DNA from: Anaerolineaceae bacterium
Lineage (GTDB): Bacteria; Chloroflexota; Anaerolineae; Anaerolineales; Anaerolineaceae
Direction: 5' to 3'
Length of the DNA stretch: 64,000 nucleotides
Assembly (NCBI GenBank): GCA_029265815.1
Contig: JAJUGU010000008.1
Span: 1 to 64,000, forward strand
Shown here: in pieces, positions 1-64,000 of the stretch
How the letters are laid out: every line of letters begins with the position of its first letter
Position numbering within the stretch: the stretch's first letter is position 1
Notes under the pieces: generated by a model
Databases searched by the model: none
The model's input: the letters and a program-made list of their open reading frames with translations, nothing else
What the model was told of the DNA's origin: nothing
Program-made: the position numbers and the translations under genes

Positions 1-384
1 AGGAGTACAATCCGGCCACTTTTGTGCAAGCACTTCAATATTTTTTATTCCTTCTTGAGAGATCTTACTTTTCAAAACATCGCGCATTGCCCTTGATGGT
101 TCAATCGCAGTGATTTTTTCGAGATGCTTTGAAAACAAGATAGACCACGCTCCAGTTCCAGCGCCAATATCAATCAAACTTGTGTGAGGTTCAAGTATGC
201 TAAGCATGAATTTGCGTGTCGAATCAGGTTTACTCCATTTTTCTTTTACGCGATCATCGTAAGCCCGGGCTCTGCTTTCCCAGTAATCAGTATCACCTGG
301 CGTTTCGATGCTATCTTTTTGAATATCCCGTTTAATTTCAACCAGTTCTTTCCAGAGTGCTGCCCAATCTGTAATCTTTTGCAT
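1..384 (-). CDS. Class I SAM-dependent methyltransferase, 3' end outside window
   Basis: Reading the minus strand from an ATG at 384 gives 128 codons that stay open to the window edge, so the C-terminal part is missing. A GGAG lies 7 nt before the ATG. Around residues 83-89 the protein has DIGAGTG, the glycine-rich motif I that binds S-adenosylmethionine in class I methyltransferases. About 20 residues further on comes TAIEPS, whose Glu fits the acidic residue that holds the SAM ribose at the end of strand beta-2. The N-terminal 60 residues are charged and contain YWESRARAYDDR, common at the start of small-molecule methyltransferases. The substrate cannot be told from this part. It stands alone and is transcribed away from the transporter genes to its right. 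Confidence 0.8.
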   Translation of the reverse strand, partial: MQKITDWAALWKELVEIKRDIQKDSIETPGDTDYWESRARAYDDRVKEKWSKPDSTRKFMLSILEPHTSLIDIGAGTGAWSILFSKHLEKITAIEPSRAMRDVLKSKISQEGIKNIEVLAQKWPDCTP

Positions 385-848
385 TGATTCTCCAATATTT
401 TTAATATGAGAAATGACCCAGCATCGCTTTGTGGATTCTGTGAATGATGTGCTTCTTGATAATTGGATGGAGCAATTGTATCTCTCATAGAACCAGAGTT
501 ATTCTTTAATATCACATTTTTTCAAAACAACCATTCTGTTCAACCCTGATGGTTTTAAAAAATCTTTACAACATCATTGAAATCTACCAGAAATCCAACA
601 ATGGGTTTCTGTTAACAATGACGCATTGGCCGGGCATTTCAATCATATTGTAATCATTCGGTTTTTTACGCGAACTGGACATAAACATTATTTATTGATA
701 AGATTATAGTCAATATTTGAATAATCATATATTAACTGATATTATGGTTATTCGAAATCGTTAACATTGTCCATCTGTTAACAAGGAAAAATGAGTTTCC
801 GCTTTTGATAAGGGTTTTTATTGGGCAAATACAGGTAAGGAGTCCTTC
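385..848. other. AT-rich divergent intergenic region
   Basis: This 464-bp stretch separates the divergent methyltransferase and FecCD permease genes and has no coding region I can support. It holds the 696-733 motif described separately and, just after it, an imperfect inverted repeat whose outer arms are GAATAATCATA (719-729) and TATGGTTATTC (743-753). It probably carries the promoters of both flanking genes. Confidence 0.5.
696..733 (+). promoter_or_regulatory. Repeated 38-bp promoter motif, copy 1 (before FecCD permease)
   Basis: This stretch matches 2723-2760 at about 32 of 38 positions; the core 706-733 matches at 24 of 28. The core contains TCAATATTTGA, a near-palindrome that in the second copy is TCAATTATTGA. 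It lies about 115 bp before the permease start. A metal-dependent repressor such as Fur or DtxR would be the natural reader for this kind of transporter, but the sequence does not match a consensus I can name. Confidence 0.5.
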
Positions 849-1874
849 TTGGCAGCACAGGATAGTTACAAGCGTTCTCATGTCATCGTTATTGCCCTCT
901 TGATCATTCTGTTATTCATAACAGTGATCGTTTCCTTCATGCTGGGAAGATACTCCATAAGTCTGAAAGAATTATTCAACATTCTGTTTTCCAGAGTGAT
1001 ACCCATTGACACGTTTTGGTCAGAACAGATGGAAGTTGTGGTTTTCAACATCCGTTTACCGCGCATTCTGATGGCATGCCTTGTGGGGTGTTGCCTTTCG
1101 GCAGCCGGTGCTGCCTATCAGGGCGTGTTTCAAAACCCAATGGCTGCACCCGACATCCTCGGCGCGTCGTCAGGCGCAGCTTTTGGTGCAGCTCTGGCCA
1201 TTTTGCTGGGAGCATCCAGTAGATTGATTATGGCTACAGCCTTCTTGTTCAGCCTGCTCACAGTTGGTATGGTTTTTGTTCTTAGCCAGCGTACAAAAGG
1301 CAATAAGGTGATCGGTTTGATCCTATCTGGCATCATGGTGGGCTCGCTCTTTTCTGCCGGCACTTCATTTATTAAATTGGTTGCTGATCCTTCCAATCAG
1401 CTTCCGGCGATCACATACTGGTTGATGGGCAGCCTCTCTGGAATAACAAAAAAAGAACTGGCTCTGGCTGCGATTCCCATGGCTATCGGTTTGATCGGGC
1501 TATTTATTCTTCGCTGGCGCATTAACATTTTAACCCTTGGCGATGACGAAGCCAGAACGATCGGGGTCAATACCAACCTGGTGCGGTTGAGCGTAATTAT
1601 TTGTTCAACATTAATTACTGCTGCGAGTGTTTCAGTCAGTGGTTTGATTGGCTGGGTTGGTCTAGTAATTCCACATTTATCGCGCAAGGTCATTGGCAAC
1701 AACTATCGATATTTGATGCCGGCTTCCATGATATTCGGAGCCATCTTCTTACTTGTCGTTGACAATATTTCCAGAAATCTGCTTGCGGTCGAGATACCAT
1801 TAGGAATTCTTACGGCGTTTGTCGGCGCCCCCTTTTTTATCTATCTGTTAACCAGAAAGGGAGAAACTTTATGA
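849..1874 (+). CDS. FecCD-family ABC transporter permease (iron-chelate/cobalamin type)
   Basis: This 341-residue polytopic membrane protein belongs to the FecCD/BtuC permease family, which moves ferric siderophores, heme or cobalamin across the inner membrane as a dimer. Family hallmarks seen are RLPRILMACLVG near residue 70, GAAYQGVFQNPMAAPDILG near 90-110, and SVSGLIGWVGLVIPHLSR near 260, the loop that contacts the ATPase. The length is normal (about 330-350). The start is TTG at 849, chosen because AAGGAG stands 6 nt upstream and no in-frame ATG fits. Its last four bases overlap the ATPase start, so the two are translationally coupled. The exact ligand cannot be read from sequence. Confidence 0.9.
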   Translation: MAAQDSYKRSHVIVIALLIILLFITVIVSFMLGRYSISLKELFNILFSRVIPIDTFWSEQMEVVVFNIRLPRILMACLVGCCLSAAGAAYQGVFQNPMAAPDILGASSGAAFGAALAILLGASSRLIMATAFLFSLLTVGMVFVLSQRTKGNKVIGLILSGIMVGSLFSAGTSFIKLVADPSNQLPAITYWLMGSLSGITKKELALAAIPMAIGLIGLFILRWRINILTLGDDEARTIGVNTNLVRLSVIICSTLITAASVSVSGLIGWVGLVIPHLSRKVIGNNYRYLMPASMIFGAIFLLVVDNISRNLLAVEIPLGILTAFVGAPFFIYLLTRKGETL

Positions 1875-2653
1875 GCATTCAAGTAGAAAACCTATCCTTT
1901 TCTTATGATAAGCATGAGGTTCTCAAGAACGTGAGTTTTTCTGCCACAGAGAATCGAATCCTTTCCGTGCTTGGTCCAAACGGGGTTGGTAAAAGCACAT
2001 TATTCAGCTGCATTCTGGGCTTGCTGCCTGATTACTCCGGGAAGATTGAAGTAGACGGTGAAGATATCAGAAACTTGTCTGCGCGAGAAATGGCCAGACG
2101 GATAGCTTACATTCCCCAATCCCATTATCCATCTTTTAACTACACAGTTTTCGATATGGTATTGATGGGCACCACGCAGCAAGTGTCTGTATTCTCTACA
2201 CCCGGAAAAAAGCAGATTGAACGTGCTGAACGTGCCGTTGAACGGATGGGTATTGCACATTTAAGTCACCGGGGATTCAGTATGATCAGCGGCGGAGAAA
2301 GGCAGCTTGCTATCATCGCCCGGGCGCTGGCACAGGACGCACATACCTTGATCATGGATGAACCCACCGCCAACCTGGATTTTGGAAACCAGATCAAAGT
2401 TTTGACCCAAATTAAATCACTGGCTAGCGACGGTTACACGATCATTCAATCCACCCATAATCCCGATCAAACATTTTTGTTTTCAGATCTCGTACTGGCA
2501 TTAAAAGACGGCAGAGTGTTTGCCTGCGGAAAACCTGCAGATATCGTCAACCGCGAATTAATTCACGCACTTTACGGTGTGGATATTGAACTGCAGAGCA
2601 TTTGCAATGATGCCGTTCGGGTGTGCGTGCCAAGTTTTGCGGCGCAGCCATAA
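1871..2653 (+). CDS. FecE/BtuD-family ABC transporter ATPase
   Basis: This 260-residue cytoplasmic ATPase powers the FecCD-type permease encoded just before it. It has Walker A GPNGVGKST near residue 36, Q-loop in AYIPQSHYP near 79, signature SGGERQLAIIARAL near 140, Walker B LIMDEPTANLD near 161 and the switch histidine in IQSTHNPDQ near 195. The length and the short C-terminal extension are normal for the family. The ATG overlaps the permease stop by 4 nt. After it, 196 bp separate it from the binding-protein gene, which has its own copy of the promoter motif, so the binding protein may be transcribed separately. Confidence 0.93.
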   Translation: MSIQVENLSFSYDKHEVLKNVSFSATENRILSVLGPNGVGKSTLFSCILGLLPDYSGKIEVDGEDIRNLSAREMARRIAYIPQSHYPSFNYTVFDMVLMGTTQQVSVFSTPGKKQIERAERAVERMGIAHLSHRGFSMISGGERQLAIIARALAQDAHTLIMDEPTANLDFGNQIKVLTQIKSLASDGYTIIQSTHNPDQTFLFSDLVLALKDGRVFACGKPADIVNRELIHALYGVDIELQSICNDAVRVCVPSFAAQP

Positions 2654-2722
2654 CAGGGATTCCAGAATATTGACCTTATAAGCGATGGATTGCCCATCAT
2701 TATGGACAACAGTGTCATTGTC

Positions 2723-2760
2723 TGATAAAATAATAGTCAATTATTGAATATTCATTTATT
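2723..2760 (+). promoter_or_regulatory. Repeated 38-bp promoter motif, copy 2 (before binding protein)
   Basis: Second copy of the motif at 696-733. Its centre is TCAATTATTGA, a perfect palindrome around one base, and the downstream half keeps the spacing of GAATA, TCAT and TATT seen in copy 1. It lies 90 bp before the binding-protein ATG. Two copies in front of two genes of one transporter point to a shared operator or promoter. Confidence 0.5.
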
Positions 2761-2849
2761 TAGTAATTTGAAATTACAGATTATCGTTATTAGGTATTTA
2801 TCGTGTTCATTTCTTAAATTCACAACTTCAAACCAAGGAGAAAACAAGA

Positions 2850-4010
2850 ATGAAGAAAACATTAATTTTGTCGCTCGTGTTGACCATGGTCTTTTCTTTA
2901 TTGGCTGCGTGTTCTACACAAACGACAACAACACCGTCAGTTGAGCCATCAGAGATAGCCACAACCGAGCAACCCGCCGATGAAGCAGCTGCCACAGAAC
3001 CTCCTGTAGATCCGAATGCAATGGTTTTGTTCACGGATTCCGTCGGTCGCGAAGTAGAGGTACCGGTGAACATTGAGAGAATCGCGGTTTCTGGCCCACT
3101 GGCTCAAATTATGGTTTTTGCGTTGGCACCAGAAAAAATGGTTGGCATCGCCATCGAATGGGATGCAACCGCTGAAAAATATCTACCGACCGAATATTAC
3201 AACCTGCCCGTACTTGGCCAACTTTATGGAGGTAAAGGTGAATTGAACCTTGAGACACTGCTTTCATCAGGCGCTCAGGTTGTTATCGACGTCGGTGAAC
3301 CCAAAGATACTGTTGTCGAAGATATGGATGCACTGCAGGAACAAACCGGTCTCCCCTTTGTTCATATTTCTGCGTATACCGCCACCACCGGAGATGCCTA
3401 CCGTATGCTCGGCAAGCTCTTAAACAAGGAAGATGAAGCTGAAGTTCTGGCAGCCTATTGTGATAACGTTTATGCCAAGACCCTTGCGATTATGGATGAG
3501 GTGGGCGAAGAAGGCAAAGTGAGATTGCTTTATCTGCTTGGCGATAAGGGACTTAACGTCATTGCTGAGGGTTCCTACCATGCTGAGGCGATCAACATGC
3601 TGTCGAACAATATCGCCGATGTTGATGACCCCTCCTCCAAGGGAACAGGCAATGAAACTGACATGGAACAAATTATGCTCTGGAACCCTGATGTGATCTT
3701 ATTTGCGCCAGGCAGCATCTACAATACCGTAGAAAATGATCCCACCTGGCAGAACGTTGCCGCAATTCAGAACGGTAAGTATTATGAAGTTCCGTTCGGA
3801 CCGTACAACTGGTTGGGATTTCCACCTTCGGTTCAGCGCTACCTGGGCATGATGTGGATGAGTCAATTGCTCTACCCCGATATTGCACAATATGACCTTT
3901 ACAGCGAAGTTTCGCAATACTACCAGTTGTTCTATCACACCAATTTATCACGGGAACAGTACAACGAGCTTGTCGCTAATTCAATTGGCAAGGCTGAAGC
4001 TGCGCAGTAA
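2850..4010 (+). CDS. Periplasmic-binding lipoprotein of the iron-chelate/cobalamin transporter
   Basis: This 386-residue substrate-binding protein captures the ligand outside the cell and delivers it to the FecCD-type permease. Residues 1-20 form a lipoprotein signal ending in the lipobox LAAC with Cys21, followed by a Thr/Pro/Glu-rich linker to about residue 52. The mature part opens with FTDSVGREVEVP, the usual start of the PF01497 (BtuF/FepB/TroA-like) fold, and continues through AQIMVFALAPEKMVG and the helix that joins the two lobes. AAGGAG lies just before the ATG. The ligand is not identified. Conserved acidic residues that dock on the permease are plausible but were not located with confidence. 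Confidence 0.9.
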   Translation: MKKTLILSLVLTMVFSLLAACSTQTTTTPSVEPSEIATTEQPADEAAATEPPVDPNAMVLFTDSVGREVEVPVNIERIAVSGPLAQIMVFALAPEKMVGIAIEWDATAEKYLPTEYYNLPVLGQLYGGKGELNLETLLSSGAQVVIDVGEPKDTVVEDMDALQEQTGLPFVHISAYTATTGDAYRMLGKLLNKEDEAEVLAAYCDNVYAKTLAIMDEVGEEGKVRLLYLLGDKGLNVIAEGSYHAEAINMLSNNIADVDDPSSKGTGNETDMEQIMLWNPDVILFAPGSIYNTVENDPTWQNVAAIQNGKYYEVPFGPYNWLGFPPSVQRYLGMMWMSQLLYPDIAQYDLYSEVSQYYQLFYHTNLSREQYNELVANSIGKAEAAQ

Positions 4011-4040
4011 ATCGCTCTACTCAATAGACCACTCCAAAGG

Positions 4041-4083
4041 CACCGTTGCAGGCAAATCTTCTACCTGCAACGGTGTTTGATTT
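4041..4083 (+). terminator. Rho-independent-type hairpin after the binding protein
   Basis: CACCGTTGCAGG (4041-4052) pairs perfectly with CCTGCAACGGTG (4064-4075) around an 11-nt loop, followed by TTTGATTT. It lies 30 bp after the stop codon and closes the transporter unit. Confidence 0.85.
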
Positions 4084-4328
4084 CCATTGTTCACATTCTA
4101 AATGTGATTTCATACTGAAATCTTCCATCACACCATGTCAATCCTACCCACTGATCAGCGTCAATCCCTTTTTCCATTCCATGCACCAATACGATTCCAA
4201 ATCAACAATATCCAATGCCCTCCCCTAAAAAATAAATGAATCTGTAGATTTTTAAGTTTCTCTTTCTTGAATTTTCGTCTACACTTAAGGGGCAAATCAA
4301 ACCTTCTATCTTTTTTCACAGGAGAATT

Positions 4329-5747
4329 ATGTTCAAAGACTTTTTTGATGCGAAAGAGTTTGTGAAGAACAACAAAATTCGAATGGTCGATCTAAAATTC
4401 GCTGATTTATGGGGAAAGTGGCATCATGTAACCGTATCAGCGACTGAATTTGAAGAAGATTTGATGGTTTCTGGAGTAGGTTTTGATGGATCGAGTGTTG
4501 GGTTGAAATCGGTCAAATCGGGTGACATGGCTTTGATTCCAGATCTATCCACCGGCTTCATTGACCCATTTTATGAAGTCCCAACGCTCAGTTTTATCTG
4601 CAACACAGTAGAAGCGGATACAAAAAGTGATTTTATTCGTGATCCACGGCAAATCGCCAGGCGGGCAGAGAAATATCTGATTGAAACAGGGATTGCCTCC
4701 GAAAGCATTTGGGGGCCGGAACTTGAGTTTTATGTTTTTTCCTCAGCTTTTTTCGAAAACTCCACCAATGTAATTTCTGCCAGTTTTGATTCAATCGAAG
4801 CAATCTGGAACAACCCGACCGGTGGGGAAGGAAATTATATTCCACGACATGGCGGCTATCATGCCATTCCTCCAAAGGATAAGACATTTGGCTTACGAAC
4901 AAAATTTGTCACCGCGCTGGAATCCGTAAACGTCCCTGTCAAATATCACCATCACGAAGTTGGAGGACCTGGCCAGTGTGAGATTGAAACCCCTTTGCAA
5001 GGTTTGGTAAAATCCGCGGATTCAAGCCTGCTGATAAAATACATCACTAAGATGATCGCCGCCCAAGAGGGCCAAACAGTTACTTTTCTCCCGAAACCTT
5101 TATATGATGAAGCCGGCAGTGGGATGCATTTTCATCAACTCTTAAAGTTGAATGAGAAGAACGTTTTTTATGATCAAAAGGATCGATACCTTCTCAGCGA
5201 AACAGCCTATTACTATATCGGTGGATTATTGAAACATGCCCCGGCGGTCATGGCGTTTACAAACCCTTCAACCAACTCTTATAAAAGGCTTGTTCCAGGT
5301 TATGAAGCGCCGGTCAATTGCTTTTTCTCCTCAGGGAACCGCAGCGCAGCGATCAGAATACCCAAATATGCCACCCAGCCGGAAAAAGTGCGATTTGAAT
5401 TCCGCCCGCCTGACGCGACCTGTAACCCGTATCTGGCAATGGCTGCCATGCTGATGGCTGGAATAGACGGTATATTAAATAAAATCGATCCTACTCGCGA
5501 AGGGTTTGGACCAATTGACGAAAATATTTTCACATGGTCAGAAGAAAAACGATCAACCATCAAGAGCCTACCGACCAATTTAGCCGAATCTGCCAAAGCC
5601 CTTGCCAATGACTATGGTTTTCTAACGCAACACCAGGTTTTCGAAGAAGACATGATCAAGGAATGGGTTGCATCAAGGCTTGCGGAGGAAGCAGATATTC
5701 GGTCGCGCCCGCATCCCTACGAACTTGAGAAATATTACGACATCTGA
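4329..5747 (+). CDS. glnA: Type I glutamine synthetase without the adenylylated tyrosine
   Basis: This 472-residue enzyme makes glutamine from glutamate, ammonia and ATP in the cytoplasm, as a dodecamer in this family. Motifs in order: GFDGSSVG (51-58), active-site WGPELEFY (128-135), HHHEVGGPGQCEIE (207-220), GSGMHFHQ (263-270), NPSTNSYKRLVPGYEAP (312-328) and FRPPDATCNPYLAMAAML (358-375). Where beta-type enzymes carry the adenylylated Tyr in a NLYDLP motif, this one reads ENIFTWSEE (399-407), with Phe401 in place of the Tyr. GlnE-type adenylylation therefore looks impossible. AGGAG is 6 nt before the ATG. The gene stands alone between two strong terminators, so it is monocistronic. Confidence 0.95.
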   Translation: MFKDFFDAKEFVKNNKIRMVDLKFADLWGKWHHVTVSATEFEEDLMVSGVGFDGSSVGLKSVKSGDMALIPDLSTGFIDPFYEVPTLSFICNTVEADTKSDFIRDPRQIARRAEKYLIETGIASESIWGPELEFYVFSSAFFENSTNVISASFDSIEAIWNNPTGGEGNYIPRHGGYHAIPPKDKTFGLRTKFVTALESVNVPVKYHHHEVGGPGQCEIETPLQGLVKSADSSLLIKYITKMIAAQEGQTVTFLPKPLYDEAGSGMHFHQLLKLNEKNVFYDQKDRYLLSETAYYYIGGLLKHAPAVMAFTNPSTNSYKRLVPGYEAPVNCFFSSGNRSAAIRIPKYATQPEKVRFEFRPPDATCNPYLAMAAMLMAGIDGILNKIDPTREGFGPIDENIFTWSEEKRSTIKSLPTNLAESAKALANDYGFLTQHQVFEEDMIKEWVASRLAEEADIRSRPHPYELEKYYDI

Positions 5748-5777
5748 TCAAATGATACCAATTTGTTAATAGCTTAA

Positions 5778-5821
5778 CTGCCCGCACTTTTATCTCATAA
5801 GGAAGTGCGGGCAGTTTTTTT
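5778..5821 (+). terminator. Strong intrinsic terminator of glnA
   Basis: CTGCCCGCACTT (5778-5789) pairs with AAGTGCGGGCAG (5803-5814) across a 13-nt loop and is followed directly by seven T. Confidence 0.95.
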
Positions 5822-5958
5822 AGTTAGCAATCTTCCAAAACAGCTTCGGATTTTTACCGGATAGGAATCTCACACTTTTAGGTGAATTCGAGAAAGCTAC
5901 AAAAATTGGCACCCGGATTTTTTTTCAATGACTCATTACATTTTAATCTTAAATAAAG

Positions 5959-5987
5959 TTGACTTTAAAAGTTAAATGTGCCATAAT
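5959..5987 (+). promoter_or_regulatory. Sigma-70-type promoter of the LacI-family regulator
   Basis: TTGACT (5959-5964), a 17-bp spacer and CATAAT (5982-5987) form a near-consensus promoter. The predicted start of transcription, around 5994, falls inside the operator array at 5990-6027, which is the arrangement expected for autorepression. Confidence 0.75.
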
Positions 5988-5989
5988 AA

Positions 5990-6027
5990 CGGTAACGATA
6001 CCGGCATCGTTACCGTTATCGTTACCG
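5990..6027 (+). promoter_or_regulatory. Three tandem LacI-type operators on a 12-bp period
   Basis: Three 14-bp units follow each other, each sharing 2 bp with the next: CGGTAACGATACCG (5990-6003), CGGCATCGTTACCG (6002-6015) and CGTTATCGTTACCG (6014-6027). All have the central CG and inverted halves typical of LacI-family operators. Units 1 and 2 together also make a perfect 14-bp inverted repeat, 5986-5999 with 6006-6019. The array covers the transcription start of the regulator gene. Confidence 0.8.
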
Positions 6028-6050
6028 AGATCATTTCACCCGGGAAAAAC

Positions 6051-7064
6051 ATGCCCAAGAAAAAAAGAGCGGTTACCATTCAGGATGTGGCTAAAGCTGC
6101 CGGAGTCTCTGTTTCCACAGTCTCACGGGTTCTTAATAGCAAAGTAGACGTCGCAGAAGAGACGCAGGACCGCATTCGCGCTATCATAGATGATCTCGGA
6201 TACACCACCAATCTGGCCGCCCGCAGTATGCGCAGTCAGAAGAAAAACCTGATTGGGTTGATCATGCCCGATATCGCCTACCCATTTGCCATTGAGGTTA
6301 TGAAGGGGGTAAACCGGGCTATTGCTGAATCAGAATTTGATTTGTTGGTTTACACTACAGGTGATGTACGCAAGAGCGGCCGCGCATCTGCGGAGCAAAA
6401 ATATGTTTCCCTGTTAACCAATTCCATCTCAGACGGTGTGATCATTGTCGCACCGGTTGAAGGAGAGTTCAATCTCGACGCGCCAATCGTCTCCATTGAT
6501 CCTTCCATTCAAAATCCAAACTATCCAGCAGTACACGCCACCAATTACCAGGGCTCAATGGAAGCCATGCAATATCTTTTTGACCTGGGTCACAAACGCA
6601 TCGGGTATATCGGCGGCCGTGTTGAACTGGAAAGCTCTAACCGTCGTTTACAGGGATACAAGGATTTTCTGAAAAAAGCGGGTATTCCACTCGACGAGTC
6701 ATTGATCGCTGCTGGTGATTTCACCACCGAAACAGGCATCAAAGGTGCCCGTACACTACTATCTTTAAATAATCCCCCCACCGCAATTTTTGCCTCAAAC
6801 GACCAGATGGCAATGGGTGTGTTTCAAGTTGCTCAGGAAATGGGACTGCGCATTCCCGAAGATCTTTCATTGATCGGATTTGACAATATTCCCGAGTCAA
6901 AATACCTTGGATTGACAACGGTCGATCAGTTTATTTCTGAAATGGGATATGTCGCTACCCAGATGCTGATTAAGATCATTAACGGTGTTCCTTTGGAGGA
7001 TCAGACCTATAGAATGCAAACCCGGCTGGTCATCAGAAATTCGTGTAAAAACATTTCACAGTAG
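6051..7064 (+). CDS. LacI-family transcriptional repressor, probably of xylo-oligosaccharide genes
   Basis: This 337-residue regulator has an N-terminal helix-turn-helix, TIQDVAKAAGVSVSTVSRVLN (about residues 8-28), a hinge ending in AARSMRSQKKNLIGLIMPD, and a periplasmic-binding-like effector domain with IGYIGG and PEDLSLIGFDN near its C-terminal half. The ATG at 6051 fits the family start (two to nine residues before the HTH). An upstream in-frame ATG at 5976 would lie before the transcription start and across the operators, so it was rejected. The neighbouring genes for sugar import, beta-xylosidase, XylA and XylB suggest that xylose or xylo-oligosaccharides are the effector. The operator array on its own promoter implies autoregulation. 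Confidence 0.92.
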   Translation: MPKKKRAVTIQDVAKAAGVSVSTVSRVLNSKVDVAEETQDRIRAIIDDLGYTTNLAARSMRSQKKNLIGLIMPDIAYPFAIEVMKGVNRAIAESEFDLLVYTTGDVRKSGRASAEQKYVSLLTNSISDGVIIVAPVEGEFNLDAPIVSIDPSIQNPNYPAVHATNYQGSMEAMQYLFDLGHKRIGYIGGRVELESSNRRLQGYKDFLKKAGIPLDESLIAAGDFTTETGIKGARTLLSLNNPPTAIFASNDQMAMGVFQVAQEMGLRIPEDLSLIGFDNIPESKYLGLTTVDQFISEMGYVATQMLIKIINGVPLEDQTYRMQTRLVIRNSCKNISQ

Positions 7065-7161
7065 GCGTAGATTTGTATTCGCTGATTGGGTTTGTAGAGA
7101 TATTACAAGCTTTTCGTAGTGAAGAAGGGAGGTGAGTGTTAACGGACAATCAAACTAAATA

Positions 7162-7232
7162 GCAGGTCTTCCTTCTGCTATCCAGTGTCGAAGAGAAGAC
7201 CTGCGTACGCGTGTGGAGAAATCCTCCGCACG
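7162..7232 (+). other. Structured leader between repressor and binding-protein genes
   Basis: GCAGGTCTTC (7162-7171) pairs perfectly with GAAGACCTGC (7195-7204), and CGTGTGGAG (7210-7218) pairs with CTCCGCACG (7224-7232) with one G-U. Neither stem is followed by a T run, so they look more like a stabilising or regulatory 5' leader than a terminator. No riboswitch class is recognised. Confidence 0.45.
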
Positions 7233-7275
7233 ACTCTATTATATCCTGTAAGAATAATTCAAAAGGAGAAGAGTC

Positions 7276-8610
7276 ATGAATCGCAAGTTATCCTTCCTGA
7301 TCAGCATCATCTTCATTGCAGTATTTGCATTATCAGCATGCAGCACCGCTGCACCCACTGAAGCACCCGTAGTGGCCACCGATGCACCTGCAGCCGCCAC
7401 AGAAGCCCCTGCAGAACCAGTTGTCATCACCTGGTGGCATATTTCGACTAAGGATCCTGCCCTTTCTTCATGGCAAAAGATGGCCGATGATTATATGGCT
7501 GCGCATCCAAATGTGAAAATCGAAATCACGGTGCTAGAAAACGAAGCCTTCAAAACCAAATTGACCACCGTCATGCAGTCTGGAGAAGTTCCTGATATCT
7601 TCCAGAGCTGGGGCCAGGGTGGAATGATCGAACAGGTCAATGCCGGTTTGTTACAAGACATTACCGACGAATTGGATGCCAATAATGGCGAATGGCGCAA
7701 CAGCCTGGGCGCTCTTGACGCATTCGCAGTTAACGGCAGAAATTACGGTGTTCCCTGGGATATGGGTGCTGTGACCTTCTGGTATAACAAAGACCTCTTT
7801 GCGCAGGCTGGAATCGAAAAGACTCCCGAAACCTGGTCTGAGTTCCTTGAAGATTGCGAGAAATTGAAAGCGGCCGGCATTACCCCGATCGCAGTTGGCG
7901 AAGGCGACAAATGGCCTGGCATGCATATCTGGGCATACCTGGTATCCCGAATCGGTGGTGCAGAAGCATTTGCAGCTGCCGCTGATATGAGCGATGCACG
8001 CACAGGTTCCTTCGAAGATCCCGCTTTCATTCAGGCAGGTTACGAACTGAAGAAACTTGTGGATGGTGGATATTTCCAGGAAGGTTTCCTGGGCGCCACC
8101 CATGATGATATGCAGGCTGCCTTTGGCAATGGTAAAGCTGCCATGATTCTTGGCGGACAGTGGTCTCCTTCAGTTCAGGCTGCCAACAGCGCCGATCTTC
8201 AGGGCGTCAAAAACCTGGGCATGTTCAACTTCCCTGCCGTTGAAGGTGGTGCCGGACTCGTCACCGATATCGTTGGCGGAGGTAATGGATTTGCCATCGG
8301 TAAAGATGCCGAACCAGAAGCCATTGACTTTGTCAAATACCTGACCAGCCTCGAAAATCAAATCATCATTGCTCAAGATAACACTGGTATTCCTGTTGCC
8401 AAGGGCGCTGAAGTTGGTCTAACCGATCCCAATATGGTGATGGTCTCACAGGCAGTTGCCAATTCTACCTACTACCAATTGTACTTCGATCAGGTCCTGC
8501 CCTCCGCTATGGGTGGCATTATCAATGATGCCGTGCAAAAGATTTTCGCCGGCACCGCCACTCCTGAAGAGGTTTGCGCTGAAATCGAAGCCGGTTTCTT
8601 AGCTCAGTAA
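7276..8610 (+). CDS. Sugar-binding lipoprotein of carbohydrate ABC transporter 1
   Basis: This 444-residue family-1 solute-binding protein (MalE/UgpB-like) binds sugars outside the membrane. The signal peptide ends in the lipobox LSAC with Cys22, followed by a Thr/Ala/Pro/Glu-rich linker to about residue 50. The mature domain starts with VITWWHISTKD and keeps family features such as DIFQSWGQGG, VPWDMGAVTFWYNKDLFAQAG and FGNGKAAMILGGQWS. AAGGAG precedes the ATG. The downstream beta-xylosidase, xylose isomerase and xylulokinase suggest xylo-oligosaccharides as substrate; that is inference from context. A strong hairpin follows the gene before the permeases, so the lipoprotein message can be made in excess over them. 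Confidence 0.92.
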   Translation: MNRKLSFLISIIFIAVFALSACSTAAPTEAPVVATDAPAAATEAPAEPVVITWWHISTKDPALSSWQKMADDYMAAHPNVKIEITVLENEAFKTKLTTVMQSGEVPDIFQSWGQGGMIEQVNAGLLQDITDELDANNGEWRNSLGALDAFAVNGRNYGVPWDMGAVTFWYNKDLFAQAGIEKTPETWSEFLEDCEKLKAAGITPIAVGEGDKWPGMHIWAYLVSRIGGAEAFAAAADMSDARTGSFEDPAFIQAGYELKKLVDGGYFQEGFLGATHDDMQAAFGNGKAAMILGGQWSPSVQAANSADLQGVKNLGMFNFPAVEGGAGLVTDIVGGGNGFAIGKDAEPEAIDFVKYLTSLENQIIIAQDNTGIPVAKGAEVGLTDPNMVMVSQAVANSTYYQLYFDQVLPSAMGGIINDAVQKIFAGTATPEEVCAEIEAGFLAQ

Positions 8611-8622
8611 TGCTGTTGTGAG

Positions 8623-8668
8623 TTGACGGGTGCGTGGGTGGCTGTATCCTCCACCCCGCACCTGTCAA
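8623..8668 (+). terminator. Large hairpin after sugar-binding protein gene
   Basis: The arms at 8623-8641 and 8651-8668 pair through about 18 bp, including GGTGCG with CGCACC and GGGTGG with CCACCC, with one bulged T and one G-U-type pair. The following sequence is AAAAG, not a T run. A 3'-end stabilising or partial-termination element that sets the binding-protein to permease ratio is the likeliest role. Confidence 0.65.
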
Positions 8669-8797
8669 AAGAATCGGGGCGTTTTACACCCCATCCAAGG
8701 TTACCTCTCCAACAATCCGTCAAACACTTTACCGCAAACCAATCATTGGTCCATTTCATAGCAATACCCTGATTATTCTAAAAAGAGCGAGAATATC

Positions 8798-9742
8798 ATG
8801 AGTTTATTTTCAACTGCAAATCATTCAGGAATACCATCCGGATCGAAAAATTCAATGCGGCGCATCACAAATAGCCTGGGTATTTTCCTGTTTCTATTGC
8901 CCGGCCTGGTCATTTTTTTAATCTTTGTCATCTATCCAATTTTTCGTTCAATTTATTTCAGCACTTTTGATTGGAATGGACTGGGGCCTGCAGTTGATAA
9001 TGTCGGTATCCAAAATTACAAAGACATTCTTACCGACAAAGTTTTTCTTAAATCAATTATTAACGTTTTGATTATCATTGTCTTATCCCTCGGAATACAA
9101 CTACCGCTTGCTCTCTTGCTGGCAACCCTTGTTGGCCGCGACCTACCCGGTCGTGCCGTGTATCGAACCATATTCTTCCTGCCATACGTCTTATCAGAAG
9201 TCAACGCCGCCATCATGTGGATGCTGCTCTTCAACGCAGACCCAGAGCGCGGATTGCTCAACGGGATTTTAGTTGCTCTCAATCTTCAACCGGTTGGCTG
9301 GCTTTCAGACATGAAGGTAGTTTTATTTTCGGTATTTATCGCGCTAACCTGGAAGTACTTTGGCTTTCACATGCTTCTATATCTGACCGGCTTACAAAAC
9401 ATCCCAACGGAAATAGAAGAAGCCGCATGTATTGATGGCGCTAATTCTTTTCAGAGTTTTTTCCACATCACCTTACCATTATTGAGCAGCACAATTAAAA
9501 CTTCCGTTTATATGTCAGTGCTGGGATCGATTCAGCAGTTTATTCTGGTTTGGATCATGACCAAAGGCGGCCCGGTCAATGCCAGTGAAACCATGGCAAC
9601 CTATATGTACAGGTTTGGGTTTGTGCGATTCGATCTTGGATATGGCTCTGCTGTGGCTATCATCATGTTCATTTTCTGCGTGGTCTTTTCATTGATCTAC
9701 CAGCAACTCACACGTGAACCTGATTATCTGACCGGACTTTAG
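8798..9742 (+). CDS. Carbohydrate ABC transporter 1 permease (MalF/LacF type)
   Basis: This 314-residue inner-membrane protein is the first permease of the importer, pairing with the product of the next gene. It has six predicted membrane segments, the first at about residues 28-52 after a polar N-terminus. The EAA loop that contacts the ATPase reads IPTEIEEAACIDGANSFQSF near residues 205-224. The weak ribosome site (GAGCGAG) fits lower expression than the binding protein. A permease of the same class recurs at 35178-36023. No ATPase gene is in the cluster, so a shared multi-sugar ATPase (MsmX/UgpC type) is presumably used. Confidence 0.92.
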   Translation: MSLFSTANHSGIPSGSKNSMRRITNSLGIFLFLLPGLVIFLIFVIYPIFRSIYFSTFDWNGLGPAVDNVGIQNYKDILTDKVFLKSIINVLIIIVLSLGIQLPLALLLATLVGRDLPGRAVYRTIFFLPYVLSEVNAAIMWMLLFNADPERGLLNGILVALNLQPVGWLSDMKVVLFSVFIALTWKYFGFHMLLYLTGLQNIPTEIEEAACIDGANSFQSFFHITLPLLSSTIKTSVYMSVLGSIQQFILVWIMTKGGPVNASETMATYMYRFGFVRFDLGYGSAVAIIMFIFCVVFSLIYQQLTREPDYLTGL

Positions 9743-9755
9743 AAAGGAATCAAAA

Positions 9756-10625
9756 ATGAAATATTCTCGTTTTTCAACTAATCTTAAACGGGTGATCATC
9801 CCTCGATTCTTTCAATACCTGGTCCTCACCATTGCTGTGATCTTGATCTTTGTTCCAATCGTAATCCTGTTATTTGGCAGCGTAAAAACCACAGGGCAGA
9901 TGTATTCACATCCCTACTCGATACCAAACCCTCCCAATTGGAGCAATATTTTCAATATTCTCACCACGCCCTATTTCTGGACGTTAATGAAGAACAGTTT
10001 AATCGTTCTAGTAGGAACCACTTCAGCTACAGTGATCATTTGCGCGCTGGTATCTTTTGTTCTGGCAAGGCTACCATTCCGCGGCAAGGGATTCGTATTT
10101 AATCTCTTCACAGTCGGATTGATGTTCCCGATTAATGTGGCGATTCTTCCGGTGTATTTCGTTTTACGACAAATGGAGCAATTTGGAGTTAATGTAATCG
10201 ACAGTTTGTGGGGTGTCATTCTCGTTCAAGTAGCCTTCCAGCTCTCGGGAAATATCATGATCCTGCGCGGTTTCTTTACCGCAGTACCTGTGGAATTACA
10301 GGATGCTGCTTATATCGACGGGTGCACAAATTTTGGTTTTTTCTGGCGTGTACTGCTGCCTTTGGTTAAACCCTCGTTAGCCGCAGTATCCGCCCTGGTA
10401 ATGATTGCGAGTTGGAACGACCTGCTCGTACCCCTCGTTGTTTTGAATGATAACAAACTATGGACGCTACCTCTGGGAACGATGCAATTCCAGGGTCAAT
10501 ACGGTCAAGATCTGGCACTTATCTCAGCTTTTGTTGCCCTATCTTCCATCCCAACAATCATCTTTTATTTCTTTGCAGAGCGTCAGATTGTTTCAGGTTT
10601 GACAGCAGGTTCAGTAAAAGGATAG
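9756..10625 (+). CDS. Carbohydrate ABC transporter 1 permease (MalG/LacG type)
   Basis: This 289-residue protein is the second permease subunit. It has six membrane segments and the EAA loop VPVELQDAAYIDGCTNFGFF near residues 172-191, followed by LPLVKPSLAAVSAL. It ends in the family signature GLTAGSVKG. The gene starts 13 bp after the first permease with AAAGGA before the ATG, so the pair is cotranscribed. Its C-terminal end is almost the same as that of the second transporter's MalG-type subunit (GVTAGAVKG). It forms the heterodimeric channel for the sugar presented by the lipoprotein encoded at 7276-8610. Confidence 0.92.
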   Translation: MKYSRFSTNLKRVIIPRFFQYLVLTIAVILIFVPIVILLFGSVKTTGQMYSHPYSIPNPPNWSNIFNILTTPYFWTLMKNSLIVLVGTTSATVIICALVSFVLARLPFRGKGFVFNLFTVGLMFPINVAILPVYFVLRQMEQFGVNVIDSLWGVILVQVAFQLSGNIMILRGFFTAVPVELQDAAYIDGCTNFGFFWRVLLPLVKPSLAAVSALVMIASWNDLLVPLVVLNDNKLWTLPLGTMQFQGQYGQDLALISAFVALSSIPTIIFYFFAERQIVSGLTAGSVKG

Positions 10626-10707
10626 AACGATCATCATATATCGAATATGATTGTTACAGCCATCAGCACATCCGATCCTGTTCTCGCCAAATTAAAAGGC
10701 CTAAAAT

Positions 10708-10721
10708 CGAACGATCGTTCG
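10708..10721. promoter_or_regulatory. Perfect 14-bp palindrome before the beta-xylosidase gene
   Basis: CGAACGATCGTTCG is fully self-complementary and follows directly on TAAAAT (10702-10707), which could be a -10 element; the -35 is weak. It lies 48 bp before the GH3 start. It shares the AACGAT half-site with the operators at 5990-6027 but has central AT, so it may be bound by the same or another repressor. A second, imperfect repeat pairs AACGATCAT (10626-10634) with ATGATTGTT (10647-10655). Confidence 0.45.
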
Positions 10722-10769
10722 CTCATGACTGGACAAACGTTACAGGTTTACATTTAGAAGGAGTGCCGC

Positions 10770-12914
10770 ATGGACGCACACGAATCGTCGGAGATACCAC
10801 GATACCTTGATACATCATTAACAATTTCTGAACGGGCACGGGATCTTGTTTCACGTCTCACATTAGAAGAAAAAGTGGGCCTAATGAGTCATCCAGCCCG
10901 TGGAATTCCGCGCTTACAAATTCCCGCCTACAACTACTGGAGTGAGGCATTACACGGAATTGCGCGTAATGGACGAGCCACAGTCTTTCCACAGGTGATT
11001 GGCATGGCGGCTACATGGAATAAAAAATTGATCGAGAGAGTCGCCTCTGCGATTGGTGATGAAGGTCGTGCCAAGTATCATGAAGCTTTACGCCGCAACG
11101 GTTATACCGATCAATATCAGGGACTGAATCTCTGGTCACCAAACGTGAACATTTTCCGCGATCCGCGTTGGGGTCGTGGTCAAGAAACCTGGGGGGAAGA
11201 TCCGTTTTTAACAGGAGAAATGGCTTCTGCCTTCGTAAAAGGACTTCAAGGAGATAATCCGAAATACCTGAAAACCGCAGCCTGCGCCAAACATTTTGCC
11301 GTTCATTCGGGTCCAGAGAAAGACCGCCATTCGTTTAATGCGATAGTGAGTAAACGCGAACTTTACGACACCTATCTTCCTGCCTTTAAGAAATTGGTCA
11401 CAGAAGCCAAGGTCGAAGCGGTGATGGGTGCGTACAATCGCCTGCTCGGTGAACCCTGCTGCGCAAGCAAGCTTCTGATTCAACAAATATTGCGCCACGA
11501 TTGGGATTTTCAGGGGCATTTCGTCTCGGATTGTTTTGCACTATCAGATTTTCATCAAAATCACAAAGTTACAACAGATGCGGCGGAATCAGCTGCGCTG
11601 GCACTGCGAAATGGCTGTGACCTGGGATGCGACCATGTCTTTGACGAGATCCCAGAAGCCATATCACGTGGGTTGATCAGCGAGGCAGATGTTGACCTCG
11701 CCCTTGAACGATCGCTCAAGACGAGATTTAAACTGGGTTTGTTTGACCCCCCTGAAGTAGTGCCGTTCTCATCTATTTCCACCGAAGTCGTTGCCTGCGA
11801 TGAACACCGTGCTCTTGCTTACCGGGCAGCCGTCGAATCCATCGTATTACTGAAAAACAAAGGCAATATTCTACCCATTAATCCCGCTACAAAGAAAATT
11901 TTCGTCACCGGGCCCACCGCCACCAGCATTGAAATCTTAATGGGGAATTATTACGGTTTCAATAACCAGATGACGACCCTGCTCGAAGGTATTGCCGGCC
12001 GTCTGCCTGAAGGAATGGGGATGGAATATACCTCCGGGGCATTATTGAAACATCCACGAGAGATAAAAGAAACATGGGCAGCCGGAATGGCACAAACATC
12101 TGATGTGGCGATTGTGTGTGCCGGTTTGTCCTCCTTCCTTGAAGGAGAAGAAGGCGAATCGTTACTTTCACCACAAAACGGCGATCGTGCAGATATCACA
12201 CTACCAAAAAGCCAGGTAGATTACATTAAAGAACTTTACATGAATGGTACCAGGATCGTGCTGGTGCTCACCGGCGGCAGCCCTATCGCCCTGGGTGAAA
12301 TCGAAGAAATGGTCGATGCCGTGCTCTTCATCTGGTATCCAGGCATGGAGGGGGGGAAAGCTGTGGCTGATGTCCTCTTCGGAGATCAACCACCATCAGG
12401 AAAACTCCCGTTAACTTTCTATAAATCGCTTGACCAATTACCGGCTTTCGATGATTACAGTATGAAAGGCCGCACCTACCGGTATATGACCGAAGAACCC
12501 CTGTATCCTTTTGGTTTTGGTTTAAGCTACACCAGTTTTCAATATAGCGATCTTCAACTCGACAATACACAGATAGACCTCGGAGATTCGCTTACCGTTC
12601 GTGTTACAGTTAAGAACACAGGCAACCTTGCCGCTGCTGAAGTGGTTCAATTCTATTTGAGCGACCTTCAAGCCTCGTCCATTGTTCCTCTGCACCATTT
12701 AGTTGGCTTTGAAAAGATTCAGCTCGAACCGGGAACCAGTCAAACCCTTCAATTTGCTGTCACGCCCGAGATGATGTCATTCTACAATGATGATGGCAAA
12801 TTGACCCTTGAACCAGGTGAGTTCAGACTTGAAATTGGTGGATGTTCTCCTGGTAAACGCGGGCAAGAATTGGGCGCCCCGCAGCCTGTTACCAGTGTAT
12901 TCAGAATAAAGTAA
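10770..12914 (+). CDS. GH3 glycoside hydrolase, probable beta-xylosidase
   Basis: This 714-residue enzyme removes sugars from the non-reducing end of beta-linked oligosaccharides with retention. The N-terminal GH3 barrel carries NYWSEALHGIARNG (55-68), RDPRWGRGQETWGEDPFL (130-147), the substrate-binding KHF (174-176) and the nucleophile motif FVSDCFALSDF with Asp254. The SDC form is seen in beta-xylosidases, whereas many beta-glucosidases have SDW. The second GH3 domain includes GLSSFLEGEEGES, and a fibronectin-III-like domain closes the protein. There is no signal peptide, so it acts in the cytoplasm on imported oligosaccharides. XylA and XylB downstream support a xylosidase role. AAGGAG precedes the ATG. 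Confidence 0.9.
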   Translation: MDAHESSEIPRYLDTSLTISERARDLVSRLTLEEKVGLMSHPARGIPRLQIPAYNYWSEALHGIARNGRATVFPQVIGMAATWNKKLIERVASAIGDEGRAKYHEALRRNGYTDQYQGLNLWSPNVNIFRDPRWGRGQETWGEDPFLTGEMASAFVKGLQGDNPKYLKTAACAKHFAVHSGPEKDRHSFNAIVSKRELYDTYLPAFKKLVTEAKVEAVMGAYNRLLGEPCCASKLLIQQILRHDWDFQGHFVSDCFALSDFHQNHKVTTDAAESAALALRNGCDLGCDHVFDEIPEAISRGLISEADVDLALERSLKTRFKLGLFDPPEVVPFSSISTEVVACDEHRALAYRAAVESIVLLKNKGNILPINPATKKIFVTGPTATSIEILMGNYYGFNNQMTTLLEGIAGRLPEGMGMEYTSGALLKHPREIKETWAAGMAQTSDVAIVCAGLSSFLEGEEGESLLSPQNGDRADITLPKSQVDYIKELYMNGTRIVLVLTGGSPIALGEIEEMVDAVLFIWYPGMEGGKAVADVLFGDQPPSGKLPLTFYKSLDQLPAFDDYSMKGRTYRYMTEEPLYPFGFGLSYTSFQYSDLQLDNTQIDLGDSLTVRVTVKNTGNLAAAEVVQFYLSDLQASSIVPLHHLVGFEKIQLEPGTSQTLQFAVTPEMMSFYNDDGKLTLEPGEFRLEIGGCSPGKRGQELGAPQPVTSVFRIK

Positions 12915-12935
12915 ATCCTAAACAAGGAGTGTCAA

Positions 12936-14102
12936 ATGACCAATTATTCACCCAAACCTGAAGATAAATTTTCCTTTGGGCTGTGGACCGTAGGAAGCAC
13001 CGGCCGCGATCCATTCGGCGATGTGGTGCGTGAAAAGAAATCACCAGTGGAACTTGTTCATTTGCTGGCCGAGGTTGGTGCATGGGGAGTAAACCTGCAT
13101 GATAATGATCTCATTCCCATCGACGCGACCGCCACAGAACGAGATCGTATCGTGCGGGAATTCAAAGCTGCATTGGCAGAAACCGGTTTAGTCGTGCCAA
13201 TGGCCACAACCAATCTATTTTTTGATCCCATCTTCAAAGATGGTGCGTTTACTGCAAATGACCCAAAGGTACGTGCTTACGCCCTGCAAAAAACATTGAA
13301 TTCCATTGACCTGGGTGCAGAACTCGGCGCGAAAGTCTACGTCTTCTGGGGCGGCCGCGAAGGAACCGAGACTGACTCCAGCAAGTCGGCCTTGAATGCC
13401 ATTAAACGCAACCGTGAAGCGATGAATTTCCTGTGCGAATATGTGCTGGATAAGAAATATGACATGAAATTCGCATTAGAAGCCAAACCAAACGAACCAC
13501 GCGGCGATATTTACAACGCAACCACCGGCCACATGCTGGCGTTTATTTCCACGCTTGATCATCCTGAAATGGTGGGGGTAAACCCTGAAGTTGCGCATGA
13601 ACAGATGGCTGGGCTCAACTTTATGCACAACGTCGCTCAGGCGTGGGATGCAGGGAAGCTGTTCCACATTGATCTGAACGATCAATTTCCGGGGCGGTTC
13701 GACCAGGATCTGCGTTTTGGATCACGTGACATCAAAGCAGCTTTCTACCTGGTCAAGTTCCTTGAAGATGTCGGCTATGAGGGTCCGCGCCATTTTGACG
13801 CACACGCCTATCGCACAGAAGACTATGAAGGCGTTAAGGATTTTGCACGTGGCTGCATGCGTACCTACTTGATTCTCAAAGAGAAAGCGGCTCGTTTCAA
13901 TTCAGATCCTGAAATTCAGGCATTACTCGCAGAAATCAATGCTGATGATAAAAGCATGTCTGTCTACTTTGGTGCATACTCAACAAACAAAGCAGCCGCA
14001 TTGAAAAATCAGGTGTTCGATCGAAAAGGCACAGCCAGCCGTGGATTGAAATATGAACGTCTGGACCAATTGACCATCGAAATTTTGACTGGTATTCGAT
14101 AA
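12936..14102 (+). CDS. xylA: Xylose isomerase, class I
   Basis: This 388-residue enzyme converts D-xylose to D-xylulose using two divalent metal ions. The length and the sequence [16 protein letters not shown] mark the shorter class I type known from actinobacteria and Thermus. The catalytic residues fall one position after the Streptomyces numbering: His55 and Asp58, Glu182, Lys184, Glu218, His221, Asp246, Asp256, Asp258 and Asp288. All are present, so the enzyme should be active. It starts 21 bp after the beta-xylosidase with AAGGAG before the ATG, and is followed by xylulokinase, giving the pathway oligosaccharide, xylose, xylulose, xylulose 5-phosphate. Confidence 0.96.
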
Positions 14103-14130
14103 TATTTCGATACCGAGTCTCAAAAAATGT

Positions 14131-14151
14131 ACCTTAATGTAAGGTTTTTTT
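14131..14151 (+). terminator. Weak attenuator-like hairpin between xylA and xylB
   Basis: ACCTTA (14131-14136) pairs with TAAGGT (14140-14145) over a 3-nt loop and runs into TTTTTT. With only six pairs it would allow much read-through, lowering xylB relative to xylA. The xylB ribosome site GGAGG follows at once. Confidence 0.5.
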
Positions 14152-14160
14152 GGAGGAAAC

Positions 14161-15660
14161 ATGGCTTATTTCCTCGGCATTGACGTGTCGACAACCTCGA
14201 GCAAAGCCCTGATCATTGACGATTCTGGTGGAGTGATCGCTGTGGCGTCATCGCCACATTCTCTGCAGACCCCAAAACCCTTATGGTCAGAACAAGACCC
14301 TCAAGAGTGGTGGACCGCGGTATGTGCCTGTATCCGTTCTGCATTAGATCAAGCACATATCCTCAGAGATAGCATCGAGGCCATCGGATTGACAGGTCAA
14401 ATGCACGGATTAGTTTTACTTGATGACGCTGGAAATGTATTACGACCTGCAATTCTGTGGAATGATCAGCGTACACAGGATCAATGCGAAGAAATCCATC
14501 AAAAGATCGGAAGGGAAAAGTTCATTCAGATCACCGGAAACGTCGCTCTGACAGGTTTTACGGCACCAAAGATCTTGTGGGTGAAAGAAAATGAACCTGA
14601 GGTATTTGAAAGAGCCAGGCATGTGCTGTTGCCCAAAGACTACATCCGTTTCAAGCTGACCGGCGAATACGCAATGGATAAGGCTGATGGAGCGGGCACA
14701 GTATTATTCGATCTGCGAAAAAGAGACTGGTCTGACGAAGTGCTGAACATACTGGGTATTCCGCGATCATGGATGCCGAGAACATTTGAGGGCACCGAAT
14801 TTACTGGCTCGATTACCGAACAAGCTGCTGCACTTACCGGGCTCAGTGTAGGAACGATGGTCGCCGCAGGGGGCGGCGACCAGGCTGCGGGCGCAGTAGG
14901 AATGGGTGCAGTCGAGACCGGGGTTGTTTCTCTGACCGTTGGAACCAGCGGAGTGGTTTTTGCCACTACACCTTCAGCCTTGATCGAACCTCAAGGTCGT
15001 CTGCACGCCTTTTGTCACGCAGTTCCCGGCATGTGGCATTTTATGGGCGTCATGCTTTCTGCGGCTGGAAGCCTGCAGTGGTTCCATGATACCCTTGCCT
15101 CAAAAACCAGTTTTGATGACCTTGTAAAGGAAGCTGAAGATATTCCAGCAGGAAGCGAGGGGCTGCAATTCCTCCCCTATCTTTCTGGTGAACGCACCCC
15201 ATATCCTGATCCTCTCGCGCGAGGAGCATTCATCGGGCTTACCCTCCGGCACAGCCGCGCCCACATGACGCGTGCTGTGTTGGAGGGTGTGTCTTTTGGA
15301 TTAAAAGACAGCTTTACCCTCATTCAGAACGCAGGATTGGGTACAATCACCCAGGTTCGCGCTTCGGGAGGGGGCACAAAAAGCCAGCTCTGGCGCCAAA
15401 TCCTGGCATCCGTACTGAATACAGAGCTGGTGACAGTAAACACATCTGAAGGCGGAGCGTATGGTGCCGCCCTGCTGGCTGGTGTGGGAGCAGGCGCCTG
15501 GAGTGACATTTCCACAGCCTGCAGGGATTGCATCAAAATTTCAGGAAACACAAATCCAGACCCAGGGCAGGTTGAAACCTATCAAAAAGCCTATTCAATT
15601 TATCAGTCATTGTATCCATCTTTACAAAAGCAGTTCATTAATTTAAACACCCTGACTTAA
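14161..15660 (+). CDS. xylB: Xylulokinase
   Basis: This 499-residue FGGY-family kinase phosphorylates D-xylulose to xylulose 5-phosphate, feeding the pentose phosphate pathway. The N-terminal ATPase-fold segment is LGIDVSTTSSKALI with Asp8. The sugar-binding stretch GLTGQMHGLVLLD has Met81-His82 and is followed by WNDQRT (100-105). AAGGGDQAAGAVG carries the catalytic-base Asp240, and the C-terminal domain contains ASGGGTKSQLWRQILA. The length is normal. GGAGG is 5 nt before the ATG. It is the last gene of the xylose unit, which began with the repressor and transporter upstream. Confidence 0.95.
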   Translation: MAYFLGIDVSTTSSKALIIDDSGGVIAVASSPHSLQTPKPLWSEQDPQEWWTAVCACIRSALDQAHILRDSIEAIGLTGQMHGLVLLDDAGNVLRPAILWNDQRTQDQCEEIHQKIGREKFIQITGNVALTGFTAPKILWVKENEPEVFERARHVLLPKDYIRFKLTGEYAMDKADGAGTVLFDLRKRDWSDEVLNILGIPRSWMPRTFEGTEFTGSITEQAAALTGLSVGTMVAAGGGDQAAGAVGMGAVETGVVSLTVGTSGVVFATTPSALIEPQGRLHAFCHAVPGMWHFMGVMLSAAGSLQWFHDTLASKTSFDDLVKEAEDIPAGSEGLQFLPYLSGERTPYPDPLARGAFIGLTLRHSRAHMTRAVLEGVSFGLKDSFTLIQNAGLGTITQVRASGGGTKSQLWRQILASVLNTELVTVNTSEGGAYGAALLAGVGAGAWSDISTACRDCIKISGNTNPDPGQVETYQKAYSIYQSLYPSLQKQFINLNTLT

Positions 15661-15693
15661 TCTCGGTAAATAGAAATCTTGTGGGGGATATTA

Positions 15694-15722
15694 TTGCCCA
15701 TGACAACACCTGTCATGGGCAA
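15694..15722 (+). terminator. Hairpin after xylB
   Basis: TTGCCCATGACA (15694-15705) pairs perfectly with TGTCATGGGCAA (15711-15722) around a 5-nt loop. The tail is A/T-rich but not a pure T run. It marks the end of the xylose unit. Confidence 0.75.
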
Positions 15723-15933
15723 ATACATTTAATGCTCAATAAGCGGTATGGGTATAACTTCTTCAAATCCAACTTTATTGTAAACTTTCATCTGATTTCT
15801 AATCTCTTTCAGCGTTGTGTAAGCCAATATCACCAGAGGTCATTTGAATCTTTGTTTTCAGGATATACTCGAAGAGATTGGATCGATCTTTACCGCCCAG
15901 CGCAGATAAATCGAAAAAAAGAAAAGGACCACG

Positions 15934-16761
15934 ATGCCCGAAAAAACCATCATCACTGTTGCCCCCACAGGCGCATGGCCTACGAAACAGGATAACCCCA
16001 ATATACCCTTTACACCTATTGAAATCGCTGAGGATGTGTACCGTTGCTGGCAGGCAGGTGCAGCGATCTGTCATTTGCACATGCGGGATGAAAATGGCAA
16101 GGGGACGATGAATACCGATAGATTCGAAGAGACAGTGTCTTTGATTCGCAGTAAGTGTGATATTGTGATCAATTGCACCACCTCGGGTGATCTGGAAGCC
16201 ACAGATGAATTACGCATGGCACACCTGCCGCTTGTAAAACCCGAAATTGCTTCCTTTGATTGTGGTTCGATGAACTGGATGCATAACAGCCTTTTTATCA
16301 ATCATCCGCTTTTTCTTGAGAAACTTGGTAGACTGATGCAAACATACAATATCCAGCCGGAAATCGAGATTTTTGACGCCGGGATGATTTACAACTCTCT
16401 CCATTATTTGGAACAGGGAATACTCAAGGCGCCCTTGCTTTATCAACTCGTTCTGGGAGCGGCCGGTGGAACCGCTGCAACAATTGAGAACCTTGTATAT
16501 TTAAAGGGGCTGCTTCCACCCGGTGCCAATTGGAGTGCTTTTGGTGTAGGTAAAGCACATATCCCCATCATGCTGGCAACCCTCGCCCTGGGTGGGCACA
16601 TCAGGGTGGGGATGGAAGATAATGTGTATTTTGCCCCAAAAACACTGGCTGAATCGAACGCCCAACTGGTGAGCCGGGCAGTCTCAATCATTACTGCAGC
16701 AGGTAAAGCGGTGGCTTCGCCCGATGATGCCAGAAGAATCCTTAAACTGAAAGGAATTTGA
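15934..16761 (+). CDS. Beta-keto acid cleavage enzyme (BKACE, DUF849) family protein
   Basis: This 275-residue TIM-barrel protein belongs to the family of 3-keto-5-aminohexanoate cleavage enzyme (Kce), zinc enzymes that condense a beta-keto acid with acetyl-CoA to give acetoacetate and a new CoA ester. The metal site is seen as His47 and His49 in ICHLHMRD and Glu228 in VGMEDNVY. TVAPTGAW at the N-terminus and GVGKAHIPIM near 204-213 also fit. Family members act on many different keto acids, and no lysine-fermentation genes lie nearby, so the substrate is unknown. AAGGA precedes the ATG. The gene stands apart from the xylose unit, separated by its terminator. Confidence 0.87.
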   Translation: MPEKTIITVAPTGAWPTKQDNPNIPFTPIEIAEDVYRCWQAGAAICHLHMRDENGKGTMNTDRFEETVSLIRSKCDIVINCTTSGDLEATDELRMAHLPLVKPEIASFDCGSMNWMHNSLFINHPLFLEKLGRLMQTYNIQPEIEIFDAGMIYNSLHYLEQGILKAPLLYQLVLGAAGGTAATIENLVYLKGLLPPGANWSAFGVGKAHIPIMLATLALGGHIRVGMEDNVYFAPKTLAESNAQLVSRAVSIITAAGKAVASPDDARRILKLKGI

Positions 16762-17079
16762 TCATTAACTCGGTTGTGAGAGAAAGAAAGTTATTCCCCA
16801 TCCGCTTTCTTCCACCGGAATTACTGTGCCGCTGCAGACACCGCCTGAGGGTTCGATTGTTTTGACCTTTAATGCAGCAACGCCACAGCATCCAATTTGC
16901 CCGCATTGTCTAAATGGCCAATATACACGGTTGACAGATTGATCTCAGCTGTAATGTAGAATAGGGGGTTATTTTCGAACATGAGAGTTATACGCGAAAA
17001 GGATCATTTTTCGACATAGATTTCACTATAATTGAAGCAAAGATTTCCTCGATCTTGCAGGATTAAAAAGGAGAACCAG
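16762..17079. other. Intergenic stretch with a possible gene remnant
   Basis: No intact gene is present. On the plus strand 16780-16942 is open for 53 codons between stops and gives a protein-like segment containing TVPLQTPPEGSIVLTFN and ICPHCLNGQY. It has no start codon with a ribosome site and matches no family I recognise, so it may be a decayed 3' gene end or chance. The second half should hold the promoter of the epimerase gene; TTGACA occurs at 16931-16936 without a well-placed -10. Confidence 0.3.
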
Positions 17080-18075
17080 ATGAAAGTTCTTTTTATTGGG
17101 GGTACAGGGGTTATCAGCTCTGCCTGTGCGTCACTGGCGATAAGTAAAGGGATCGATCTTACACTGCTCAACCGCGGTATTTCAGTGCGTCCACCGGCTG
17201 CCGGTGCGCATCTTCTAAAGGCCGATATTCATGATACAGCCGCCGTGCATGATGCATTAGCAGATGAATTCTTTGACGTAGTAGTGGATTGGATTGCCTA
17301 CACACCAATTGATATTCAAAAAGACTTTGATCTTTTCAAAGGAAAAACGGGGCAATACATTTTCATCAGTTCAGCGTCTGCCTATCAGACACCCCCTGCG
17401 AACCTGCCAATCAGAGAATCAACTCCGCTTGAAAATTCCTTCTGGGCATATTCAAGAAACAAAATTGCCTGTGAAGAAATGCTGCTCCAGGAGTATCGAA
17501 AAGACAAATTTCCGTTCACGATCGTCCGGCCGTCACACACTTACGATCAGACGCTCGTTCCTGTTGAGGGTGGTTACACCGTGATCGACAGAATGCTGCG
17601 TGGTAAACCGGTCATTGTTCACGGCGACGGCACTTCGATTTGGACGCTTACCCATAGTTCAGATTTTGCTAAAGGATTTGTGGGGTTACTGGGTAATGCG
17701 CATGCTATTGGTGAGGTTTTTCACATCACTTCAGATGAATGGCTGACCTGGAACCAGATCTACCAGTCGCTTGCCACCGCAGCAGGTGTCATTCCTAAAT
17801 TGGTACATGTGCCATCTGATCTGATCGCTGCCTACAATTCCAGAATCGGAGACAGCCTTTTAGGAGATAAATCTCACAGCGCCATATTTGATAACAGCAA
17901 GATTAAACAAGTGGTACCAGAATTTTCCGCATCTATACCGTTCTGCCGCGGCGCTCAAGAAATCATAGCCTGGCATCGCTCTGATCCATCCCGGCAGAAA
18001 ATCAATTCTGAATTCGATAATATGTGCGATATCCTTCTAGAGAATTACTCAAAAGCATGGCCGGATAAGGGGTAA
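17080..18075 (+). CDS. NAD-dependent epimerase/dehydratase family protein
   Basis: This 331-residue extended short-chain dehydrogenase starts with the Rossmann motif FIGGTGVISSA, near the GxxGxxG pattern. HLLKADIHD binds the dinucleotide, and FISSASAYQTP and AYSRNKIACEEML follow; the last is an atypical Y-x3-K catalytic pair. FTIVRPSHTY and the later helix DFAKGFVGLLGN are also usual for UDP-sugar epimerase-like proteins. The ATG at 17080 has AAGGAG 8 nt upstream; an in-frame ATT/TTG-type extension to 17032 was rejected. Members that share this form are often annotated as nucleotide-sugar epimerases, but the substrate is uncertain. It is not obviously in an operon. Confidence 0.85.
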   Translation: MKVLFIGGTGVISSACASLAISKGIDLTLLNRGISVRPPAAGAHLLKADIHDTAAVHDALADEFFDVVVDWIAYTPIDIQKDFDLFKGKTGQYIFISSASAYQTPPANLPIRESTPLENSFWAYSRNKIACEEMLLQEYRKDKFPFTIVRPSHTYDQTLVPVEGGYTVIDRMLRGKPVIVHGDGTSIWTLTHSSDFAKGFVGLLGNAHAIGEVFHITSDEWLTWNQIYQSLATAAGVIPKLVHVPSDLIAAYNSRIGDSLLGDKSHSAIFDNSKIKQVVPEFSASIPFCRGAQEIIAWHRSDPSRQKINSEFDNMCDILLENYSKAWPDKG

Positions 18076-18290
18076 AAGGATTTTTCCAGGTAATGATCAA
18101 CAACTAAAATGCAAAAAAGATTGATATTTCAGACCCAATCTAATTCAATATTAATAATCATTGAGTATAAATGGAGAGTCAATTGTTTGAAGTGAAAAAT
18201 AATCATGAGTTGACTACAGATTCGTCTCTGGGATGATTCCCATCGAATCTTTACGAATACCTCTACATCTCATTGAAAAGGAAAGCGATT

Positions 18291-18812
18291 ATGGAAACTT
18301 TGAAAGCTATTTTTACCAGGCAGTCCGTTCGAAGTTATGCTGCAGAACAGATCTCTAGAGAAGATCTTGAGATGATTTTGAAAGCTGCCTGTGCAGCTCC
18401 GGTGGCAAACGGGAAATTTGAGGAAGTGCATCTGACGGTCTTACAAGATCAAAAGTTAATGGATAGAATCACCGCTTGCGCTGCCAAGACCACCGGTAAC
18501 CCCGATCTGAAACCTTTCTACGGAGCTCCTACGGTCATTCTCGTCTCCTGCATCCCCGGCAAGAACCTCGTTTACGCCAATGCAGCGTGCATGATCGAAA
18601 ACATGGCCATAGCAGCTGCTGATCGCGGTCTCGGAAGTGTGTATCTATGGGGATTCATCGATTCGCTTTGCAAGGATACTGAACTGCTAAAGGAATTAAA
18701 ACTCCCGGAAGGTTTTGCGCCCATTTCCGCCATCGCTGTGGGTCATTCCACAAGCCCGCTTGCAGAAAGGGAAGTTTCGCTGAAAAAAGTGGGAATCACC
18801 TATCTGCGGTAA
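18291..18812 (+). CDS. Nitroreductase family protein
   Basis: This 173-residue FMN-dependent oxidoreductase has the family opening FTRQSVRSY at residues 9-17, which binds the FMN phosphate, and the central AAPVANGKFEEVHLTVL segment. It ends with the glycine-containing SVYLWGF and APISAIAVGH strands. Enzymes of this fold are cytoplasmic dimers that reduce nitro compounds, quinones or flavins; the natural substrate here is not evident. The ATG at 18291 has AAGGAAA upstream, while a TTG at 18273 would put that ribosome site inside the gene. A shared terminator separates it from the convergent esterase gene. Confidence 0.87.
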   Translation: METLKAIFTRQSVRSYAAEQISREDLEMILKAACAAPVANGKFEEVHLTVLQDQKLMDRITACAAKTTGNPDLKPFYGAPTVILVSCIPGKNLVYANAACMIENMAIAAADRGLGSVYLWGFIDSLCKDTELLKELKLPEGFAPISAIAVGHSTSPLAEREVSLKKVGITYLR

Positions 18813-18849
18813 GTTTTTCAACCGCATACGAAAACCGGGCAAATCAAAA

Positions 18850-18882
18850 AAACGCGGCATCTTTAAATTTGGTGCCGCGTTT
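18850..18882. terminator. Bidirectional terminator between nitroreductase and esterase
   Basis: AAACGCGGCATC (18850-18861) pairs with GGTGCCGCGTTT (18871-18882), with one mispaired (G-U-type) position and a 9-nt loop. It lies between two convergent stop codons, with T or A runs on both sides. Confidence 0.85.
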
Positions 18883-18900
18883 GATCAGATCAGTAAATAT

Positions 18901-19872
18901 TTAATTGATAAAAAACTGGAAGATTTGATCATACATACCAGGCAGCTCTTCGTGACTGAAATCAGGAAAGATCGCCATGGTTTTCTTAGATGTAATTTTA
19001 TTATAGGCAGCAAACTGGCTTGACGGAGGGCAAATCGTATCCATCAACCCGGTTCCCCAGAGGATGTCTGCCTGGATGCGGGGTGTCAGGTTTTGTATAT
19101 CAATATATCCAAGTGCTGTAAAGATGTCTTCTTCTCTCAGATGCTGAGGATCGAAGTGGCGGAAGTAATCCTGTAATTCCTGGTACGCATCTCTGGCATA
19201 ATCCATTTGCCATACACGTTTGTAATCGCTGAGGAAGGGATAGACTGGTGCGGCTTTCTTAATGCGTGGCTCCAGCGCAGAACACGCCACCGTGAGAGCA
19301 CCGCCCTGGCTCCAACCAGTTGCGTAAACACGATCGGGGTCTACTTCAGGCATTCCGAAAATGATCTTGGCCAGTTGTGCCGTATCGAGGAAATGTGATC
19401 GGTACAGTAATTTTTCGGGTTTGCCGGCCAGCGCATCATCTAAACCACGAATGATGTGCCCGTGCAGCGTATTGCCAGAAACGCCGCCTCGATCTTCAGA
19501 CAGGCCTCCCTGCCCACGCGAATCCAGCGCAGCTACCACAAACCCTTGCGAGACGTAGTTTAGTTTCAACGCCCAATCGCTGGAATCACATGAATATCCA
19601 TGGAACATCAACACCGCTGGAGAACGAGATGAGGTTTCTTCAGGGCGCAGGAACTTGGCATGCAACCGTGCCCCTCCCACACCGGTGAAATAGAGGTGAA
19701 AACACTCCACTCCGGGAACCTGAAATTTTGCCGGAATTAGTTCAACGCGAGAATCCAACGCGTTCATTTCAGTAAGAGCATCCTCCCAGTATTGATCAAA
19801 ATTTGCAGGGCGAGGGTTGATGCCTTGATAGGTTCTCAGTTGATCAAGCGGTAAATCGAAAGTTAATGGCAT
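18901..19872 (-). CDS. CE7-family acetyl xylan esterase / cephalosporin-C deacetylase
   Basis: This 323-residue alpha/beta-hydrolase removes acetyl groups from xylo-oligosaccharides and related esters. CE7 marks are present: RGQ in DSRGQGG (118-123), the nucleophile elbow GWSQGG with Ser188, Asp278 in GLMDTICPPS and His307 in FSHEE, which together form the catalytic triad. The length matches the family (315-325 residues). No signal peptide is present, so it works inside the cell on imported acetylated oligosaccharides, which fits the xylose genes 3 kb away. AGGAG precedes the ATG. It follows an MFS carrier gene on the same strand with a 179-bp gap. Confidence 0.93.
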   Translation of the reverse strand: MPLTFDLPLDQLRTYQGINPRPANFDQYWEDALTEMNALDSRVELIPAKFQVPGVECFHLYFTGVGGARLHAKFLRPEETSSRSPAVLMFHGYSCDSSDWALKLNYVSQGFVVAALDSRGQGGLSEDRGGVSGNTLHGHIIRGLDDALAGKPEKLLYRSHFLDTAQLAKIIFGMPEVDPDRVYATGWSQGGALTVACSALEPRIKKAAPVYPFLSDYKRVWQMDYARDAYQELQDYFRHFDPQHLREEDIFTALGYIDIQNLTPRIQADILWGTGLMDTICPPSSQFAAYNKITSKKTMAIFPDFSHEELPGMYDQIFQFFIN

Positions 19873-20051
19873 TTTTTATTCTCCTGATCTTTTTGAATGC
19901 AGTTTATTTTCAACAGAAAGATTTTACGTCCTCCTGTCATTTTCTTTAGTGTACAAAAAACTAGATTTTGTTTTTTTACACAATCCTTGATCGGACTGAT
20001 CTAAAAACTTTCACTTTGATTTATAGTGTGAAAATTTTAATTCGTGGTGTT

Positions 20052-21287
20052 TTATGTGATCAAATCCTCTTGTGAGCTCAAAACCGTTGTTGCCTTTTGT
20101 TGCAACATGGACAACCGGTATAATCCAAATAATACGGCGAATACAATGATCAGGCAAACCGGAATTAATTCCAGAGAGAAACGCCTTGCCAATATGCCTA
20201 TTAACCCAGGGATGGTCGCTCCGCCCAGACCCGAAAATGCCATTTGCATGCCAATGGTATTGGCTGCATGCTGAACGCTGACGCGTTTGCTGGTACCTGA
20301 AGTAAGGGCAGCAAAGACTGGCGCAATTGAGAAACCGATCAATGCCACAGCGAGAAGACTGACAAATTCAGAAGGATTCAAAAGCAATAGTACGGCGCCG
20401 ATTATGGAAGCGATTGCAGCACATTGAACAATCAGATCCACCCCGGCGCGTTTGGCGTACAAACCTGCGATCAGGCGTCCAACGGTAAACATAGCCCAGA
20501 AACTGCCCGTTACCAACCCTGCGAGTTCAGGGGCGATACCGCGAGATTCGACCAGCAAGCTGTAAGTCCATGTTCCTAATGACACCTCGGCACCTACATA
20601 AATAAAGAATAACAAAGCACTCAACCAGGCCTTGGGTTGACGCATCGTTTCAATCATAGGGGTTTTATATTCTGTAATGCGTTTGGATTGGTTATGGGCT
20701 GAAGTAGACGCTTTTCGGCTCCATATGGGAATGGTCGCAGCAAAACAGATTGCCATCATCAATTGGAATCCACCCACCACGCGATAACCCGCCCGCCATG
20801 AATTCAGAGTGGAAAGGGTCAAGGTCATGATCCCCGGACCAAGTGTCACTCCAATCCCATAACAGGCATGCAGCCATTGCATCAGGCCTTCACCAAAATA
20901 TGCAGCGACATAGCTGTTCAAACCGGCATCGATTGCACCAGCGCCCAAACCAGAGAGCAGCCCCAGTGATACCATCATCCACCAGTCGGGAACAAGAGTA
21001 TACCCAATAAGGGCCACGGCGGTGAAGACACAACTCACCGTCAGAACCTTGCCAACTCCCCAGCGTGACATCAGAGGACCGCTCAAGAAGCTGGATGTCA
21101 GATAACCGAGTGTTGATAACGGCAGCAGCATACCCACCGCATCCAGCGGGATTGAGAAATCCCCGCGGATGGAAGGCCAGGCCACACCTAACAAACCGTC
21201 CGGCATCCCCAGCGCAATAAACGCGACATAAGCGAGTAACAGCAGACCGGCCATCGGATATTGCCTGAGTTTGTGCCTGATGTTCAA
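20052..21287 (-). CDS. Major facilitator superfamily transporter
   Basis: This 411-residue integral membrane protein shows about twelve hydrophobic helices in two halves. After the first helix comes a short loop, LPLSTLGYLTSSFLSGPLMSRWGVGK, whose GPLMSRWG part is the conserved loop 2-3 motif of this superfamily. The second half repeats it as VGRLIAGLYAKRAG. The fold suggests secondary transport of a small solute, such as a sugar, by proton symport or antiport; the substrate is unknown. The start is TTG at 21287 with AGGTG 8 nt upstream. It may be cotranscribed with the acetyl esterase downstream, which would fit a sugar-related role. Confidence 0.85.
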   Translation of the reverse strand: MNIRHKLRQYPMAGLLLLAYVAFIALGMPDGLLGVAWPSIRGDFSIPLDAVGMLLPLSTLGYLTSSFLSGPLMSRWGVGKVLTVSCVFTAVALIGYTLVPDWWMMVSLGLLSGLGAGAIDAGLNSYVAAYFGEGLMQWLHACYGIGVTLGPGIMTLTLSTLNSWRAGYRVVGGFQLMMAICFAATIPIWSRKASTSAHNQSKRITEYKTPMIETMRQPKAWLSALLFFIYVGAEVSLGTWTYSLLVESRGIAPELAGLVTGSFWAMFTVGRLIAGLYAKRAGVDLIVQCAAIASIIGAVLLLLNPSEFVSLLAVALIGFSIAPVFAALTSGTSKRVSVQHAANTIGMQMAFSGLGGATIPGLIGILARRFSLELIPVCLIIVFAVLFGLYRLSMLQQKATTVLSSQEDLIT

Positions 21288-21435
21288 TGAACATTCACCT
21301 TTTTAAGAGAGATTTGCTTTTAACAATGTCACACTTGTTGGATCATAGTGAAGTGAGAATCACCCCGTTTTTGAAATCCAATTTCGTGAATAAAACATCA
21401 TGATTATACGCTCCAATTCGCCTGAAAGGATTATG

Positions 21436-21469
21436 AATCTGAGACAGCCATAAGAGGCTGTCTCAGATT
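21436..21469. terminator. Perfect 14-bp hairpin
   Basis: AATCTGAGACAGCC (21436-21449) pairs with GGCTGTCTCAGATT (21456-21469) around six bases. T runs are short on both sides. It lies after the broken sugar-binding protein gene on the minus strand, so it is probably that gene's old terminator. Confidence 0.6.
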
Positions 21470-21520
21470 TTCCCCAAGAACAATCGATTAGAAATTTCTA
21501 CCTACAGCTCATTGATTCGA

Positions 21521-22307
21521 TTATTCAACAAACCATTTTTCCTTAATTTCATCTGGGGTCATCGGTGCAAGTTCCAAGATTCCCCACTCCCCTGTACGCA
21601 GAAAGTCAATCTTTCCAAGCCTTTCATCCAGGTTGTCGTTCGTGATCACCGGGTAATCGTAAATGAATGTTTTTCCAGATAAGCCGCCAAGTGCATCTGG
21701 TTTTACCTTAATGCCTATAAGCATGAAGTAAGCCACATAAACACCTTCATAAGCCATTCCACCGGGCTAAATAAATGAATAACACTCGAAAGCAGAGTTC
21801 TTTGTAAGCTTTCTTTTCCAGGCCATTAAGTGATCCTGTCGGACTTCGCAGAGAATCAGTGGTGGCTGATCAGTGTTCGCCTTATCCACTCCACAGAAAA
21901 TATCTCCTGGCGATTGATCTGACCAAATCGCTTTCGAGTCAGTGTTTGAAAGAATCATCTCTGAAACACCTTCTACGATAAACGAATTTCCCTGAAAATC
22001 AACCGGCATCGCAGTTGCTTTGACTCCTGAAAATTCTTTCAAGATCTTATCGATAACCCTCTCAAGAAATCCATTGTTGCCAAATTTGAGTAGATCAACT
22101 CTCCAGCTACACCCATATCTTTGAACACCCACTCAAGGCTTAGCGTGACGTAGGCTGAATCTTCATATAAGTGATAGACACCTGGTGAATCTGGTTCGCC
22201 ATCTAAGACGATGACCGGGATGCCTTTGCTCGTGATATCGCTCATTTCGCCTAAATCTCCGAGGGTGCGCCACCGGTTCGTTGGAAAATATCTCCAATGT
22301 TAATCAT
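21521..22307 (-). pseudogene. Broken gene for a sugar-type periplasmic binding protein
   Basis: Three pieces of one protein lie in order on the minus strand but not in one frame. The first (to about 22070) includes GIPVIVLDGEPDSPG, the strand after the first lobe of ribose-binding-type proteins. A frameshift near 22070 leads into the second, which contains FLERVIDKILKEF. An in-frame TAG at 21767-21769 then interrupts it before the last piece, which has AYEGVYVAYFMLIGIKVKP and ends LRTGEWGILELAPM. A further frame change lies near 22255. The signal peptide and first ~100 residues are absent. No transporter partners remain beside it. The 5' limit is uncertain. Sequencing errors could explain one shift but hardly all these defects. 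Confidence 0.75.
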
Positions 22308-22384
22308 ACGAAATCTTAATAAATATCAGACAAAGCCTAACTATGCTTAATCATTATCTAATAATGAATTAAAAGAGGTATTGT

Positions 22385-24955
22385 ATGAACCTGGATCGTT
22401 ACACTCAAAAAGCTCAAGAAGCTGTTATTCAATCACAACAACTAGCCCAGGATCTGCACCATCAGGCCATCGAACCCATCCACCTGCTGCTGGCACTCTT
22501 ACAGCAGAATGAGGGGATCGTTCCCGCCATCGTCACGAAACTCTCAGGCAGCACATCAGCCTTGCGCCAGGAACTGAACCAGGCCTTGGAAAAGATGCCG
22601 AAGATTACCGGAACGGGCGTTGGTGAGCCGGGGTTAGCCCACACCACCGCGGATGTCTTGAAAGCCGCAGAACGTTATGCAAAAGGAATGCAGGATGATT
22701 TTGTTTCAACCGAACATATCCTGCTCGGACTCACAGAAAGCTCTGAGGCGAAACGTCTTGCCCAGTTTGGATTGAACAAAGATACCATTCTGCGTGCATT
22801 AACAGAAGTTCGCGGGAATCAACGTGTTACCACGCAAAACCCTGAAGATACCTACCAGGCATTAGAGAAATATGGCATTGATATGACCGCTTCCGCCCGG
22901 CAAGGCAAACTCGACCCGGTAATCGGCCGGGATGAAGAAATCCGACGCACAATACAGATCCTTTCGCGCCGCAGCAAGAATAACCCCGCCTTGATCGGTG
23001 ACCCTGGTGTGGGGAAAACTGCCATCGTCGAAGGATTAGCTCAACGAATTGTAAAAGGCGATGTGCCTGAAGGCTTAAAACATAAACGCCTGATTGCCCT
23101 TGATATGGGAGCACTTGTAGCTGGAGCCAAGTATCGTGGTGAATTTGAAGAACGTTTGAAAGCTGTGTTAAAAGAGGTACAAGCGGCTGAAGGTGAGATC
23201 ATTCTGTTCATTGATGAAATGCACACCGTGGTTGGCGCAGGAGCGGCAGAAGGTTCAATGGATGCCGGTAATATGCTCAAACCTTTGCTTGCCCGTGGTG
23301 AATTGCACATGATCGGAGCAACTACAATTAACGAATACCGAAAATACATCGAAAAGGATGCCGCTCTGGAGCGCCGCTTTCAACCGGTGCTTGTCAGTGA
23401 ACCAAGTGTAGAGGATTCCATCAGCATCTTGCGCGGGCTCAAGCAGCGCTACGAGGTGTATCACGGGGTACGCATCACCGATAGTGCTGTAATTGCCGCG
23501 GTTACCCTCTCGAATCGCTACGTCACTGACCGCCGCCTGCCAGATAAAGCCATTGACCTGATCGATGAAGCTGCTGCTCACCTGCGCACCGAGATCGATT
23601 CTAAACCACAGGCATTGGACGAAGTAGACCGCCAGATCATGCAGATTGAAATCGAACGGCAGGCACTACAAAAGGAAAAAGATAAAGCCTCCGCACAGCG
23701 TTTGCAAAAACTCGAATCTGAACTGGCAAACTTAAGAGAGCGGTCTACCCAATTGACAACGCGCTGGCAGACAGAAAAATCGGCAATCACTGAACTGCAG
23801 AAGATCAAAGAACAAACCGAACAAACTCAAACCGAGATGGAAGATGCCGAACGCCGCAACGACCTCGAAAAAGCGGCCCGGCTGCGCTACGGTACCTTGC
23901 TTGAATTGCAGGGGAAACGCGATGCTGCTGAAAAGCGCCTGCAACAATTACAGAAGGAAGGTGCGCTGCTCAAAGAGGAAGTGGACGCAGAAGAGATTGC
24001 CAGTATTGTTGCTAAGTGGACTCATATCCCCGTGGAACGGTTGCTTGAAGGCGAGACGCAGAAGCTGTTGCATATGGAAGACCGTTTACGAGAACGTGTG
24101 GTGGGTCAGGAAGAAGCCCTGCAATCCGTCTCAAATGCCATCCGCCGGGCCCGCGCAGGGTTGCAAGATCCCAACCGCCCGATCGGCTCTTTCATCTTCC
24201 TGGGTCCGACCGGTATGGGCAAAACTGAACTGGCCCGCGCCCTGGCAGAATTCATGTTCGATGATGAGCGCGCTATGGTGCGCATCGATATGAGCGAATA
24301 TCAAGAGAAGCATACTGTTTCACGTCTGATTGGTGCACCTCCTGGATATGTGGGATACGAGGAAGGCGGACAGCTCACAGAAGCGGTGCGGCGCCGCCCG
24401 TATACGGTTGTGCTTTTGGATGAGATCGAAAAAGCTCACCCAGAAGTATTTAACGTACTGCTGCAATTGCTTGATGACGGAAGATTGACAGATGGGCAGG
24501 GACGGACAGTTGATTTTCGCAATACGCTGGTGATTATGACCAGCAACCTGGGAAGCAGCCTCTGGATGGGAAATCAAAAAGTCTCACGCGAAGAAATCAC
24601 CCGCACCCTTCAGGCAAACTTCAAACCTGAGTTTCTCAACCGCATCGATGAGATCATCATATTCCATTCACTCGGAAAGGAACAACTGGACCAGATCGTT
24701 TCGATCCAGTTAAAACGTGTGTCAAAATTGGTGGAGGAACGCGGCTTTCACCTGGATGTTACAGAATCCGCTCGAGCCTACCTGGCTGATGTGGGATATG
24801 ATCCTGATTATGGAGCCCGACCGCTCAAACGCGCGATCCAGCACGCGCTTCAAGATCCGCTGGCGATGAAAATTCTGAGCGGAGAATTTCATCCCGGTGA
24901 GACTATCCTGGTAGATGGCAACGCGGAGGGGCTCAGGCTTAATGTAAAACAATAA
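22385..24955 (+). CDS. clpB: ClpB-type protein disaggregase
   Basis: This 856-residue AAA+ chaperone threads aggregated proteins through a hexameric ring together with the DnaK system. Order: double Clp N-domain (1-145), first ATPase with Walker A GDPGVGKT (205-212) and Walker [15 protein letters not shown], the long coiled-coil middle domain (about 400-525) that distinguishes ClpB from ClpA/ClpC, and second ATPase with Walker A GPTGMGKT and [15 protein letters not shown]. There is no ClpP-binding IGF loop visible. AGAGG precedes the ATG. No CIRCE operator was seen upstream. The gene stands alone and ends in an intrinsic terminator. Confidence 0.96.
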
Positions 24956-25002
24956 CACTATCAGTAGTAACCATCCACCTGAATTGAAGTTTTTACGTCA
25001 CC

Positions 25003-25031
25003 AGGAGAGAGCATTTGCCTCTCTCCTTTTT
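25003..25031 (+). terminator. Intrinsic terminator of clpB
   Basis: AGGAGAGAG (25003-25011) pairs with CTCTCTCCT (25019-25027) around 7 nt and is followed by TTTT. Confidence 0.9.
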
Positions 25032-25199
25032 CTATCTATTCATCAACTTTTTTCCAACACAGATTTCGCATTATTGGTTATCTAAAAGTCCTTGCCATCT
25101 ATACCAATAATAAACCATTAATATTCATGCAGACCATATACTCTAAGTCAATCATAAAAGTGTAATTTTCTACCTATAAGTTAATAAAAAAGGAACCCC

Positions 25200-25709
25200 A
25201 TGAATAAAAAGAATTTCGTTATCGACATCTTAATTTTTTTTGCCTTTCTAATCGCAATGGAGCCAAACCTCAGCGGCATTGCGATACACGAATGGTTGAG
25301 CCTGGCTTTGGCAGCAATGATCATTGTACATTTGCTCCTTCACTGGGATTGGATCATAAGTGTCGGAGGACTGTTCTTTAAGAAATTGTGGCATTCATCA
25401 CGGCTTAAGTTTTTCGTGGATATGCTGTTGTTCATTTCTGTCGTTGCGATTATGATGAGCGGCATCATGATTTCTCGAATTGTACTTCCTACGCTGGGAA
25501 TAGATCTTCAATCTGGATTGGCCTGGCGGCAGATACACTCAACAGCTGCTGATATTTCAATAATTCTCGTAGGTATACACTTCGCATTAAATTGGAATTG
25601 GGTTTGGGATAAATGCAAAAAGTATTTTTTCCATCCAATCGGGAGAATGTTCAATCAGAAGACTACTCATCTAATCCAAACAAGTTTACGCGATGAAACG
25701 GAATCTTGA
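25200..25709 (+). CDS. DUF4405-like four-helix membrane protein, possible b-type cytochrome
   Basis: This 169-residue protein has four hydrophobic helices (about residues 7-25, 33-52, 72-95 and 112-130). Histidines sit inside or at the ends of helices in IHEWLSLALA, VHLLLHWDW, QIHSTAADIS and GIHFALNWNW, a pattern like the heme-ligating pairs of cytochrome b561-like DUF4405 proteins. That suggests it may bind heme and pass electrons across the membrane, but this is inference. AAGGAACCCC precedes the ATG. Its end is close to the next small membrane protein gene, so the two are likely cotranscribed. Confidence 0.7.
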   Translation: MNKKNFVIDILIFFAFLIAMEPNLSGIAIHEWLSLALAAMIIVHLLLHWDWIISVGGLFFKKLWHSSRLKFFVDMLLFISVVAIMMSGIMISRIVLPTLGIDLQSGLAWRQIHSTAADISIILVGIHFALNWNWVWDKCKKYFFHPIGRMFNQKTTHLIQTSLRDETES

Positions 25710-25725
25710 TCAGGAGCACATAGAA

Positions 25726-26172
25726 ATGTTAAGAATTCTATTTCGCATTCTAATGATTTTACTGGCAGCGGGATTCATTGCAGGTGGTCTGTACCTTTAT
25801 GCCACCAATTACACTTCCAACTTGAGCGACTTTCCTGGCGGAAGAGAAGGTTTTACATCCAGCCAGTTTGACGTGCCAATGAATGAAGAGCTGTCAGAGC
25901 CATTATCAGAAGATAAATCACTGACAAATTGGGGAGGTGGACCGGGTGGATCGGATGAAGGTGACCTTATTGAAGGAAGTTTCACTAAAGACAGTATGGA
26001 GAGAGGAAGAGAGGGCGGTTCGTTGCGGAGCTGGCTAGGAGTGCTCAGCCAGGCTGGCAAGATAGTATTAATTACAATTATCGTCGCAGTCATCCGGGCA
26101 ATCGTGAAGGCAATCCGCAGCAGGCATCACCCTACACCTACTCAACCCAACACGGCACTTACGCAAGGGTAA
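25726..26172 (+). CDS. Small membrane protein of unknown function
   Basis: I do not recognise a family. From the ATG at 25726 the product has 148 residues, with one N-terminal membrane helix (about 3-25), a 75-residue acidic and Gly/Ser-rich loop containing NWGGGPGGSDEGD, and a second helix near 110-130. It ends in a basic, Pro/Thr-rich tail. AGGAG lies 10 nt before this ATG; an in-frame ATG at 25693 would overlap the previous gene by 17 nt. The pairing with the DUF4405-like protein suggests they work together at the membrane. The loop would lie outside if both ends are cytoplasmic. Confidence 0.6.
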   Translation: MLRILFRILMILLAAGFIAGGLYLYATNYTSNLSDFPGGREGFTSSQFDVPMNEELSEPLSEDKSLTNWGGGPGGSDEGDLIEGSFTKDSMERGREGGSLRSWLGVLSQAGKIVLITIIVAVIRAIVKAIRSRHHPTPTQPNTALTQG

Positions 26173-26249
26173 GCATTTATAGTTGTGTCAACACTGCCCA
26201 ATTACTAACAAGTGATAATCGGCCAATAGGCTGTTCCACTTGATCGTGA

Positions 26250-26284
26250 ATGCCGCTCCGATAGCATTAGGAGCGGCATCTTTT
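26250..26284. terminator. Bidirectional terminator
   Basis: ATGCCGCTCC (26250-26259) pairs perfectly with GGAGCGGCAT (26270-26279), followed by CTTTTC. It lies between convergent genes ending at 26172 and 26297. Confidence 0.85.
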
Positions 26285-26296
26285 CAATACAGAGAA

Positions 26297-27277
26297 CTAA
26301 TATTTCAAGGTTTGTGTACGAGGGTTGAGTGCGTCATTTAAGCCATCACCCAGCAGATTCCACCCGATCCCGAACAACAATAATGCCACTGTAGCCGGCA
26401 TAAAAACCCACCAGTAAGTAAAAATTCCACCCGCGCTGATGATCCAATCTCGGCCGAGTGCCAGCAGCTCTCCCCAGGGTGAATTTCCTCCCAGCCCGAT
26501 GAAGGTAAAAGTAGTCTGTAAAAGGACCATTCCACCAACATCTTTCGCAGCCATTACGATCACAGGAGCTATGGAATTCGGAATCAAGTGACGGAAGATG
26601 ATCCTGGAGTTTTTCACTCCTGCAACGCGGGCCGCTTCAACATATTCGGTATTTTTCAGTCGTAATACACCTGTATTCATTAATCTGGCATAAGGCATCC
26701 ATGAAAACAGGATGAAAGCGACAGGAACAGGATCCGCCTGTTGCAGCCATGTTAAGAATGCAGATAAATTCTCAGGGATGAAAAAGACACCCTTTGATCC
26801 GGGAAAAGTACCACCTACTCTCATGAAAGCAACACCTGCATCATAAAGAATACTGGTAACGATCTGTTGAACGAGCACGACCCCTGCAATGATCGGGAAT
26901 GAAAGGAATGCATCACTGATGCGCATGAGCAGGCTGTTGATAAACCCGCCGAAATACGCGCTGGTCGTACCGACCAGTATACCGATGAAAGCACTGAAAA
27001 TGGTCACCATCAATCCAAACACAAGGGCTGAGCGGCTTCCCCATACCAGCGCATGATAAACGCTATACTGTGATGCCGTCGTTCCCAGAGGAGCTTCTGT
27101 ACTGGGCGGCTGCGGTTCAAGCCTGGTGACACGTCCAATCGCTTTTTGCGCTGATGGATCTTCGGGAACATTAGGAGAAAGAAGCGGGGCGGCAATTGCC
27201 ACAACCACGAACATCGATACCAGCAGCAATCCAAGCCAGTTTTGCCAGCGAGAGAAGAAGCGGAGTGAGGTCCTCAT
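26297..27277 (-). CDS. Oligopeptide-type ABC transporter permease (OppC/DppC family)
   Basis: This 326-residue inner-membrane protein is the second permease of an oligopeptide or related importer. It has an N-terminal membrane helix, a 60-residue external loop, and a core with five helices. The EAA-type loop reads YVEAARVAGVKNSRIIFRHLIPN near residues 215-237, and GGNSPWGELLALGRDWI near 265 is usual for the family. The ATG at 27277 was chosen because GGGAGG lies 9 nt upstream and it starts 1 nt after the stop of the OppB-type gene; a longer reading from 27325 would overlap that gene. No binding protein or ATPase is nearby. Confidence 0.87.
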   Translation of the reverse strand: MRTSLRFFSRWQNWLGLLLVSMFVVVAIAAPLLSPNVPEDPSAQKAIGRVTRLEPQPPSTEAPLGTTASQYSVYHALVWGSRSALVFGLMVTIFSAFIGILVGTTSAYFGGFINSLLMRISDAFLSFPIIAGVVLVQQIVTSILYDAGVAFMRVGGTFPGSKGVFFIPENLSAFLTWLQQADPVPVAFILFSWMPYARLMNTGVLRLKNTEYVEAARVAGVKNSRIIFRHLIPNSIAPVIVMAAKDVGGMVLLQTTFTFIGLGGNSPWGELLALGRDWIISAGGIFTYWWVFMPATVALLLFGIGWNLLGDGLNDALNPRTQTLKY

Positions 27278-27278
27278 T

Positions 27279-28343
27279 TTAGACAGCCTCCCTGATACGA
27301 GGATCAATGAGCGATTGGGCAACATCCAAAATGAGCATTAAAAACCATACGAGAATCACATTGTAGATTCCAAAACCCAGGGCTGCCGATGCATCTGGAA
27401 TGAAGGCCATGCTGCTTACTGCCACCGATGAAATACCATTGATATTGAAGAGTATCTCAACCACGTATACCCCTGTCAATAGCGATGTGGCTGAGAGGAT
27501 ACTGCTGGTCAGAGCTGGTGAAGCAGCATTTCGCAGGGTATGTCCCCAGACAATGCGGTTATCAGATAGACCACGCGCCCTTGCAGCGGTTACGTAATCC
27601 TGCTGCATCTCCTCGACCATGGTAGCTCGGGTGATGCGTCCGAGAGTGGCCCAATGGGCTATTGCCAGAGTGAATACCGGCATCGCCAGATGCCGCAAGG
27701 CATCCAGCGTTACATCTGGTCTGCCATTCAACAAACCATCAATCGTATACATTCCGGTGTAGAGCCTGAAGTCCTGCGAATTAATCACATTGCTGATACT
27801 TGATGTAGCACGCCCCGGAGCAAACCAGTGTAAATCCACGTAGAAGAATGACAGCAAGATTAAAGCAAGAATGAAAGAAGGTAGAGAGGTGGCGATAAAC
27901 GCTGTGATGCGAAAGCCATGATCGGAGGCTTTATGCTGCCTGGAACCCGCAATTACCCCGCTGATGATTCCTAAAGGGATGAAAAGGAGAATTGAAAACA
28001 GAGCAAGTTCTGCTGTTGCCGGGGTACGGGCAATGATAGCACTGAGGATATTCTCCTGGAGTACGGGGCTGTATCCCCAATTTCCCTGCAGCAGACTGGA
28101 TACCCAATAATAATACTGAACCGGATACGGATCATTAAGATGATACTTCTCGATCATACGGTTGAGCATCGCCTGGTATTGTTGCTCTGTCATGCGCGGA
28201 GAGGTATTCTTCGGCATAAACAATGTTGCCCGCGTCTCTGCTGGAGTGAACATCACGGTTGCATACAACACTGCCGTGATGATAAACAATGTGATGAGAA
28301 GGGAGATGATACGTTTCATTAAGTGCTGAAGCAGGTTTCTCAT
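27279..28343 (-). CDS. Oligopeptide-type ABC transporter permease (OppB/DppB family)
   Basis: This 354-residue protein is the first permease of the pair, with an N-terminal helix, a long external segment containing YHLNDPYPVQYYYWVSSLLQ, and five further helices. The conserved loop is YVTAARARGLSDNRIVWGHTLRN near residues 245-267. The length is 20-40 residues above that of standard OppB, mostly in external loops around residue 190, where a 30-residue stretch lies between helices. Together with the next gene it forms a membrane channel for peptides, opines or oligosaccharides. With no binding protein beside it, the substrate is open. Confidence 0.87.
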   Translation of the reverse strand: MRNLLQHLMKRIISLLITLFIITAVLYATVMFTPAETRATLFMPKNTSPRMTEQQYQAMLNRMIEKYHLNDPYPVQYYYWVSSLLQGNWGYSPVLQENILSAIIARTPATAELALFSILLFIPLGIISGVIAGSRQHKASDHGFRITAFIATSLPSFILALILLSFFYVDLHWFAPGRATSSISNVINSQDFRLYTGMYTIDGLLNGRPDVTLDALRHLAMPVFTLAIAHWATLGRITRATMVEEMQQDYVTAARARGLSDNRIVWGHTLRNAASPALTSSILSATSLLTGVYVVEILFNINGISSVAVSSMAFIPDASAALGFGIYNVILVWFLMLILDVAQSLIDPRIREAV

Positions 28344-28599
28344 GCGACTTTTTTCCAGTTGCTATTTATGGGGGATGGACTACTAAATTTTTTGAACCAG
28401 TTCACCAGCAATTATACTACTCACTCCTCTGCGGGAATTTTCTTCCGACTTTATCGTAGGGCATTTAGAAGGCTAAGAAATTATTGGGGCTGGCTCGATC
28501 AAGGTTAGATAATTATCAGGACGAAACAAAAAACATCTGTTAGAAAACAGGCAATCCTGTTTTTATCCTATGCTAATATTATTTCCAAGGAGAAATACT

Positions 28600-29082
28600 A
28601 TGCGTCCTGACTGGGATTCTTACTTCATGAAGATTGCTTATGCCGTGTCTGAACGCAGCACCTGCGACCGGGCATTCGTAGGCTGTGTACTAGTGCTTGA
28701 TAAACGCATCCTGACGACTGGTTTTAATGGATCACCTGCCGGGCAGCCGCACTGTGATGAAGTCGGCCACTTACTGGTAGAAGGTCATTGTATGCGTACA
28801 ATCCACGCAGAAACAAACGCCATCATTCAGGCGGCGCTACACGGTGTTTCCACCCGCGGATGCACCTGCTATGTCACCCATTTTCCATGCATTAACTGCA
28901 CGAAGGCACTGATCAACGCCGGAGTAAGCCGTTTGGTCTATCATATTGCTTATCGGATGGACGATAATGCGCTGGAATTTTTACGAGCAGCCAATATTGA
29001 ATTATGCCATCTTGAGTACACCCCAAATCATCATCCCGTTCTTGAATCGTTGTTCATTGAGAAAAACGCACCAGAGACCTAA
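28600..29082 (+). CDS. dCMP/cytidine deaminase-family zinc enzyme
   Basis: This 160-residue protein resembles deoxycytidylate deaminase, which turns dCMP into dUMP for thymidylate synthesis, and ComEB-type proteins. The zinc ligands and proton-shuttling glutamate are all present: His69 and Glu71 in IHAETNAII, and Cys97 and Cys100 in PCINC. FVGCVLV and GFNGSPAGQPHCDE are typical of dCMP deaminases. The ATG at 28600 has AAGGAG 7 nt upstream; the in-frame ATG at 28570 lies before that site and was rejected. It ends overlapping the convergent flavodoxin gene by 4 nt. Confidence 0.9.
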   Translation: MRPDWDSYFMKIAYAVSERSTCDRAFVGCVLVLDKRILTTGFNGSPAGQPHCDEVGHLLVEGHCMRTIHAETNAIIQAALHGVSTRGCTCYVTHFPCINCTKALINAGVSRLVYHIAYRMDDNALEFLRAANIELCHLEYTPNHHPVLESLFIEKNAPET

Positions 29083-29663
29083 AACTGATCTCCCAGTGAC
29101 CTTGCCCAGCTTTTGATTAATTCCCAGTCCCGCCCGTCACCTGGTGTTGCCTGTACAATGACCATCACAAAAGCAGCCTGCCACCATTTAAGACGGTACA
29201 TCTGGATACTTCCCTTAAAAAAGGCAATGCTGATAGGACATATTTGTGGAGCGGCTCCCAGCATCGGATCCAGGTAATATCTTAGCGTGGTGAAGCGTTC
29301 TTTAAGACTTATTCTGCCCGGCTTTTCAGGACTCGATACCAGATTTGGGTCCAAAACAACTGGACATTGTGGTAATCGTTCTTCTTCCACCCTGGTGAGC
29401 CGCGCAGCACAGGAAAAGTAAGCCATCTTTTTCTCTTTAAGCTGACTTTGATTGCGTTTTAAAAACTTGCGCGCAGCAGACTGCCAGCCAAAGATCATTG
29501 GTGCCCCGACCACCACCGCATCATAACCAGAGAGATCACTTACATCCGCAATCCGTTTTACCTCAGCAGAATGACCACCATTCTCCAACTCCAGCGCAAT
29601 GGTTTCAGCAACTTCAGCCGTCGAACCTGAATTTGTTGAATAGGCAATTAGAATTTTGCTCAT
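29079..29663 (-). CDS. Flavodoxin-domain protein (HemG-like)
   Basis: This 194-residue protein has the FMN-phosphate loop AYSTNSGSTAEVAETIA at residues 6-22, then GYDAVVVGAPMIFGWQSAARKFL and MAYFSCAARLT, the usual order in the flavodoxin domain of menaquinone-dependent protoporphyrinogen oxidase-like proteins. It is probably a cytoplasmic electron carrier or small reductase. The start at 29663 gives the normal family N-terminus MSKILIAYST; the ribosome site GAGA is weak. The molybdenum hydroxylase encoded nearby has no flavin subunit, so this could be a partner, but nothing in the sequence proves it. Confidence 0.83.
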   Translation of the reverse strand: MSKILIAYSTNSGSTAEVAETIALELENGGHSAEVKRIADVSDLSGYDAVVVGAPMIFGWQSAARKFLKRNQSQLKEKKMAYFSCAARLTRVEEERLPQCPVVLDPNLVSSPEKPGRISLKERFTTLRYYLDPMLGAAPQICPISIAFFKGSIQMYRLKWWQAAFVMVIVQATPGDGRDWELIKSWARSLGDQF

Positions 29664-29691
29664 ACAATTCTCTTTTCGGAGACAAAAAAAT

Positions 29692-29731
29692 GACTGCAGC
29701 AGCAATTTTTAATATTCAAACTGCTGCAGTC
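29692..29731 (-). terminator. Intrinsic terminator of the CoA-binding protein gene
   Basis: GACTGCAGCAG (29692-29702) pairs perfectly with CTGCTGCAGTC (29721-29731). Read on the minus strand, the stem is followed by ATTTTTTT. Confidence 0.88.
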
Positions 29732-29752
29732 TGTGATTGACAAAAAATATGA

Positions 29753-30193
29753 TCAATACGACCCAAAGAGTCTGGCAAAGAAACGGTGAAAGGCATGGAT
29801 GGATTTGACTTCGCCAGCATACATGAGGATGCATTTTCCTTCCACAGGAGTGATCCCCAGCTCCGCTGCGACCTTCTGCGTTTCGGCTGATTGTGAACCC
29901 TGCTGCAACCACACCCGTGTAAAACCCGAGGCAGCGGCTTCGCGCAGTACAACGGCAGCTTTCTGTGGAGGAAGGCAAATCACCACGCCGTCAGCCTTGC
30001 CTGCCAATTCTCCAAGCGAGGCGTAACATTTGTCGCCATCAATACTGTCCATCTTTGGATTAACACCGAAGACTTCGTAACCGCGGGTTTTCAATTCCGT
30101 GTATATGGCTGTACCAAATTTTTGCGGAGACCGAGAAACACCCACCACTGCCAGTCGTTTGGCTTGAATAAAATCCTCAATTTTTTGGTCCAT
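29753..30193 (-). CDS. CoA-binding domain protein (YccU type)
   Basis: This 146-residue protein is a stand-alone CoA_binding domain with a Rossmann-like fold: LAVVGVSRSPQKFGTAIYTEL (14-34), YEVFGVNPK, and ADGVVICLPPQKAAVVLREAAASG. It ends with the usual SGFTRVWLQQGSQSAE and VEGKCILMY. Members are common and small, bind CoA or a nucleotide in structures, and have no firmly known role. The gene has its own terminator, so it is probably monocistronic or the last gene after the upstream hydroxylase on the same strand, 137 bp away. Confidence 0.9.
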   Translation of the reverse strand: MDQKIEDFIQAKRLAVVGVSRSPQKFGTAIYTELKTRGYEVFGVNPKMDSIDGDKCYASLGELAGKADGVVICLPPQKAAVVLREAAASGFTRVWLQQGSQSAETQKVAAELGITPVEGKCILMYAGEVKSIHAFHRFFARLFGSY

Positions 30194-30330
30194 CTCTTGA
30201 TCCTTTCATAAAAAAAAGACACTTTGATAAAGCTTACGAATTTCACTCAATTTTGTTGCATTCTTTCATTAACAAACCACCAATCATGGCGGCAACAGCT
30301 TTTGTGTGGTTTTTTCCCTGCCAGCAGCGA

Positions 30331-33249
30331 TTACTTCGCCTGCCGCAGTGCAGCGATAACTCTTTCTTTCGTATACGGCAGCTGGCGCATCCAGATACCG
30401 GTGGCATTGTGTATGGCGCTGGCGATTGCCGGGGCAACACCATCTATGCAAATCTCGGCTACTGATTTTGCACCGTAAGGTCCGCTTGGTTCATCTGTTT
30501 GAACAAACATTACATCCAGTGCAGGTAAAGAGAGCGCACGGGGGATTTTATACTTGATCAGATTGGGATTGAGTATCTGCCCATCAGAACCAAAGAGCAT
30601 TTCTTCTGTAAGCGCAAACCCTAACCCCTGAGTCATTCCTCCCTCCACCTGCCCGGTTGCCGTAAGTGGATTAATCACCCTGCCGCAGTCAACAACCAAG
30701 AGCAGCCTCTCGACTGTGATTTCACCGGTTTCAGTATTCACCACGATTTCAGCAAACTGGGCGGCGGTCGGCGGAGGACTGACCGGGCTCACATGAGAAG
30801 CAGCCGCGATAATTTGATGTTGATTCTGTTGATGTAGACTGCTCAACGCTATTTGCTCCAATGTCAGACATCTACCATTGCTGGCTTTCACCTTGCCATT
30901 TTCCAGCGTCAACAGATTTTTATCTCGCACCTCTAACAATAATGCTGCATGATCTATTATTTGGCTTTTGATATCTTCAGCAGCTTTTTTTACCGCCTGA
31001 CCGCTTAAGTAAGTGGTGCTGCTGGCGTAAGCCCCCTTATCAAAAGGAGTGAAATCGGTATCAGATGAATAGGTAATGATATCTTCAGTGGAAATATCCA
31101 AGACTTCCGCTGCGATCTGTGTCAGCACAGTATCGGCACCTGTGCCCAGATCAGATGCACCAATAAGCAAGTTAAACGAACCGTCATCATTCATCTTTAT
31201 AACGGCAGATGCCATGTCGACTCCAGCCACAGCACTGCCGTGCATCACCGCTGCCATTCCAATGCCGCGCCGCAAATTTCCTGACTGGCACGAATAGCGT
31301 TTTCTTTTTTCATAAAAATCGGTGGCTTTTAATCCAATATCCATGCAGTGCATCAAACTGCTTGTCTGAAGGGTTTGCTTAACGCCCTCCCTGCCCTCGC
31401 CCAACTGCGAAGAGAGGTGCATGACATCTCCGACTTTAATCCAGTTGTCTTTTTTGAATTGCACGACATCGAGACCCAGCTTATCGGCTATTTCTTCCAT
31501 TAGAACTTCAATCCCAAACAGACACTGCATGGTGCCATAACCTCTAAAAGCGCCTGCAGGAGGAGTGTTGGTATACACAATATCACTCACAAAATGAGCG
31601 TTGGGTGGATTATAGAGAGTCAGCCCTTTAAACCCGCCCACCATGTTCACACTCAATCCATGGGTGGCGTATGCACCGGTATCACCTACCAGATAAAGTT
31701 GAGCCGTCGTCACTCGATTGTCTTTGATGCCTACCTTATAGTGGATGAGCTCACCATGCCTTGAGCGCGCGCTGGTGAATTCCTGCGTGCGTGTATATTC
31801 CAGACGAACCGGCCGGCGCGTTGCCAGGGTAAGCAATGCGCAGAGATCTTCAATCAGCAATTCCTGTTTTCCACCAAATCCTCCGCCAAGGCGGGGTTTC
31901 ACCACTCTGATTTTCTTGACGGGTATGCCGATCAACGGTGCAATCATTCGCCTGATATGGAACGGCACCTGATTGCTGGTGCGAATCACCAAACGATCAT
32001 TTTCATCCAGATAGGTTATGCACACATGCGGCTCCAACTGGGCATGCTGCTGCCTCTGGGTTCGGTACTCTCCTTCGAAAATATAGTCAGCCTCTGCGAA
32101 ACCTTTGTCTACATCACCAACCTTCGCATCAATATGATTGGCAATGTTATGTGCGTGGTCGAAAATCCCTTCGGTGTCTGTTTCATCATGGATGATTGGA
32201 GCGCCGTCTCGCATCGCCTGTTCAGGCGTTACTGCAACCGGAAGGACTTCATAATCCACTTCAATTAAATCTAGAGCAGCCTGCGCAATTTCTGGGGTCT
32301 CTGCAGCCACGACCGCCACACGATCTCCTACATGGCGAACTTTGTTATCGAGAGAGACTTGATCGAAAGGTTGCGGCTGTGGATAACTTTGACCGGCGCT
32401 CGAATATTTGATCCGTGGAATATCCTGCCAGGTGAGCACTGCGTGAACCCCCGGCAACATACGTGCTTTACTCGCATCGATTTTGAGCAAGCGCGCGTGG
32501 GCATATGGGCTGGTGAGCAATGCCGCATACAACATACCAGGAGCAAAAAAATCATCTGTGAAGACCGGTTTCCCTTCAGCCAGTTTACGAGCATCAACTT
32601 TGGCCTGTGGCATTCCAACAATTTTTGTGGTTGGTAATGATACAGGTGAAAAGATCACCGGCGGCAACGGGTTCCTGCTCCTATCTTTACGGTAGTAAAC
32701 TTCAGGAAGATCAATATCAGCAATGTTATCTGTCAATAGAATGTGCACAGGTTGAAAAGCAATTGTTTTTTCACTACGCCGGATGGCCGCAGCCATTTGA
32801 ACCGCGTTCACTCCGCGCGCATATCCAGTGCAGCGGCATAGTACAGAATTTAATCCCCTCCTGATTTCATCTTCGGTAGGATTGGGATTTCTGTCAAGTA
32901 ATGCTTTTGCGGAGAGGATCAATGCAGGAGAACAGTAACCGCATTGAATGGCGCCCGCATCGATAAAAGCCTGTTGAATGGGATCCATTTCACCATCCCG
33001 ACTAAAACCTTCAAGAGTGATGATCTCTTTTCCCACAGCATCTACTGCTTTTATCAAACAGCTTCGAACGGGTTTTCCATTCAATAGTACAGTGCATGCC
33101 CCGCACTCTCCACTGCCACATCCATATTTGACACTGTAAAAAAAAGCTCCACGGAGAGCTCTGAGTAAGGTCTCGTCAGGTCCAACAGAAAATTCCAACT
33201 CTGTACCATTTACTCTTAATGTAATTTCTCGCTTGTTTTCCAAGGTCAA
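30331..33249 (-). CDS. Fused Fe-S/molybdopterin hydroxylase (xanthine dehydrogenase/aldehyde oxidoreductase family)
   Basis: This 972-residue protein joins two parts that are separate subunits in many bacteria. Residues 1-150 hold two [2Fe-2S] domains: Cys44, Cys49, Cys52, Cys64 and Cys103, Cys106, Cys138, Cys140. From about residue 210 on is the molybdopterin part with RLGGGFGGKQ, GAFRGYGTMQ and, near the end, the catalytic Glu932 in GAKSVAEI. The FAD subunit is missing and not encoded nearby, as in the aldehyde oxidoreductase of Desulfovibrio gigas, which passes electrons to flavodoxin. The start is TTG at 33249 or, better spaced from GGGAG, TTG at 33243. The substrate (aldehyde, purine or N-heterocycle) is not known. 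It acts in the cytoplasm. Confidence 0.92.
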   Translation of the reverse strand: MTLENKREITLRVNGTELEFSVGPDETLLRALRGAFFYSVKYGCGSGECGACTVLLNGKPVRSCLIKAVDAVGKEIITLEGFSRDGEMDPIQQAFIDAGAIQCGYCSPALILSAKALLDRNPNPTEDEIRRGLNSVLCRCTGYARGVNAVQMAAAIRRSEKTIAFQPVHILLTDNIADIDLPEVYYRKDRSRNPLPPVIFSPVSLPTTKIVGMPQAKVDARKLAEGKPVFTDDFFAPGMLYAALLTSPYAHARLLKIDASKARMLPGVHAVLTWQDIPRIKYSSAGQSYPQPQPFDQVSLDNKVRHVGDRVAVVAAETPEIAQAALDLIEVDYEVLPVAVTPEQAMRDGAPIIHDETDTEGIFDHAHNIANHIDAKVGDVDKGFAEADYIFEGEYRTQRQQHAQLEPHVCITYLDENDRLVIRTSNQVPFHIRRMIAPLIGIPVKKIRVVKPRLGGGFGGKQELLIEDLCALLTLATRRPVRLEYTRTQEFTSARSRHGELIHYKVGIKDNRVTTAQLYLVGDTGAYATHGLSVNMVGGFKGLTLYNPPNAHFVSDIVYTNTPPAGAFRGYGTMQCLFGIEVLMEEIADKLGLDVVQFKKDNWIKVGDVMHLSSQLGEGREGVKQTLQTSSLMHCMDIGLKATDFYEKRKRYSCQSGNLRRGIGMAAVMHGSAVAGVDMASAVIKMNDDGSFNLLIGASDLGTGADTVLTQIAAEVLDISTEDIITYSSDTDFTPFDKGAYASSTTYLSGQAVKKAAEDIKSQIIDHAALLLEVRDKNLLTLENGKVKASNGRCLTLEQIALSSLHQQNQHQIIAAASHVSPVSPPPTAAQFAEIVVNTETGEITVERLLLVVDCGRVINPLTATGQVEGGMTQGLGFALTEEMLFGSDGQILNPNLIKYKIPRALSLPALDVMFVQTDEPSGPYGAKSVAEICIDGVAPAIASAIHNATGIWMRQLPYTKERVIAALRQAK

Positions 33250-33668
33250 CTCTCCCTCAATGATGAAGTGTGTTTAACGTGTTGATTAATATAGAATACA
33301 ACAATCATCATTAGATGTATATCACTCAAATCCAATCGACGCCCTCGAAATCTTTACTGAAACAAAGTAGCAATAATGTATTACAATATTTAACATAACT
33401 ACTCAGTTACATCGCGTTCATCTGATCAGCCTTGTTTTAATTCAAACTCATCATGTGCCTTAATTCATTCCCAATGCAGAATTAATTTAACATCGCGGTA
33501 ACGCAATTCAGTTCATTAACTCTCCTATATGCAAGTCTTCAATTGCACGATCCCTTTCCTCAACAATTTCTTATCAGAAAACAAGGAGGTGATGCAACAA
33601 AGAATTTAAGTTTTTCATCGATGCTTTCATCACGAAAGATATAGCGAGAAAAACTAAAAGGAGAAAAA
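33250..33668. other. Divergent promoter region with long leader
   Basis: This 419-bp stretch lies between the divergent hydroxylase and sugar-binding protein genes, and no gene is supported. AAGGAGGTGATG at 33582-33593 matches the 16S anti-Shine-Dalgarno sequence unusually well, 76 bp before the real start. The ATG at its end would open only a five-codon reading frame (33591-33608). It may be a translation standby site, a leader peptide, or chance. Confidence 0.4.
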
Positions 33669-35081
33669 ATGACCAAGAAATTGTTCCCAATCATCAGCAT
33701 CCTGCTGATCATCGCGTTTGCACTGGCCGCGTGTGCAAAACCCACCGCTGCTCCAACAGAAGTAACCCAGCCCGAAGTCCCGCCAGCCACTGAAGCCCCC
33801 GTTGTGGCAACAGAAGCTCCTGCAGTAACCGGAGAACTCTATTATCTGAACTTCAAACCGGAAATTGCCGAAACCTATGCCAAAATCGGTGAAGCGTGGA
33901 AAGCCGAGACCGGAAACACGCTTAAGGTCGTTACTGCCGCATCTGGTACTTATGAACAGACACTGAAATCTGAAATCGCAAAAGCCGATGCTCCAGTCCT
34001 CTTCCAGATCAATGGTCCTGTAGGTTATGCATCCTGGAAGGATTATTGCGCTGATCTTTCAGATACTGAACTCTATTCACACCTGCTTGATAAGTCGATG
34101 GCAGTGACCAGCGGTGATGGCGTATACGGCATTCCTTATGTAGTGGAAGGCTACGGCATCATCTACAACAACGCGATCATGAACAAGTACTTTGCTCTTC
34201 CAGGAGCCAAAGCTGCTTCTATGGATGAGATCAATAACTTTGCCAAGTTGAAAGAAGTTGTGGAAGATATGACCGCCAGGAAAGCCGAACTGGGTATTGA
34301 AGGCGTATTCTCCTCAACTTCGCTGAAGCCAGGCGAAGACTGGCGCTGGCAGACCCATCTCGCTAATTTGCCCATTTTCTACGAATTCAGAGATAACAAC
34401 ATCAACACCGGTGATCCGGCTGCGACAATGGAAGTGACCTTCCAGTACGCCGATAACTACAAGAACATTTTTGACCTGTATCTGAATAACTCAGTCACTG
34501 ATCCCAAATTGCTGGGCAGCAAGAGTGTCGATGATTCCATGGCAGAGTTTGCTCTGGGAAAATCCGCCATGGTTCAGAATGGCAACTGGGCATGGAATCA
34601 GATCAAGGGTGTTGAAGGTAACACCGTCCTTGCTGAAGACATAAAATTCCTGCCGATCTACATGGGCATGCCGGGTGAAGAAAAGCAGTCCATCAGTATC
34701 GGTACAGAAAACTTTTATGCCATCAACTCACAGGCTTCACCTGAGAAACAGAAACTGGCGGCTGATTTCATCATGTGGTTGTTCAGCAGTGACACTGGCA
34801 AGAATTTTGTCACAAATGAACTGGGGTTCATCGCTCCGTTTGATACTTTCGCAGAAGATGAAAAACCAACCGACCCGCTATCGCTTGAAGTTATTCGCTA
34901 TATGAGCAACACCGATCTCTATAATGTAGCCTGGAACTTCACCGTATTCCCAAGTCAGACCTTCAAAGACAACTTTGGAGCAGCTCTGCTGCAATATGCA
35001 CAGGGCACAACTACCTGGGATGAAGTGAAAGCATTGTTCATTGAACAGTGGAAGACAGAAAAGGAACTTGCCGCCCAATAA
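33669..35081 (+). CDS. Sugar-binding lipoprotein of carbohydrate ABC transporter 2
   Basis: This 470-residue family-1 solute-binding protein has a signal peptide with lipobox LAAC and Cys22, then a Thr/Pro/Glu/Val linker to about residue 52. The mature domain shows GVYGIPYVVEGYGIIYNNAIMNKYF, the hinge-side segment usual in MalE-like proteins, and FALGKSAMVQNGNWAWNQI. Total length and order fit sugar or polyol binding proteins. AAAAGGAG precedes the ATG. Two permease genes follow after a strong hairpin. The linker differs in sequence from that of transporter 1 but has the same composition. The sugar bound is unknown; nothing in the cluster names it. Confidence 0.9.
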   Translation: MTKKLFPIISILLIIAFALAACAKPTAAPTEVTQPEVPPATEAPVVATEAPAVTGELYYLNFKPEIAETYAKIGEAWKAETGNTLKVVTAASGTYEQTLKSEIAKADAPVLFQINGPVGYASWKDYCADLSDTELYSHLLDKSMAVTSGDGVYGIPYVVEGYGIIYNNAIMNKYFALPGAKAASMDEINNFAKLKEVVEDMTARKAELGIEGVFSSTSLKPGEDWRWQTHLANLPIFYEFRDNNINTGDPAATMEVTFQYADNYKNIFDLYLNNSVTDPKLLGSKSVDDSMAEFALGKSAMVQNGNWAWNQIKGVEGNTVLAEDIKFLPIYMGMPGEEKQSISIGTENFYAINSQASPEKQKLAADFIMWLFSSDTGKNFVTNELGFIAPFDTFAEDEKPTDPLSLEVIRYMSNTDLYNVAWNFTVFPSQTFKDNFGAALLQYAQGTTTWDEVKALFIEQWKTEKELAAQ

Positions 35082-35104
35082 AAACCGTTTGTACAGATCT
35101 ACTC

Positions 35105-35133
35105 TACCCCGCACCGGCTACCGGTGCGGGGTA
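35105..35133 (+). terminator. Perfect 13-bp hairpin after sugar-binding protein gene
   Basis: TACCCCGCACCGG (35105-35117) pairs with CCGGTGCGGGGTA (35121-35133) around a 3-nt loop. AAAGATAA follows, with no T run. As after the first sugar-binding gene, it probably protects the 3' end of the binding-protein message or partly stops transcription. Confidence 0.7.
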
Positions 35134-35177
35134 AAGATAACTTTTTGCTGAAACCCTTTCAGCGCAGGAGAGCTGCT

Positions 35178-36023
35178 GTGCATAACATGCCCAAGAAATA
35201 CTACGCGCTTTTTACCCTGCCAACAATCATCGCATTCGCGATCGCTTTCTTGATCCCGTTCCTGTTTGGAATCTATCTTTCTTTCACAAATTTTAGAACT
35301 GTTACAGACACTACCTGGGTAGGATTCAGTAATTACATACGGGCTTTTACCGGTGACAACAATTTTGTGCATGCATTATGGTTTACCGTACGTTTCGCTA
35401 TCGTATCGCTGATCTTGATCAACCTCGTGGCTTTTACGCTTGCGCTTCTGCTTACCGGTGGGGTGAAGGGCACTAACTTTTTCAGAACCATTTTCTTTAT
35501 GCCCAACCTGATCGGTGGCATTGTTCTTGGCTATATCTGGCAGTTAATCATTAACGGCATCCTGTTGAATTTTGGTGTTGATCTTACTTACAGTGCAACA
35601 TATGGTTTCTGGGGTTTGGTCGTTTTGATGAACTGGCAGCAAGCTGGTTACATGATGGTCATTTATATTGCCGCCATTCAAAGCATCCCGACGGAAATGG
35701 TCGAAGCGGCTAAGATTGATGGCGCTAATGGCTGGCAAATTATCAGAAATATCACTATACCAATGGTTATGCCGGCAATCACAATATGTACCTTCCTTAC
35801 GTTAACAAATTCCTTTAAACTTTTCGATCAGAACCTGGCCCTTACAGCTGGAGCTCCTGCCAGGGAATCTGCCATGCTGGCATTGGATATCTACACGACA
35901 TTTTATGGCCGCGTCGGTTATGAAGGCGTCGGCCAGGCAAAGGCAGTCGTGTTTTCAATAATCGTTGCGATTATCGTAATCTTACAAATGAGACTCACCA
36001 GGACCAGGGAGGTAGAGAGATAA
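35178..36023 (+). CDS. Carbohydrate ABC transporter 2 permease (MalF type)
   Basis: This 281-residue permease has six membrane segments, starting with YYALFTLPTIIAFAIAFLIP, and the EAA loop IPTEMVEAAKIDGANGWQII near residues 170-189. The start is set at GTG 35178, 7 nt after GGAG; ATG 35187 is the alternative. A GTG at 35124 lies inside the preceding hairpin and is not a credible start. Its stop overlaps the next start by one base (TAATG), so both permeases are translated together. It pairs with the lipoprotein upstream. No ATPase is encoded in the cluster. Confidence 0.88.
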   Translation: MHNMPKKYYALFTLPTIIAFAIAFLIPFLFGIYLSFTNFRTVTDTTWVGFSNYIRAFTGDNNFVHALWFTVRFAIVSLILINLVAFTLALLLTGGVKGTNFFRTIFFMPNLIGGIVLGYIWQLIINGILLNFGVDLTYSATYGFWGLVVLMNWQQAGYMMVIYIAAIQSIPTEMVEAAKIDGANGWQIIRNITIPMVMPAITICTFLTLTNSFKLFDQNLALTAGAPARESAMLALDIYTTFYGRVGYEGVGQAKAVVFSIIVAIIVILQMRLTRTREVER

Positions 36024-36859
36024 TGAACACAAAAAACAAAATCCAAAACACGATTTCGTTTGCCGCATTGTTCCTCCTCGCAGCATACACTCTGGCTCCG
36101 ATTTTGATCGTTTTTATGAATTCCTTTAAGGGGCGTTTCTTCATCTCAGACGCGCCATTCGAACTCCCTACCAGCGAAACCTTTGTTGGAATCAAAAATT
36201 ACTTCAGCGGAATTGAAAAAACTGGGTTTATCAAGGCCTTCGGCTATTCATTGTTTATCACCGTTTTTTCAGTTGCCACAGTAGTTTTCTTTACCTCTAT
36301 GACGGCCTGGGCGATCACCAGGGTGAAATCAAAACTCAGCTCATTTATCTATTACATGCTTGTTTTTTCAATGATCATCCCTTTCCAGATGGTCATGTTC
36401 ACCATGTCAAAAATGGCGAATATCCTGCACCTCGACAACCCTCTTGGCATCATTGTGCTTTACCTGGGTTTTGGGGCAGGTCTATCTGTGTTCATATTCA
36501 GTGGATTTGTAAAAAGCATCCCTCTGGAGATTGAAGAGGCAGCCATGATGGATGGATGCAATCCACTGCAGCTCTATTTCCTGGTAGTTTTTCCCGTCCT
36601 TCAACCAGTTACTGTCACCGTGGCCATTCTCAACACGATGTGGATCTGGAACGACTATTTACTGCCTTACCTGGTGATAGGCAATAACTACAAAACCATT
36701 CCCATCGCGGTCCAGTATCTACAAGGCGGCTATGGCAGCCGTGATATGGGCGCAATGATGGCCTGCCTGGTAATGGCAATCATTCCAATCATCATCTTCT
36801 ACTTCACCAGTCAGAAGAGTATTATCAAAGGTGTTACCGCAGGAGCAGTAAAGGGATAA
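36023..36859 (+). CDS. Carbohydrate ABC transporter 2 permease (MalG type)
   Basis: This 278-residue protein completes the transport channel. It has six membrane helices, the EAA loop IPLEIEEAAMMDGCNPLQLY near residues 172-191, and the usual C-terminal ending GVTAGAVKG. GGAGG lies about 10 nt before the ATG, within the end of the previous gene. It is equivalent to the 9756-10625 product of transporter 1 but not close to it in sequence outside the motif, so the two systems probably diverged long ago and handle different sugars. A terminator follows between it and the convergent protease gene. Confidence 0.9.
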   Translation: MNTKNKIQNTISFAALFLLAAYTLAPILIVFMNSFKGRFFISDAPFELPTSETFVGIKNYFSGIEKTGFIKAFGYSLFITVFSVATVVFFTSMTAWAITRVKSKLSSFIYYMLVFSMIIPFQMVMFTMSKMANILHLDNPLGIIVLYLGFGAGLSVFIFSGFVKSIPLEIEEAAMMDGCNPLQLYFLVVFPVLQPVTVTVAILNTMWIWNDYLLPYLVIGNNYKTIPIAVQYLQGGYGSRDMGAMMACLVMAIIPIIIFYFTSQKSIIKGVTAGAVKG

Positions 36860-36884
36860 TCAACCACTTCATTATTGAAACCAT

Positions 36885-36917
36885 AAGAGGCTGCCAGGAT
36901 GATGACAGCCTCTTTAA
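36885..36917. terminator. Terminator between transporter 2 and protease genes
   Basis: AAGAGGCTG (36885-36893) pairs with CAGCCTCTT (36906-36914), with partial pairing inside. It lies between two convergent genes and a T follows. Confidence 0.75.
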
Positions 36918-36939
36918 TTGCCGGGATCAATTCACAAAT

Positions 36940-39399
36940 TTACCCTGGAACTGCTTTATCAGGTTTACGCCTTACCTGGCTTCTCTGGGCTGGATTAACA
37001 ATGCGATCATAAGTAGAAAGACGTGACACGACGGCGTAATCAAAAGAATCTTTCGGAAACGATCCATCCGGATTCCTTTCAGTCATTGCGACCCCGGTTA
37101 GCAACTCTACAGCTTCTGCGATAGATTCAACACCCCAAAGGTGAAATTTTCCTGATTTGACTGCTGAACATACATCCTCACGCAGCATCAGGTTCTTTTG
37201 GTTGGCACGTGGTATGATAACACCCTGCTTTCCATTAAGGCCTTCCTGGTTACAGATATCAAAGAACCCTTCGATTTTTTCATTCACGCCGCCGATGGCT
37301 TGAATTTGTCCATACTGATTGACTGAACCCGTAATCGCAATCCCCTGATCAATTGGTATCTCTGATACAGCAGAAAGCAGAGCAATGAGTTCAGCAGCCG
37401 ACGCGCTGTCACCTTCAATTTCATCGTATGATTGCTCAAAAGTCAGGCTTGCTGAAAGACTGATCTGTACATCTTGACCATATCGCTGCCCCAGGTATCC
37501 GTTGATGATTAAAACACCTTTGGTATGCAAGGATCCTCCCAGGTTCGACTGGCGCTCGATATCAACCACTCCTGCCTTTCCAGCACAGGTAGTGGCTGTC
37601 ACCCTGTTAGGGCGCCCAAAGGTGTAATCTCCAAGCGAACTAATAGAAAGAGCATTAATTTGACCTACAACCATGCCAGACACCGAAACAAGTAGTTGTT
37701 TCTGAAGGATCATCTCCTTGATCTTTTCGTGCAATAAATTGCTGCGGAAAGTACGTTCGTCGATCGCTCTCTGGACGGCCGCGGCATTAACAATCGTTTG
37801 TTTCTCCTTGCGCGCCCAGTAATCAGATTCACAAACCAGATCAGAGATAATACCAAACTGAGTGGATAACTTATCCTGATTCTCCACCATTCGCGAGCCA
37901 TGTTCAATCACTCTGGCGACTGCAGTGCGGTCAAAAGGTAGTAATTTGTTCTCCAATACCACAGAGCGGACGAATAAAGCATAATCTTGTTCGCTTTCGC
38001 TATCCCGCGTCATCTCACGGGAAAATTCAGCGCATACCTTGAATAATTTTGCAAAATCTTCATCGTAAGCACGAAGCATGTAATACATCAACGGGGTTCC
38101 AACCATGATCACTTTGACATTCAATGGAATTGGTTCAGGTTCAAGAGATGCAGTGCTGAGCAGACCAATTTGATTCCCCAACTCTACAATTCGAATCTCT
38201 TTATCACGAAGCACGCGTTTAAGACCTTCCCAAACATAAGGCCCTAACATTACAGCGCGCGCAGGAAGAATGATATACCCTCCATTTGCACGATGAAGTG
38301 CCCCAGGGCGGATATGTGTAAAATCGGAATGTGAGATACCCATGAAAATTTCATGTTCAATAGTTCCTAACAAACTCTGATATGTAGGCTGGTTTTCAAT
38401 AATAACCGGCGCACCCTTTTGCCCGGCATTGTTTACCAGCAGATTCACTTCGTATCGAGAAAGCCAATCCGTCATTTGAGGGAAATTTTGGGCTGATTGA
38501 TCTTTGATGCGGAATCGTGAACCATTATTCGCCAGATCATCCTGTACCTGGTCTAAGTAATGAATAACCGATTCATCCGGAGTATATTTCGTGCGCAGTT
38601 CATCGATCAAAGGCCGAATTACAAAAAGCGACGTTCGGCGATCCAATTCATGTAGATCATGAGATGTCGTCCGTTCTAACGAATGCAGCCGTTCGATCAT
38701 CTCATCCAGCCGCTCTGAGAGACTCTCCTGGATTTTTACCAGTTTTTCTTTGTTCTCATCCGATAGTTTTTCAAAGTCCGATGATGAAAGGGGTTTACCT
38801 TCTGCAGTGGGCACCAATAAAAATCCATACGGCGTCTTTACCACCATAAAGTTAAATTTTGCGGCATAAGCCTCAAATTGATGGAGTTCTTTTTCCATCT
38901 CTTCATTTAACTTAAACCTTAACCGTTCATGCTCTTTTGAATACTCTTCGCTTTCAAAGGCGCGCGGAATATTTTGCGTGCATAGCGCAATCAACCCTTT
39001 CATGTCATCACGAAAACTCGCGCCCTTGCCAGCCGATAGGCTTAAGGCATTGGGTTGATGGGGGTTCTCGAAATTATTTACATAGCACCAGTCATCGGGG
39101 GTTTTGCCAGATTGAGCTTTTTGAAGCAGGTAGTTGCGTGTTAATGTCGTTCTCCCCGAATCAGGGATACCCAGAACAAAAATGTTGTACCCAATTCCCG
39201 TTACATCTATTCCCAGATCGAGAGCGCGCAACGCCCGGGGTTGTCCAATTACATTATGCAGGGCTGGCAAATCATCAGTGGTTGTAAACTGCAGCGTCGA
39301 TGGATCACAGCGGCGGATCAGCGATTCAGAAGAGATCGACAATCGAGCCTTGTTTAATTTAGCCTTTTTGGATTGAATTTTCTTGGATTGTGCAGTCAC
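36940..39399 (-). CDS. Lon-family ATP-dependent protease (AAA_32/Lon_C type)
   Basis: About 819 residues from a GTG at 39399, chosen because AGGTG stands 4 nt upstream; a longer reading from 39453 is possible. An AAA+ domain with Walker A-like GIPDSGRTT carries Arg where Lys is usual, a change seen in this subgroup. A coiled-coil insertion follows at about residues 120-270, with a second AAA part and a C-terminal Lon S16 protease domain. EGDSASAAELIALLSA holds the catalytic serine and GGVNEKIEGFFD the catalytic lysine. This is the type of Escherichia coli YcbZ (LonH) rather than classical LonA. It should unfold and degrade cytoplasmic proteins; targets are unknown. It is probably monocistronic. 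Confidence 0.88.
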   Translation of the reverse strand: MTAQSKKIQSKKAKLNKARLSISSESLIRRCDPSTLQFTTTDDLPALHNVIGQPRALRALDLGIDVTGIGYNIFVLGIPDSGRTTLTRNYLLQKAQSGKTPDDWCYVNNFENPHQPNALSLSAGKGASFRDDMKGLIALCTQNIPRAFESEEYSKEHERLRFKLNEEMEKELHQFEAYAAKFNFMVVKTPYGFLLVPTAEGKPLSSSDFEKLSDENKEKLVKIQESLSERLDEMIERLHSLERTTSHDLHELDRRTSLFVIRPLIDELRTKYTPDESVIHYLDQVQDDLANNGSRFRIKDQSAQNFPQMTDWLSRYEVNLLVNNAGQKGAPVIIENQPTYQSLLGTIEHEIFMGISHSDFTHIRPGALHRANGGYIILPARAVMLGPYVWEGLKRVLRDKEIRIVELGNQIGLLSTASLEPEPIPLNVKVIMVGTPLMYYMLRAYDEDFAKLFKVCAEFSREMTRDSESEQDYALFVRSVVLENKLLPFDRTAVARVIEHGSRMVENQDKLSTQFGIISDLVCESDYWARKEKQTIVNAAAVQRAIDERTFRSNLLHEKIKEMILQKQLLVSVSGMVVGQINALSISSLGDYTFGRPNRVTATTCAGKAGVVDIERQSNLGGSLHTKGVLIINGYLGQRYGQDVQISLSASLTFEQSYDEIEGDSASAAELIALLSAVSEIPIDQGIAITGSVNQYGQIQAIGGVNEKIEGFFDICNQEGLNGKQGVIIPRANQKNLMLREDVCSAVKSGKFHLWGVESIAEAVELLTGVAMTERNPDGSFPKDSFDYAVVSRLSTYDRIVNPAQRSQVRRKPDKAVPG

Positions 39400-39641
39400 A
39401 ATACACCTGCTTCCCTGTGGAATATTCGATCGGCAGTGGATCGCCAGGACCAAAGAATCGCTCTCACGCTTCTTGACGCAGGTGTGACTGAAATTGAACG
39501 GAGTAACCTATCAATATTAAGTATAGAAATCCTGAATGCTAGAGTCAAGTAAAGACCTTGCATCTATAAAACGGGTCACGTCTATTTTAAAACCATAAAA
39601 AGATAATTTTCGAGGAGGGAAACTTAATATTTGTGATTTTC

Positions 39642-41231
39642 TTATTGAACCTTTTTCTCAAGTCGATAAAAGGTACCCACTGGAATGTACTCATATTTTT
39701 TAGCAATAAATGGATCGTATTCAATCGAGTATAAAGTGGAGTCTTCATAAAGTTTATCGATATCCGATAATTCATCCCTCGAGACAGCTGCTGAGATTTG
39801 AGGAGCCGGTTTACCCATAGACCAGTATCGATAATGCCTGGCTACTTCGATCCGTGATTGGTTGTAAATATTCAGGTCAGTCCTCTTGCCTTCAACAATC
39901 TGATAGTACTCCAACACAACCGCTGGTGACCAATCGGCGATGATCGTGGCATTATTTTCAACTGATTGCAAAATCATGCTGCTGTACGTTTCAGGACCAA
40001 ACGCATTACTCATATCCGTCCATTGCCAATTGAGGACCAATGATAAGATCACCATTCCCACCCAAAACGCTGGATGGACTTGTGGAATCAGCCTAAGAGG
40101 ATTTTCTACACCAACAAATTTTCTCAAGAGATAATCGATGTAACTCAGACCAAAAGCAATGTAAACTGAAAAAATGGTATAGGCTGGCAAAAACATTGTG
40201 TCTTTATCTAAAACACGATAGTTAAGATAAAAGCAGAAGTTTGCAAGGAAAATAAGTAAACAAGCGAGAGCGATTTTCCAATCCCTGCGGAAGGATACAA
40301 TCATCCCAAGAACGCCAACAAGAAAGCCAACTCCTGTAAAGTTCCGCCAGAATAACTTGGTGCAGCTCATGAATTGCTGAAGGATCTCACTTCCGTGATA
40401 CCCAAAAGCAAAAAAGTGATATGCCTTTCCAGAAATCATCCAGATTAAACCTGAAAGCGTCGTTACATCAATCGAATAATATTCTCTGATGTAATTTAAT
40501 GGAGCATCTGAATTTGCCCGAACAGGAATGTATATATATACCAGAAGACCGAACAAGAAGCTTAAGATCATTAGAGCCCAGTTCCAATCGAAACGCCACT
40601 TCCATTTAGGAGAAGATACGATCAGCCATGCAAACCCTGGAGCAAACAATAAACCTGTGGTGTGATTGGTCAGGCTCAGGCCAAAGACAAAGGAAAATAA
40701 AACGAGGATGCTTTTCTTCCCTGTCTCTCGCCATCGAAGAAGAATGAGTAATTCCAAAACAAGGAAAAAGGTATGCAGGGTATAAACTTCAGCTACCACA
40801 GACATGTTCCAAAAATAGATTGAGAAAGCTAAAAAGGCTGAAGATACCCAGGCAATCCAGTCACAGGTTATAACCTTGAAAATCACCCGATACAGTAAAT
40901 ATATCGTCAATGCAGCGAAAACCGCTGACATAAAATTTAAGCGGTAAGCTACTGTTCCAAAAGGTAAAAAAGAAAATAGCTTACCAATGAGCATATAAAG
41001 CGGAAAGCCAGGCGGGTGGACAATGCCCAGCGAGTAAGCTCCTGATGCAAATTCAGCGCTGTCGAATCCATAAACATCAGGAGCAAGTGTTAACAGGTAA
41101 ACCACAAAAGAGCCAAGGGCAATCAGCTCTACGCTAGAAGCAGCCCTGGCGATTTTAGTCAGAGAGAGACGGCTCATATAATCCAGGCTGTGTGGGAAGA
41201 ACCTCAGGCTGGCCAGGGTCGTATATACCAT
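39642..41231 (-). CDS. DUF2723 membrane protein (GT-C-like glycosyltransferase fold)
   Basis: This 529-residue protein has about ten to twelve membrane helices and a C-terminal outside domain of about 110 residues. The family mark is near the N-terminus, DVYGFDSAEFASGAYSLG and HPPGFPLYMLIGKLF (about 52-85). The acidic Asp-Ser-Ala-Glu loop after helix 1 recalls the catalytic Asp of protein O-mannosyltransferase-like enzymes. DUF2723 proteins probably transfer sugars from lipid carriers to proteins or glycans outside the membrane; none here is specified. The start may instead be ATG 41177, as neither has a clear ribosome site. The next gene upstream encodes a secreted protein with a Thr-rich tail, a possible acceptor of O-glycans. 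Confidence 0.85.
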   Translation of the reverse strand: MVYTTLASLRFFPHSLDYMSRLSLTKIARAASSVELIALGSFVVYLLTLAPDVYGFDSAEFASGAYSLGIVHPPGFPLYMLIGKLFSFLPFGTVAYRLNFMSAVFAALTIYLLYRVIFKVITCDWIAWVSSAFLAFSIYFWNMSVVAEVYTLHTFFLVLELLILLRWRETGKKSILVLFSFVFGLSLTNHTTGLLFAPGFAWLIVSSPKWKWRFDWNWALMILSFLFGLLVYIYIPVRANSDAPLNYIREYYSIDVTTLSGLIWMISGKAYHFFAFGYHGSEILQQFMSCTKLFWRNFTGVGFLVGVLGMIVSFRRDWKIALACLLIFLANFCFYLNYRVLDKDTMFLPAYTIFSVYIAFGLSYIDYLLRKFVGVENPLRLIPQVHPAFWVGMVILSLVLNWQWTDMSNAFGPETYSSMILQSVENNATIIADWSPAVVLEYYQIVEGKRTDLNIYNQSRIEVARHYRYWSMGKPAPQISAAVSRDELSDIDKLYEDSTLYSIEYDPFIAKKYEYIPVGTFYRLEKKVQ

Positions 41232-41370
41232 CTTGATCGATTGGGGTCAGGTTTTTAATTGCCAGCCCGAACAACCCTAAATGATTGTGATCAGCGCAAA
41301 GCTGATGAGAATCATTGTCAATTTCTTTACATAAGATCAGCTAAAAAGTTGTGATTTTTTAATGATTTAT

Positions 41371-43200
41371 TTATCCACCCGGTACTGTGGGTGTTTCGGT
41401 TGGTGTTGGGGTCTCGGTCACCGTGGAGGTAGGAGTGCGTGTGGAAGTTGGAGTTCTGGTAAGCGTCGGCGTCGGAGTCAGTGTTGGGGTGCGCGTTGGT
41501 GTAGCAGATCTCACCCGCGTCGGAGTGGCTGTGGGAAGGGGTGTTGAATAGACAGGGATATTCACCGTATCTCCATCAGAAACCGCATTCACATAATCCA
41601 CAGCCAGCCTGCAGATCGGGTCGAGATTGGCAGCCACATGTTCCCAGTCCATTTCATCCTTTGCCCGCCAGGTGCGGCTCATCGCTTTCCACAAACAACC
41701 CGGCCCGGCATTATAGTTGGTCAGCGTGAACCGCCATAGATCATTGTATGTGCTGACCTTTCCCGCAGGTTTTCGCGTCAGGTTATAGATCATCCGGTCT
41801 ACCTGTGCGCAGTTGCCATACATTGTTTCAGCAAAGATCTTAATACTGAACTCAACCTCATCGAGATTCACTCTCAATGGGCAATCTTCACAGGAAACAT
41901 CCGCCGCTCTCACCAGAGCCCCACGCAAGACGGCCTGTTGTTCTTCCTCCAGGTTCCCGTAACCCTGACTGCAAGTCGTTTTCGAGTAAACCATTGGACA
42001 GAACTCTGAATAGAAGTCAGGATTCCAAAGCAAAGCAGCATCCGCTCCCTCCTCGGTTAGTTGGCCCAGTCCCACTTCTTCAGCACCAACAAAAATACCT
42101 GGCCATAGCTGACTTTCACGGATAAAGAGATTCTTCAATAATTTCGCAGGAATACCTGTGTCATTAGCGATATGTAAAATTTCGTCATCGAATTGATTTT
42201 GCCAGGCAATGACAGCATCGGCAGCCATTTCCATTCCGCATCGATTGGCAATATTTCCGGTGATCAATCCACCACCGGTACAATTGCTGGCATCCACCAT
42301 ACCATTCTGGATGAGCATAGCAGAAAGAAAATAGAGGGATTGAGTTGAATTAAGTTCTGATGCTTCTTCGGGCGAATCCAGCCAATCAGGTGGCCCGTTC
42401 ACTTCTGGGAAGACCTGCCAGATGGAAGCACACGACGAAATTTTCTCCCCCCTCCATTGCGAAGAGAGAACTTCAATGGAATACACCAGAGTTGGGCCTT
42501 CGCCATCAATCAAATCCTTTTCAACCGGGATGACCCTGACCAGAGCAGTATATTCGTCAGTGGTATTTCCACTGAGCGTAACACCCCAGAACGTGAGATC
42601 AACACCTTTCTCGTCAGTGGGTGAAATGGAAAGCTCGCAAGTGCTGCCGGAACATGAAAATGACTCGCCATCCAGTTCGCCTTCAATGCTGACCACTCTC
42701 TGGTATTGAGGGTTGTCTTCACTCATGAGTTTAATGGCTGGAATTCCCCGGCAATAGCCTCCTCCCTCATTCACACAACTCGGAGGATCAAGCCATATTG
42801 GTGGCATGGGCAATGCCGCTGCTGGTTCGTTCGGTACGGTTTGGGTACCAATTAATTGCAGATACACCTCACGGCATGCTTCTCCTTCAGTCGAAGCACA
42901 TTCCGAAGATATGAGCCATTTTTCTTGCAGCGTTACTCCACAAAAATTTAATATTTCATCCGGAGTGGGAATTCCCTCATGTTTGACAGTAATTTCACAG
43001 GCAATGGACTGGTCGATCGAATAAAACATCCACCAGGTATATTGCGTGATCGTACCCGGAGTCGATGTAGTGTTTGTCTGTATGACCGATTCACTTTCAG
43101 CAGAGACAGATTGTATTCGATTAAATTCAATAACACCTGCCATTAAAAGAACGGCAAGTCCAACCTTAACAACCGATGTCCACAATTTCTTCAAGACCAT
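41371..43200 (-). CDS. Secreted transglycosylase-like protein with Thr-Pro-rich C-terminus
   Basis: This 609-residue protein has an N-terminal signal sequence with cleavage plausible after VSA near residue 34. A Cys-rich region of about 300 residues follows that I do not recognise. Then comes a lysozyme-like (SLT) segment: [13 protein letters not shown] with the candidate catalytic Glu, [12 protein letters not shown], and [14 protein letters not shown], which are the three landmarks of soluble lytic transglycosylases. The last 55 residues are Thr-Pro repeats, likely spanning the cell wall or carrying O-glycans. No membrane anchor follows. It may cut peptidoglycan or a related polymer. Insertions between the landmarks make activity less certain. 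Confidence 0.75.
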
Positions 43201-43544
43201 CCCCCGATCAATTCACACAAATGATAATCATGCGAGTAACTGATCGAACCACAGAAATGCAATGTAATGACCCGGTTAGAACCAAAAGCAATTTTATGAA
43301 CGCTTACCAGATGATGATTCCCACTATGACAGGTAAGTTTATTGTATAACAAGCATCTATTTTTTCAAGCAAACAATTATTAATGACTAACTAAAACGAT
43401 CGTTTTTTTCAACCATTAATTAAAAAGTGGCGATGGTGAAAAGACCCAACGTTATCGCTTCTCAGAATTGCACACATTTTCAGAAAGAATTTCGATTTTG
43501 CCCATAGATAATTTTAGATACAGGAAAAGACCTTTTTCCAGATT
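43201..43544. other. Intergenic region, no gene
   Basis: This 344-bp AT-rich stretch lies between the hybrid kinase stop and the start of the secreted protein, both on the minus strand. I see no open frame with a ribosome site and no strong terminator. It probably contains the promoter of the secreted-protein gene. Confidence 0.4.
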
Positions 43545-46295
43545 CTATGATTCGGGCAGTTTCTCTGTTATTTTGTTTCCCTCTCTCAATAATTCAGATA
43601 CGTTTTGCAACAAGGTATCCATATTAAACGGCTTTTGCAGCAGAACGCATCCAGTCTGAACAAAAAATTCTTCATTTTCTTTATTGATCAAATCACCAGT
43701 GGTGAAGATAATCTTTTTGGCCAGTACAGGATCCCTTCGAGTAACCTCTTGATAGAACTGAATTCCACCCATACCCGGCATACTGATATCGCACACTATC
43801 AGGTCATAACGTTGATTTTCGAGGTAAATCAATCCATCCAGTCCATTCTCAGCTCCGTCTATGTCATAGCCATTTCTTGAAAGCAATCGTTGAAGGATCT
43901 CAAGGACATTCTGTTCATCTTCCACAATTAATAAGCGATATGGTTTTTTCAGACCATTTTGCATAGTCTGGACATCACTATCATCTTCCCTAGAAAAACT
44001 ACGTATGGGCAATTCAATGTAGAACCGCGCCCCACCCTCTTGCCCGCTTTCTGCCCAGATATGCCCGCCATGTTCAGTGATGATCCCATGGCAGACCGAT
44101 AATCCCAGACCTGTTCCATTACCGTCTGCTTTGGTTGTAAAGAATGGATCAAATATTTTAGGCAATATGGATGGGGGAATGCCTATTCCATTATCATTAA
44201 ATATGATCGTTATGAACTTCTCATAATGCGCGACCTGCCCATAGTATTTTGATACACTTGTTTGAGTAGAAATTTCCAGAATTCGTGGGCGGTCAACTCT
44301 TTCCAACGCCTGGATTGCATTATTTATAAGGTTGAGAAATACTTGCTTGATCTGGTAAGGATCCGCTGATGTATCAGGTAATTTTGAATCTGGGTGAAAA
44401 ATACATTGTATTTCATGTTTTGTGAATTCAAATTCCACCAACTCAAGTGTGCTTTTCAAGAGATCATTAATGCTCACTGTTTTTCGCTCTGGAACATGCT
44501 GACGCGAAAAATCCAGCAGACTATGGACAATCTTTGCAGCTCGCTGAGCTTCTGTTAGAATTTTTTTCAGGTCACGTCGTTCCAATTCGAACAAAGACTG
44601 CCGGTACAAGTCTTCTGACGTAAGTTGAATGGTGGTCAATGGATTGTTCAATTCGTGCGCAACACCGGCAACAAGCTCTCCGATGGCAGCAAGCTTCTCC
44701 CTTTGCACCAGAAACAGACGCGTCTTGCGTAAATCTTCCAGTTGAATATGAAGATTGTCAACCAACGATTGACGAAAAGCAGCATTTGCGACCAAATTGG
44801 CCACCGATGAAAGAAGATTGATCTGGTTTTTTGTAAATGGCGTCTGGCTCATAACACAAAACGCCCCAAGCGGTTGTTGGTGGGCAATCAATGGAAAAGC
44901 AACCAGGAAATTGCCATTCAATTTTTCCTCATAATGATCGACGCTCTCTTCTGTGGTCGAGAGTTTTTTAATCCCTTCTCCTTCGATCACTTTTTCTATA
45001 AAAGAATACCTGGAGAAGAATTCGTCTTGAGGAATTTCTTCCCAATCGATACCACACTGGAATAATTCCCTGGCTCCTTTTGCGGAATCAAGGAATACCA
45101 ATGCCACATCGTCTACTTCACAAAGTTCGATCACTTTTTTCATAATCATTGCCGGTATCTCTGGCAAAGATTGGGCATTACGCATGGCATTGGAGAATTT
45201 TGATATAGTATTCAGTTTTTCAATATATCGTCTTCTGCTTTCAAGCAGCTGTACCTTTGCTAATACCAGGGTAATCTGTTCCACTGCCCGCTTGCACCGG
45301 AATATTTCCTGTTCGGTTAAATCTCGCGGTTGCCGATAGGCAATGAATGCTGATCCAAGCATATCTTTTTGCGATTTCATGGGAATTACCAGAATGGTGG
45401 AAACCGGAATGGATTGGATCACTTTGAAATCGCGGAATTCACTTCGTGGAGCATCCTTGATAATTAAATAGTCGCCACATTTTTGAGAAAGTTCTGTAAG
45501 TGTCGTATCGCCAAATTCCAGGTGCAGAGAAGAGACTTCTTCTTGTGAGGCACCATACACGCCAGCAGGATAAACAAGCTGTTTCTCGTCATCCCATAAA
45601 CCAAAACCACTAACATCCGATTGGGCTAATTCGCTCAAATTCTGTGAGAATTTGTAGAGCGTGTCCAGATAATCATCAGAGTCCAATGCGGTCTGAATAA
45701 AATTGGTTAACGATGAATAATAGTGACCCTTTATTTCCCGTTCGTTTTCAACCGTCGATCTATCTAATGCAGCCCGGTAAACACTGCCCAGAATTTTTAT
45801 CTGTCCACGTTGTTCATCTGAGAAAGATTTTTCTGTCTTAACTGACCATAAACACAACAATCCCTCAATTATTTGATTTCTTCCAATCAACGCTTCAGAC
45901 AGCGTTACCCCTCCACTCTTCAAATCAAGAAAAATTTGAGGGTCAAGATCAAAATCTCCCAGCTCCACAAGCCTGGAAACAGTGATATTTTGCGCATCGG
46001 GCATTTTTTTCTCGATCCAGGAAAGCAACCTGCCCGGGTTTTGGCATTTTTCTATATGCAAAGTACTGGATCGGGAATCATAGATTTGCATATGGACGCC
46101 ATTTCCCTTGTCGAACTTCATCAATAAAACAGCATCTACTTCAAAAACAGTGCATATAGTTTCTAATGAGCTTTGGACATGCGAATTGATCTCATCCGCG
46201 GACCCATAAGAGATTGCATCCAATAATCCGTTCAGAAGGTTGAAGAAATTTACTTCGTGGCCTTGAACTTTTCCTTGAGAATTCATTATAAACAC
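43545..46295 (-). CDS. Hybrid sensor histidine kinase: GAF domains, HisKA, HATPase, receiver
   Basis: This 916-residue soluble signalling protein has three GAF-like sensor domains (about 20-185, 200-350 and 360-515) and a short coiled coil. The dimerisation domain follows with phosphate-accepting His547 in GVAHELNNPL. The ATP-binding domain keeps its N-box LINNAIQAL, G1 box DNGIGIP, F-box DPFFTTK and G2 box GTGLGLS, and a C-terminal receiver has the acceptor Asp in VCDISMPGMGG. All key residues are present, so it should be active. There is no membrane segment, so it senses a cytoplasmic signal. It is the last gene of the Roadblock/GTPase locus; its attached receiver may hand phosphate to the response regulators encoded upstream. 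Confidence 0.93.
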   Translation of the reverse strand: MFIMNSQGKVQGHEVNFFNLLNGLLDAISYGSADEINSHVQSSLETICTVFEVDAVLLMKFDKGNGVHMQIYDSRSSTLHIEKCQNPGRLLSWIEKKMPDAQNITVSRLVELGDFDLDPQIFLDLKSGGVTLSEALIGRNQIIEGLLCLWSVKTEKSFSDEQRGQIKILGSVYRAALDRSTVENEREIKGHYYSSLTNFIQTALDSDDYLDTLYKFSQNLSELAQSDVSGFGLWDDEKQLVYPAGVYGASQEEVSSLHLEFGDTTLTELSQKCGDYLIIKDAPRSEFRDFKVIQSIPVSTILVIPMKSQKDMLGSAFIAYRQPRDLTEQEIFRCKRAVEQITLVLAKVQLLESRRRYIEKLNTISKFSNAMRNAQSLPEIPAMIMKKVIELCEVDDVALVFLDSAKGARELFQCGIDWEEIPQDEFFSRYSFIEKVIEGEGIKKLSTTEESVDHYEEKLNGNFLVAFPLIAHQQPLGAFCVMSQTPFTKNQINLLSSVANLVANAAFRQSLVDNLHIQLEDLRKTRLFLVQREKLAAIGELVAGVAHELNNPLTTIQLTSEDLYRQSLFELERRDLKKILTEAQRAAKIVHSLLDFSRQHVPERKTVSINDLLKSTLELVEFEFTKHEIQCIFHPDSKLPDTSADPYQIKQVFLNLINNAIQALERVDRPRILEISTQTSVSKYYGQVAHYEKFITIIFNDNGIGIPPSILPKIFDPFFTTKADGNGTGLGLSVCHGIITEHGGHIWAESGQEGGARFYIELPIRSFSREDDSDVQTMQNGLKKPYRLLIVEDEQNVLEILQRLLSRNGYDIDGAENGLDGLIYLENQRYDLIVCDISMPGMGGIQFYQEVTRRDPVLAKKIIFTTGDLINKENEEFFVQTGCVLLQKPFNMDTLLQNVSELLREGNKITEKLPES

Positions 46296-46443
46296 CGTAC
46301 TTAAATATTTGATTCAATCGCCAGTTTTTTTAATTTTACGAGAAAACAGTAGAAAAAATGCGACTTTACAAAACCAATAACTGTTTTTCTATATCCGTAT
46401 CTCTACCAGATTGCCGTTATTCTTTCATCTTCAAAATGACGGA

Positions 46444-47154
46444 TCACCCTTTCTTCTCTATCCGTTTGAGCTCATTGATCATCTCATCATGAATATCGAT
46501 CATTTGTGTCGAATCGTCATATTTTGTAAAAGACACACTGGTTGTATTCAATAATATTTGCAGCACCATCTTGATGCAAGAAAGGTTTATCTGGCTGTGT
46601 TCGACAATTTCAACCAGAGAAGTAATTCCCTTCCCTTGCTGGATGTATTCAGCGAGTAATGTAAGGTTCCCATCAAGGGCGGTCAGGTAATTGTTGATGT
46701 AATGAGAAAGGGTGATCATCGTGATTTGGACTGCTTCTACCCTAAGCAGTCGATGATCAGATTCTTCTCTTTGATTTCTTGCATTTCCATCATCGATCAT
46801 TCTCTTGATGGTTTCTCTCGCAATGTCAAATCTGGCAGGCAAGGCGATAAAATCGCTCATTCCCCGCCTAAATGCTGCCAGAAGATCATCTTTAGATGCG
46901 GTTGTTGTCAGCAAGACAACAGGTGAGTTATTTGCAGACTGTGCCAAAACAGATAAGAATTTTAATTCTGGCATTCCAGCCAGGGATTCTCCTAATAAAA
47001 TCAGGTCGGGGCTGTTCAACAGGGCTATTTCAAGCCCTTGTTTCTGATTATTTGCGGATAAGATCTTATACCCAAGAGGTGTAAGGACTTTTTCCTCAAA
47101 GAATCTGCAGATATCTTCATCGGTGTCGATGATAAGCACAACACCATCATTCAT
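46444..47154 (-). CDS. Pseudo-receiver joined to an orphan histidine-kinase H-box domain
   Basis: This 236-residue protein has an N-terminal receiver fold in which two key residues are lost. The phosphorylated Asp is Gly55 in LILLGESLAGMP, and the conserved Lys-Pro is Leu105-Pro106; the acidic pair near residues 10-12 remains. The C-terminal half reads MITLSHYINNYLTALDGNL, matching the H-box of histidine kinases (usually SHEINNPLTAL) with His151. No ATP-binding domain follows. It therefore cannot be a normal response regulator; it may act as a phosphotransfer helper or as a docking platform. It sits between the amidoligase and the hybrid kinase genes on the same strand. The domain match is by eye. 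Confidence 0.75.
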   Translation of the reverse strand: MNDGVVLIIDTDEDICRFFEEKVLTPLGYKILSANNQKQGLEIALLNSPDLILLGESLAGMPELKFLSVLAQSANNSPVVLLTTTASKDDLLAAFRRGMSDFIALPARFDIARETIKRMIDDGNARNQREESDHRLLRVEAVQITMITLSHYINNYLTALDGNLTLLAEYIQQGKGITSLVEIVEHSQINLSCIKMVLQILLNTTSVSFTKYDDSTQMIDIHDEMINELKRIEKKG

Positions 47155-47259
47155 TCAGCCCCCCTATTCCTTCGCTTATAAGAATATTTTTTATGAAGCG
47201 GCAATGAAACCTATCCTTTTGGGATTTATGTAATCCCCGATCAAATTATCTTGGATTGT

Positions 47260-48552
47260 TTAACTATCAAAAACGTAGGTTCCCTGATGTTCGCTCCAGT
47301 GCAATCCACGTAAATTTTTTACTTTTTCAATCCGTCTATCCAATTCCTGCGGAGTGAGAAATAACTCAGTAGCAGCCCGCCACTTCCATTCTTCAACAGA
47401 TATCAGACGGCTCCATTCTCCCAATTCGATGCGCTGCATCAACCTGCGGTCAATTTCATCCACTCCGAAATCATCAGGAGTTGCACGACTTGCTAGCAAA
47501 TGTTCAATATCCGTCCAATCATACCCGGCGCAACGCAGAAGCGAGATGGGAGTCTCTGCCAACAGTTCGAGCACCTCAAGTACTTCATTCGCATCAATTC
47601 GCTCAAATGTTGGTGTCATTAAGTCAAGCATCTCATGCGAACCCTGCCTTAGTTCAGCGATCACATCGTCAGTTACTGCACGAGTATCGCTGGTTGCAAG
47701 CTCACCGTCGTTATTATTTAACATACCCAGCAATTCCACTTTTCGCCGCCAGGTATTTACTTTGCCAACATGAATGACACCATACTGGCTTAGATCGATC
47801 GATTTAAGAGTAAGAGCCAAAAACAAAAATGTCTTAGCTGTAATTGAAGTGGCAGATAAATCGCAATCAGCGAACCGAAATTCAAGGTGAAAGGGTTGAA
47901 CTCCACCGTTTTCATTAAAACCCAGATGTTGCAAATTTAAAAAGTTTTGATGTTCAGGAACAATCGAACTGCGGTGGAGTTCCTGTTGAATTTGTGCCAT
48001 GGTCATGTGGATGGGTGAATGGCGCACCATTTCGATATGGCTGGTATAGTTGCGCCGCCGGCATAATGCCGAACGAGTCGCTCCTCCGCTAGTAATGAAT
48101 CGCAGTTCTGGTGAGTAGCGACGTACCAGGTTCCACAAATTCGCCAGAATGATTTCTGGCACCGGTTCTGCAAGAGATGGCGTGAGCAGATGAAAATGCA
48201 GTCCGCATGTGGAGCGAGCCCGTGCGCCTAATTCCAGGAGTCTGGACATAATTCCCTGGTATTGCTCCTGTATCGATCGGAAATATGGCTGGCGCCCGTT
48301 CACCCTGATTTCGATTCCGCAATGTTCTGGTTTGATGTCAACGACACCATAAAGACCCAGATTTTCGTACGTTCCAGAAGGAACAAGAGCTTTGATTGCC
48401 AGGTCTTCAAACTCTTTTCTCTCCAGCTTTTTTGGAGGAGCAACCTCGATCTCTGTACCAATCTTAATGACCCGGTACAGTAAATCCTTCCAATAATTTA
48501 CTTGAGAGAATGTAAGTGTGTCATCTCGCCTGAGAACAATTGGATCCTTCAT
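47260..48552 (-). CDS. Amidoligase-family (COOH-NH2 ligase) enzyme
   Basis: About 430 residues. The core matches the amidoligase family (PF12224), relatives of glutamate-cysteine ligase and glutamine synthetase that join a carboxylate to an amine using ATP. VIKIGTEIEVAPP (near residue 30) gives the metal-binding Glu pair, STCGLHFHLLTP (about 116-127) gives the conserved histidines, and PFHLEFRFADCDLSA (about 222-236) gives the arginine strand. About 170 residues of helical sequence follow. The start is ATG 48552, 6 nt after AAGG; ATG 48558 lacks spacing. A hairpin lies between it and the preceding Roadblock operon, so its expression may be partly separate. The substrate, possibly a protein or peptide, is unknown. 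Confidence 0.75.
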   Translation of the reverse strand: MKDPIVLRRDDTLTFSQVNYWKDLLYRVIKIGTEIEVAPPKKLERKEFEDLAIKALVPSGTYENLGLYGVVDIKPEHCGIEIRVNGRQPYFRSIQEQYQGIMSRLLELGARARSTCGLHFHLLTPSLAEPVPEIILANLWNLVRRYSPELRFITSGGATRSALCRRRNYTSHIEMVRHSPIHMTMAQIQQELHRSSIVPEHQNFLNLQHLGFNENGGVQPFHLEFRFADCDLSATSITAKTFLFLALTLKSIDLSQYGVIHVGKVNTWRRKVELLGMLNNNDGELATSDTRAVTDDVIAELRQGSHEMLDLMTPTFERIDANEVLEVLELLAETPISLLRCAGYDWTDIEHLLASRATPDDFGVDEIDRRLMQRIELGEWSRLISVEEWKWRAATELFLTPQELDRRIEKVKNLRGLHWSEHQGTYVFDS

Positions 48553-48575
48553 ATTCATCCTTGGAGAGTACAGAA

Positions 48576-48602
48576 ATAGGTACCCTGTAAACGGGTACCT
48601 AT
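48576..48602 (-). terminator. Hairpin before the amidoligase gene
   Basis: ATAGGTACCC (48576-48585) pairs perfectly with GGGTACCTAT (48593-48602) across 7 nt; on the minus strand it is followed by TTTCTG. It stands 21 bp after the stop at 48624 and just before the amidoligase ribosome site, so it could act as attenuator between the two parts of the locus. Confidence 0.6.
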
Positions 48603-48623
48603 CTTATTTAGGCAATATCCTTG

Positions 48624-49100
48624 CTAAAGCGAACTGAAGATAATCTTGCAGCCATTGCCTTCAGGCCAACGTTCGATAGCAACACGCCCCTTTTCTCCGC
48701 TTCTTCTCATCAGCGCACTATACACAAGCATGATCGGGCAGGTAAAGTTGTATCTTGCACCAGCGGCAATAATCTTGTCGGTATTTTGAACGTTAATACA
48801 ACCCTTAACAAGGACAATCGCCTGTTTCTTTTCGTAATTTACTTCAAAGGTTATCTCTTTGCCAAAACCAAGCTCGTCACAGAAAATTCGGTCAACTTCC
48901 CTGGCTACATCCTCAGGATTCTCACCAGCAATTTCAAGACCCTGATCTTTTTCGAACATTTCAAGGAGTGCATCGCCCATACCTCTGCTGAGGGCAATGG
49001 ATGTCTCACCCAATGTATCCCACACCTCTGCTGCTAATACCTGCATCAGTATACCGGCCATTCGCAGCGTATTTTGTTTCTTTGCTTCTTCAGTAGCCAT
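48624..49100 (-). CDS. Protein of unknown function, possible small-molecule sensor
   Basis: I do not recognise this 158-residue protein with certainty. It opens with a helix (residues 10-45) and continues with alternating strands and helices, including FGKEITFEVNYEKKQAIVLV. Cysteines lie at spaced positions in RIFCDEL, KGCINVQ, FTCPIML and NGCKIIF. The pattern faintly recalls V4R-type ligand or heme-binding domains, which also end in a Gly-Cys strand, but this is weak. AGGAG precedes the ATG. It follows the Roadblock proteins closely (34-bp gap), so it probably acts in the same pathway. Confidence 0.55.
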   Translation of the reverse strand: MATEEAKKQNTLRMAGILMQVLAAEVWDTLGETSIALSRGMGDALLEMFEKDQGLEIAGENPEDVAREVDRIFCDELGFGKEITFEVNYEKKQAIVLVKGCINVQNTDKIIAAGARYNFTCPIMLVYSALMRRSGEKGRVAIERWPEGNGCKIIFSSL

Positions 49101-49134
49101 ATTTTGTCTCCTATATAAAAATATTAACGATCAA

Positions 49135-49509
49135 TTACCGGGGAATTACATCCCAAATTCGAGGGGAATATTCTTCAATGAGCATACGCGCTGTACCAGG
49201 GGTGGCTTTTTTGGTTAACACAGCAATTAACGCATAAGAGCCATCGCCCAGGAAATTGGTCATCACGTAGACCTGGTTAGTCGTCATCAGACTTTCTTCA
49301 AACGTACCAAGTTTTAGTTTTTCAGCAACACGTTTGCCTGCCTGCAAAGCCATTACAGCTCTACCAGCTTGCTGATCGGCTGAATCAGCATCATTAAGGG
49401 TCGATTCTCTTGCAATAGATACGCCGTCAAGACCACAAATTGACAAGATCAGTACATCGCCGCCAATCTCTCCACGGAGTTCTTTGAGAATATCATTTAG
49501 TTTTGACAT
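49135..49509 (-). CDS. Roadblock/LC7-domain protein
   Basis: This 124-residue single-domain protein has the fold of MglB and dynein light chain LC7: an N-terminal helix MSKLNDILKELRGEIGG, a strand LILSICGLDGVSIARES, a long middle helix and two further strands with QVYVMTNFLGDGSYALIAV. The form IxGxDGxxIA is the best family mark. Such proteins form dimers that act as GTPase-activating proteins or scaffolds for Ras-like GTPases. The likely partner is the MglA-type GTPase encoded 1.2 kb upstream on the same transcript. AAGGAG lies 6 nt before the ATG. Confidence 0.88.
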   Translation of the reverse strand: MSKLNDILKELRGEIGGDVLILSICGLDGVSIARESTLNDADSADQQAGRAVMALQAGKRVAEKLKLGTFEESLMTTNQVYVMTNFLGDGSYALIAVLTKKATPGTARMLIEEYSPRIWDVIPR

Positions 49510-49537
49510 TTTGCTCTCCTTAAACTATTGATCTCAT

Positions 49538-50275
49538 CTATCGGGGCATCGCTTTAGCAATACGTTCGGCGTAGACTTTACTGATTAAGCGCATGTTTCC
49601 AAGTGTTCCAGATTTTCGATCAACAATGACAGATAAATAGTGCGTTTGATCTCCTGGCAAGAAAACAGCCATCAGGAAAGCATCCTCAGTTTGCAGTACC
49701 AAATCTTCCATTGTTCCTAACGATATTTTTTCGTTATTTGCTCCGACCAGTTTCATCAAAACTGACATTTGAGCAGCAACCTGCTCTGGATTTACTTTTC
49801 CTTTTGTCTTCTGTGCGATGGTGAGGCCATCCATCCCTGCGACAGCGCAAGCCATAAAACCATTCAACTCAGCGCTCACCTCTTCTAACAATTCGTCGAT
49901 TCTTAGTGCCATAAATGGTACCTCCCGGTTTTTTTTATTGTCTGTAGTATCAAAATCAGGATTTAGGTTTCCTTCATCAAGCCGCCGCGCACCTTCTATT
50001 AATAACCCAGACCAGCTTCGATTAATTGAGACTTTGGGCGATTCGGCTTCGTTTGCAAGGGTAAACGATCCTTCATCCCAGGCTAGTATTCGATAAACAA
50101 CCTCCTCTCCCTCTAAATCATTAAGGGAAGCGTGAACGACTTCTCCATTGCGAAAAAATAATTCGGCTTCTCCCTGAGAACTGGTAATTGTGATTTTTGC
50201 TTTCTTTCGATCCAAACAATTATGCTGAATCAAATCAGCAACCGACATATCGTGAATATTTCCCTGTAGACTCAT
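49538..50275 (-). CDS. DUF4388-Roadblock/LC7 fusion protein
   Basis: This 245-residue protein starts with a DUF4388 (PATAN) domain: GNIHDMSVADLIQHNCLDRKKAKITI and FFRNGEVVHASLNDLEGEEVVYRIL (about 5-65), a module common in signalling proteins with receivers and GTPases. From about residue 120 a Roadblock domain follows, with LLEEVSAELNGFMACAVAG and MDGLTIAQK, and a long helix. Its C-terminal strands contain DAFLMAVFLPGDQTHYLSV. It may link the GTPase module to the two-component proteins. It starts 3 nt after the preceding Roadblock gene stop, so they are translationally coupled. Confidence 0.87.
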   Translation of the reverse strand: MSLQGNIHDMSVADLIQHNCLDRKKAKITITSSQGEAELFFRNGEVVHASLNDLEGEEVVYRILAWDEGSFTLANEAESPKVSINRSWSGLLIEGARRLDEGNLNPDFDTTDNKKNREVPFMALRIDELLEEVSAELNGFMACAVAGMDGLTIAQKTKGKVNPEQVAAQMSVLMKLVGANNEKISLGTMEDLVLQTEDAFLMAVFLPGDQTHYLSVIVDRKSGTLGNMRLISKVYAERIAKAMPR

Positions 50276-50278
50276 GGT

Positions 50279-50680
50279 TTATTTCCAGTAATTCGACCAA
50301 ATAGTGATAATTTTTTTAATCGCGGCAGAAGTGACACGACGATAACTGGTGGCACGATCTGGAATCATCACCGAAAGGATGAGGTCAAAATTGTTTGCTT
50401 TGAAAGACCGGCAGATGAGGTGTTTTCCATCCATATCCACCAGAGAAATTTCTTCAGATCCAGCAAATCCCAATTGTTTTGCTACTTGAACAGCGGTCTT
50501 TTGTATGAAAGCCACAACCGCAGATTGCCTATCAGCATTCATGCCATCATCTGCAGCTGACGCAATTGCTAACCCTTGCGCATCTGTGATCACCGAAATT
50601 GGAAAACCGCCTTCTCGGTTCATTTCTTCAAGCAGTTGGATGAGTTCGTTCGAGCCGTTTTTGGAATATTGTTTTTCCAT
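50279..50680 (-). CDS. Roadblock/LC7-domain protein
   Basis: This 133-residue protein is another single Roadblock domain: helix NELIQLLEEMNREGG, strand FPISVITDAQGLAIASAA, a helix of about 25 residues starting at DRQSAVVAFIQKTAVQVAKQ, and strands around GKHLICRSFKANNFDLILSVMI. It lies just after the GTPase gene (15-bp gap) in the position where mglB stands relative to mglA in many bacteria, and so is the first candidate for a GTPase-activating dimer. AAAGGG precedes the ATG. Confidence 0.85.
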   Translation of the reverse strand: MEKQYSKNGSNELIQLLEEMNREGGFPISVITDAQGLAIASAADDGMNADRQSAVVAFIQKTAVQVAKQLGFAGSEEISLVDMDGKHLICRSFKANNFDLILSVMIPDRATSYRRVTSAAIKKIITIWSNYWK

Positions 50681-50695
50681 ATTTTCCCTTTCGTT

Positions 50696-51286
50696 TTATC
50701 TGGCCATAACTCGTTGTACGCGGGCTACAACGTTGCGTGTAATGGCTTTAAGCGTATCAAACACACCTTCTCCTTGCGTAGCTATTGCTGGATAGATCGG
50801 AAGATTGTGAATATGAAGTGTTGCCCTGATCACTGACTCAGAAAGTGCATCGGGGAGATCCTGCTTATTCACCTGAACGACAATAGGGATCCAGGTCATG
50901 GGGGTTTCAAATGATGAGAGGTGGGTATGCATGCTTTCCCAGGATTCCCGGTTGGCATTGATCCGGTCAGGTTGTGAATCTGCCACAAAAACAACGCCGT
51001 CCGCACCGCGTAAAACAAGTCTGCGGGTTGCTTCGTAGTAAACCTGTCCAGGGACTGTATACAATAAAATCTTCGGGGTCAGGTTGCCAATTTTACCCAA
51101 TTCCAATTGCAGGTAATCGAAGTAAAGCGTGCGATCTTCGTGAGTCTTGAGAGATACCAATTCACTCCGATGGTCAGCATCTACCCTGGCGTAGATCTGT
51201 TCAAGGTTCGTCGTCTTGCCACTAAGTGCCGGACCATAATAGACAATCTTTAATTGCAATTCGCGTTGCTTCCAATTAATATGCAT
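50696..51286 (-). CDS. MglA-type small Ras-like GTPase
   Basis: This 196-residue GTPase has all nucleotide-binding motifs: G1 GPALSGKTT (18-26), the switch I region with EDRTLYFDYLQLELG, G3 TVPGQ (77-81) where most Ras proteins have DxxGQ, and G4 NKQD (140-143). The TVPGQ form is normal in the MglA group, which controls cell polarity and motility in Myxococcus and polarity-like events elsewhere. Five Roadblock proteins are encoded around it, one or more of which probably regulate it. It has 6 bp and 15 bp gaps to its neighbours. Function in this organism is unknown. Confidence 0.93.
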   Translation of the reverse strand: MHINWKQRELQLKIVYYGPALSGKTTNLEQIYARVDADHRSELVSLKTHEDRTLYFDYLQLELGKIGNLTPKILLYTVPGQVYYEATRRLVLRGADGVVFVADSQPDRINANRESWESMHTHLSSFETPMTWIPIVVQVNKQDLPDALSESVIRATLHIHNLPIYPAIATQGEGVFDTLKAITRNVVARVQRVMAR

Positions 51287-51292
51287 CGTTAC

Positions 51293-51823
51293 CTACCCAT
51301 TCCAGATACTGTTAAGGGAATCCCCGTAAAGCTCAGCGAGTTTTTCATCATCAAGGCCAATATCGAGGTTCTCTATATCGTTCTCGGGAGTATTGATAAT
51401 CTCGGCAATCTGTTTTGCTGATTCCTTAACCAACAACCGCGCCCAACCCAGGGGCGTCCGGGTCGGAACCAGACAGAGCAACACCAGTTCCTTGCCGATC
51501 TCAGAGATGAATAAATTTGATTCAAGTCCTTCGCGAATGATCAATTGGTAGGATTCATATTGACCGATGATCCGGGCTGTCTCCTGGCTTGCCGCCAGAT
51601 CCCCCGCCACAACAGATCCGAGCGCCAGTAATTTGTTTTTTTCCAGTTCTCCCCTTTGAAGAATAGGTTGACCAGCTGTATCAGCGATCATGATATACAA
51701 CGACTGGATCTTCTTTTCCAGTTCCCTGGTCAGTTCTCCCAGAGCATTTTCTTGACCTGCGAAAATAGTAAAACCACCACGAAGCATTCTCTGCTTTACA
51801 TTGTCAAAACTAAAATCAGTCAT
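51293..51823 (-). CDS. Roadblock/LC7-like protein with C-terminal acidic tail
   Basis: This protein of about 176 residues has a less clear Roadblock domain: SLYIMIADTAGQPILQRGEL is the first strand pair, followed by the helix LLALGSVVAGDLAASQETARIIG and strands including NLFISEIGKELVLLCLV. The last 40 residues are acidic (NTPENDIENLDIGLDDEKL) and may bind another protein. The start at ATG 51823 has AAAGG 6 nt upstream and begins one base after the preceding stop; an upstream in-frame GTG reading from 51844 would overlap that gene. It sits directly before the GTPase gene and probably binds its product. Confidence 0.8.
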   Translation of the reverse strand: MTDFSFDNVKQRMLRGGFTIFAGQENALGELTRELEKKIQSLYIMIADTAGQPILQRGELEKNKLLALGSVVAGDLAASQETARIIGQYESYQLIIREGLESNLFISEIGKELVLLCLVPTRTPLGWARLLVKESAKQIAEIINTPENDIENLDIGLDDEKLAELYGDSLNSIWNG

Positions 51824-51824
51824 T

Positions 51825-52871
51825 CTAAGCCTTTCGAGTACCACTGGTTTTTTCTTTGTAAGATCCAGTCTGGCTGTTAGGCAGGATCAATCCGACGGCC
51901 AGAGCTTCTTCATATGACATCGTAAATTGTGAGGAGTCTGAAATATTCTTTTGGTTCGAAGTTGTCGAACTTTGATCAGAAAAAGCAATATCTAAATCAT
52001 CAGAAAAGATCTTGTCGAGTTCTGTTTGAATTGCCTGATTGAACCCGGGATCAGCAATCCATTTTTGTTCAATTTTTCTGGCTTCATGAAATCTTTCACC
52101 AAGATACGCTGCGGTTTTCATGATGATCTCAGCCACTTGCCAGTTTTTCTTGTCACTTACCGCATGTTGTGTCATTACAATCAAGATCCGCCTTCGATCA
52201 ACTCTGCTGGCGAAGAGATCTTGATTTTTTCCCTGACGAATCAACTGGCTTGAAATACAAGCCTCATCATCCAAAATATCGCCTGTTTTTTCAAGAATCT
52301 TGAGAGCGGTATTAACGGATGTCACCAGTTTCTCTTTTTTTGATCGGTCAATATCACCCAATGTGATGTATATCCCTTCGAATGTATCGATTAAGAGGAC
52401 ACAGGTGGCATCAATGGTCTTTCTTAGTGATTGAAGGATCTTTATGATTTGAGAATTGACATTATCGTTATGGATTACGACCCCTGGCCGGCTGATGTCA
52501 AGATCACCAAAAGCCTGCTTTACGACCGATCGAAAAGTGCTCAGGTCAATTGGTTTGTTTAAATATGCAAAGGCCTTTAAACGACTGACCTCAGCCTCAA
52601 CTTCGTCGCTGCCAAAGGCTGTAATGAAAATGACCCGCATATTTGGCTGCAGACTATGGGTCATTTCAAGCAATTCCAAACCATTCATACCGCTCATGCG
52701 ATAATCGGTAATAATCAGGTCAACACGGAATTTTTCCAGATATCGAAGCGCTTCCCTTCCCTCTCGCGCTGTTAATATCCGGTATTCCTGTCCCAAGCCC
52801 ATCAAACTGTTCTTGAGCACAGTAAGAACTGCCTCTTCATCATCGACTATTAATATTGTTTTTACATCCAT
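51825..52871 (-). CDS. Receiver-Roadblock fusion protein
   Basis: This 348-residue protein has a complete N-terminal receiver with acceptor Asp56 in LIITDYRMSGMNG and the conserved Thr/Lys in FITAFGS and YLNKPID. A middle part (about 140-260) seems a Roadblock-like domain: TCVLLIDTFEGIYITLGDID, a helix and RRRILIVMTQH. The C-terminal 80 residues are charged and low-complexity. It could carry phosphorylation state to the GTPase system, as no DNA-binding part exists. A terminator separates it from the regulator gene upstream, so it may have its own promoter in 52872-52940. Confidence 0.82.
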   Translation of the reverse strand: MDVKTILIVDDEEAVLTVLKNSLMGLGQEYRILTAREGREALRYLEKFRVDLIITDYRMSGMNGLELLEMTHSLQPNMRVIFITAFGSDEVEAEVSRLKAFAYLNKPIDLSTFRSVVKQAFGDLDISRPGVVIHNDNVNSQIIKILQSLRKTIDATCVLLIDTFEGIYITLGDIDRSKKEKLVTSVNTALKILEKTGDILDDEACISSQLIRQGKNQDLFASRVDRRRILIVMTQHAVSDKKNWQVAEIIMKTAAYLGERFHEARKIEQKWIADPGFNQAIQTELDKIFSDDLDIAFSDQSSTTSNQKNISDSSQFTMSYEEALAVGLILPNSQTGSYKEKTSGTRKA

Positions 52872-52940
52872 GATTTTCGCTAACTTATTTTAGCAAGGGA
52901 AAAGTTAGTTAAAAGTTAGGCTATGTTGGGACAGGTTGAA

Positions 52941-52976
52941 AAATAGCGTGTGCTTAATCTTCTGCACACGCTATTT
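52941..52976 (-). terminator. Intrinsic terminator after the DNA-binding regulator gene
   Basis: AAATAGCGTGTGC (52941-52953) pairs perfectly with GCACACGCTATTT (52964-52976) over a 10-nt loop. On the minus strand the stem runs into TTTTTC, so it ends the kinase-regulator transcript and splits it from the GTPase genes. Confidence 0.85.
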
Positions 52977-52994
52977 GGTCGCTAAGTATTCAGC

Positions 52995-53783
52995 CTATCC
53001 ACACCACATGTATCCTTCAAAGCGAATCGTTTTGATGTAAACCGGCTTCATTGGATCTGGTTCAACCTTTTGCCGCAGGTTATGTATGTGATATTTGATA
53101 ATTTCACCTGCTTCGCTCGCAGTCGCAGCATACCCCAATACGCGCTGAACAAGAATCCCTGGAGAGACTGGATTTGGTGCTGATTCTACGAGACAAACCA
53201 ATAGCTTGTATTCAGTGCTGGTAAGATTTAAATCATGCCCATTCATGAGAACCTTCCGATGATCCATATCAATTTTGAGCGCCCCGCTTTTAATCACATT
53301 CACTGGTATTGAAGCAGATACCTGAGAACGTTCAATCGGATCAAGTATTTGTAAAGTTTGATGTAATGACGATAATTGAATATGAAGTTTCTTCTGAACC
53401 ATGGCTTGTTCGTATTTTTTAATCCCTTCATTCACTCGTTCACGAATGGCTTCAGGTTCAACGGGTTTTACCAGATAATCAAAAGCACCCAGACGCAGGG
53501 CATCAATGGCGCTATCCACCGTGCTGAATGCAGTCAGGATGATCACAACCGTTTCTTGATTGATCTGCCTGAGAGATTTAAGCACGCTCAATCCAGACAC
53601 TGGCTGCATATTTAAATCAAGAAGAATCACATGGTAGGAATGCTGGCGGATCTTTTCGATCGCATCCAAACCATTTGACGCCGTATCCACCAAATATCGA
53701 TCTTCAGTCAATGTATGGGTTAATACATAAAGGATACTTGGTTCGTCATCCACAATCAGAACATTCGGCAGGTTGTTTGCCAT
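52995..53783 (-). CDS. OmpR-type response regulator with divergent winged helix
   Basis: This 262-residue protein has a receiver domain with Asp56 in ILLDLNMQPVSG, Thr in IILTAFS and Lys106 in YLVKPVEP, and is complete for phosphorylation. From about residue 165 a winged-helix DNA-binding domain follows: LNLTSTEYKLLVCLVES, the recognition segment SEAGEIIKYHIHNLRQKVE and the final strand PVYIKTIRFEGYMW, as in PhoB/OmpR. Between them lies a helical linker. Its gene is 15 bp after the degenerate kinase gene. With that kinase probably unable to bind ATP, the phosphate may come from the hybrid kinase at the end of the locus. Confidence 0.92.
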   Translation of the reverse strand: MANNLPNVLIVDDEPSILYVLTHTLTEDRYLVDTASNGLDAIEKIRQHSYHVILLDLNMQPVSGLSVLKSLRQINQETVVIILTAFSTVDSAIDALRLGAFDYLVKPVEPEAIRERVNEGIKKYEQAMVQKKLHIQLSSLHQTLQILDPIERSQVSASIPVNVIKSGALKIDMDHRKVLMNGHDLNLTSTEYKLLVCLVESAPNPVSPGILVQRVLGYAATASEAGEIIKYHIHNLRQKVEPDPMKPVYIKTIRFEGYMWCG

Positions 53784-53798
53784 TCACTACCCATCCAT

Positions 53799-54563
53799 TC
53801 ATAAATTTTCCGCCGCTCTGGAAAATGCGATGAAGAGGTGAGATTGTTCGATAGTCGTATTGAGAACAATCTTGCCACCTTGTGGTGTAATGAATGCTTC
53901 GGCAAGAGAGATATCGATTTTATTTTGAGATGTTGAGGGCTGCTTGTCATTTTGACGATAAATTTGCACAACCGTATCAAAAGAAAAATCTAGAAGAGTT
54001 TCAGGCTTTGATTCAAGGATTGATAGCGTATATTCCCTTTGTCCAAGTTTTTGAAGTGTCTCGTTGATATTTAACCAAAGATCAAGGAGCGCTAATTGAA
54101 TCTCATTTTCACAGACCTTGATTACACATGGAGTATGAGGTCTAATAAATTCTAATTTTAACCCTTTTCGATTTAAATCATCTTTTATGATCTTTAAGGA
54201 TTGGTCAATCATCGTTTCGAGATTAACCAAAATTGGCTCAGAAGGTTTTTCAGAATAAAGATTTCGAAGAAAGGTGGTTAATGAAAGGATGCGGTCTGAT
54301 TCACTTAAAATAATATGAAGGTAGTTGGTGACAGGTTCAGGGAGATTCTCTTCTTCCAGTGCAAGCATCACCCCTCCTTTTATAGCCTGCATCGGATTAT
54401 TGATCTCATGCACAATGTTGGGTAAGAGCCCACCAATAATGGATAATTTTTGCCCCTGAAAATCTCTAATTGATCTTTCTCTTGCTTTTGAATCCTGTTG
54501 TGTCATGCGTGAACCCACAAAACGCGCAATAAAATACCTTAATATTGAAAGGTAAACTTCCAT
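53799..54563 (-). CDS. Histidine kinase-like protein with degenerate ATP-binding domain
   Basis: This 254-residue cytoplasmic protein has a HisKA dimerisation domain with His52 in NIVHEINNPMQA. The next part follows the outline of HATPase_c, with an N-box-like LALLDLWLNINETLQ, but where the G1 (DxGxG), F and G2 boxes should stand it has QIYRQNDKQPSTSQNKIDI and then ends GGKIVLNT. Autophosphorylation therefore seems unlikely; phosphatase or phosphotransfer roles are possible. No sensor domain is present. A good promoter lies 50 bp upstream on this strand. It is the first gene of the locus. Confidence 0.8.
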   Translation of the reverse strand: MEVYLSILRYFIARFVGSRMTQQDSKARERSIRDFQGQKLSIIGGLLPNIVHEINNPMQAIKGGVMLALEEENLPEPVTNYLHIILSESDRILSLTTFLRNLYSEKPSEPILVNLETMIDQSLKIIKDDLNRKGLKLEFIRPHTPCVIKVCENEIQLALLDLWLNINETLQKLGQREYTLSILESKPETLLDFSFDTVVQIYRQNDKQPSTSQNKIDISLAEAFITPQGGKIVLNTTIEQSHLFIAFSRAAENL

Positions 54564-54612
54564 ATCTGGAAGAAATCGTATTATTCTTTAAAGCTCCATG
54601 GAAGCCAGTCTA

Positions 54613-54640
54613 ATTATCTAATTTTTGTATAGATTGTCAA
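54613..54640 (-). promoter_or_regulatory. Sigma-70-type promoter of the kinase-regulator pair
   Basis: On the minus strand TTGACA (54640-54635), a 16-bp spacer and GATAAT (54618-54613) make a strong promoter. Transcription should start near 54605, giving a leader of about 40 nt before the ATG at 54563. Confidence 0.7.
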
Positions 54641-54900
54641 TAATGGATAATCACACCCTTTTGGCATGACAGGTCATTCCTTAAGGATGACGGTTTTTTT
54701 CATTCTCCATTTCTTCAGGACATTCTTTTACCTATCAATGAATCAGTTATACCACCAGGGTTATCTCTTCAGGTTGGAGAACAACCTGTGATCCGTTTCT
54801 CAGACTGTCTTTGTATTTTCAAGGAACCAGGCAGTAATATATAATGAAATATCTACTTTGGGAAACAGGTTTTCTTGATAGTCAACAACAAAAAAATTGT

Positions 54901-54922
54901 TATAATGGTTGCATATCGCAAC
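54901..54922 (+). promoter_or_regulatory. MarR-type operator following a -10 box
   Basis: TATAAT (54901-54906) is followed by GTTGCATATCGCAAC (54908-54922), an inverted repeat with 5-bp arms GTTGC and GCAAC. The possible -35, TTGATA at 54875-54880, is 20 bp away, wider than ideal. The site lies 14 bp before the MarR ATG. The same palindrome recurs at 61029-61043. Confidence 0.65.
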
Positions 54923-54936
54923 TGTTAGGCGGGCTT

Positions 54937-55386
54937 ATGGATCAATACCAGCGCTCACAGATCGATCAACTTCTCTTTCAGGTATTGCGCACCATTTTTC
55001 ATTACGAGCGCAGTATTGAAAAGAGTTATGGTTTAGACTTTGGTCAGATTTACATCCTTCAATTCTTGCGCCGGCATCCAGACGCGCGTCTTACAGAAAT
55101 TGCACTAGAAATGGATCTGCCCAAATTTGCCATCAGCCGCATGCTTAACCAGCTGGTTGAAGAAGGGTTGATTGCAAAAAAACAAGACACTGTCGATCAT
55201 AGAAATTACCACATTCGCCTTCAAGAAAAAGGGGAACAGATCCTCAAGGCTATTGAAGAAGTCAGTTACAATCGCATCTCGACCAACATCCAGGGCCTTC
55301 CACCTTCTGCGATTAACGAGCTGGTAGATGTGGCAGAGCAGCTTCACATGGTATTGGGTGTCAGTGAAAAAATCAAAAATCAATGA
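54937..55386 (+). CDS. MarR-family transcriptional regulator
   Basis: From ATG 54937 this is a 149-residue winged-helix dimer with the helix-turn-helix LTEIALEMDLPKFAISRMLNQLVEEGLI (about 54-81) and the wing DTVDHRNYHIRLQEKGEQIL, whose Asp/Arg-containing turn is typical of MarR proteins. The upstream in-frame ATG at 54844 would place the promoter and operator in the coding region. MarR regulators usually repress and release DNA when bound to aromatic or oxidising compounds; the ligand here is unknown. The operator before its own gene implies autoregulation, and it is followed after 24 bp by the aldehyde oxidoreductase gene. Confidence 0.9.
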   Translation: MDQYQRSQIDQLLFQVLRTIFHYERSIEKSYGLDFGQIYILQFLRRHPDARLTEIALEMDLPKFAISRMLNQLVEEGLIAKKQDTVDHRNYHIRLQEKGEQILKAIEEVSYNRISTNIQGLPPSAINELVDVAEQLHMVLGVSEKIKNQ

Positions 55387-55410
55387 TGGTCAGCATCATC
55401 GGAGTAACCA

Positions 55411-57396
55411 ATGAAGTCATACACAGGAAAAGTATTGTGGGTTGATTTGACGCGTAAGTCTTTCTCAGAAGAACTCATTCCAGATTCAATTTATCAGAAG
55501 TATCTGGCAGGCATCGGCTTAGGAGCTGCCCTGTTATATCGGGAAATCCCACCCCATGCCGACCCTCTCGGACCGAATAATGTTTTAGGGTTTGTCTCTG
55601 GTCTTCTCACGGGAACCGGCAGCCTGTTCTCAGGCCGCTGGATGGCAGTGGGTAAATCTCCTTTAACAGGAACCTGGGGAGACTCGAATTGCGGTGGTAC
55701 GCTTTCTTACGCAATCAAACAATGCGGCTACGACGGCATATTTTTCAAAGGAAGCAGTTCCACACCTGTTTATTTGTTAATCAATAGCCAGGGCCCAAGC
55801 CTGCATGACGCTTCGCATCTGTGGGGAAAAGATGCTGTTGAAACCGAAGATATCCTTCGAGCTGAATACAGTGGTAAAAACATGCCTTCCATTGCAGCCA
55901 TCGGACAGGCAGGTGAAAAATGTTCCCTGATTTCTGGAATCGTCAACAACCGCGGCCGCCTGGCTGCCCGTTCAGGGCTTGGTGCGGTAATGGGATCCAA
56001 GAAACTTAAAGCGGTCGTGCTGGCTGGTTCAAAAAGGGTGAACGCACACAATCCGGTTCAAATGAAAATCTTATCCTGGCGCTGCACGCGAGATATCGAT
56101 GTGCCGATGAAGCCGATTTCCTCCAAGATCTTTGCCATTTTCGGCTGGATTTTGGGAAAACTTCCAGTCGGGTTTAAGATGCCAGGTTTTTTAATGGGAG
56201 GTGTTTTATCAAAATGGGGAACGATTGGAACATTTCCGGCATCAGTAGGAATGGGCGATACACCATTTAAAAACTGGATGGGAACAAATAAAGACATGCC
56301 TGATATCAACAATCAGGTAGATCCAGACAGAATCATTGCCACTCAGAAGCGTAAATACCACTGCCGGGGTTGCCCGGTTGGCTGCGGTGGCATTGTTGAA
56401 ATGCCTGATAAAAGACGGGAAAGTCACAAGATTGAGTATGAAACAGCCGCTTCGTTCACAAGCATGTTATTGAACAATGACATTGACCTTGTGTATGAAG
56501 TTAATGAAATGCTCAATCGCGCCGGAATGGATACGATTTCTGTAGGCGCAACGGTGGCATTTGCCATGGAATGTTACGAAAAGGGATGGATCACCAGGGA
56601 AGATACCGGCGGCATTGAACTGACCTGGGGAAACGCGATGGCTATCCGTACTGTGGTTGAACAGATGATTGCCCGTGAAGGTTTCGGTGCGCTGCTCGCA
56701 GATGGCGTTAAAAAGGCCGCCGAAAAACTTGGTCCCCACACTCAAGATTCAGCCATCCATGCCGGCGGGCAAGAAATGGCCTATCACGATCCAAGACTCG
56801 ACCCAGGGATGGGTCTACATGCCAGCGTAGATCCTACCCCCGGCCGTCATACCACCGGTGCTCAACTCTATTACGACATGTTCAAACTTTGGACACGCGT
56901 TCCCGGTCTTCCTCAATCCACACAATTCTATTCAAAGGAAACTCGTTACCTGCCCGGAAATGGTAGAACTACCGGAGCTGTGGCTGTTTCAAACTTTACC
57001 CAGTTTTACAATTCCATTGGAGCCTGCTACATGGGGATGTTGATCGGTGTCGACCGTGTGCCTGTGTTTGAGTGGGCTAACGCAGCTACCGGTTGGAACC
57101 TGACTCCTGCAGAGTACCTGCGAACCGGGCAGCGAATTCAAACCCTGCGACAAATGTTTAATATTCGCGAGGGAATCGATCCGCGAAAAATTAAGGTCAG
57201 TAAACGTCTCACCGGTGACCCACCCCTTGAGGACGGCCCCAACCGCGGTGTGAAGTTCGATATTGATGCTCTGATTAAAGCATATTGGCAGGAAATCGGT
57301 TGGGATCCCGAAACGGGTATTCCAACACAAGAAACCCTGGATGCCCTTGAAATGTCTGATGTTCTTGAGCAAAAACCGCAAGGAGTCACCCAATGA
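55411..57396 (+). CDS. Tungsten-type aldehyde:ferredoxin oxidoreductase family protein
   Basis: This 661-residue enzyme belongs to the AOR family, which oxidises aldehydes to acids (or, in reverse, reduces acids) with a tungsto-bispterin and passes electrons to ferredoxin. The N-terminal pterin-binding domain begins YTGKVLWVDLTRKSF and includes GRWMAVGKSPLTGTWGDSN. The [4Fe-4S] cluster ligands are Cys318, Cys321, Cys325 in HCRGCPVGCGG and Cys539 in GACYMG. The length is slightly above the usual 600-630, through an insertion near residues 225-270. The ferredoxin gene overlaps its stop by 4 nt, so both are made together. It lies under the MarR-type promoter. Confidence 0.93.
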   Translation: MKSYTGKVLWVDLTRKSFSEELIPDSIYQKYLAGIGLGAALLYREIPPHADPLGPNNVLGFVSGLLTGTGSLFSGRWMAVGKSPLTGTWGDSNCGGTLSYAIKQCGYDGIFFKGSSSTPVYLLINSQGPSLHDASHLWGKDAVETEDILRAEYSGKNMPSIAAIGQAGEKCSLISGIVNNRGRLAARSGLGAVMGSKKLKAVVLAGSKRVNAHNPVQMKILSWRCTRDIDVPMKPISSKIFAIFGWILGKLPVGFKMPGFLMGGVLSKWGTIGTFPASVGMGDTPFKNWMGTNKDMPDINNQVDPDRIIATQKRKYHCRGCPVGCGGIVEMPDKRRESHKIEYETAASFTSMLLNNDIDLVYEVNEMLNRAGMDTISVGATVAFAMECYEKGWITREDTGGIELTWGNAMAIRTVVEQMIAREGFGALLADGVKKAAEKLGPHTQDSAIHAGGQEMAYHDPRLDPGMGLHASVDPTPGRHTTGAQLYYDMFKLWTRVPGLPQSTQFYSKETRYLPGNGRTTGAVAVSNFTQFYNSIGACYMGMLIGVDRVPVFEWANAATGWNLTPAEYLRTGQRIQTLRQMFNIREGIDPRKIKVSKRLTGDPPLEDGPNRGVKFDIDALIKAYWQEIGWDPETGIPTQETLDALEMSDVLEQKPQGVTQ

Positions 57397-57818
57397 GCCA
57401 TACCATCCTCGATACTTGCAAAGGGTGCACAGCATGCGCAAAAGTTTGCCCGGTGAACGCCATTCACGGAGAACGAAACCTGGTTCACAGCATTGATGCT
57501 GACATTTGCATCGATTGCGGAGCATGTGCCAGAACCTGTGTGTATCAAGCTGTCCTCGATGCAGATGGAAAAATACAGCCGCCCCTTAAGCGCACCTTAT
57601 GGTTAAAGCCTTCATTTTCTGAAAAGAAATGTGTCTCATGCGGGTTGTGTATCCAGAGTTGTCCTACTGGAGCAATTGGATTTTCTGAAATAATCGATCA
57701 TCAGATGGACGCGGTCGCTCGTTTGGAGAATCCAAAAAACTGCATCGGCTGTTCATTCTGTAAGGCAATTTGTCCGGTGGAAGCGATCACAATGAAAACT
57801 CCTCTTTCAAGTTCATAA
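57393..57818 (+). CDS. Ferredoxin with four [4Fe-4S] motifs
   Basis: This 141-residue polyferredoxin has four CxxCxxCxxxC motifs: CKGCTACAKVC (11-21), CIDCGACARTC, CVSCGLCIQSC and CIGCSFCKAIC. In three of them the fourth cysteine is followed by Pro. Two pairs of clusters could thus form an electron wire. It is translationally coupled with the aldehyde oxidoreductase and is most likely its electron acceptor or an integral electron-transfer subunit, as in formate- or tungsten-enzyme complexes. Where the electrons go next is unknown; no hydrogenase or quinone reductase genes lie in the unit. Confidence 0.93.
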   Translation: MSHTILDTCKGCTACAKVCPVNAIHGERNLVHSIDADICIDCGACARTCVYQAVLDADGKIQPPLKRTLWLKPSFSEKKCVSCGLCIQSCPTGAIGFSEIIDHQMDAVARLENPKNCIGCSFCKAICPVEAITMKTPLSSS

Positions 57819-57845
57819 CACAATTCATAATTTCTGGAGGCCAGC

Positions 57846-59510
57846 ATGGAACAGGGTTCAAAAAGCGTTGTTGTCATCAGTCATGCCCGTGAAATTGACT
57901 TTACCCGCGACTATGTATCCCTGCCGCGTGAATATGGCTCGTTGGCTTATGATGAACGAGAAGACATCAAAGCGATCAAGGCAGTGGTGAACGAAAACCT
58001 TGAAAAGCTGGATACAGAAATCCATTTCACCGAAAAACTTCGAGGACGCAAAGTCCTCATCAAACCAAATCTGGTCACCGTTTTTCATGACCTGGGAATG
58101 ACCAAACGTGATTATCCCGAATCTACCGATCCACGTGTGATCGATGCCGTGATCGAATTTCTTCAGCGCTTCACCACGCACATAACAATCGTTGAATCAT
58201 CGGGGCGCGGAATGCCAACCCAGGCAGCATTCTACATTGCCGGATTGGACCGACTGGAAAAATACCGCAAGGTTGACCTCATTGCTCTAGAAGAACAACC
58301 CACCGATCGTTATCTGCTGCCAAAAGCAAAGGTAATGCAAGAAATTGTCATTCCACGCATTTTTTCTGAAGTGGTGAAGGGTGATGCTTTTTACATTTCC
58401 ATTCCCAAGATGAAAACCAACCTCTATACCGGTGTCACTCTGGGTTTTAAAAATGCCATGGGAACCCTCGCATATAATCTGCGCCAGCGCAATCATAACC
58501 ATGCCATCGATCAGAAACTGGTGGATATGCTGCACCTGTATAAAGCAGACCTGGTGATCATTGACGGCATTGTGGGTGGAGAGGGAAACTGCCCTGCGCC
58601 GGTTGAGCCGGTGCAAAGCCGAGTGATCATCAGTGGCAACCAGAGTGTGGAAACAGATCGCGTTGCCGCGCGCATGATGGGGTTCGACCCACAGACTATT
58701 TCATTGATGAGGATCGCTGACTCTGATGGGTTCAATGATCCCCGTGTAAAGGTGATTGGGGAAGAAAAAATTACTCCTTATCGTCCAGCTGATCCTTCTC
58801 TTCTGGGTAACTGGATGAAAGAGAATTTTCCAAGAGTCAGGGTTTTAATTGGCCACAGTAAGAACGGAGCACCAACCTCAGATGACCACCGGCAGTTCAC
58901 CGAAAACGAATTAAAAACTCTTGAAAACGTTTGCCGCGGCGGATGCCTGGCAACCACACGTTACGCATTTGATATGCTTTTTTATGAAGGAAAGAAGCGA
59001 GATTTCGAATTGACCCTGATTCTGGGAGCAGGTGTCAATCAAAATGGGAGCACACTGTATTACGATGGAGGTGGAAAACCCTATTCACTGGCCGATATTT
59101 CTGCCCTTAAAGGGAAGAAAGTGGCCATTGGAACATGCGCCCGTCCATTAAAGGGAATTGTGGATCGATACATCGAGGGATGTATGCCCTTTCCAAATTC
59201 ACCGCACATGATCGTCCATCAATTGAGTGGAACCATGTGTTCCGTAATTTCTCCACGCAACCGCTATTTAATCCCTGCCCTTTTCGCCACGTTACAGGCT
59301 TGTGAACGGCGCAAAGCACTGCTGCGTTCTGGCCAGCGCATCGATATTCCATTACACCACGAGGATACGATCTATAAAACAAGGGGATTTACGGATGATG
59401 AACTGAATCTTCCATACATCTTTGAACCCTTCGAACCGCTGACCGCTACAGAGATCAAAAGGCTATGTGCAGCTGAGAATCGAAATATTCTGGCAACTTT
59501 CCTTCCGTAA
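57846..59510 (+). CDS. DUF362-domain protein
   Basis: This 554-residue protein carries the DUF362 core: GRKVLIKPNLVTVFH (residues 69-83), the middle DAFYISIPKMKTNLYTGVTLGFKN and DLVIIDGIVGGEGNCPAPVEP. Many members include ferredoxin-like cysteine motifs, but here I see only scattered cysteines, e.g. NVCRGGCLATT and TCARPLKGIVDRYIEGC. The biochemical role of the family is not settled. The C-terminal 200 residues after DUF362 are longer than in short members and not recognised. It follows the ferredoxin by 27 bp with CTGGAGG before the ATG and is part of the same unit. Confidence 0.87.
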   Translation: MEQGSKSVVVISHAREIDFTRDYVSLPREYGSLAYDEREDIKAIKAVVNENLEKLDTEIHFTEKLRGRKVLIKPNLVTVFHDLGMTKRDYPESTDPRVIDAVIEFLQRFTTHITIVESSGRGMPTQAAFYIAGLDRLEKYRKVDLIALEEQPTDRYLLPKAKVMQEIVIPRIFSEVVKGDAFYISIPKMKTNLYTGVTLGFKNAMGTLAYNLRQRNHNHAIDQKLVDMLHLYKADLVIIDGIVGGEGNCPAPVEPVQSRVIISGNQSVETDRVAARMMGFDPQTISLMRIADSDGFNDPRVKVIGEEKITPYRPADPSLLGNWMKENFPRVRVLIGHSKNGAPTSDDHRQFTENELKTLENVCRGGCLATTRYAFDMLFYEGKKRDFELTLILGAGVNQNGSTLYYDGGGKPYSLADISALKGKKVAIGTCARPLKGIVDRYIEGCMPFPNSPHMIVHQLSGTMCSVISPRNRYLIPALFATLQACERRKALLRSGQRIDIPLHHEDTIYKTRGFTDDELNLPYIFEPFEPLTATEIKRLCAAENRNILATFLP

Positions 59511-59521
59511 AAGGATCTTCC

Positions 59522-59791
59522 ATGCAAAAATCAAAGGTTTTTTGGAGCATCCTGATGGCAGCCGCCATTGGACTTTATCTTCTGGGATTGTGGTTATGGA
59601 TCTTTACATCCGTACGCTGGGTAGGCGCAGGTATTGTCATTGGAATTCTGTTATTGCATCTGGGTGAGATGAAAACCGCATTCAGTATTGGCCGAGAGAA
59701 GGGTCTTTCAGATATGCGCACTTTTCTGATGAACCTGGCTTTTGGGTTTACCTGGTGGCTGCCATTGAGAATAGGTGTTTTTGATTCTTAA
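59522..59791 (+). CDS. Small membrane protein, last gene of the AOR unit
   Basis: This 89-residue protein has three hydrophobic stretches (about 7-28, 31-48 and 67-84) with a charged loop SIGREKGLSDMRTF between the second and third. I recognise no family. It starts 11 bp after the DUF362 stop with AAAAGGA before the ATG, and a terminator follows its stop by 10 bp, so it ends the operon. It could anchor the oxidoreductase complex at the membrane; that is only inferred from position. Confidence 0.65.
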   Translation: MQKSKVFWSILMAAAIGLYLLGLWLWIFTSVRWVGAGIVIGILLLHLGEMKTAFSIGREKGLSDMRTFLMNLAFGFTWWLPLRIGVFDS

Positions 59792-59800
59792 GTCAAATGA

Positions 59801-59832
59801 AAAGGTCCGGAGATGATGATCACCGGACCTTT
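59801..59832. terminator. Bidirectional terminator
   Basis: AAAGGTCCGG (59801-59810) pairs perfectly with CCGGACCTTT (59823-59832). It lies between convergent genes ending at 59791 and 59852. Confidence 0.88.
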
Positions 59833-59851
59833 ATGATCAATTTAGAGCAAA

Positions 59852-60970
59852 TTACTGGTCATATTCACCATACTCGCATCCGCCCAGTTCGCCATCGAAA
59901 TCACCAACCTTTTGATATTCTCCATTGACCTTTCGGTAGAGTGTTACTGAGCCGTGGGCATAACCACCATTCCATAACTGGTTATGTCGCTTGAGTCCAT
60001 CAGGGTTCTCATAATTAACGTTAAGCATCGTATCTCGTGGACAGGAAAAATGAATTTCAATTTTACCTTTCTTGTTCCATGCAGTGATATTCCATTCCAC
60101 TTTTTCTTCAGTAACCGGGCAATCGAAGACCTGATGCGGACCAGTCCAAACCTTGGAGAAGTTGAATTCGAATAGCTCGCCTTCGTAGTAAAAGGCGATT
60201 AACAGCCGCCTTGGAAGTGAAATTCCAAATACCACAGGCTGCGCTCCACCAACATCCAGGCTGGTTCTGGGCTGCGCCTTACCGGTGGCACGGTCAACAA
60301 AATTGTTGCAGTTCAACCACACCCACGGACTGGTGTAATCGCAGCCCCAGTTCTTATCCTGGTAACCCGCACTGGTATCTGGCTCAACTCTGTATTCTTC
60401 GCCGTTAAAAATGATTTTCCCCTCATATCGAGTGCGCATACCTGCTGCGTGCCAGTACATCTGGAATGCATTGATATTTCGGAAGAATGGAGATGTGCCA
60501 AATCCAACGCAATATGGCAGAATTTTTTCCGCCTTCAGATCCCAACTCATCTCCCCCGCGTCTGACATATATTCAGGATGAGCGCTTGCTTCCTCCGCAC
60601 TCAGCTTGACCGCCCCTACCAGGCGTGTTTCAGTCGCATAGTAGTCACCAATGTGCACATCCATCTTTTTCGGATCGGCTGAAAACTTGGATATGGGATA
60701 GAGATTGTGAATCTGGGTCGCCACTCCTTTCCCCCAGCAGCCTGCCTTGAGCATCGCGTATGAAGGTTTAATGCCTTTGGCCCTGTTTTCAGGAAGCTGC
60801 CCTGGAATGGGTAATTCACCACCCAACGCCGGATTGATGACATAGTATTCAATGAAAAACGGTCGTTTTTCACCGGTTTTTTGGTTTACTCCTACCAGAG
60901 AATGCCACCACCAGTCATAACCGCGTTTTGCACTGATCCCTTTGAGCATATAAGCGTTGCGGTCGTCCAT
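59852..60970 (-). CDS. Tocopherol-cyclase-like / lipocalin-type protein
   Basis: This 372-residue protein resembles PF14249 (tocopherol cyclase) and related AttH/CrtC-like two-domain lipocalins. Recognisable parts are RGYDWWWHSLVGVNQ near residue 16, FFIEYYVINPALGGELP, and GYQDKNWGCDYTSPWVWLNCN (about 203-223); the DKNWG block is the strongest mark. No signal peptide is present. Family members cyclise quinols or act on hydrophobic lipids, but the substrate here is unknown; a quinone or isoprenoid-like lipid would be a fair guess. A copy of the MarR-type operator lies 59 bp upstream of the start, linking it to the AOR unit. Confidence 0.75.
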   Translation of the reverse strand: MDDRNAYMLKGISAKRGYDWWWHSLVGVNQKTGEKRPFFIEYYVINPALGGELPIPGQLPENRAKGIKPSYAMLKAGCWGKGVATQIHNLYPISKFSADPKKMDVHIGDYYATETRLVGAVKLSAEEASAHPEYMSDAGEMSWDLKAEKILPYCVGFGTSPFFRNINAFQMYWHAAGMRTRYEGKIIFNGEEYRVEPDTSAGYQDKNWGCDYTSPWVWLNCNNFVDRATGKAQPRTSLDVGGAQPVVFGISLPRRLLIAFYYEGELFEFNFSKVWTGPHQVFDCPVTEEKVEWNITAWNKKGKIEIHFSCPRDTMLNVNYENPDGLKRHNQLWNGGYAHGSVTLYRKVNGEYQKVGDFDGELGGCEYGEYDQ

Positions 60971-61288
60971 GATCCTCTTCCTCCCGTTTGATAGATATGA
61001 TGTGGATGAATTGATTGTAGCAATTTAAGTTGCATTTTGCAACTATGTAAATCTGGTCTGATATCATCAACATTAGAGCGGAAGACCCAAGATCAATTTA
61101 CCGAGTAAACCAGCAAGAGCTTCTTAGGTGAGAAAATAGGATCAAGATTTATCGGTCATGTTTACATGCCCGGTAATTGACCACTCTCACGAATTTATAA
61201 CGCTCCCATTTCTGATACATTCCATTGATATGATGAAAACCTTTTAAAAATCATTAAAATAAAAATGTAGACCGCGAGAGAAAACTCT
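60971..61288. other. Divergent intergenic region
   Basis: These 318 bp between the cyclase-like gene and a membrane protein gene hold no supported gene. They contain the operator-like palindrome at 61029-61043. The right half is AT-rich and probably includes the promoter of the membrane protein gene. Confidence 0.5.
61029..61043. promoter_or_regulatory. Second copy of the MarR-type operator
   Basis: GTTGCATTTTGCAAC, extended by A and T on its flanks to a 7-bp perfect inverted repeat (AGTTGCA and TGCAACT) with a 3-bp centre. It matches the site before the MarR gene at 13 of 15 positions and lies 59 bp before the cyclase-like protein start. Confidence 0.65.
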
Positions 61289-61966
61289 ATGCGTCAGGAA
61301 GAGAATAAAAAGAGTCTTTCTGCAAAACTCTGGGGGATAGCAGCGTTTGCCATCGCGATGGCGTATGTTGAATCAGCCGCAGTTATATACCTGCGCCGGC
61401 TGGTAGATACCAGTGGTTTTCGTTTCAATTTATCTACGCATGATCCCACAATTACGATGGTGGAAATCGGCAGAGAACTGGCAACTCTGATAATGTTGTT
61501 TACTGTGGGTTGGCTCACTGGAAAACAATTTCAATCTCGCTTCGGTTTTTTAATTTTCACCTTCGGGTTATGGGATATTTTCTACTACTTCTGGTTGAAG
61601 TTGTTTTTAAGCTGGCCTGTATCGCTCATGGATATGGACCTGTTGTTCCTTATTCCCTTGCCATGGTGGGGACCAGTTTTATCTCCAGTTTTAATCGCTA
61701 TCTTAATGGTGATCATCGGTGCGCGGCTGGTAGTATTGGACGACAGAGGGATCTCAGTTAAAATAAAAATCGTTGAATGGGCAGCCATGGGTTCTGGCGT
61801 ACTGATCATGCTTTATTCATTCATAGCTGATGCAATTGCACTGCTGCCTGCCGACCGGCAGTCTCTATCCCAAATGGAACCATCTGCCTTTAATTGGCCA
61901 GTCTTTCTGGCAGGTTTTGCTCTGGTTACCTGGGGATCGTGGTGTGTGATTAAACTCAAACGATAA
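61289..61966 (+). CDS. Multi-helix membrane protein of unknown function
   Basis: This 225-residue protein has about six hydrophobic helices, near residues 12-32, 62-80, 85-105, 120-142, 165-185 and 203-220. The segment FGLWDIFYYFWLKLFLSWP and then LLFLIPLPWWGPVLSP is striking, with many aromatics and prolines, and would be worth a profile search. I cannot assign a family. The ribosome site is weak (GAGAGA). It stands alone between two long intergenic regions. Confidence 0.65.
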   Translation: MRQEENKKSLSAKLWGIAAFAIAMAYVESAAVIYLRRLVDTSGFRFNLSTHDPTITMVEIGRELATLIMLFTVGWLTGKQFQSRFGFLIFTFGLWDIFYYFWLKLFLSWPVSLMDMDLLFLIPLPWWGPVLSPVLIAILMVIIGARLVVLDDRGISVKIKIVEWAAMGSGVLIMLYSFIADAIALLPADRQSLSQMEPSAFNWPVFLAGFALVTWGSWCVIKLKR

Positions 61967-62537
61967 AAAAATCGCCTTATTGGCGTTCAGGTAACATTAT
62001 TAGAAACAAGGTTGTTGTTCATTTTCGACAATTGGATCGTTCCAGTAAACCAATTCATTCATTAAGAATTCACAGGTTGATCCTGTTAGAATCCTAATCA
62101 GAATTCATCCATCAAGAGTTGTGAAGTGATCATCCAACAAAAACCTTTGGTTGTCCTTGAGCCTGCAGATGAGTTTTTAGACGACCATCAGATAAATTAA
62201 TGAAACAGTGATTTATCATCGAATGTATTCCTTTTGCTGTAAACGAGGATTAGAATCTTGCAAGTTGATGCAAAGAGAAAAAAATTGGTCACATCGTCAG
62301 GCAGGTCTCCAAAGCCTTGAGTGGTAATCAGTGAAAATTAATGGTACATTTACAGAATCAGGAATTGAAATTTAATAATATAGATACAAAGAAAATTATT
62401 GGTTCCTTCGCCATCTCAACGTTAAAACCTCCCCCATCGAATCCGCTTCGTGAATTATCTCTTAACAAACCAGTGAACGCCTTTCTCAAATATCCATTCG
62501 TACTGAAAAGATATCAATGAGTGAAAGGCAGCATATA
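61967..62537. other. Long intergenic region, no supported gene
   Basis: In these 571 bp I find no intact gene. A short hairpin, AATCGCC with GGCG, follows the membrane protein stop. Around 62128-62200 the plus strand has a short protein-like frame containing KPLVVLEPADEFLDD that ends quickly; it may be a decayed fragment. No tRNA or repeat was noticed. Confidence 0.4.
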
Positions 62538-63200
62538 ATGGAAAATGCTTTTAATTTGGTCATCCGTTTCGCTAAACCGGAGGATATTACCGAACTGGTT
62601 GAATTACATTGCCGGTCATTTACCCCTGAACAGCACGTGCCTGTGGTAATCGGCAAACATTACATCAAGGCAATATTCAAATGGATTTTACAGAACCCAT
62701 TGACGTACGCATTTGTTGCTGAAGAAAACCACCGTCTGATTGGGTATATTTGCGTGTGCGATCATGCATACTCCTCGCGTATGTTCCTGGCCTGTCTGCC
62801 AGACTTTATCAAGAGTGTGATCCGCAATCCAAAACTGATCGGCAGCAAATTGCTCTGGAAGCGGTTTTTACGTCGTGAGGGATATAAAGATGAAAAGGCA
62901 AAAATGATCGCCAGTCATCCAGGATTGACTTATATTATGTTTGGAGCAGTCGATGGTAATGCACGCGGAAAAGGGGTTTATATTGAACTATATAATGCAG
63001 TAAAAAAGTACAGCGTCACCCGCGGTGCCAGAGCTTTGCGGGGAGATGTTTATAAGCATAATTCAGTGATGCGGCGGGTGAAAGAAAAGGATCATTGGAT
63101 TGAAATCCCTGAATTAGAAACCAGCGAAACAGTTGCTTATTTCTATTTTCTTGATCAATCGATGATCGACGAATTGAATCTTGATTATCCGGTAAATTAA
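62538..63200 (+). CDS. GNAT-family N-acetyltransferase
   Basis: This 220-residue protein has the GNAT outline: VIRFAKPEDITELVELHCRSF at the start, TYAFVAEENHRLIGYICV for strands 3-4 and, in the middle, LTYIMFGAVDGNARGKGVYIELYNAVKKY, where ARGKG fits the acetyl-CoA pyrophosphate loop (R/Q-x-x-G-x-G/A). Between strands 4 and 5 is an insertion of about 50 basic residues. The ATG at 62538 is preceded by AAAGG at good spacing; ATG 62517 lacks one. It transfers an acetyl group to an unknown amine. Confidence 0.82.
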   Translation: MENAFNLVIRFAKPEDITELVELHCRSFTPEQHVPVVIGKHYIKAIFKWILQNPLTYAFVAEENHRLIGYICVCDHAYSSRMFLACLPDFIKSVIRNPKLIGSKLLWKRFLRREGYKDEKAKMIASHPGLTYIMFGAVDGNARGKGVYIELYNAVKKYSVTRGARALRGDVYKHNSVMRRVKEKDHWIEIPELETSETVAYFYFLDQSMIDELNLDYPVN

Positions 63201-63365
63201 TACCTATTAAAAATCTACAGAAGGCTCAGGATCTTCTAATAATTGCGAATCGTCTGTCTATCGATCTCGTTACGGTCTGCCCAGATGTCTGCATGGGTAT
63301 GGAATCGGGAAACAAAATTCCTGACACAATTCTGTGTAGAGTTCTGTGCTGAATGAATCGTGATT

Positions 63366-64000
63366 TTATGACCTTTTTTTCTTCGGGAACCAGGGAACAA
63401 AGGCGCTGGTTCTTTGCATGTATTCCAGATAGCCAGGTCGAGTCTGCATCGTCTTTTCAAGCAAAGCCACGCCAGATACCTTCAGTAAAAAGAGGGTCAT
63501 AATGATTGGGCTGAAAATGGTCCACCACCCGCCTGCTGATGCAGCAATAAGGTAATATCCCCACCACTGTGCAGAATCGCCAAAATAATTCGGGTGGCGC
63601 GTATATCGCCATACTCCGTCAGTCATGATTTTCCCTTTGTTCTCAGGGTTCTTAATAAAGCGCGATAGTTGATAATCTCCGACCGACTCAAAATAGAATC
63701 CAATCAGCCAAATGAGTGCTCCCAGGATATCAAGGAAGGAAAGATGACTAGGCTGCGCCGGATACTGCGCGGCTAGAAGCGGCACTGAGATAACCCACAA
63801 CAGCAATCCCTGGAGTAAAAATACCTGGAAATAACTGCGCAGCCACCAGATTTTTCCATGTTCATTGCGCCACTTTTGGTATCGAAAATCTTCACCCTTT
63901 CCCCAGTTGCGGCGTAAGATATGCAACGTTAAACGCAATCCCCAGATCGTGACCAGTATTGCGATTAGTAATCTCCTCTGAATGAAACCATCGGGGGTAA
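63366..64000 (-). CDS. DUF1295 membrane protein, 5' end outside window
   Basis: On the minus strand the frame is open from the window edge to the stop at 63366, 211 codons. The N-terminal membrane segments expected of this family (about 260 residues) lie beyond the window, and a TTG at 63938 is an internal leucine, not a start. Marks are LRLTLHILRRNWGKGEDFRYQKWR, then YFESVGDYQLSRF, and the C-terminal block GVWRYTRHPNYFGDSAQWWGYYL. The last matches the DUF1295/steroid 5-alpha-reductase and isoprenylcysteine methyltransferase-like fold that binds a dinucleotide or SAM. The substrate is unknown. Confidence 0.88.
   Translation of the reverse strand, partial: TPDGFIQRRLLIAILVTIWGLRLTLHILRRNWGKGEDFRYQKWRNEHGKIWWLRSYFQVFLLQGLLLWVISVPLLAAQYPAQPSHLSFLDILGALIWLIGFYFESVGDYQLSRFIKNPENKGKIMTDGVWRYTRHPNYFGDSAQWWGYYLIAASAGGWWTIFSPIIMTLFLLKVSGVALLEKTMQTRPGYLEYMQRTSAFVPWFPKKKRS

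Follow-up and report, generated by a model that had tools for sequence, protein, structure and literature searches.

Response-regulator input is known for RomR in the MglA/MglB/MglC polarity module of Myxococcus and Thermus, whose MglA proteins form Group 1 in PMC4316618. According to the same paper, Streptomyces conservons (cvn) are operons that combine a kinase-like protein, a Roadblock protein, a GTPase, and a protein whose function is not known. In LUZ24-like phages, genes for an amidoligase, a COOH-NH2 ligase, and a class-II glutamine amidotransferase (GATase) are clustered (PMC3890496), and the gene list of PMC6209634 places an Amidoligase_2 gene of Pa11virus near a class-II GATase gene. 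The Ras-like GTPase, Roadblock, and Bet3/V4R folds are found both in the Asgard small GTPase/Roadblock/TRAPPC3-V4R set and in eukaryotic TRAPP and Ragulator, and for MK-D1, an Asgard archaeon, it is reported that operons shared by these genes are not the general rule (PMC10933270).

We compared these systems with a locus in a 64,000-nucleotide stretch of an Anaerolineaceae genome (contig JAJUGU010000008.1, positions 1 to 64,000; hereafter, the window). The locus resembles the polarity module in its MglA-family GTPase, its MglB-like and MglC-like Roadblock proteins, and its response-regulator genes, the last being comparable to the RomR input (PMC4316618). However, it differs in having five Roadblock domains, a receiver-MglB-like fusion, a DNA-binding regulator, an amidoligase, and a V4R-like protein. 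The polarity module controls the switching of motility from pole to pole, and no motility gene was recognised among the twelve. The locus brings together the same four kinds of gene as the conservons but has more Roadblock proteins, the best profile matches of its GTPase are Thermus and Myxococcus MglA, and the locus family adds an enzyme pair. The phage clusters share with the window's relatives an amidoligase gene near a class-II GATase gene; by contrast, they add an ATP-grasp and a PF14395 ligase, the cited passages mention neither a GTPase nor a Roadblock, kinase, or V4R-like gene, and the phage amidoligases have only fold likeness to that of the window. The three folds of the Asgard and eukaryotic sets are also those of the window, the Bet3/V4R one by prediction; here, in contrast to what is reported for MK-D1, the genes stand together, and the V4R likeness is one of fold only. 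PafA/Dop of pupylation and glutamine synthetase share the carboxylate-amine ligase fold of the window amidoligase, but this enzyme belongs to a separate family and no Pup-like gene was recognised at the locus. The parts of the locus are of known kinds and their combination is absent from the literature searched, in whose full text no paper paired small-GTPase/Roadblock signalling with an amide-forming enzyme pair.

All twelve genes that the initial annotation had assigned to one strand were present on the minus strand between positions 43545 and 54563 (Table 1). Gaps of 123, 105, and 148 bp, located before the receiver fusion and before each of the last two genes, leave room for separate transcripts. 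A scan found 26 promoter-like sites (27.4 expected) and 15 terminator-like sites (10.3 expected; sd 3.7). Because the gene order recurs in other lineages and the own genome has few Robl_LC7 matches (four, three at the locus and one elsewhere), the locus is not a chance arrangement. Relatives of the degenerate kinase were found by blast in 6 of 50 other loci, and those of the pseudo-receiver as best match also in 6 of 50; kinase and regulator labels at other loci are best blast hits and not orthology assignments. By eye, the pseudo-receiver reads ...LILLGES in the window and ...LIMLDMN in a relative (L027), so the loss of the phospho-Asp is not general.

Table 1. Genes of the Roadblock/amidoligase locus in the window, in descending order of position
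Product	Position	Strand	Evidence
Degenerate histidine kinase (HisKA and H-box, no HATPase domain found)	53799..54563	-	Pfam HisKA 1.2e-9, sole match over cut-off
OmpR-type DNA-binding response regulator	52995..53783	-	Pfam Response_reg 6.7e-30, Trans_reg_C 7.1e-16
Receiver fused to MglB-like Roadblock domain	51825..52871	-	Response_reg 8.4e-25; C-terminal profile A3 to MglB 2.1e-23
MglB-like Roadblock protein	51293..51844	-	Profile A4 to MglB 2.7e-34, nearly full length; NCBIfam MglB 1.2e-9 (below cut-off)
MglA-family small GTPase, G1/G3/G4 motifs intact	50696..51286	-	Profile A7 to MglA structures ~1e-79
Roadblock protein	50279..50680	-	Robl_LC7 3.4e-4 (below cut-off); profile A5 5.1e-5; hhalign versus A6 96.9%
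DUF4388-Roadblock fusion	49538..50275	-	DUF4388 2.8e-22, Robl_LC7 5e-6, both over cut-off
Roadblock protein (MglC/LC7-like)	49135..49509	-	Profile A6: Roadblock 4.9e-8, MglC 2.1e-6, CvnB5 2.2e-6
158-aa protein, predicted Bet3/V4R/H-NOX-like fold	48624..49100	-	Alignment A2; AF2 pLDDT 91.8; Foldseek/VIA
Carboxylate-amine ligase (amidoligase), by predicted fold	47260..48558	-	Alignments A1, A8; AF2 pLDDT 89.2; VIA
Pseudo-receiver and H-box (HYINN) region	46444..47154	-	Pfam Response_reg 3e-12
GAF hybrid histidine kinase with receiver	43545..46295	-	GAF, HisKA, HATPase_c, Response_reg over cut-off

The five Roadblock-type proteins and the MglA-type GTPase named in the initial annotation were both borne out. 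Pfam and family profiles together gave five Roadblock domains, two of them MglB-like and one of these receiver-fused. In the Pfam searches of the products, the DUF4388 fusion exceeded the cut-offs for both of its domains, the three single-domain Roadblock proteins remained below that for Robl_LC7, and in the receiver fusion no match covered the Roadblock domain. Domains below the cut-off were identified by family profiles matched to solved Roadblock structures, and the weakest of these assignments is the protein at 50279-50680. Besides the profile match to MglA structures, the GTPase has the MglA-family P-loop GxxxxGK[ST] (GPALSGKTTN), G3 (TVPGQ), and NKxD (NKQD) motifs, with invariant columns across 20 homologues.

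The amidoligase stood as a fold but not as a member of the Pfam family: its score against Amidoligase_2 (PF12224) was 14.4 bits (curated cut-off, 22 bits), and of 30 members of the window enzyme's own family, 4 matched at E <= 0.1 (best E, 0.037). In VIA, the predicted model matched plant glutamate-cysteine ligase (Z 18.6), 1tt4 (18.5), YbdK (1r8g, 17.6), Dop (16.1), PafA (15.4), and glutamine synthetases (~12). Judged on this model, the enzyme has the glutamate-cysteine-ligase/PafA/glutamine-synthetase fold and belongs to that superfamily. Its solved relatives listed by VIA are mostly enzymes of glutamyl carboxylates. E36/E38, E78/H79/E83, H121/H123, and E226/R228 were invariant in 30 members, in line with the acidic metal-binding and ATP motifs expected of the superfamily, and these acidic, His, and Arg positions presumably correspond to catalytic residues of GshA. 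The amidoligase forms a family of its own, with members 41-72% identical to that of the window. A scan of genome contigs with the single amidoligase sequence confirmed no relative, and none of 245 matches of an amidoligase pattern in viral contigs was confirmed.

The protein previously listed as an unknown Cys-containing product is predicted to adopt a Bet3/V4R/H-NOX-like fold. In VIA, its model matched BcsD, TRAPP, H-NOX, and DmpR/MopR with Z of 8-10.5 at 7-15% identity. The best Foldseek E-value of the model was 1.1e-3, with no match at 0.001 or below, and the Pfam matches of 32 members included no V4R or TRAPP family. The alignment of this V4R-like protein showed two near-invariant Cys residues and a strictly conserved N-terminus with a nearly unvarying Met-Ala-Thr-Glu/Asp start.

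The operon is rare: the profile of the amidoligase (alignment A1) detected 50 other loci, which carry the labels of ten phyla. Counts were made over 51 loci including the window, and loci cut by contig ends were set aside by requiring, from the ligase gene, at least 600 bp upstream for the V4R-like gene, 1500 bp upstream for Roadblock genes, 4000 bp upstream for the GTPase, and 300 bp downstream for the GATase. By these rules, 45 of 48 testable loci had the V4R-like gene upstream of the ligase gene, a stand-alone class-II GATase gene was beside the ligase in 41 of 46, and Roadblock genes were present in 43 of 45 (window counted), not being found at two cyanobacterial loci (L045 and L049). The V4R-like, ligase, and GATase genes lay on the same strand wherever they co-occurred, and rearranged loci (L030/L071; L060, L065, L066) still kept the components together. 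The in-house profiles matched no reversed ORF and none of 177 window ORFs outside 41-58 kb. These results uphold the proposal of one conserved, undescribed-looking system, with Roadblock, V4R-like, amidoligase, and GATase genes together in ten phyla as labelled. The common core consists of these four components and does not include the GTPase.

The GATase relatives have the N-terminal Cys nucleophile and the GATase domain of class II. M1-C2-G3 and HNG were invariant in 26 relatives, and we take Cys2, an invariant Arg, and the His-Asn-Gly motif to be catalytic, as in GlmS. GATase_6 was over the Pfam cut-off in all three relatives scanned, and the closest solved relatives by profile were GlmS (9.6e-19) and PurF. 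The gene is absent from the window, the only GATase profile match in the own genome lying inside a 621-aa frame, and likewise from beside the ligase in Longilinea arvoryzae KOME-1 (L048); absence in L045, L048, L069, and L088 was judged at the locus only, and that in G181, where neither amidoligase nor GATase was found and the remaining genes were kept, from the 16 kb read. GATase genes occur in deep branches of the ligase tree, a quick build with 17 of 48 inner branches open, on which three changes are needed. We read these as probable losses, one of them in the window's lineage, which would explain why this second enzyme was invisible in the initial annotation.

Because the genes are co-oriented and kept together across the ten labelled phyla, and because the ligase has this fold, conserved motifs, and a GATase partner in most testable loci, we propose one functional system, an ATP-dependent, glutamine-fed amidation module set by a two-component/Roadblock(/GTPase) switch; we give this reading an even chance of being correct. 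The hybrid kinase and response regulators would signal to the receiver-MglB fusion, which may serve as a GAP/GEF for the MglA-type GTPase in a phosphorylation-dependent manner, with the DNA-binding regulator as a transcriptional arm. GTPase state in Chloroflexota, or the Roadblock scaffold alone in other phyla, would gate the enzyme pair. The GATase would free ammonia from glutamine, and the ligase would use ATP to activate and then amidate a carboxylate. This group would probably be provided by a partner protein, as a Glu/Asp side chain or as a terminus, and the partner may belong to the Roadblock/V4R-like set. The V4R/Bet3-fold protein may be a ligand-sensing or substrate-presenting partner. 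In the window's lineage, the ligase would have to use free ammonia or another amine, and "glutamine-fed" is weaker for the window copy because of the presumed loss. Compared with the "peptide-forming" enzyme of the initial annotation, ammonia-dependent amidation is the more likely activity, at least in the ancestral state.

The same enzymes might instead carry out gamma-glutamyl chemistry, in which the ligase, like glutamate-cysteine ligase, links glutamate with an amine and a GATase-like Ntn hydrolase removes glutamate. The two would be either writer and eraser or steps of a signal-controlled pathway for a small thiol or peptide. EgtA and EgtC of ergothioneine synthesis are an analogous ligase and Ntn hydrolase couple. 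The best structural matches, glutamate-cysteine ligase and YbdK, are consistent with this idea, as is a GATase that stands alone without a synthase domain and could be a gamma-glutamyl amidohydrolase; the ligase also persists without the GATase in three lineages. However, GlmS and PurF are true ammonia donors, and no thiol-pathway gene was recognised among the recurrent clustered operon neighbours (69 single neighbours aside). We regard gamma-glutamyl chemistry as possible, if on the doubtful side.

The distribution of the GTPase bears on whether two independent modules merely lie side by side, an MglA/Roadblock module for polarity or surface behaviour and a metabolic amidoligase/V4R/GATase module whose regulation is shared by position only. 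The GTPase-amidoligase neighbourhood expected by the initial annotation held within Chloroflexota, where all 18 loci with at least 4 kb upstream (window included) had the GTPase no more than 4.5 kb away, but not outside, where it was found in 3 of 17; a looser rule (at least 4000 bp or GTPase present) gave 20 of 20 and 3 of 17. It was missing from L068, a locus of the same phylum for which 3.4 kb of upstream and 9.2 kb of downstream sequence was available. The single-system view had been made to depend on the two genes staying together in related genomes, and they do so in the Chloroflexota loci, whereas 27 of 35 class genomes with the GTPase clade (E < 1e-30, counted by hand; drafts, 64-99% complete) show no amidoligase. 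Dependence thus runs one way, the GTPase often occurring without the amidoligase. Among 249 class genomes, the GTPase clade was present in 8 of 11 with the amidoligase compared with 35 overall (hypergeometric 9e-6, uncorrected for kinship). The three amidoligase genomes without the GTPase include a 4.6-kb contig (G085) and one starting inside the ligase gene (G241); in G158, the ligase is represented by no more than a short fragment at the end of a contig. Two modules are favoured by relatives that carry GTPase/Roadblock genes but not the enzymes (L039 and L044), and by the 14 loci, among 17 outside Chloroflexota, in which the enzyme core has no MglA. Against this, Roadblock genes accompany the enzyme core almost throughout, the gene sets stay together despite rearrangement, and at one locus in Leptolyngbya the same place is occupied by a Ras-like GTPase of more distant kinship, next to a Roadblock gene. 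Independence of the two sets is improbable in our view. A carbon dioxide/bicarbonate or gas link, in which GATase ammonia is combined with bicarbonate or a carbamate-type product or the system senses gas, is very unlikely: beta-carbonic anhydrase (L046, L075, L082, and L094 by Pfam; L077 by eye), protoglobin (L073 and L074), and the predicted H-NOX-like fold of the V4R-like protein speak for it, but the anhydrase is at only 5 of 51 loci and not in the window, and the solved ligase relatives listed by VIA mostly act on glutamyl carboxylates.

The amidation module may, in a bolder and decidedly tentative form, represent a new signalling class. Roadblock proteins, joined in Chloroflexota by a Ras-like GTPase, would read a two-component signal and so switch glutamine-fed amidation of a protein carboxylate in a same-operon partner, for example at the start of the V4R/Bet3-fold protein; the amidation state would then be what the switch puts out or remembers, and the GTPase, Roadblock, and Bet3-fold set in one bacterial operon a functional parallel to TRAPP. 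In the module, a gene set that stays together across many phyla, an amide-forming enzyme pair is coupled with small-GTPase/Roadblock signalling, and it may be a bacterial G-protein circuit controlling a chemical modification. It is defined and cheaply testable, with named carriers including L. arvoryzae KOME-1, and allows the role of bacterial Roadblock and Bet3-fold proteins, and of protein amidation as a signal, to be addressed.

In L071, a 140-aa acidic protein is encoded in the interval from the V4R-like gene to the amidoligase gene. The idea that it is a Pup-like tag was dropped, since at other loci this interval is empty or holds genes unrelated to it, namely for carbonic anhydrase, protoglobin, or a small protein rich in Cys. 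For anti-phage defence, PADLOC returned no full system and two weak partial matches among nine proteins scanned.

Strong V4R-like matches occurred in ten genomes, nine of which also carry the amidoligase. Weak homologues (E 1e-5 to 1e-12), left out of the counts, were found in 15 further class genomes; two of these loci were inspected and adjoin CoA-transferase-like and ABC-transporter genes, as named by eye.

The locus contains twelve genes in one orientation. Pfam and NCBIfam named the two-component parts as well as the GTPase superfamily and the fusion of Roadblock with DUF4388, which we take to be the PATAN domain, and Roadblock assignments below the Pfam cut-off became clear after alignment of relatives. 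In profile searches, MglB was matched over almost its full length by both the receiver-protein C-terminus and the 183-aa protein (hhalign between these two, 99.6%). The 124-aa protein matched Roadblock/MglC/CvnB5, and the Roadblock match of the 133-aa protein was weaker. The GTPase profile matched MglA at about 1e-79, and its P-loop, TVPGQ and NKxD motifs did not vary across 20 homologues. In the 2.58-Mb source genome, three of the four Robl_LC7 matches lay at the locus, and the GTPase query matched only the locus copy. Together with the profile matches, these results indicate that the two-component/MglA-GTPase/Roadblock gene set proposed in the initial annotation is real and not a chance assembly. 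A ten-pair inverted repeat, a possible attenuator or processing site, was observed in the 65 bp that separate the V4R-like gene from the amidoligase gene. A divergent cluster beginning 280 bp from the operon encodes a MarR-type regulator, an aldehyde ferredoxin oxidoreductase, a ferredoxin with four Fer4 stretches and a 554-aa protein.

Features of the window and of loci from other genomes (L numbers)
Feature	Coordinates	Strand
Twelve-gene locus	43545-54563	-
Amidoligase	47260..48558	-
Inverted repeat	48576-48602	
V4R-like protein	48624..49100	-
124-aa protein	49135..49509	-
DUF4388-Roadblock fusion	49538..50275	-
133-aa protein	50279..50680	-
GTPase	50696..51286	-
183-aa protein	51293..51844	-
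Receiver protein	51825..52871	-
Divergent cluster	54844-59510	+
Ras-like GTPase region	L052:6706-8684	
Second GTPase/Roadblock/DUF4388 set	L071:17250-21222	-
Protoglobin gene	L073:7097-7690	
Protoglobin gene	L074:9392-9946	

The amidoligase system is rare. Counting the window genome, it was found in 3/101 genomes of the family, 2/301 of the phylum sample and 11/249 of the class, the ten other class copies being 52-68% identical to that of the window (one, in G158, is only a short piece at the edge of a contig). By best blast hit, L046 contains all twelve window genes and L047, L055, L058 and L069 contain eleven each, in unchanged order; in L030/L071 most parts are rearranged yet together. A scan with the amidoligase alignment, using one genome per species, gave 50 loci. 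Where given, their labels named ten phyla (Chloroflexota, Cyanobacteriota, Acidobacteriota, Thermodesulfobacteriota, Chlorobiota, Calditrichota, Caldifarciminota, Coatesbacteria, Myxococcota and Pseudomonadota), although most carriers are metagenome bins and individual labels may be wrong. The amidoligases of two bins labelled Deltaproteobacteria (L061 and L078) group at 99 with that of Chloroflexota L059, reflecting either recent transfer or mislabelling.

With the window included (51 loci) and contig-cut loci excluded for each gene, the V4R-like gene was present in 45/48 loci (missing from L045, L059 and L093), Roadblock in 43/45 (missing from L045 and L049), and a class-II glutamine amidotransferase (GATase) in 41/46 (missing from the window, L045, L048, L069 and L088). 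The iterated profiles used for these counts matched no reversed ORFs and 0/177 window ORFs outside 41-58 kb. Wherever the V4R-like, amidoligase and GATase genes occurred together, they shared a single strand.

The predicted amidoligase structure (pLDDT 89.2) aligned best to plant glutamate-cysteine ligase and YbdK, followed by Dop, PafA and glutamine synthetases, and the GxExE, EHCGxE, TCGxHxH and ExR motifs were unvarying in 30 homologues. Since the protein did not reach the Pfam Amidoligase_2 cut-off, we assign it to the carboxylate-amine ligase superfamily and not to that family. The GATase is a stand-alone protein that exceeded the GATase_6 cut-off in all three cases scanned, with GlmS and PurF as relatives by profile; its M-C-G start and H-N-G were unvarying among 26 aligned sequences. 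In the window's genome, the GATase profile gave a single match, in a 621-aa frame of GlmS-like length. GATase presence required three changes on the tree, one of them in the clade of the window, L048 and L069. Amidoligase/GATase neighbours are already described for LUZ24-like phages (PMC3890496).

The Cys-containing protein left unassigned by the initial annotation has 31 aligned relatives (26-57% identity to the window copy), with Met1, Ala2 and Lys7 unvarying, the motifs GLE and ExxR...DExG, and two Cys that hardly vary. Its model (pLDDT 91.8) resembled BcsD (Z 10.5), TRAPP Bet3-type subunits (about 9), and H-NOX and phenol-sensor V4R domains, whose Z of about 8 may, by the comparison tool's own caution, reflect merely a common arrangement; Foldseek gave no match at E <= 0.001. 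We favour a putative Bet3/V4R/H-NOX-like fold because these top matches are folds compared with one another in PMC10933270. That paper also treats Roadblock, TRAPPC3/V4R and small GTPases jointly for Asgard archaea, and describes their genes in MK-D1 as not generally sharing operons. A Met-Ala-Thr-Glu/Asp start was present in 46/49 copies and the other three were one residue off, one of them solely because its GTG start is read as V. Such near-constancy of the first residues, including Lys7, across phyla is unusual in a soluble protein.

Within Chloroflexota, the GTPase lay <=4.5 kb from the amidoligase in 18/18 loci having at least 4 kb upstream, but outside that phylum in 3/17. L068, a Chloroflexota locus with 3.4 kb upstream, had no GTPase. 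The GTPase clade (E < 1e-30) occurred in 35 class-sample genomes, eight with the amidoligase; a profile re-search of the other 27, all draft genomes, found none. Thus, the amidoligase comes with the GTPase in Chloroflexota, and not the reverse. Among 31 near relatives, ten carried the GTPase clade and three of those the amidoligase (the window genome, G255 and G264). Genome G181 retains kinases, regulators, Roadblock genes, the GTPase and the V4R-like gene; the amidoligase was absent from the genome and the GATase from the 16 kb examined. In Leptolyngbya L052, a Roadblock gene is followed instead by a Ras-like GTPase of more distant kinship (phmmer 1.3e-5 to one of the MglA-like set). Its motif reads GPVGAGKST, and next comes a 290-aa protein, DUF4388-like by eye only and without a search match, directly ahead of the genes for the V4R-like protein, amidoligase and GATase. 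The second GTPase/Roadblock/DUF4388 set of L071 lies on the opposite strand, 6-10 kb past the amidoligase on the same contig.

Full-text searches, which leave most subscription literature outside their reach, returned no paper that names both amidoligase and Roadblock, or that mentions a class II glutamine amidotransferase together with an amidoligase and signaling. Such links would most likely be mentioned in the 2009 survey of amidoligases by Iyer and co-workers. For V4R with Roadblock and GTPase they returned three papers, of which the Asgard paper (PMC10933270) alone concerns such proteins, judging by title. The description of the system as undescribed therefore holds within the full-text literature searched. 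A survey of prokaryotic Ras-like GTPases describes Group 1 MglA neighbourhoods as varied, some lying near PATAN-domain genes (PMC4316618). The locus is akin to known MglA/Roadblock signalling and has a fair chance of meriting a separate category.

The locus is most parsimoniously read as a signal-gated amidation module, for which gene linkage, predicted folds, conserved motifs and the GATase partnership with its loss are shown. Such a module would transfer ammonia to a target that is probably a carboxylate, the Roadblock/GTPase state would gate it, and the receiver-MglB fusion may be phosphorylated. A gas or bicarbonate input is a minor alternative, hinted at by beta-carbonic anhydrase or protoglobin genes occupying the same slot in some loci. 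The beta-carbonic anhydrase genes lie beside the amidoligase in L046, L075, L082 and L094 (by Pfam) and L077 (by eye), spanning four labelled phyla. Protoglobin genes stand between the V4R-like and amidoligase genes in L073 and L074, which suggests that some lineages have a gas or redox input. In L051, L058 and L072 this slot is taken by blast relatives of the L073 gene, that of L051 without a Pfam match of its own. In L081, a hexapeptide-repeat protein sits between the V4R-like and amidoligase genes.
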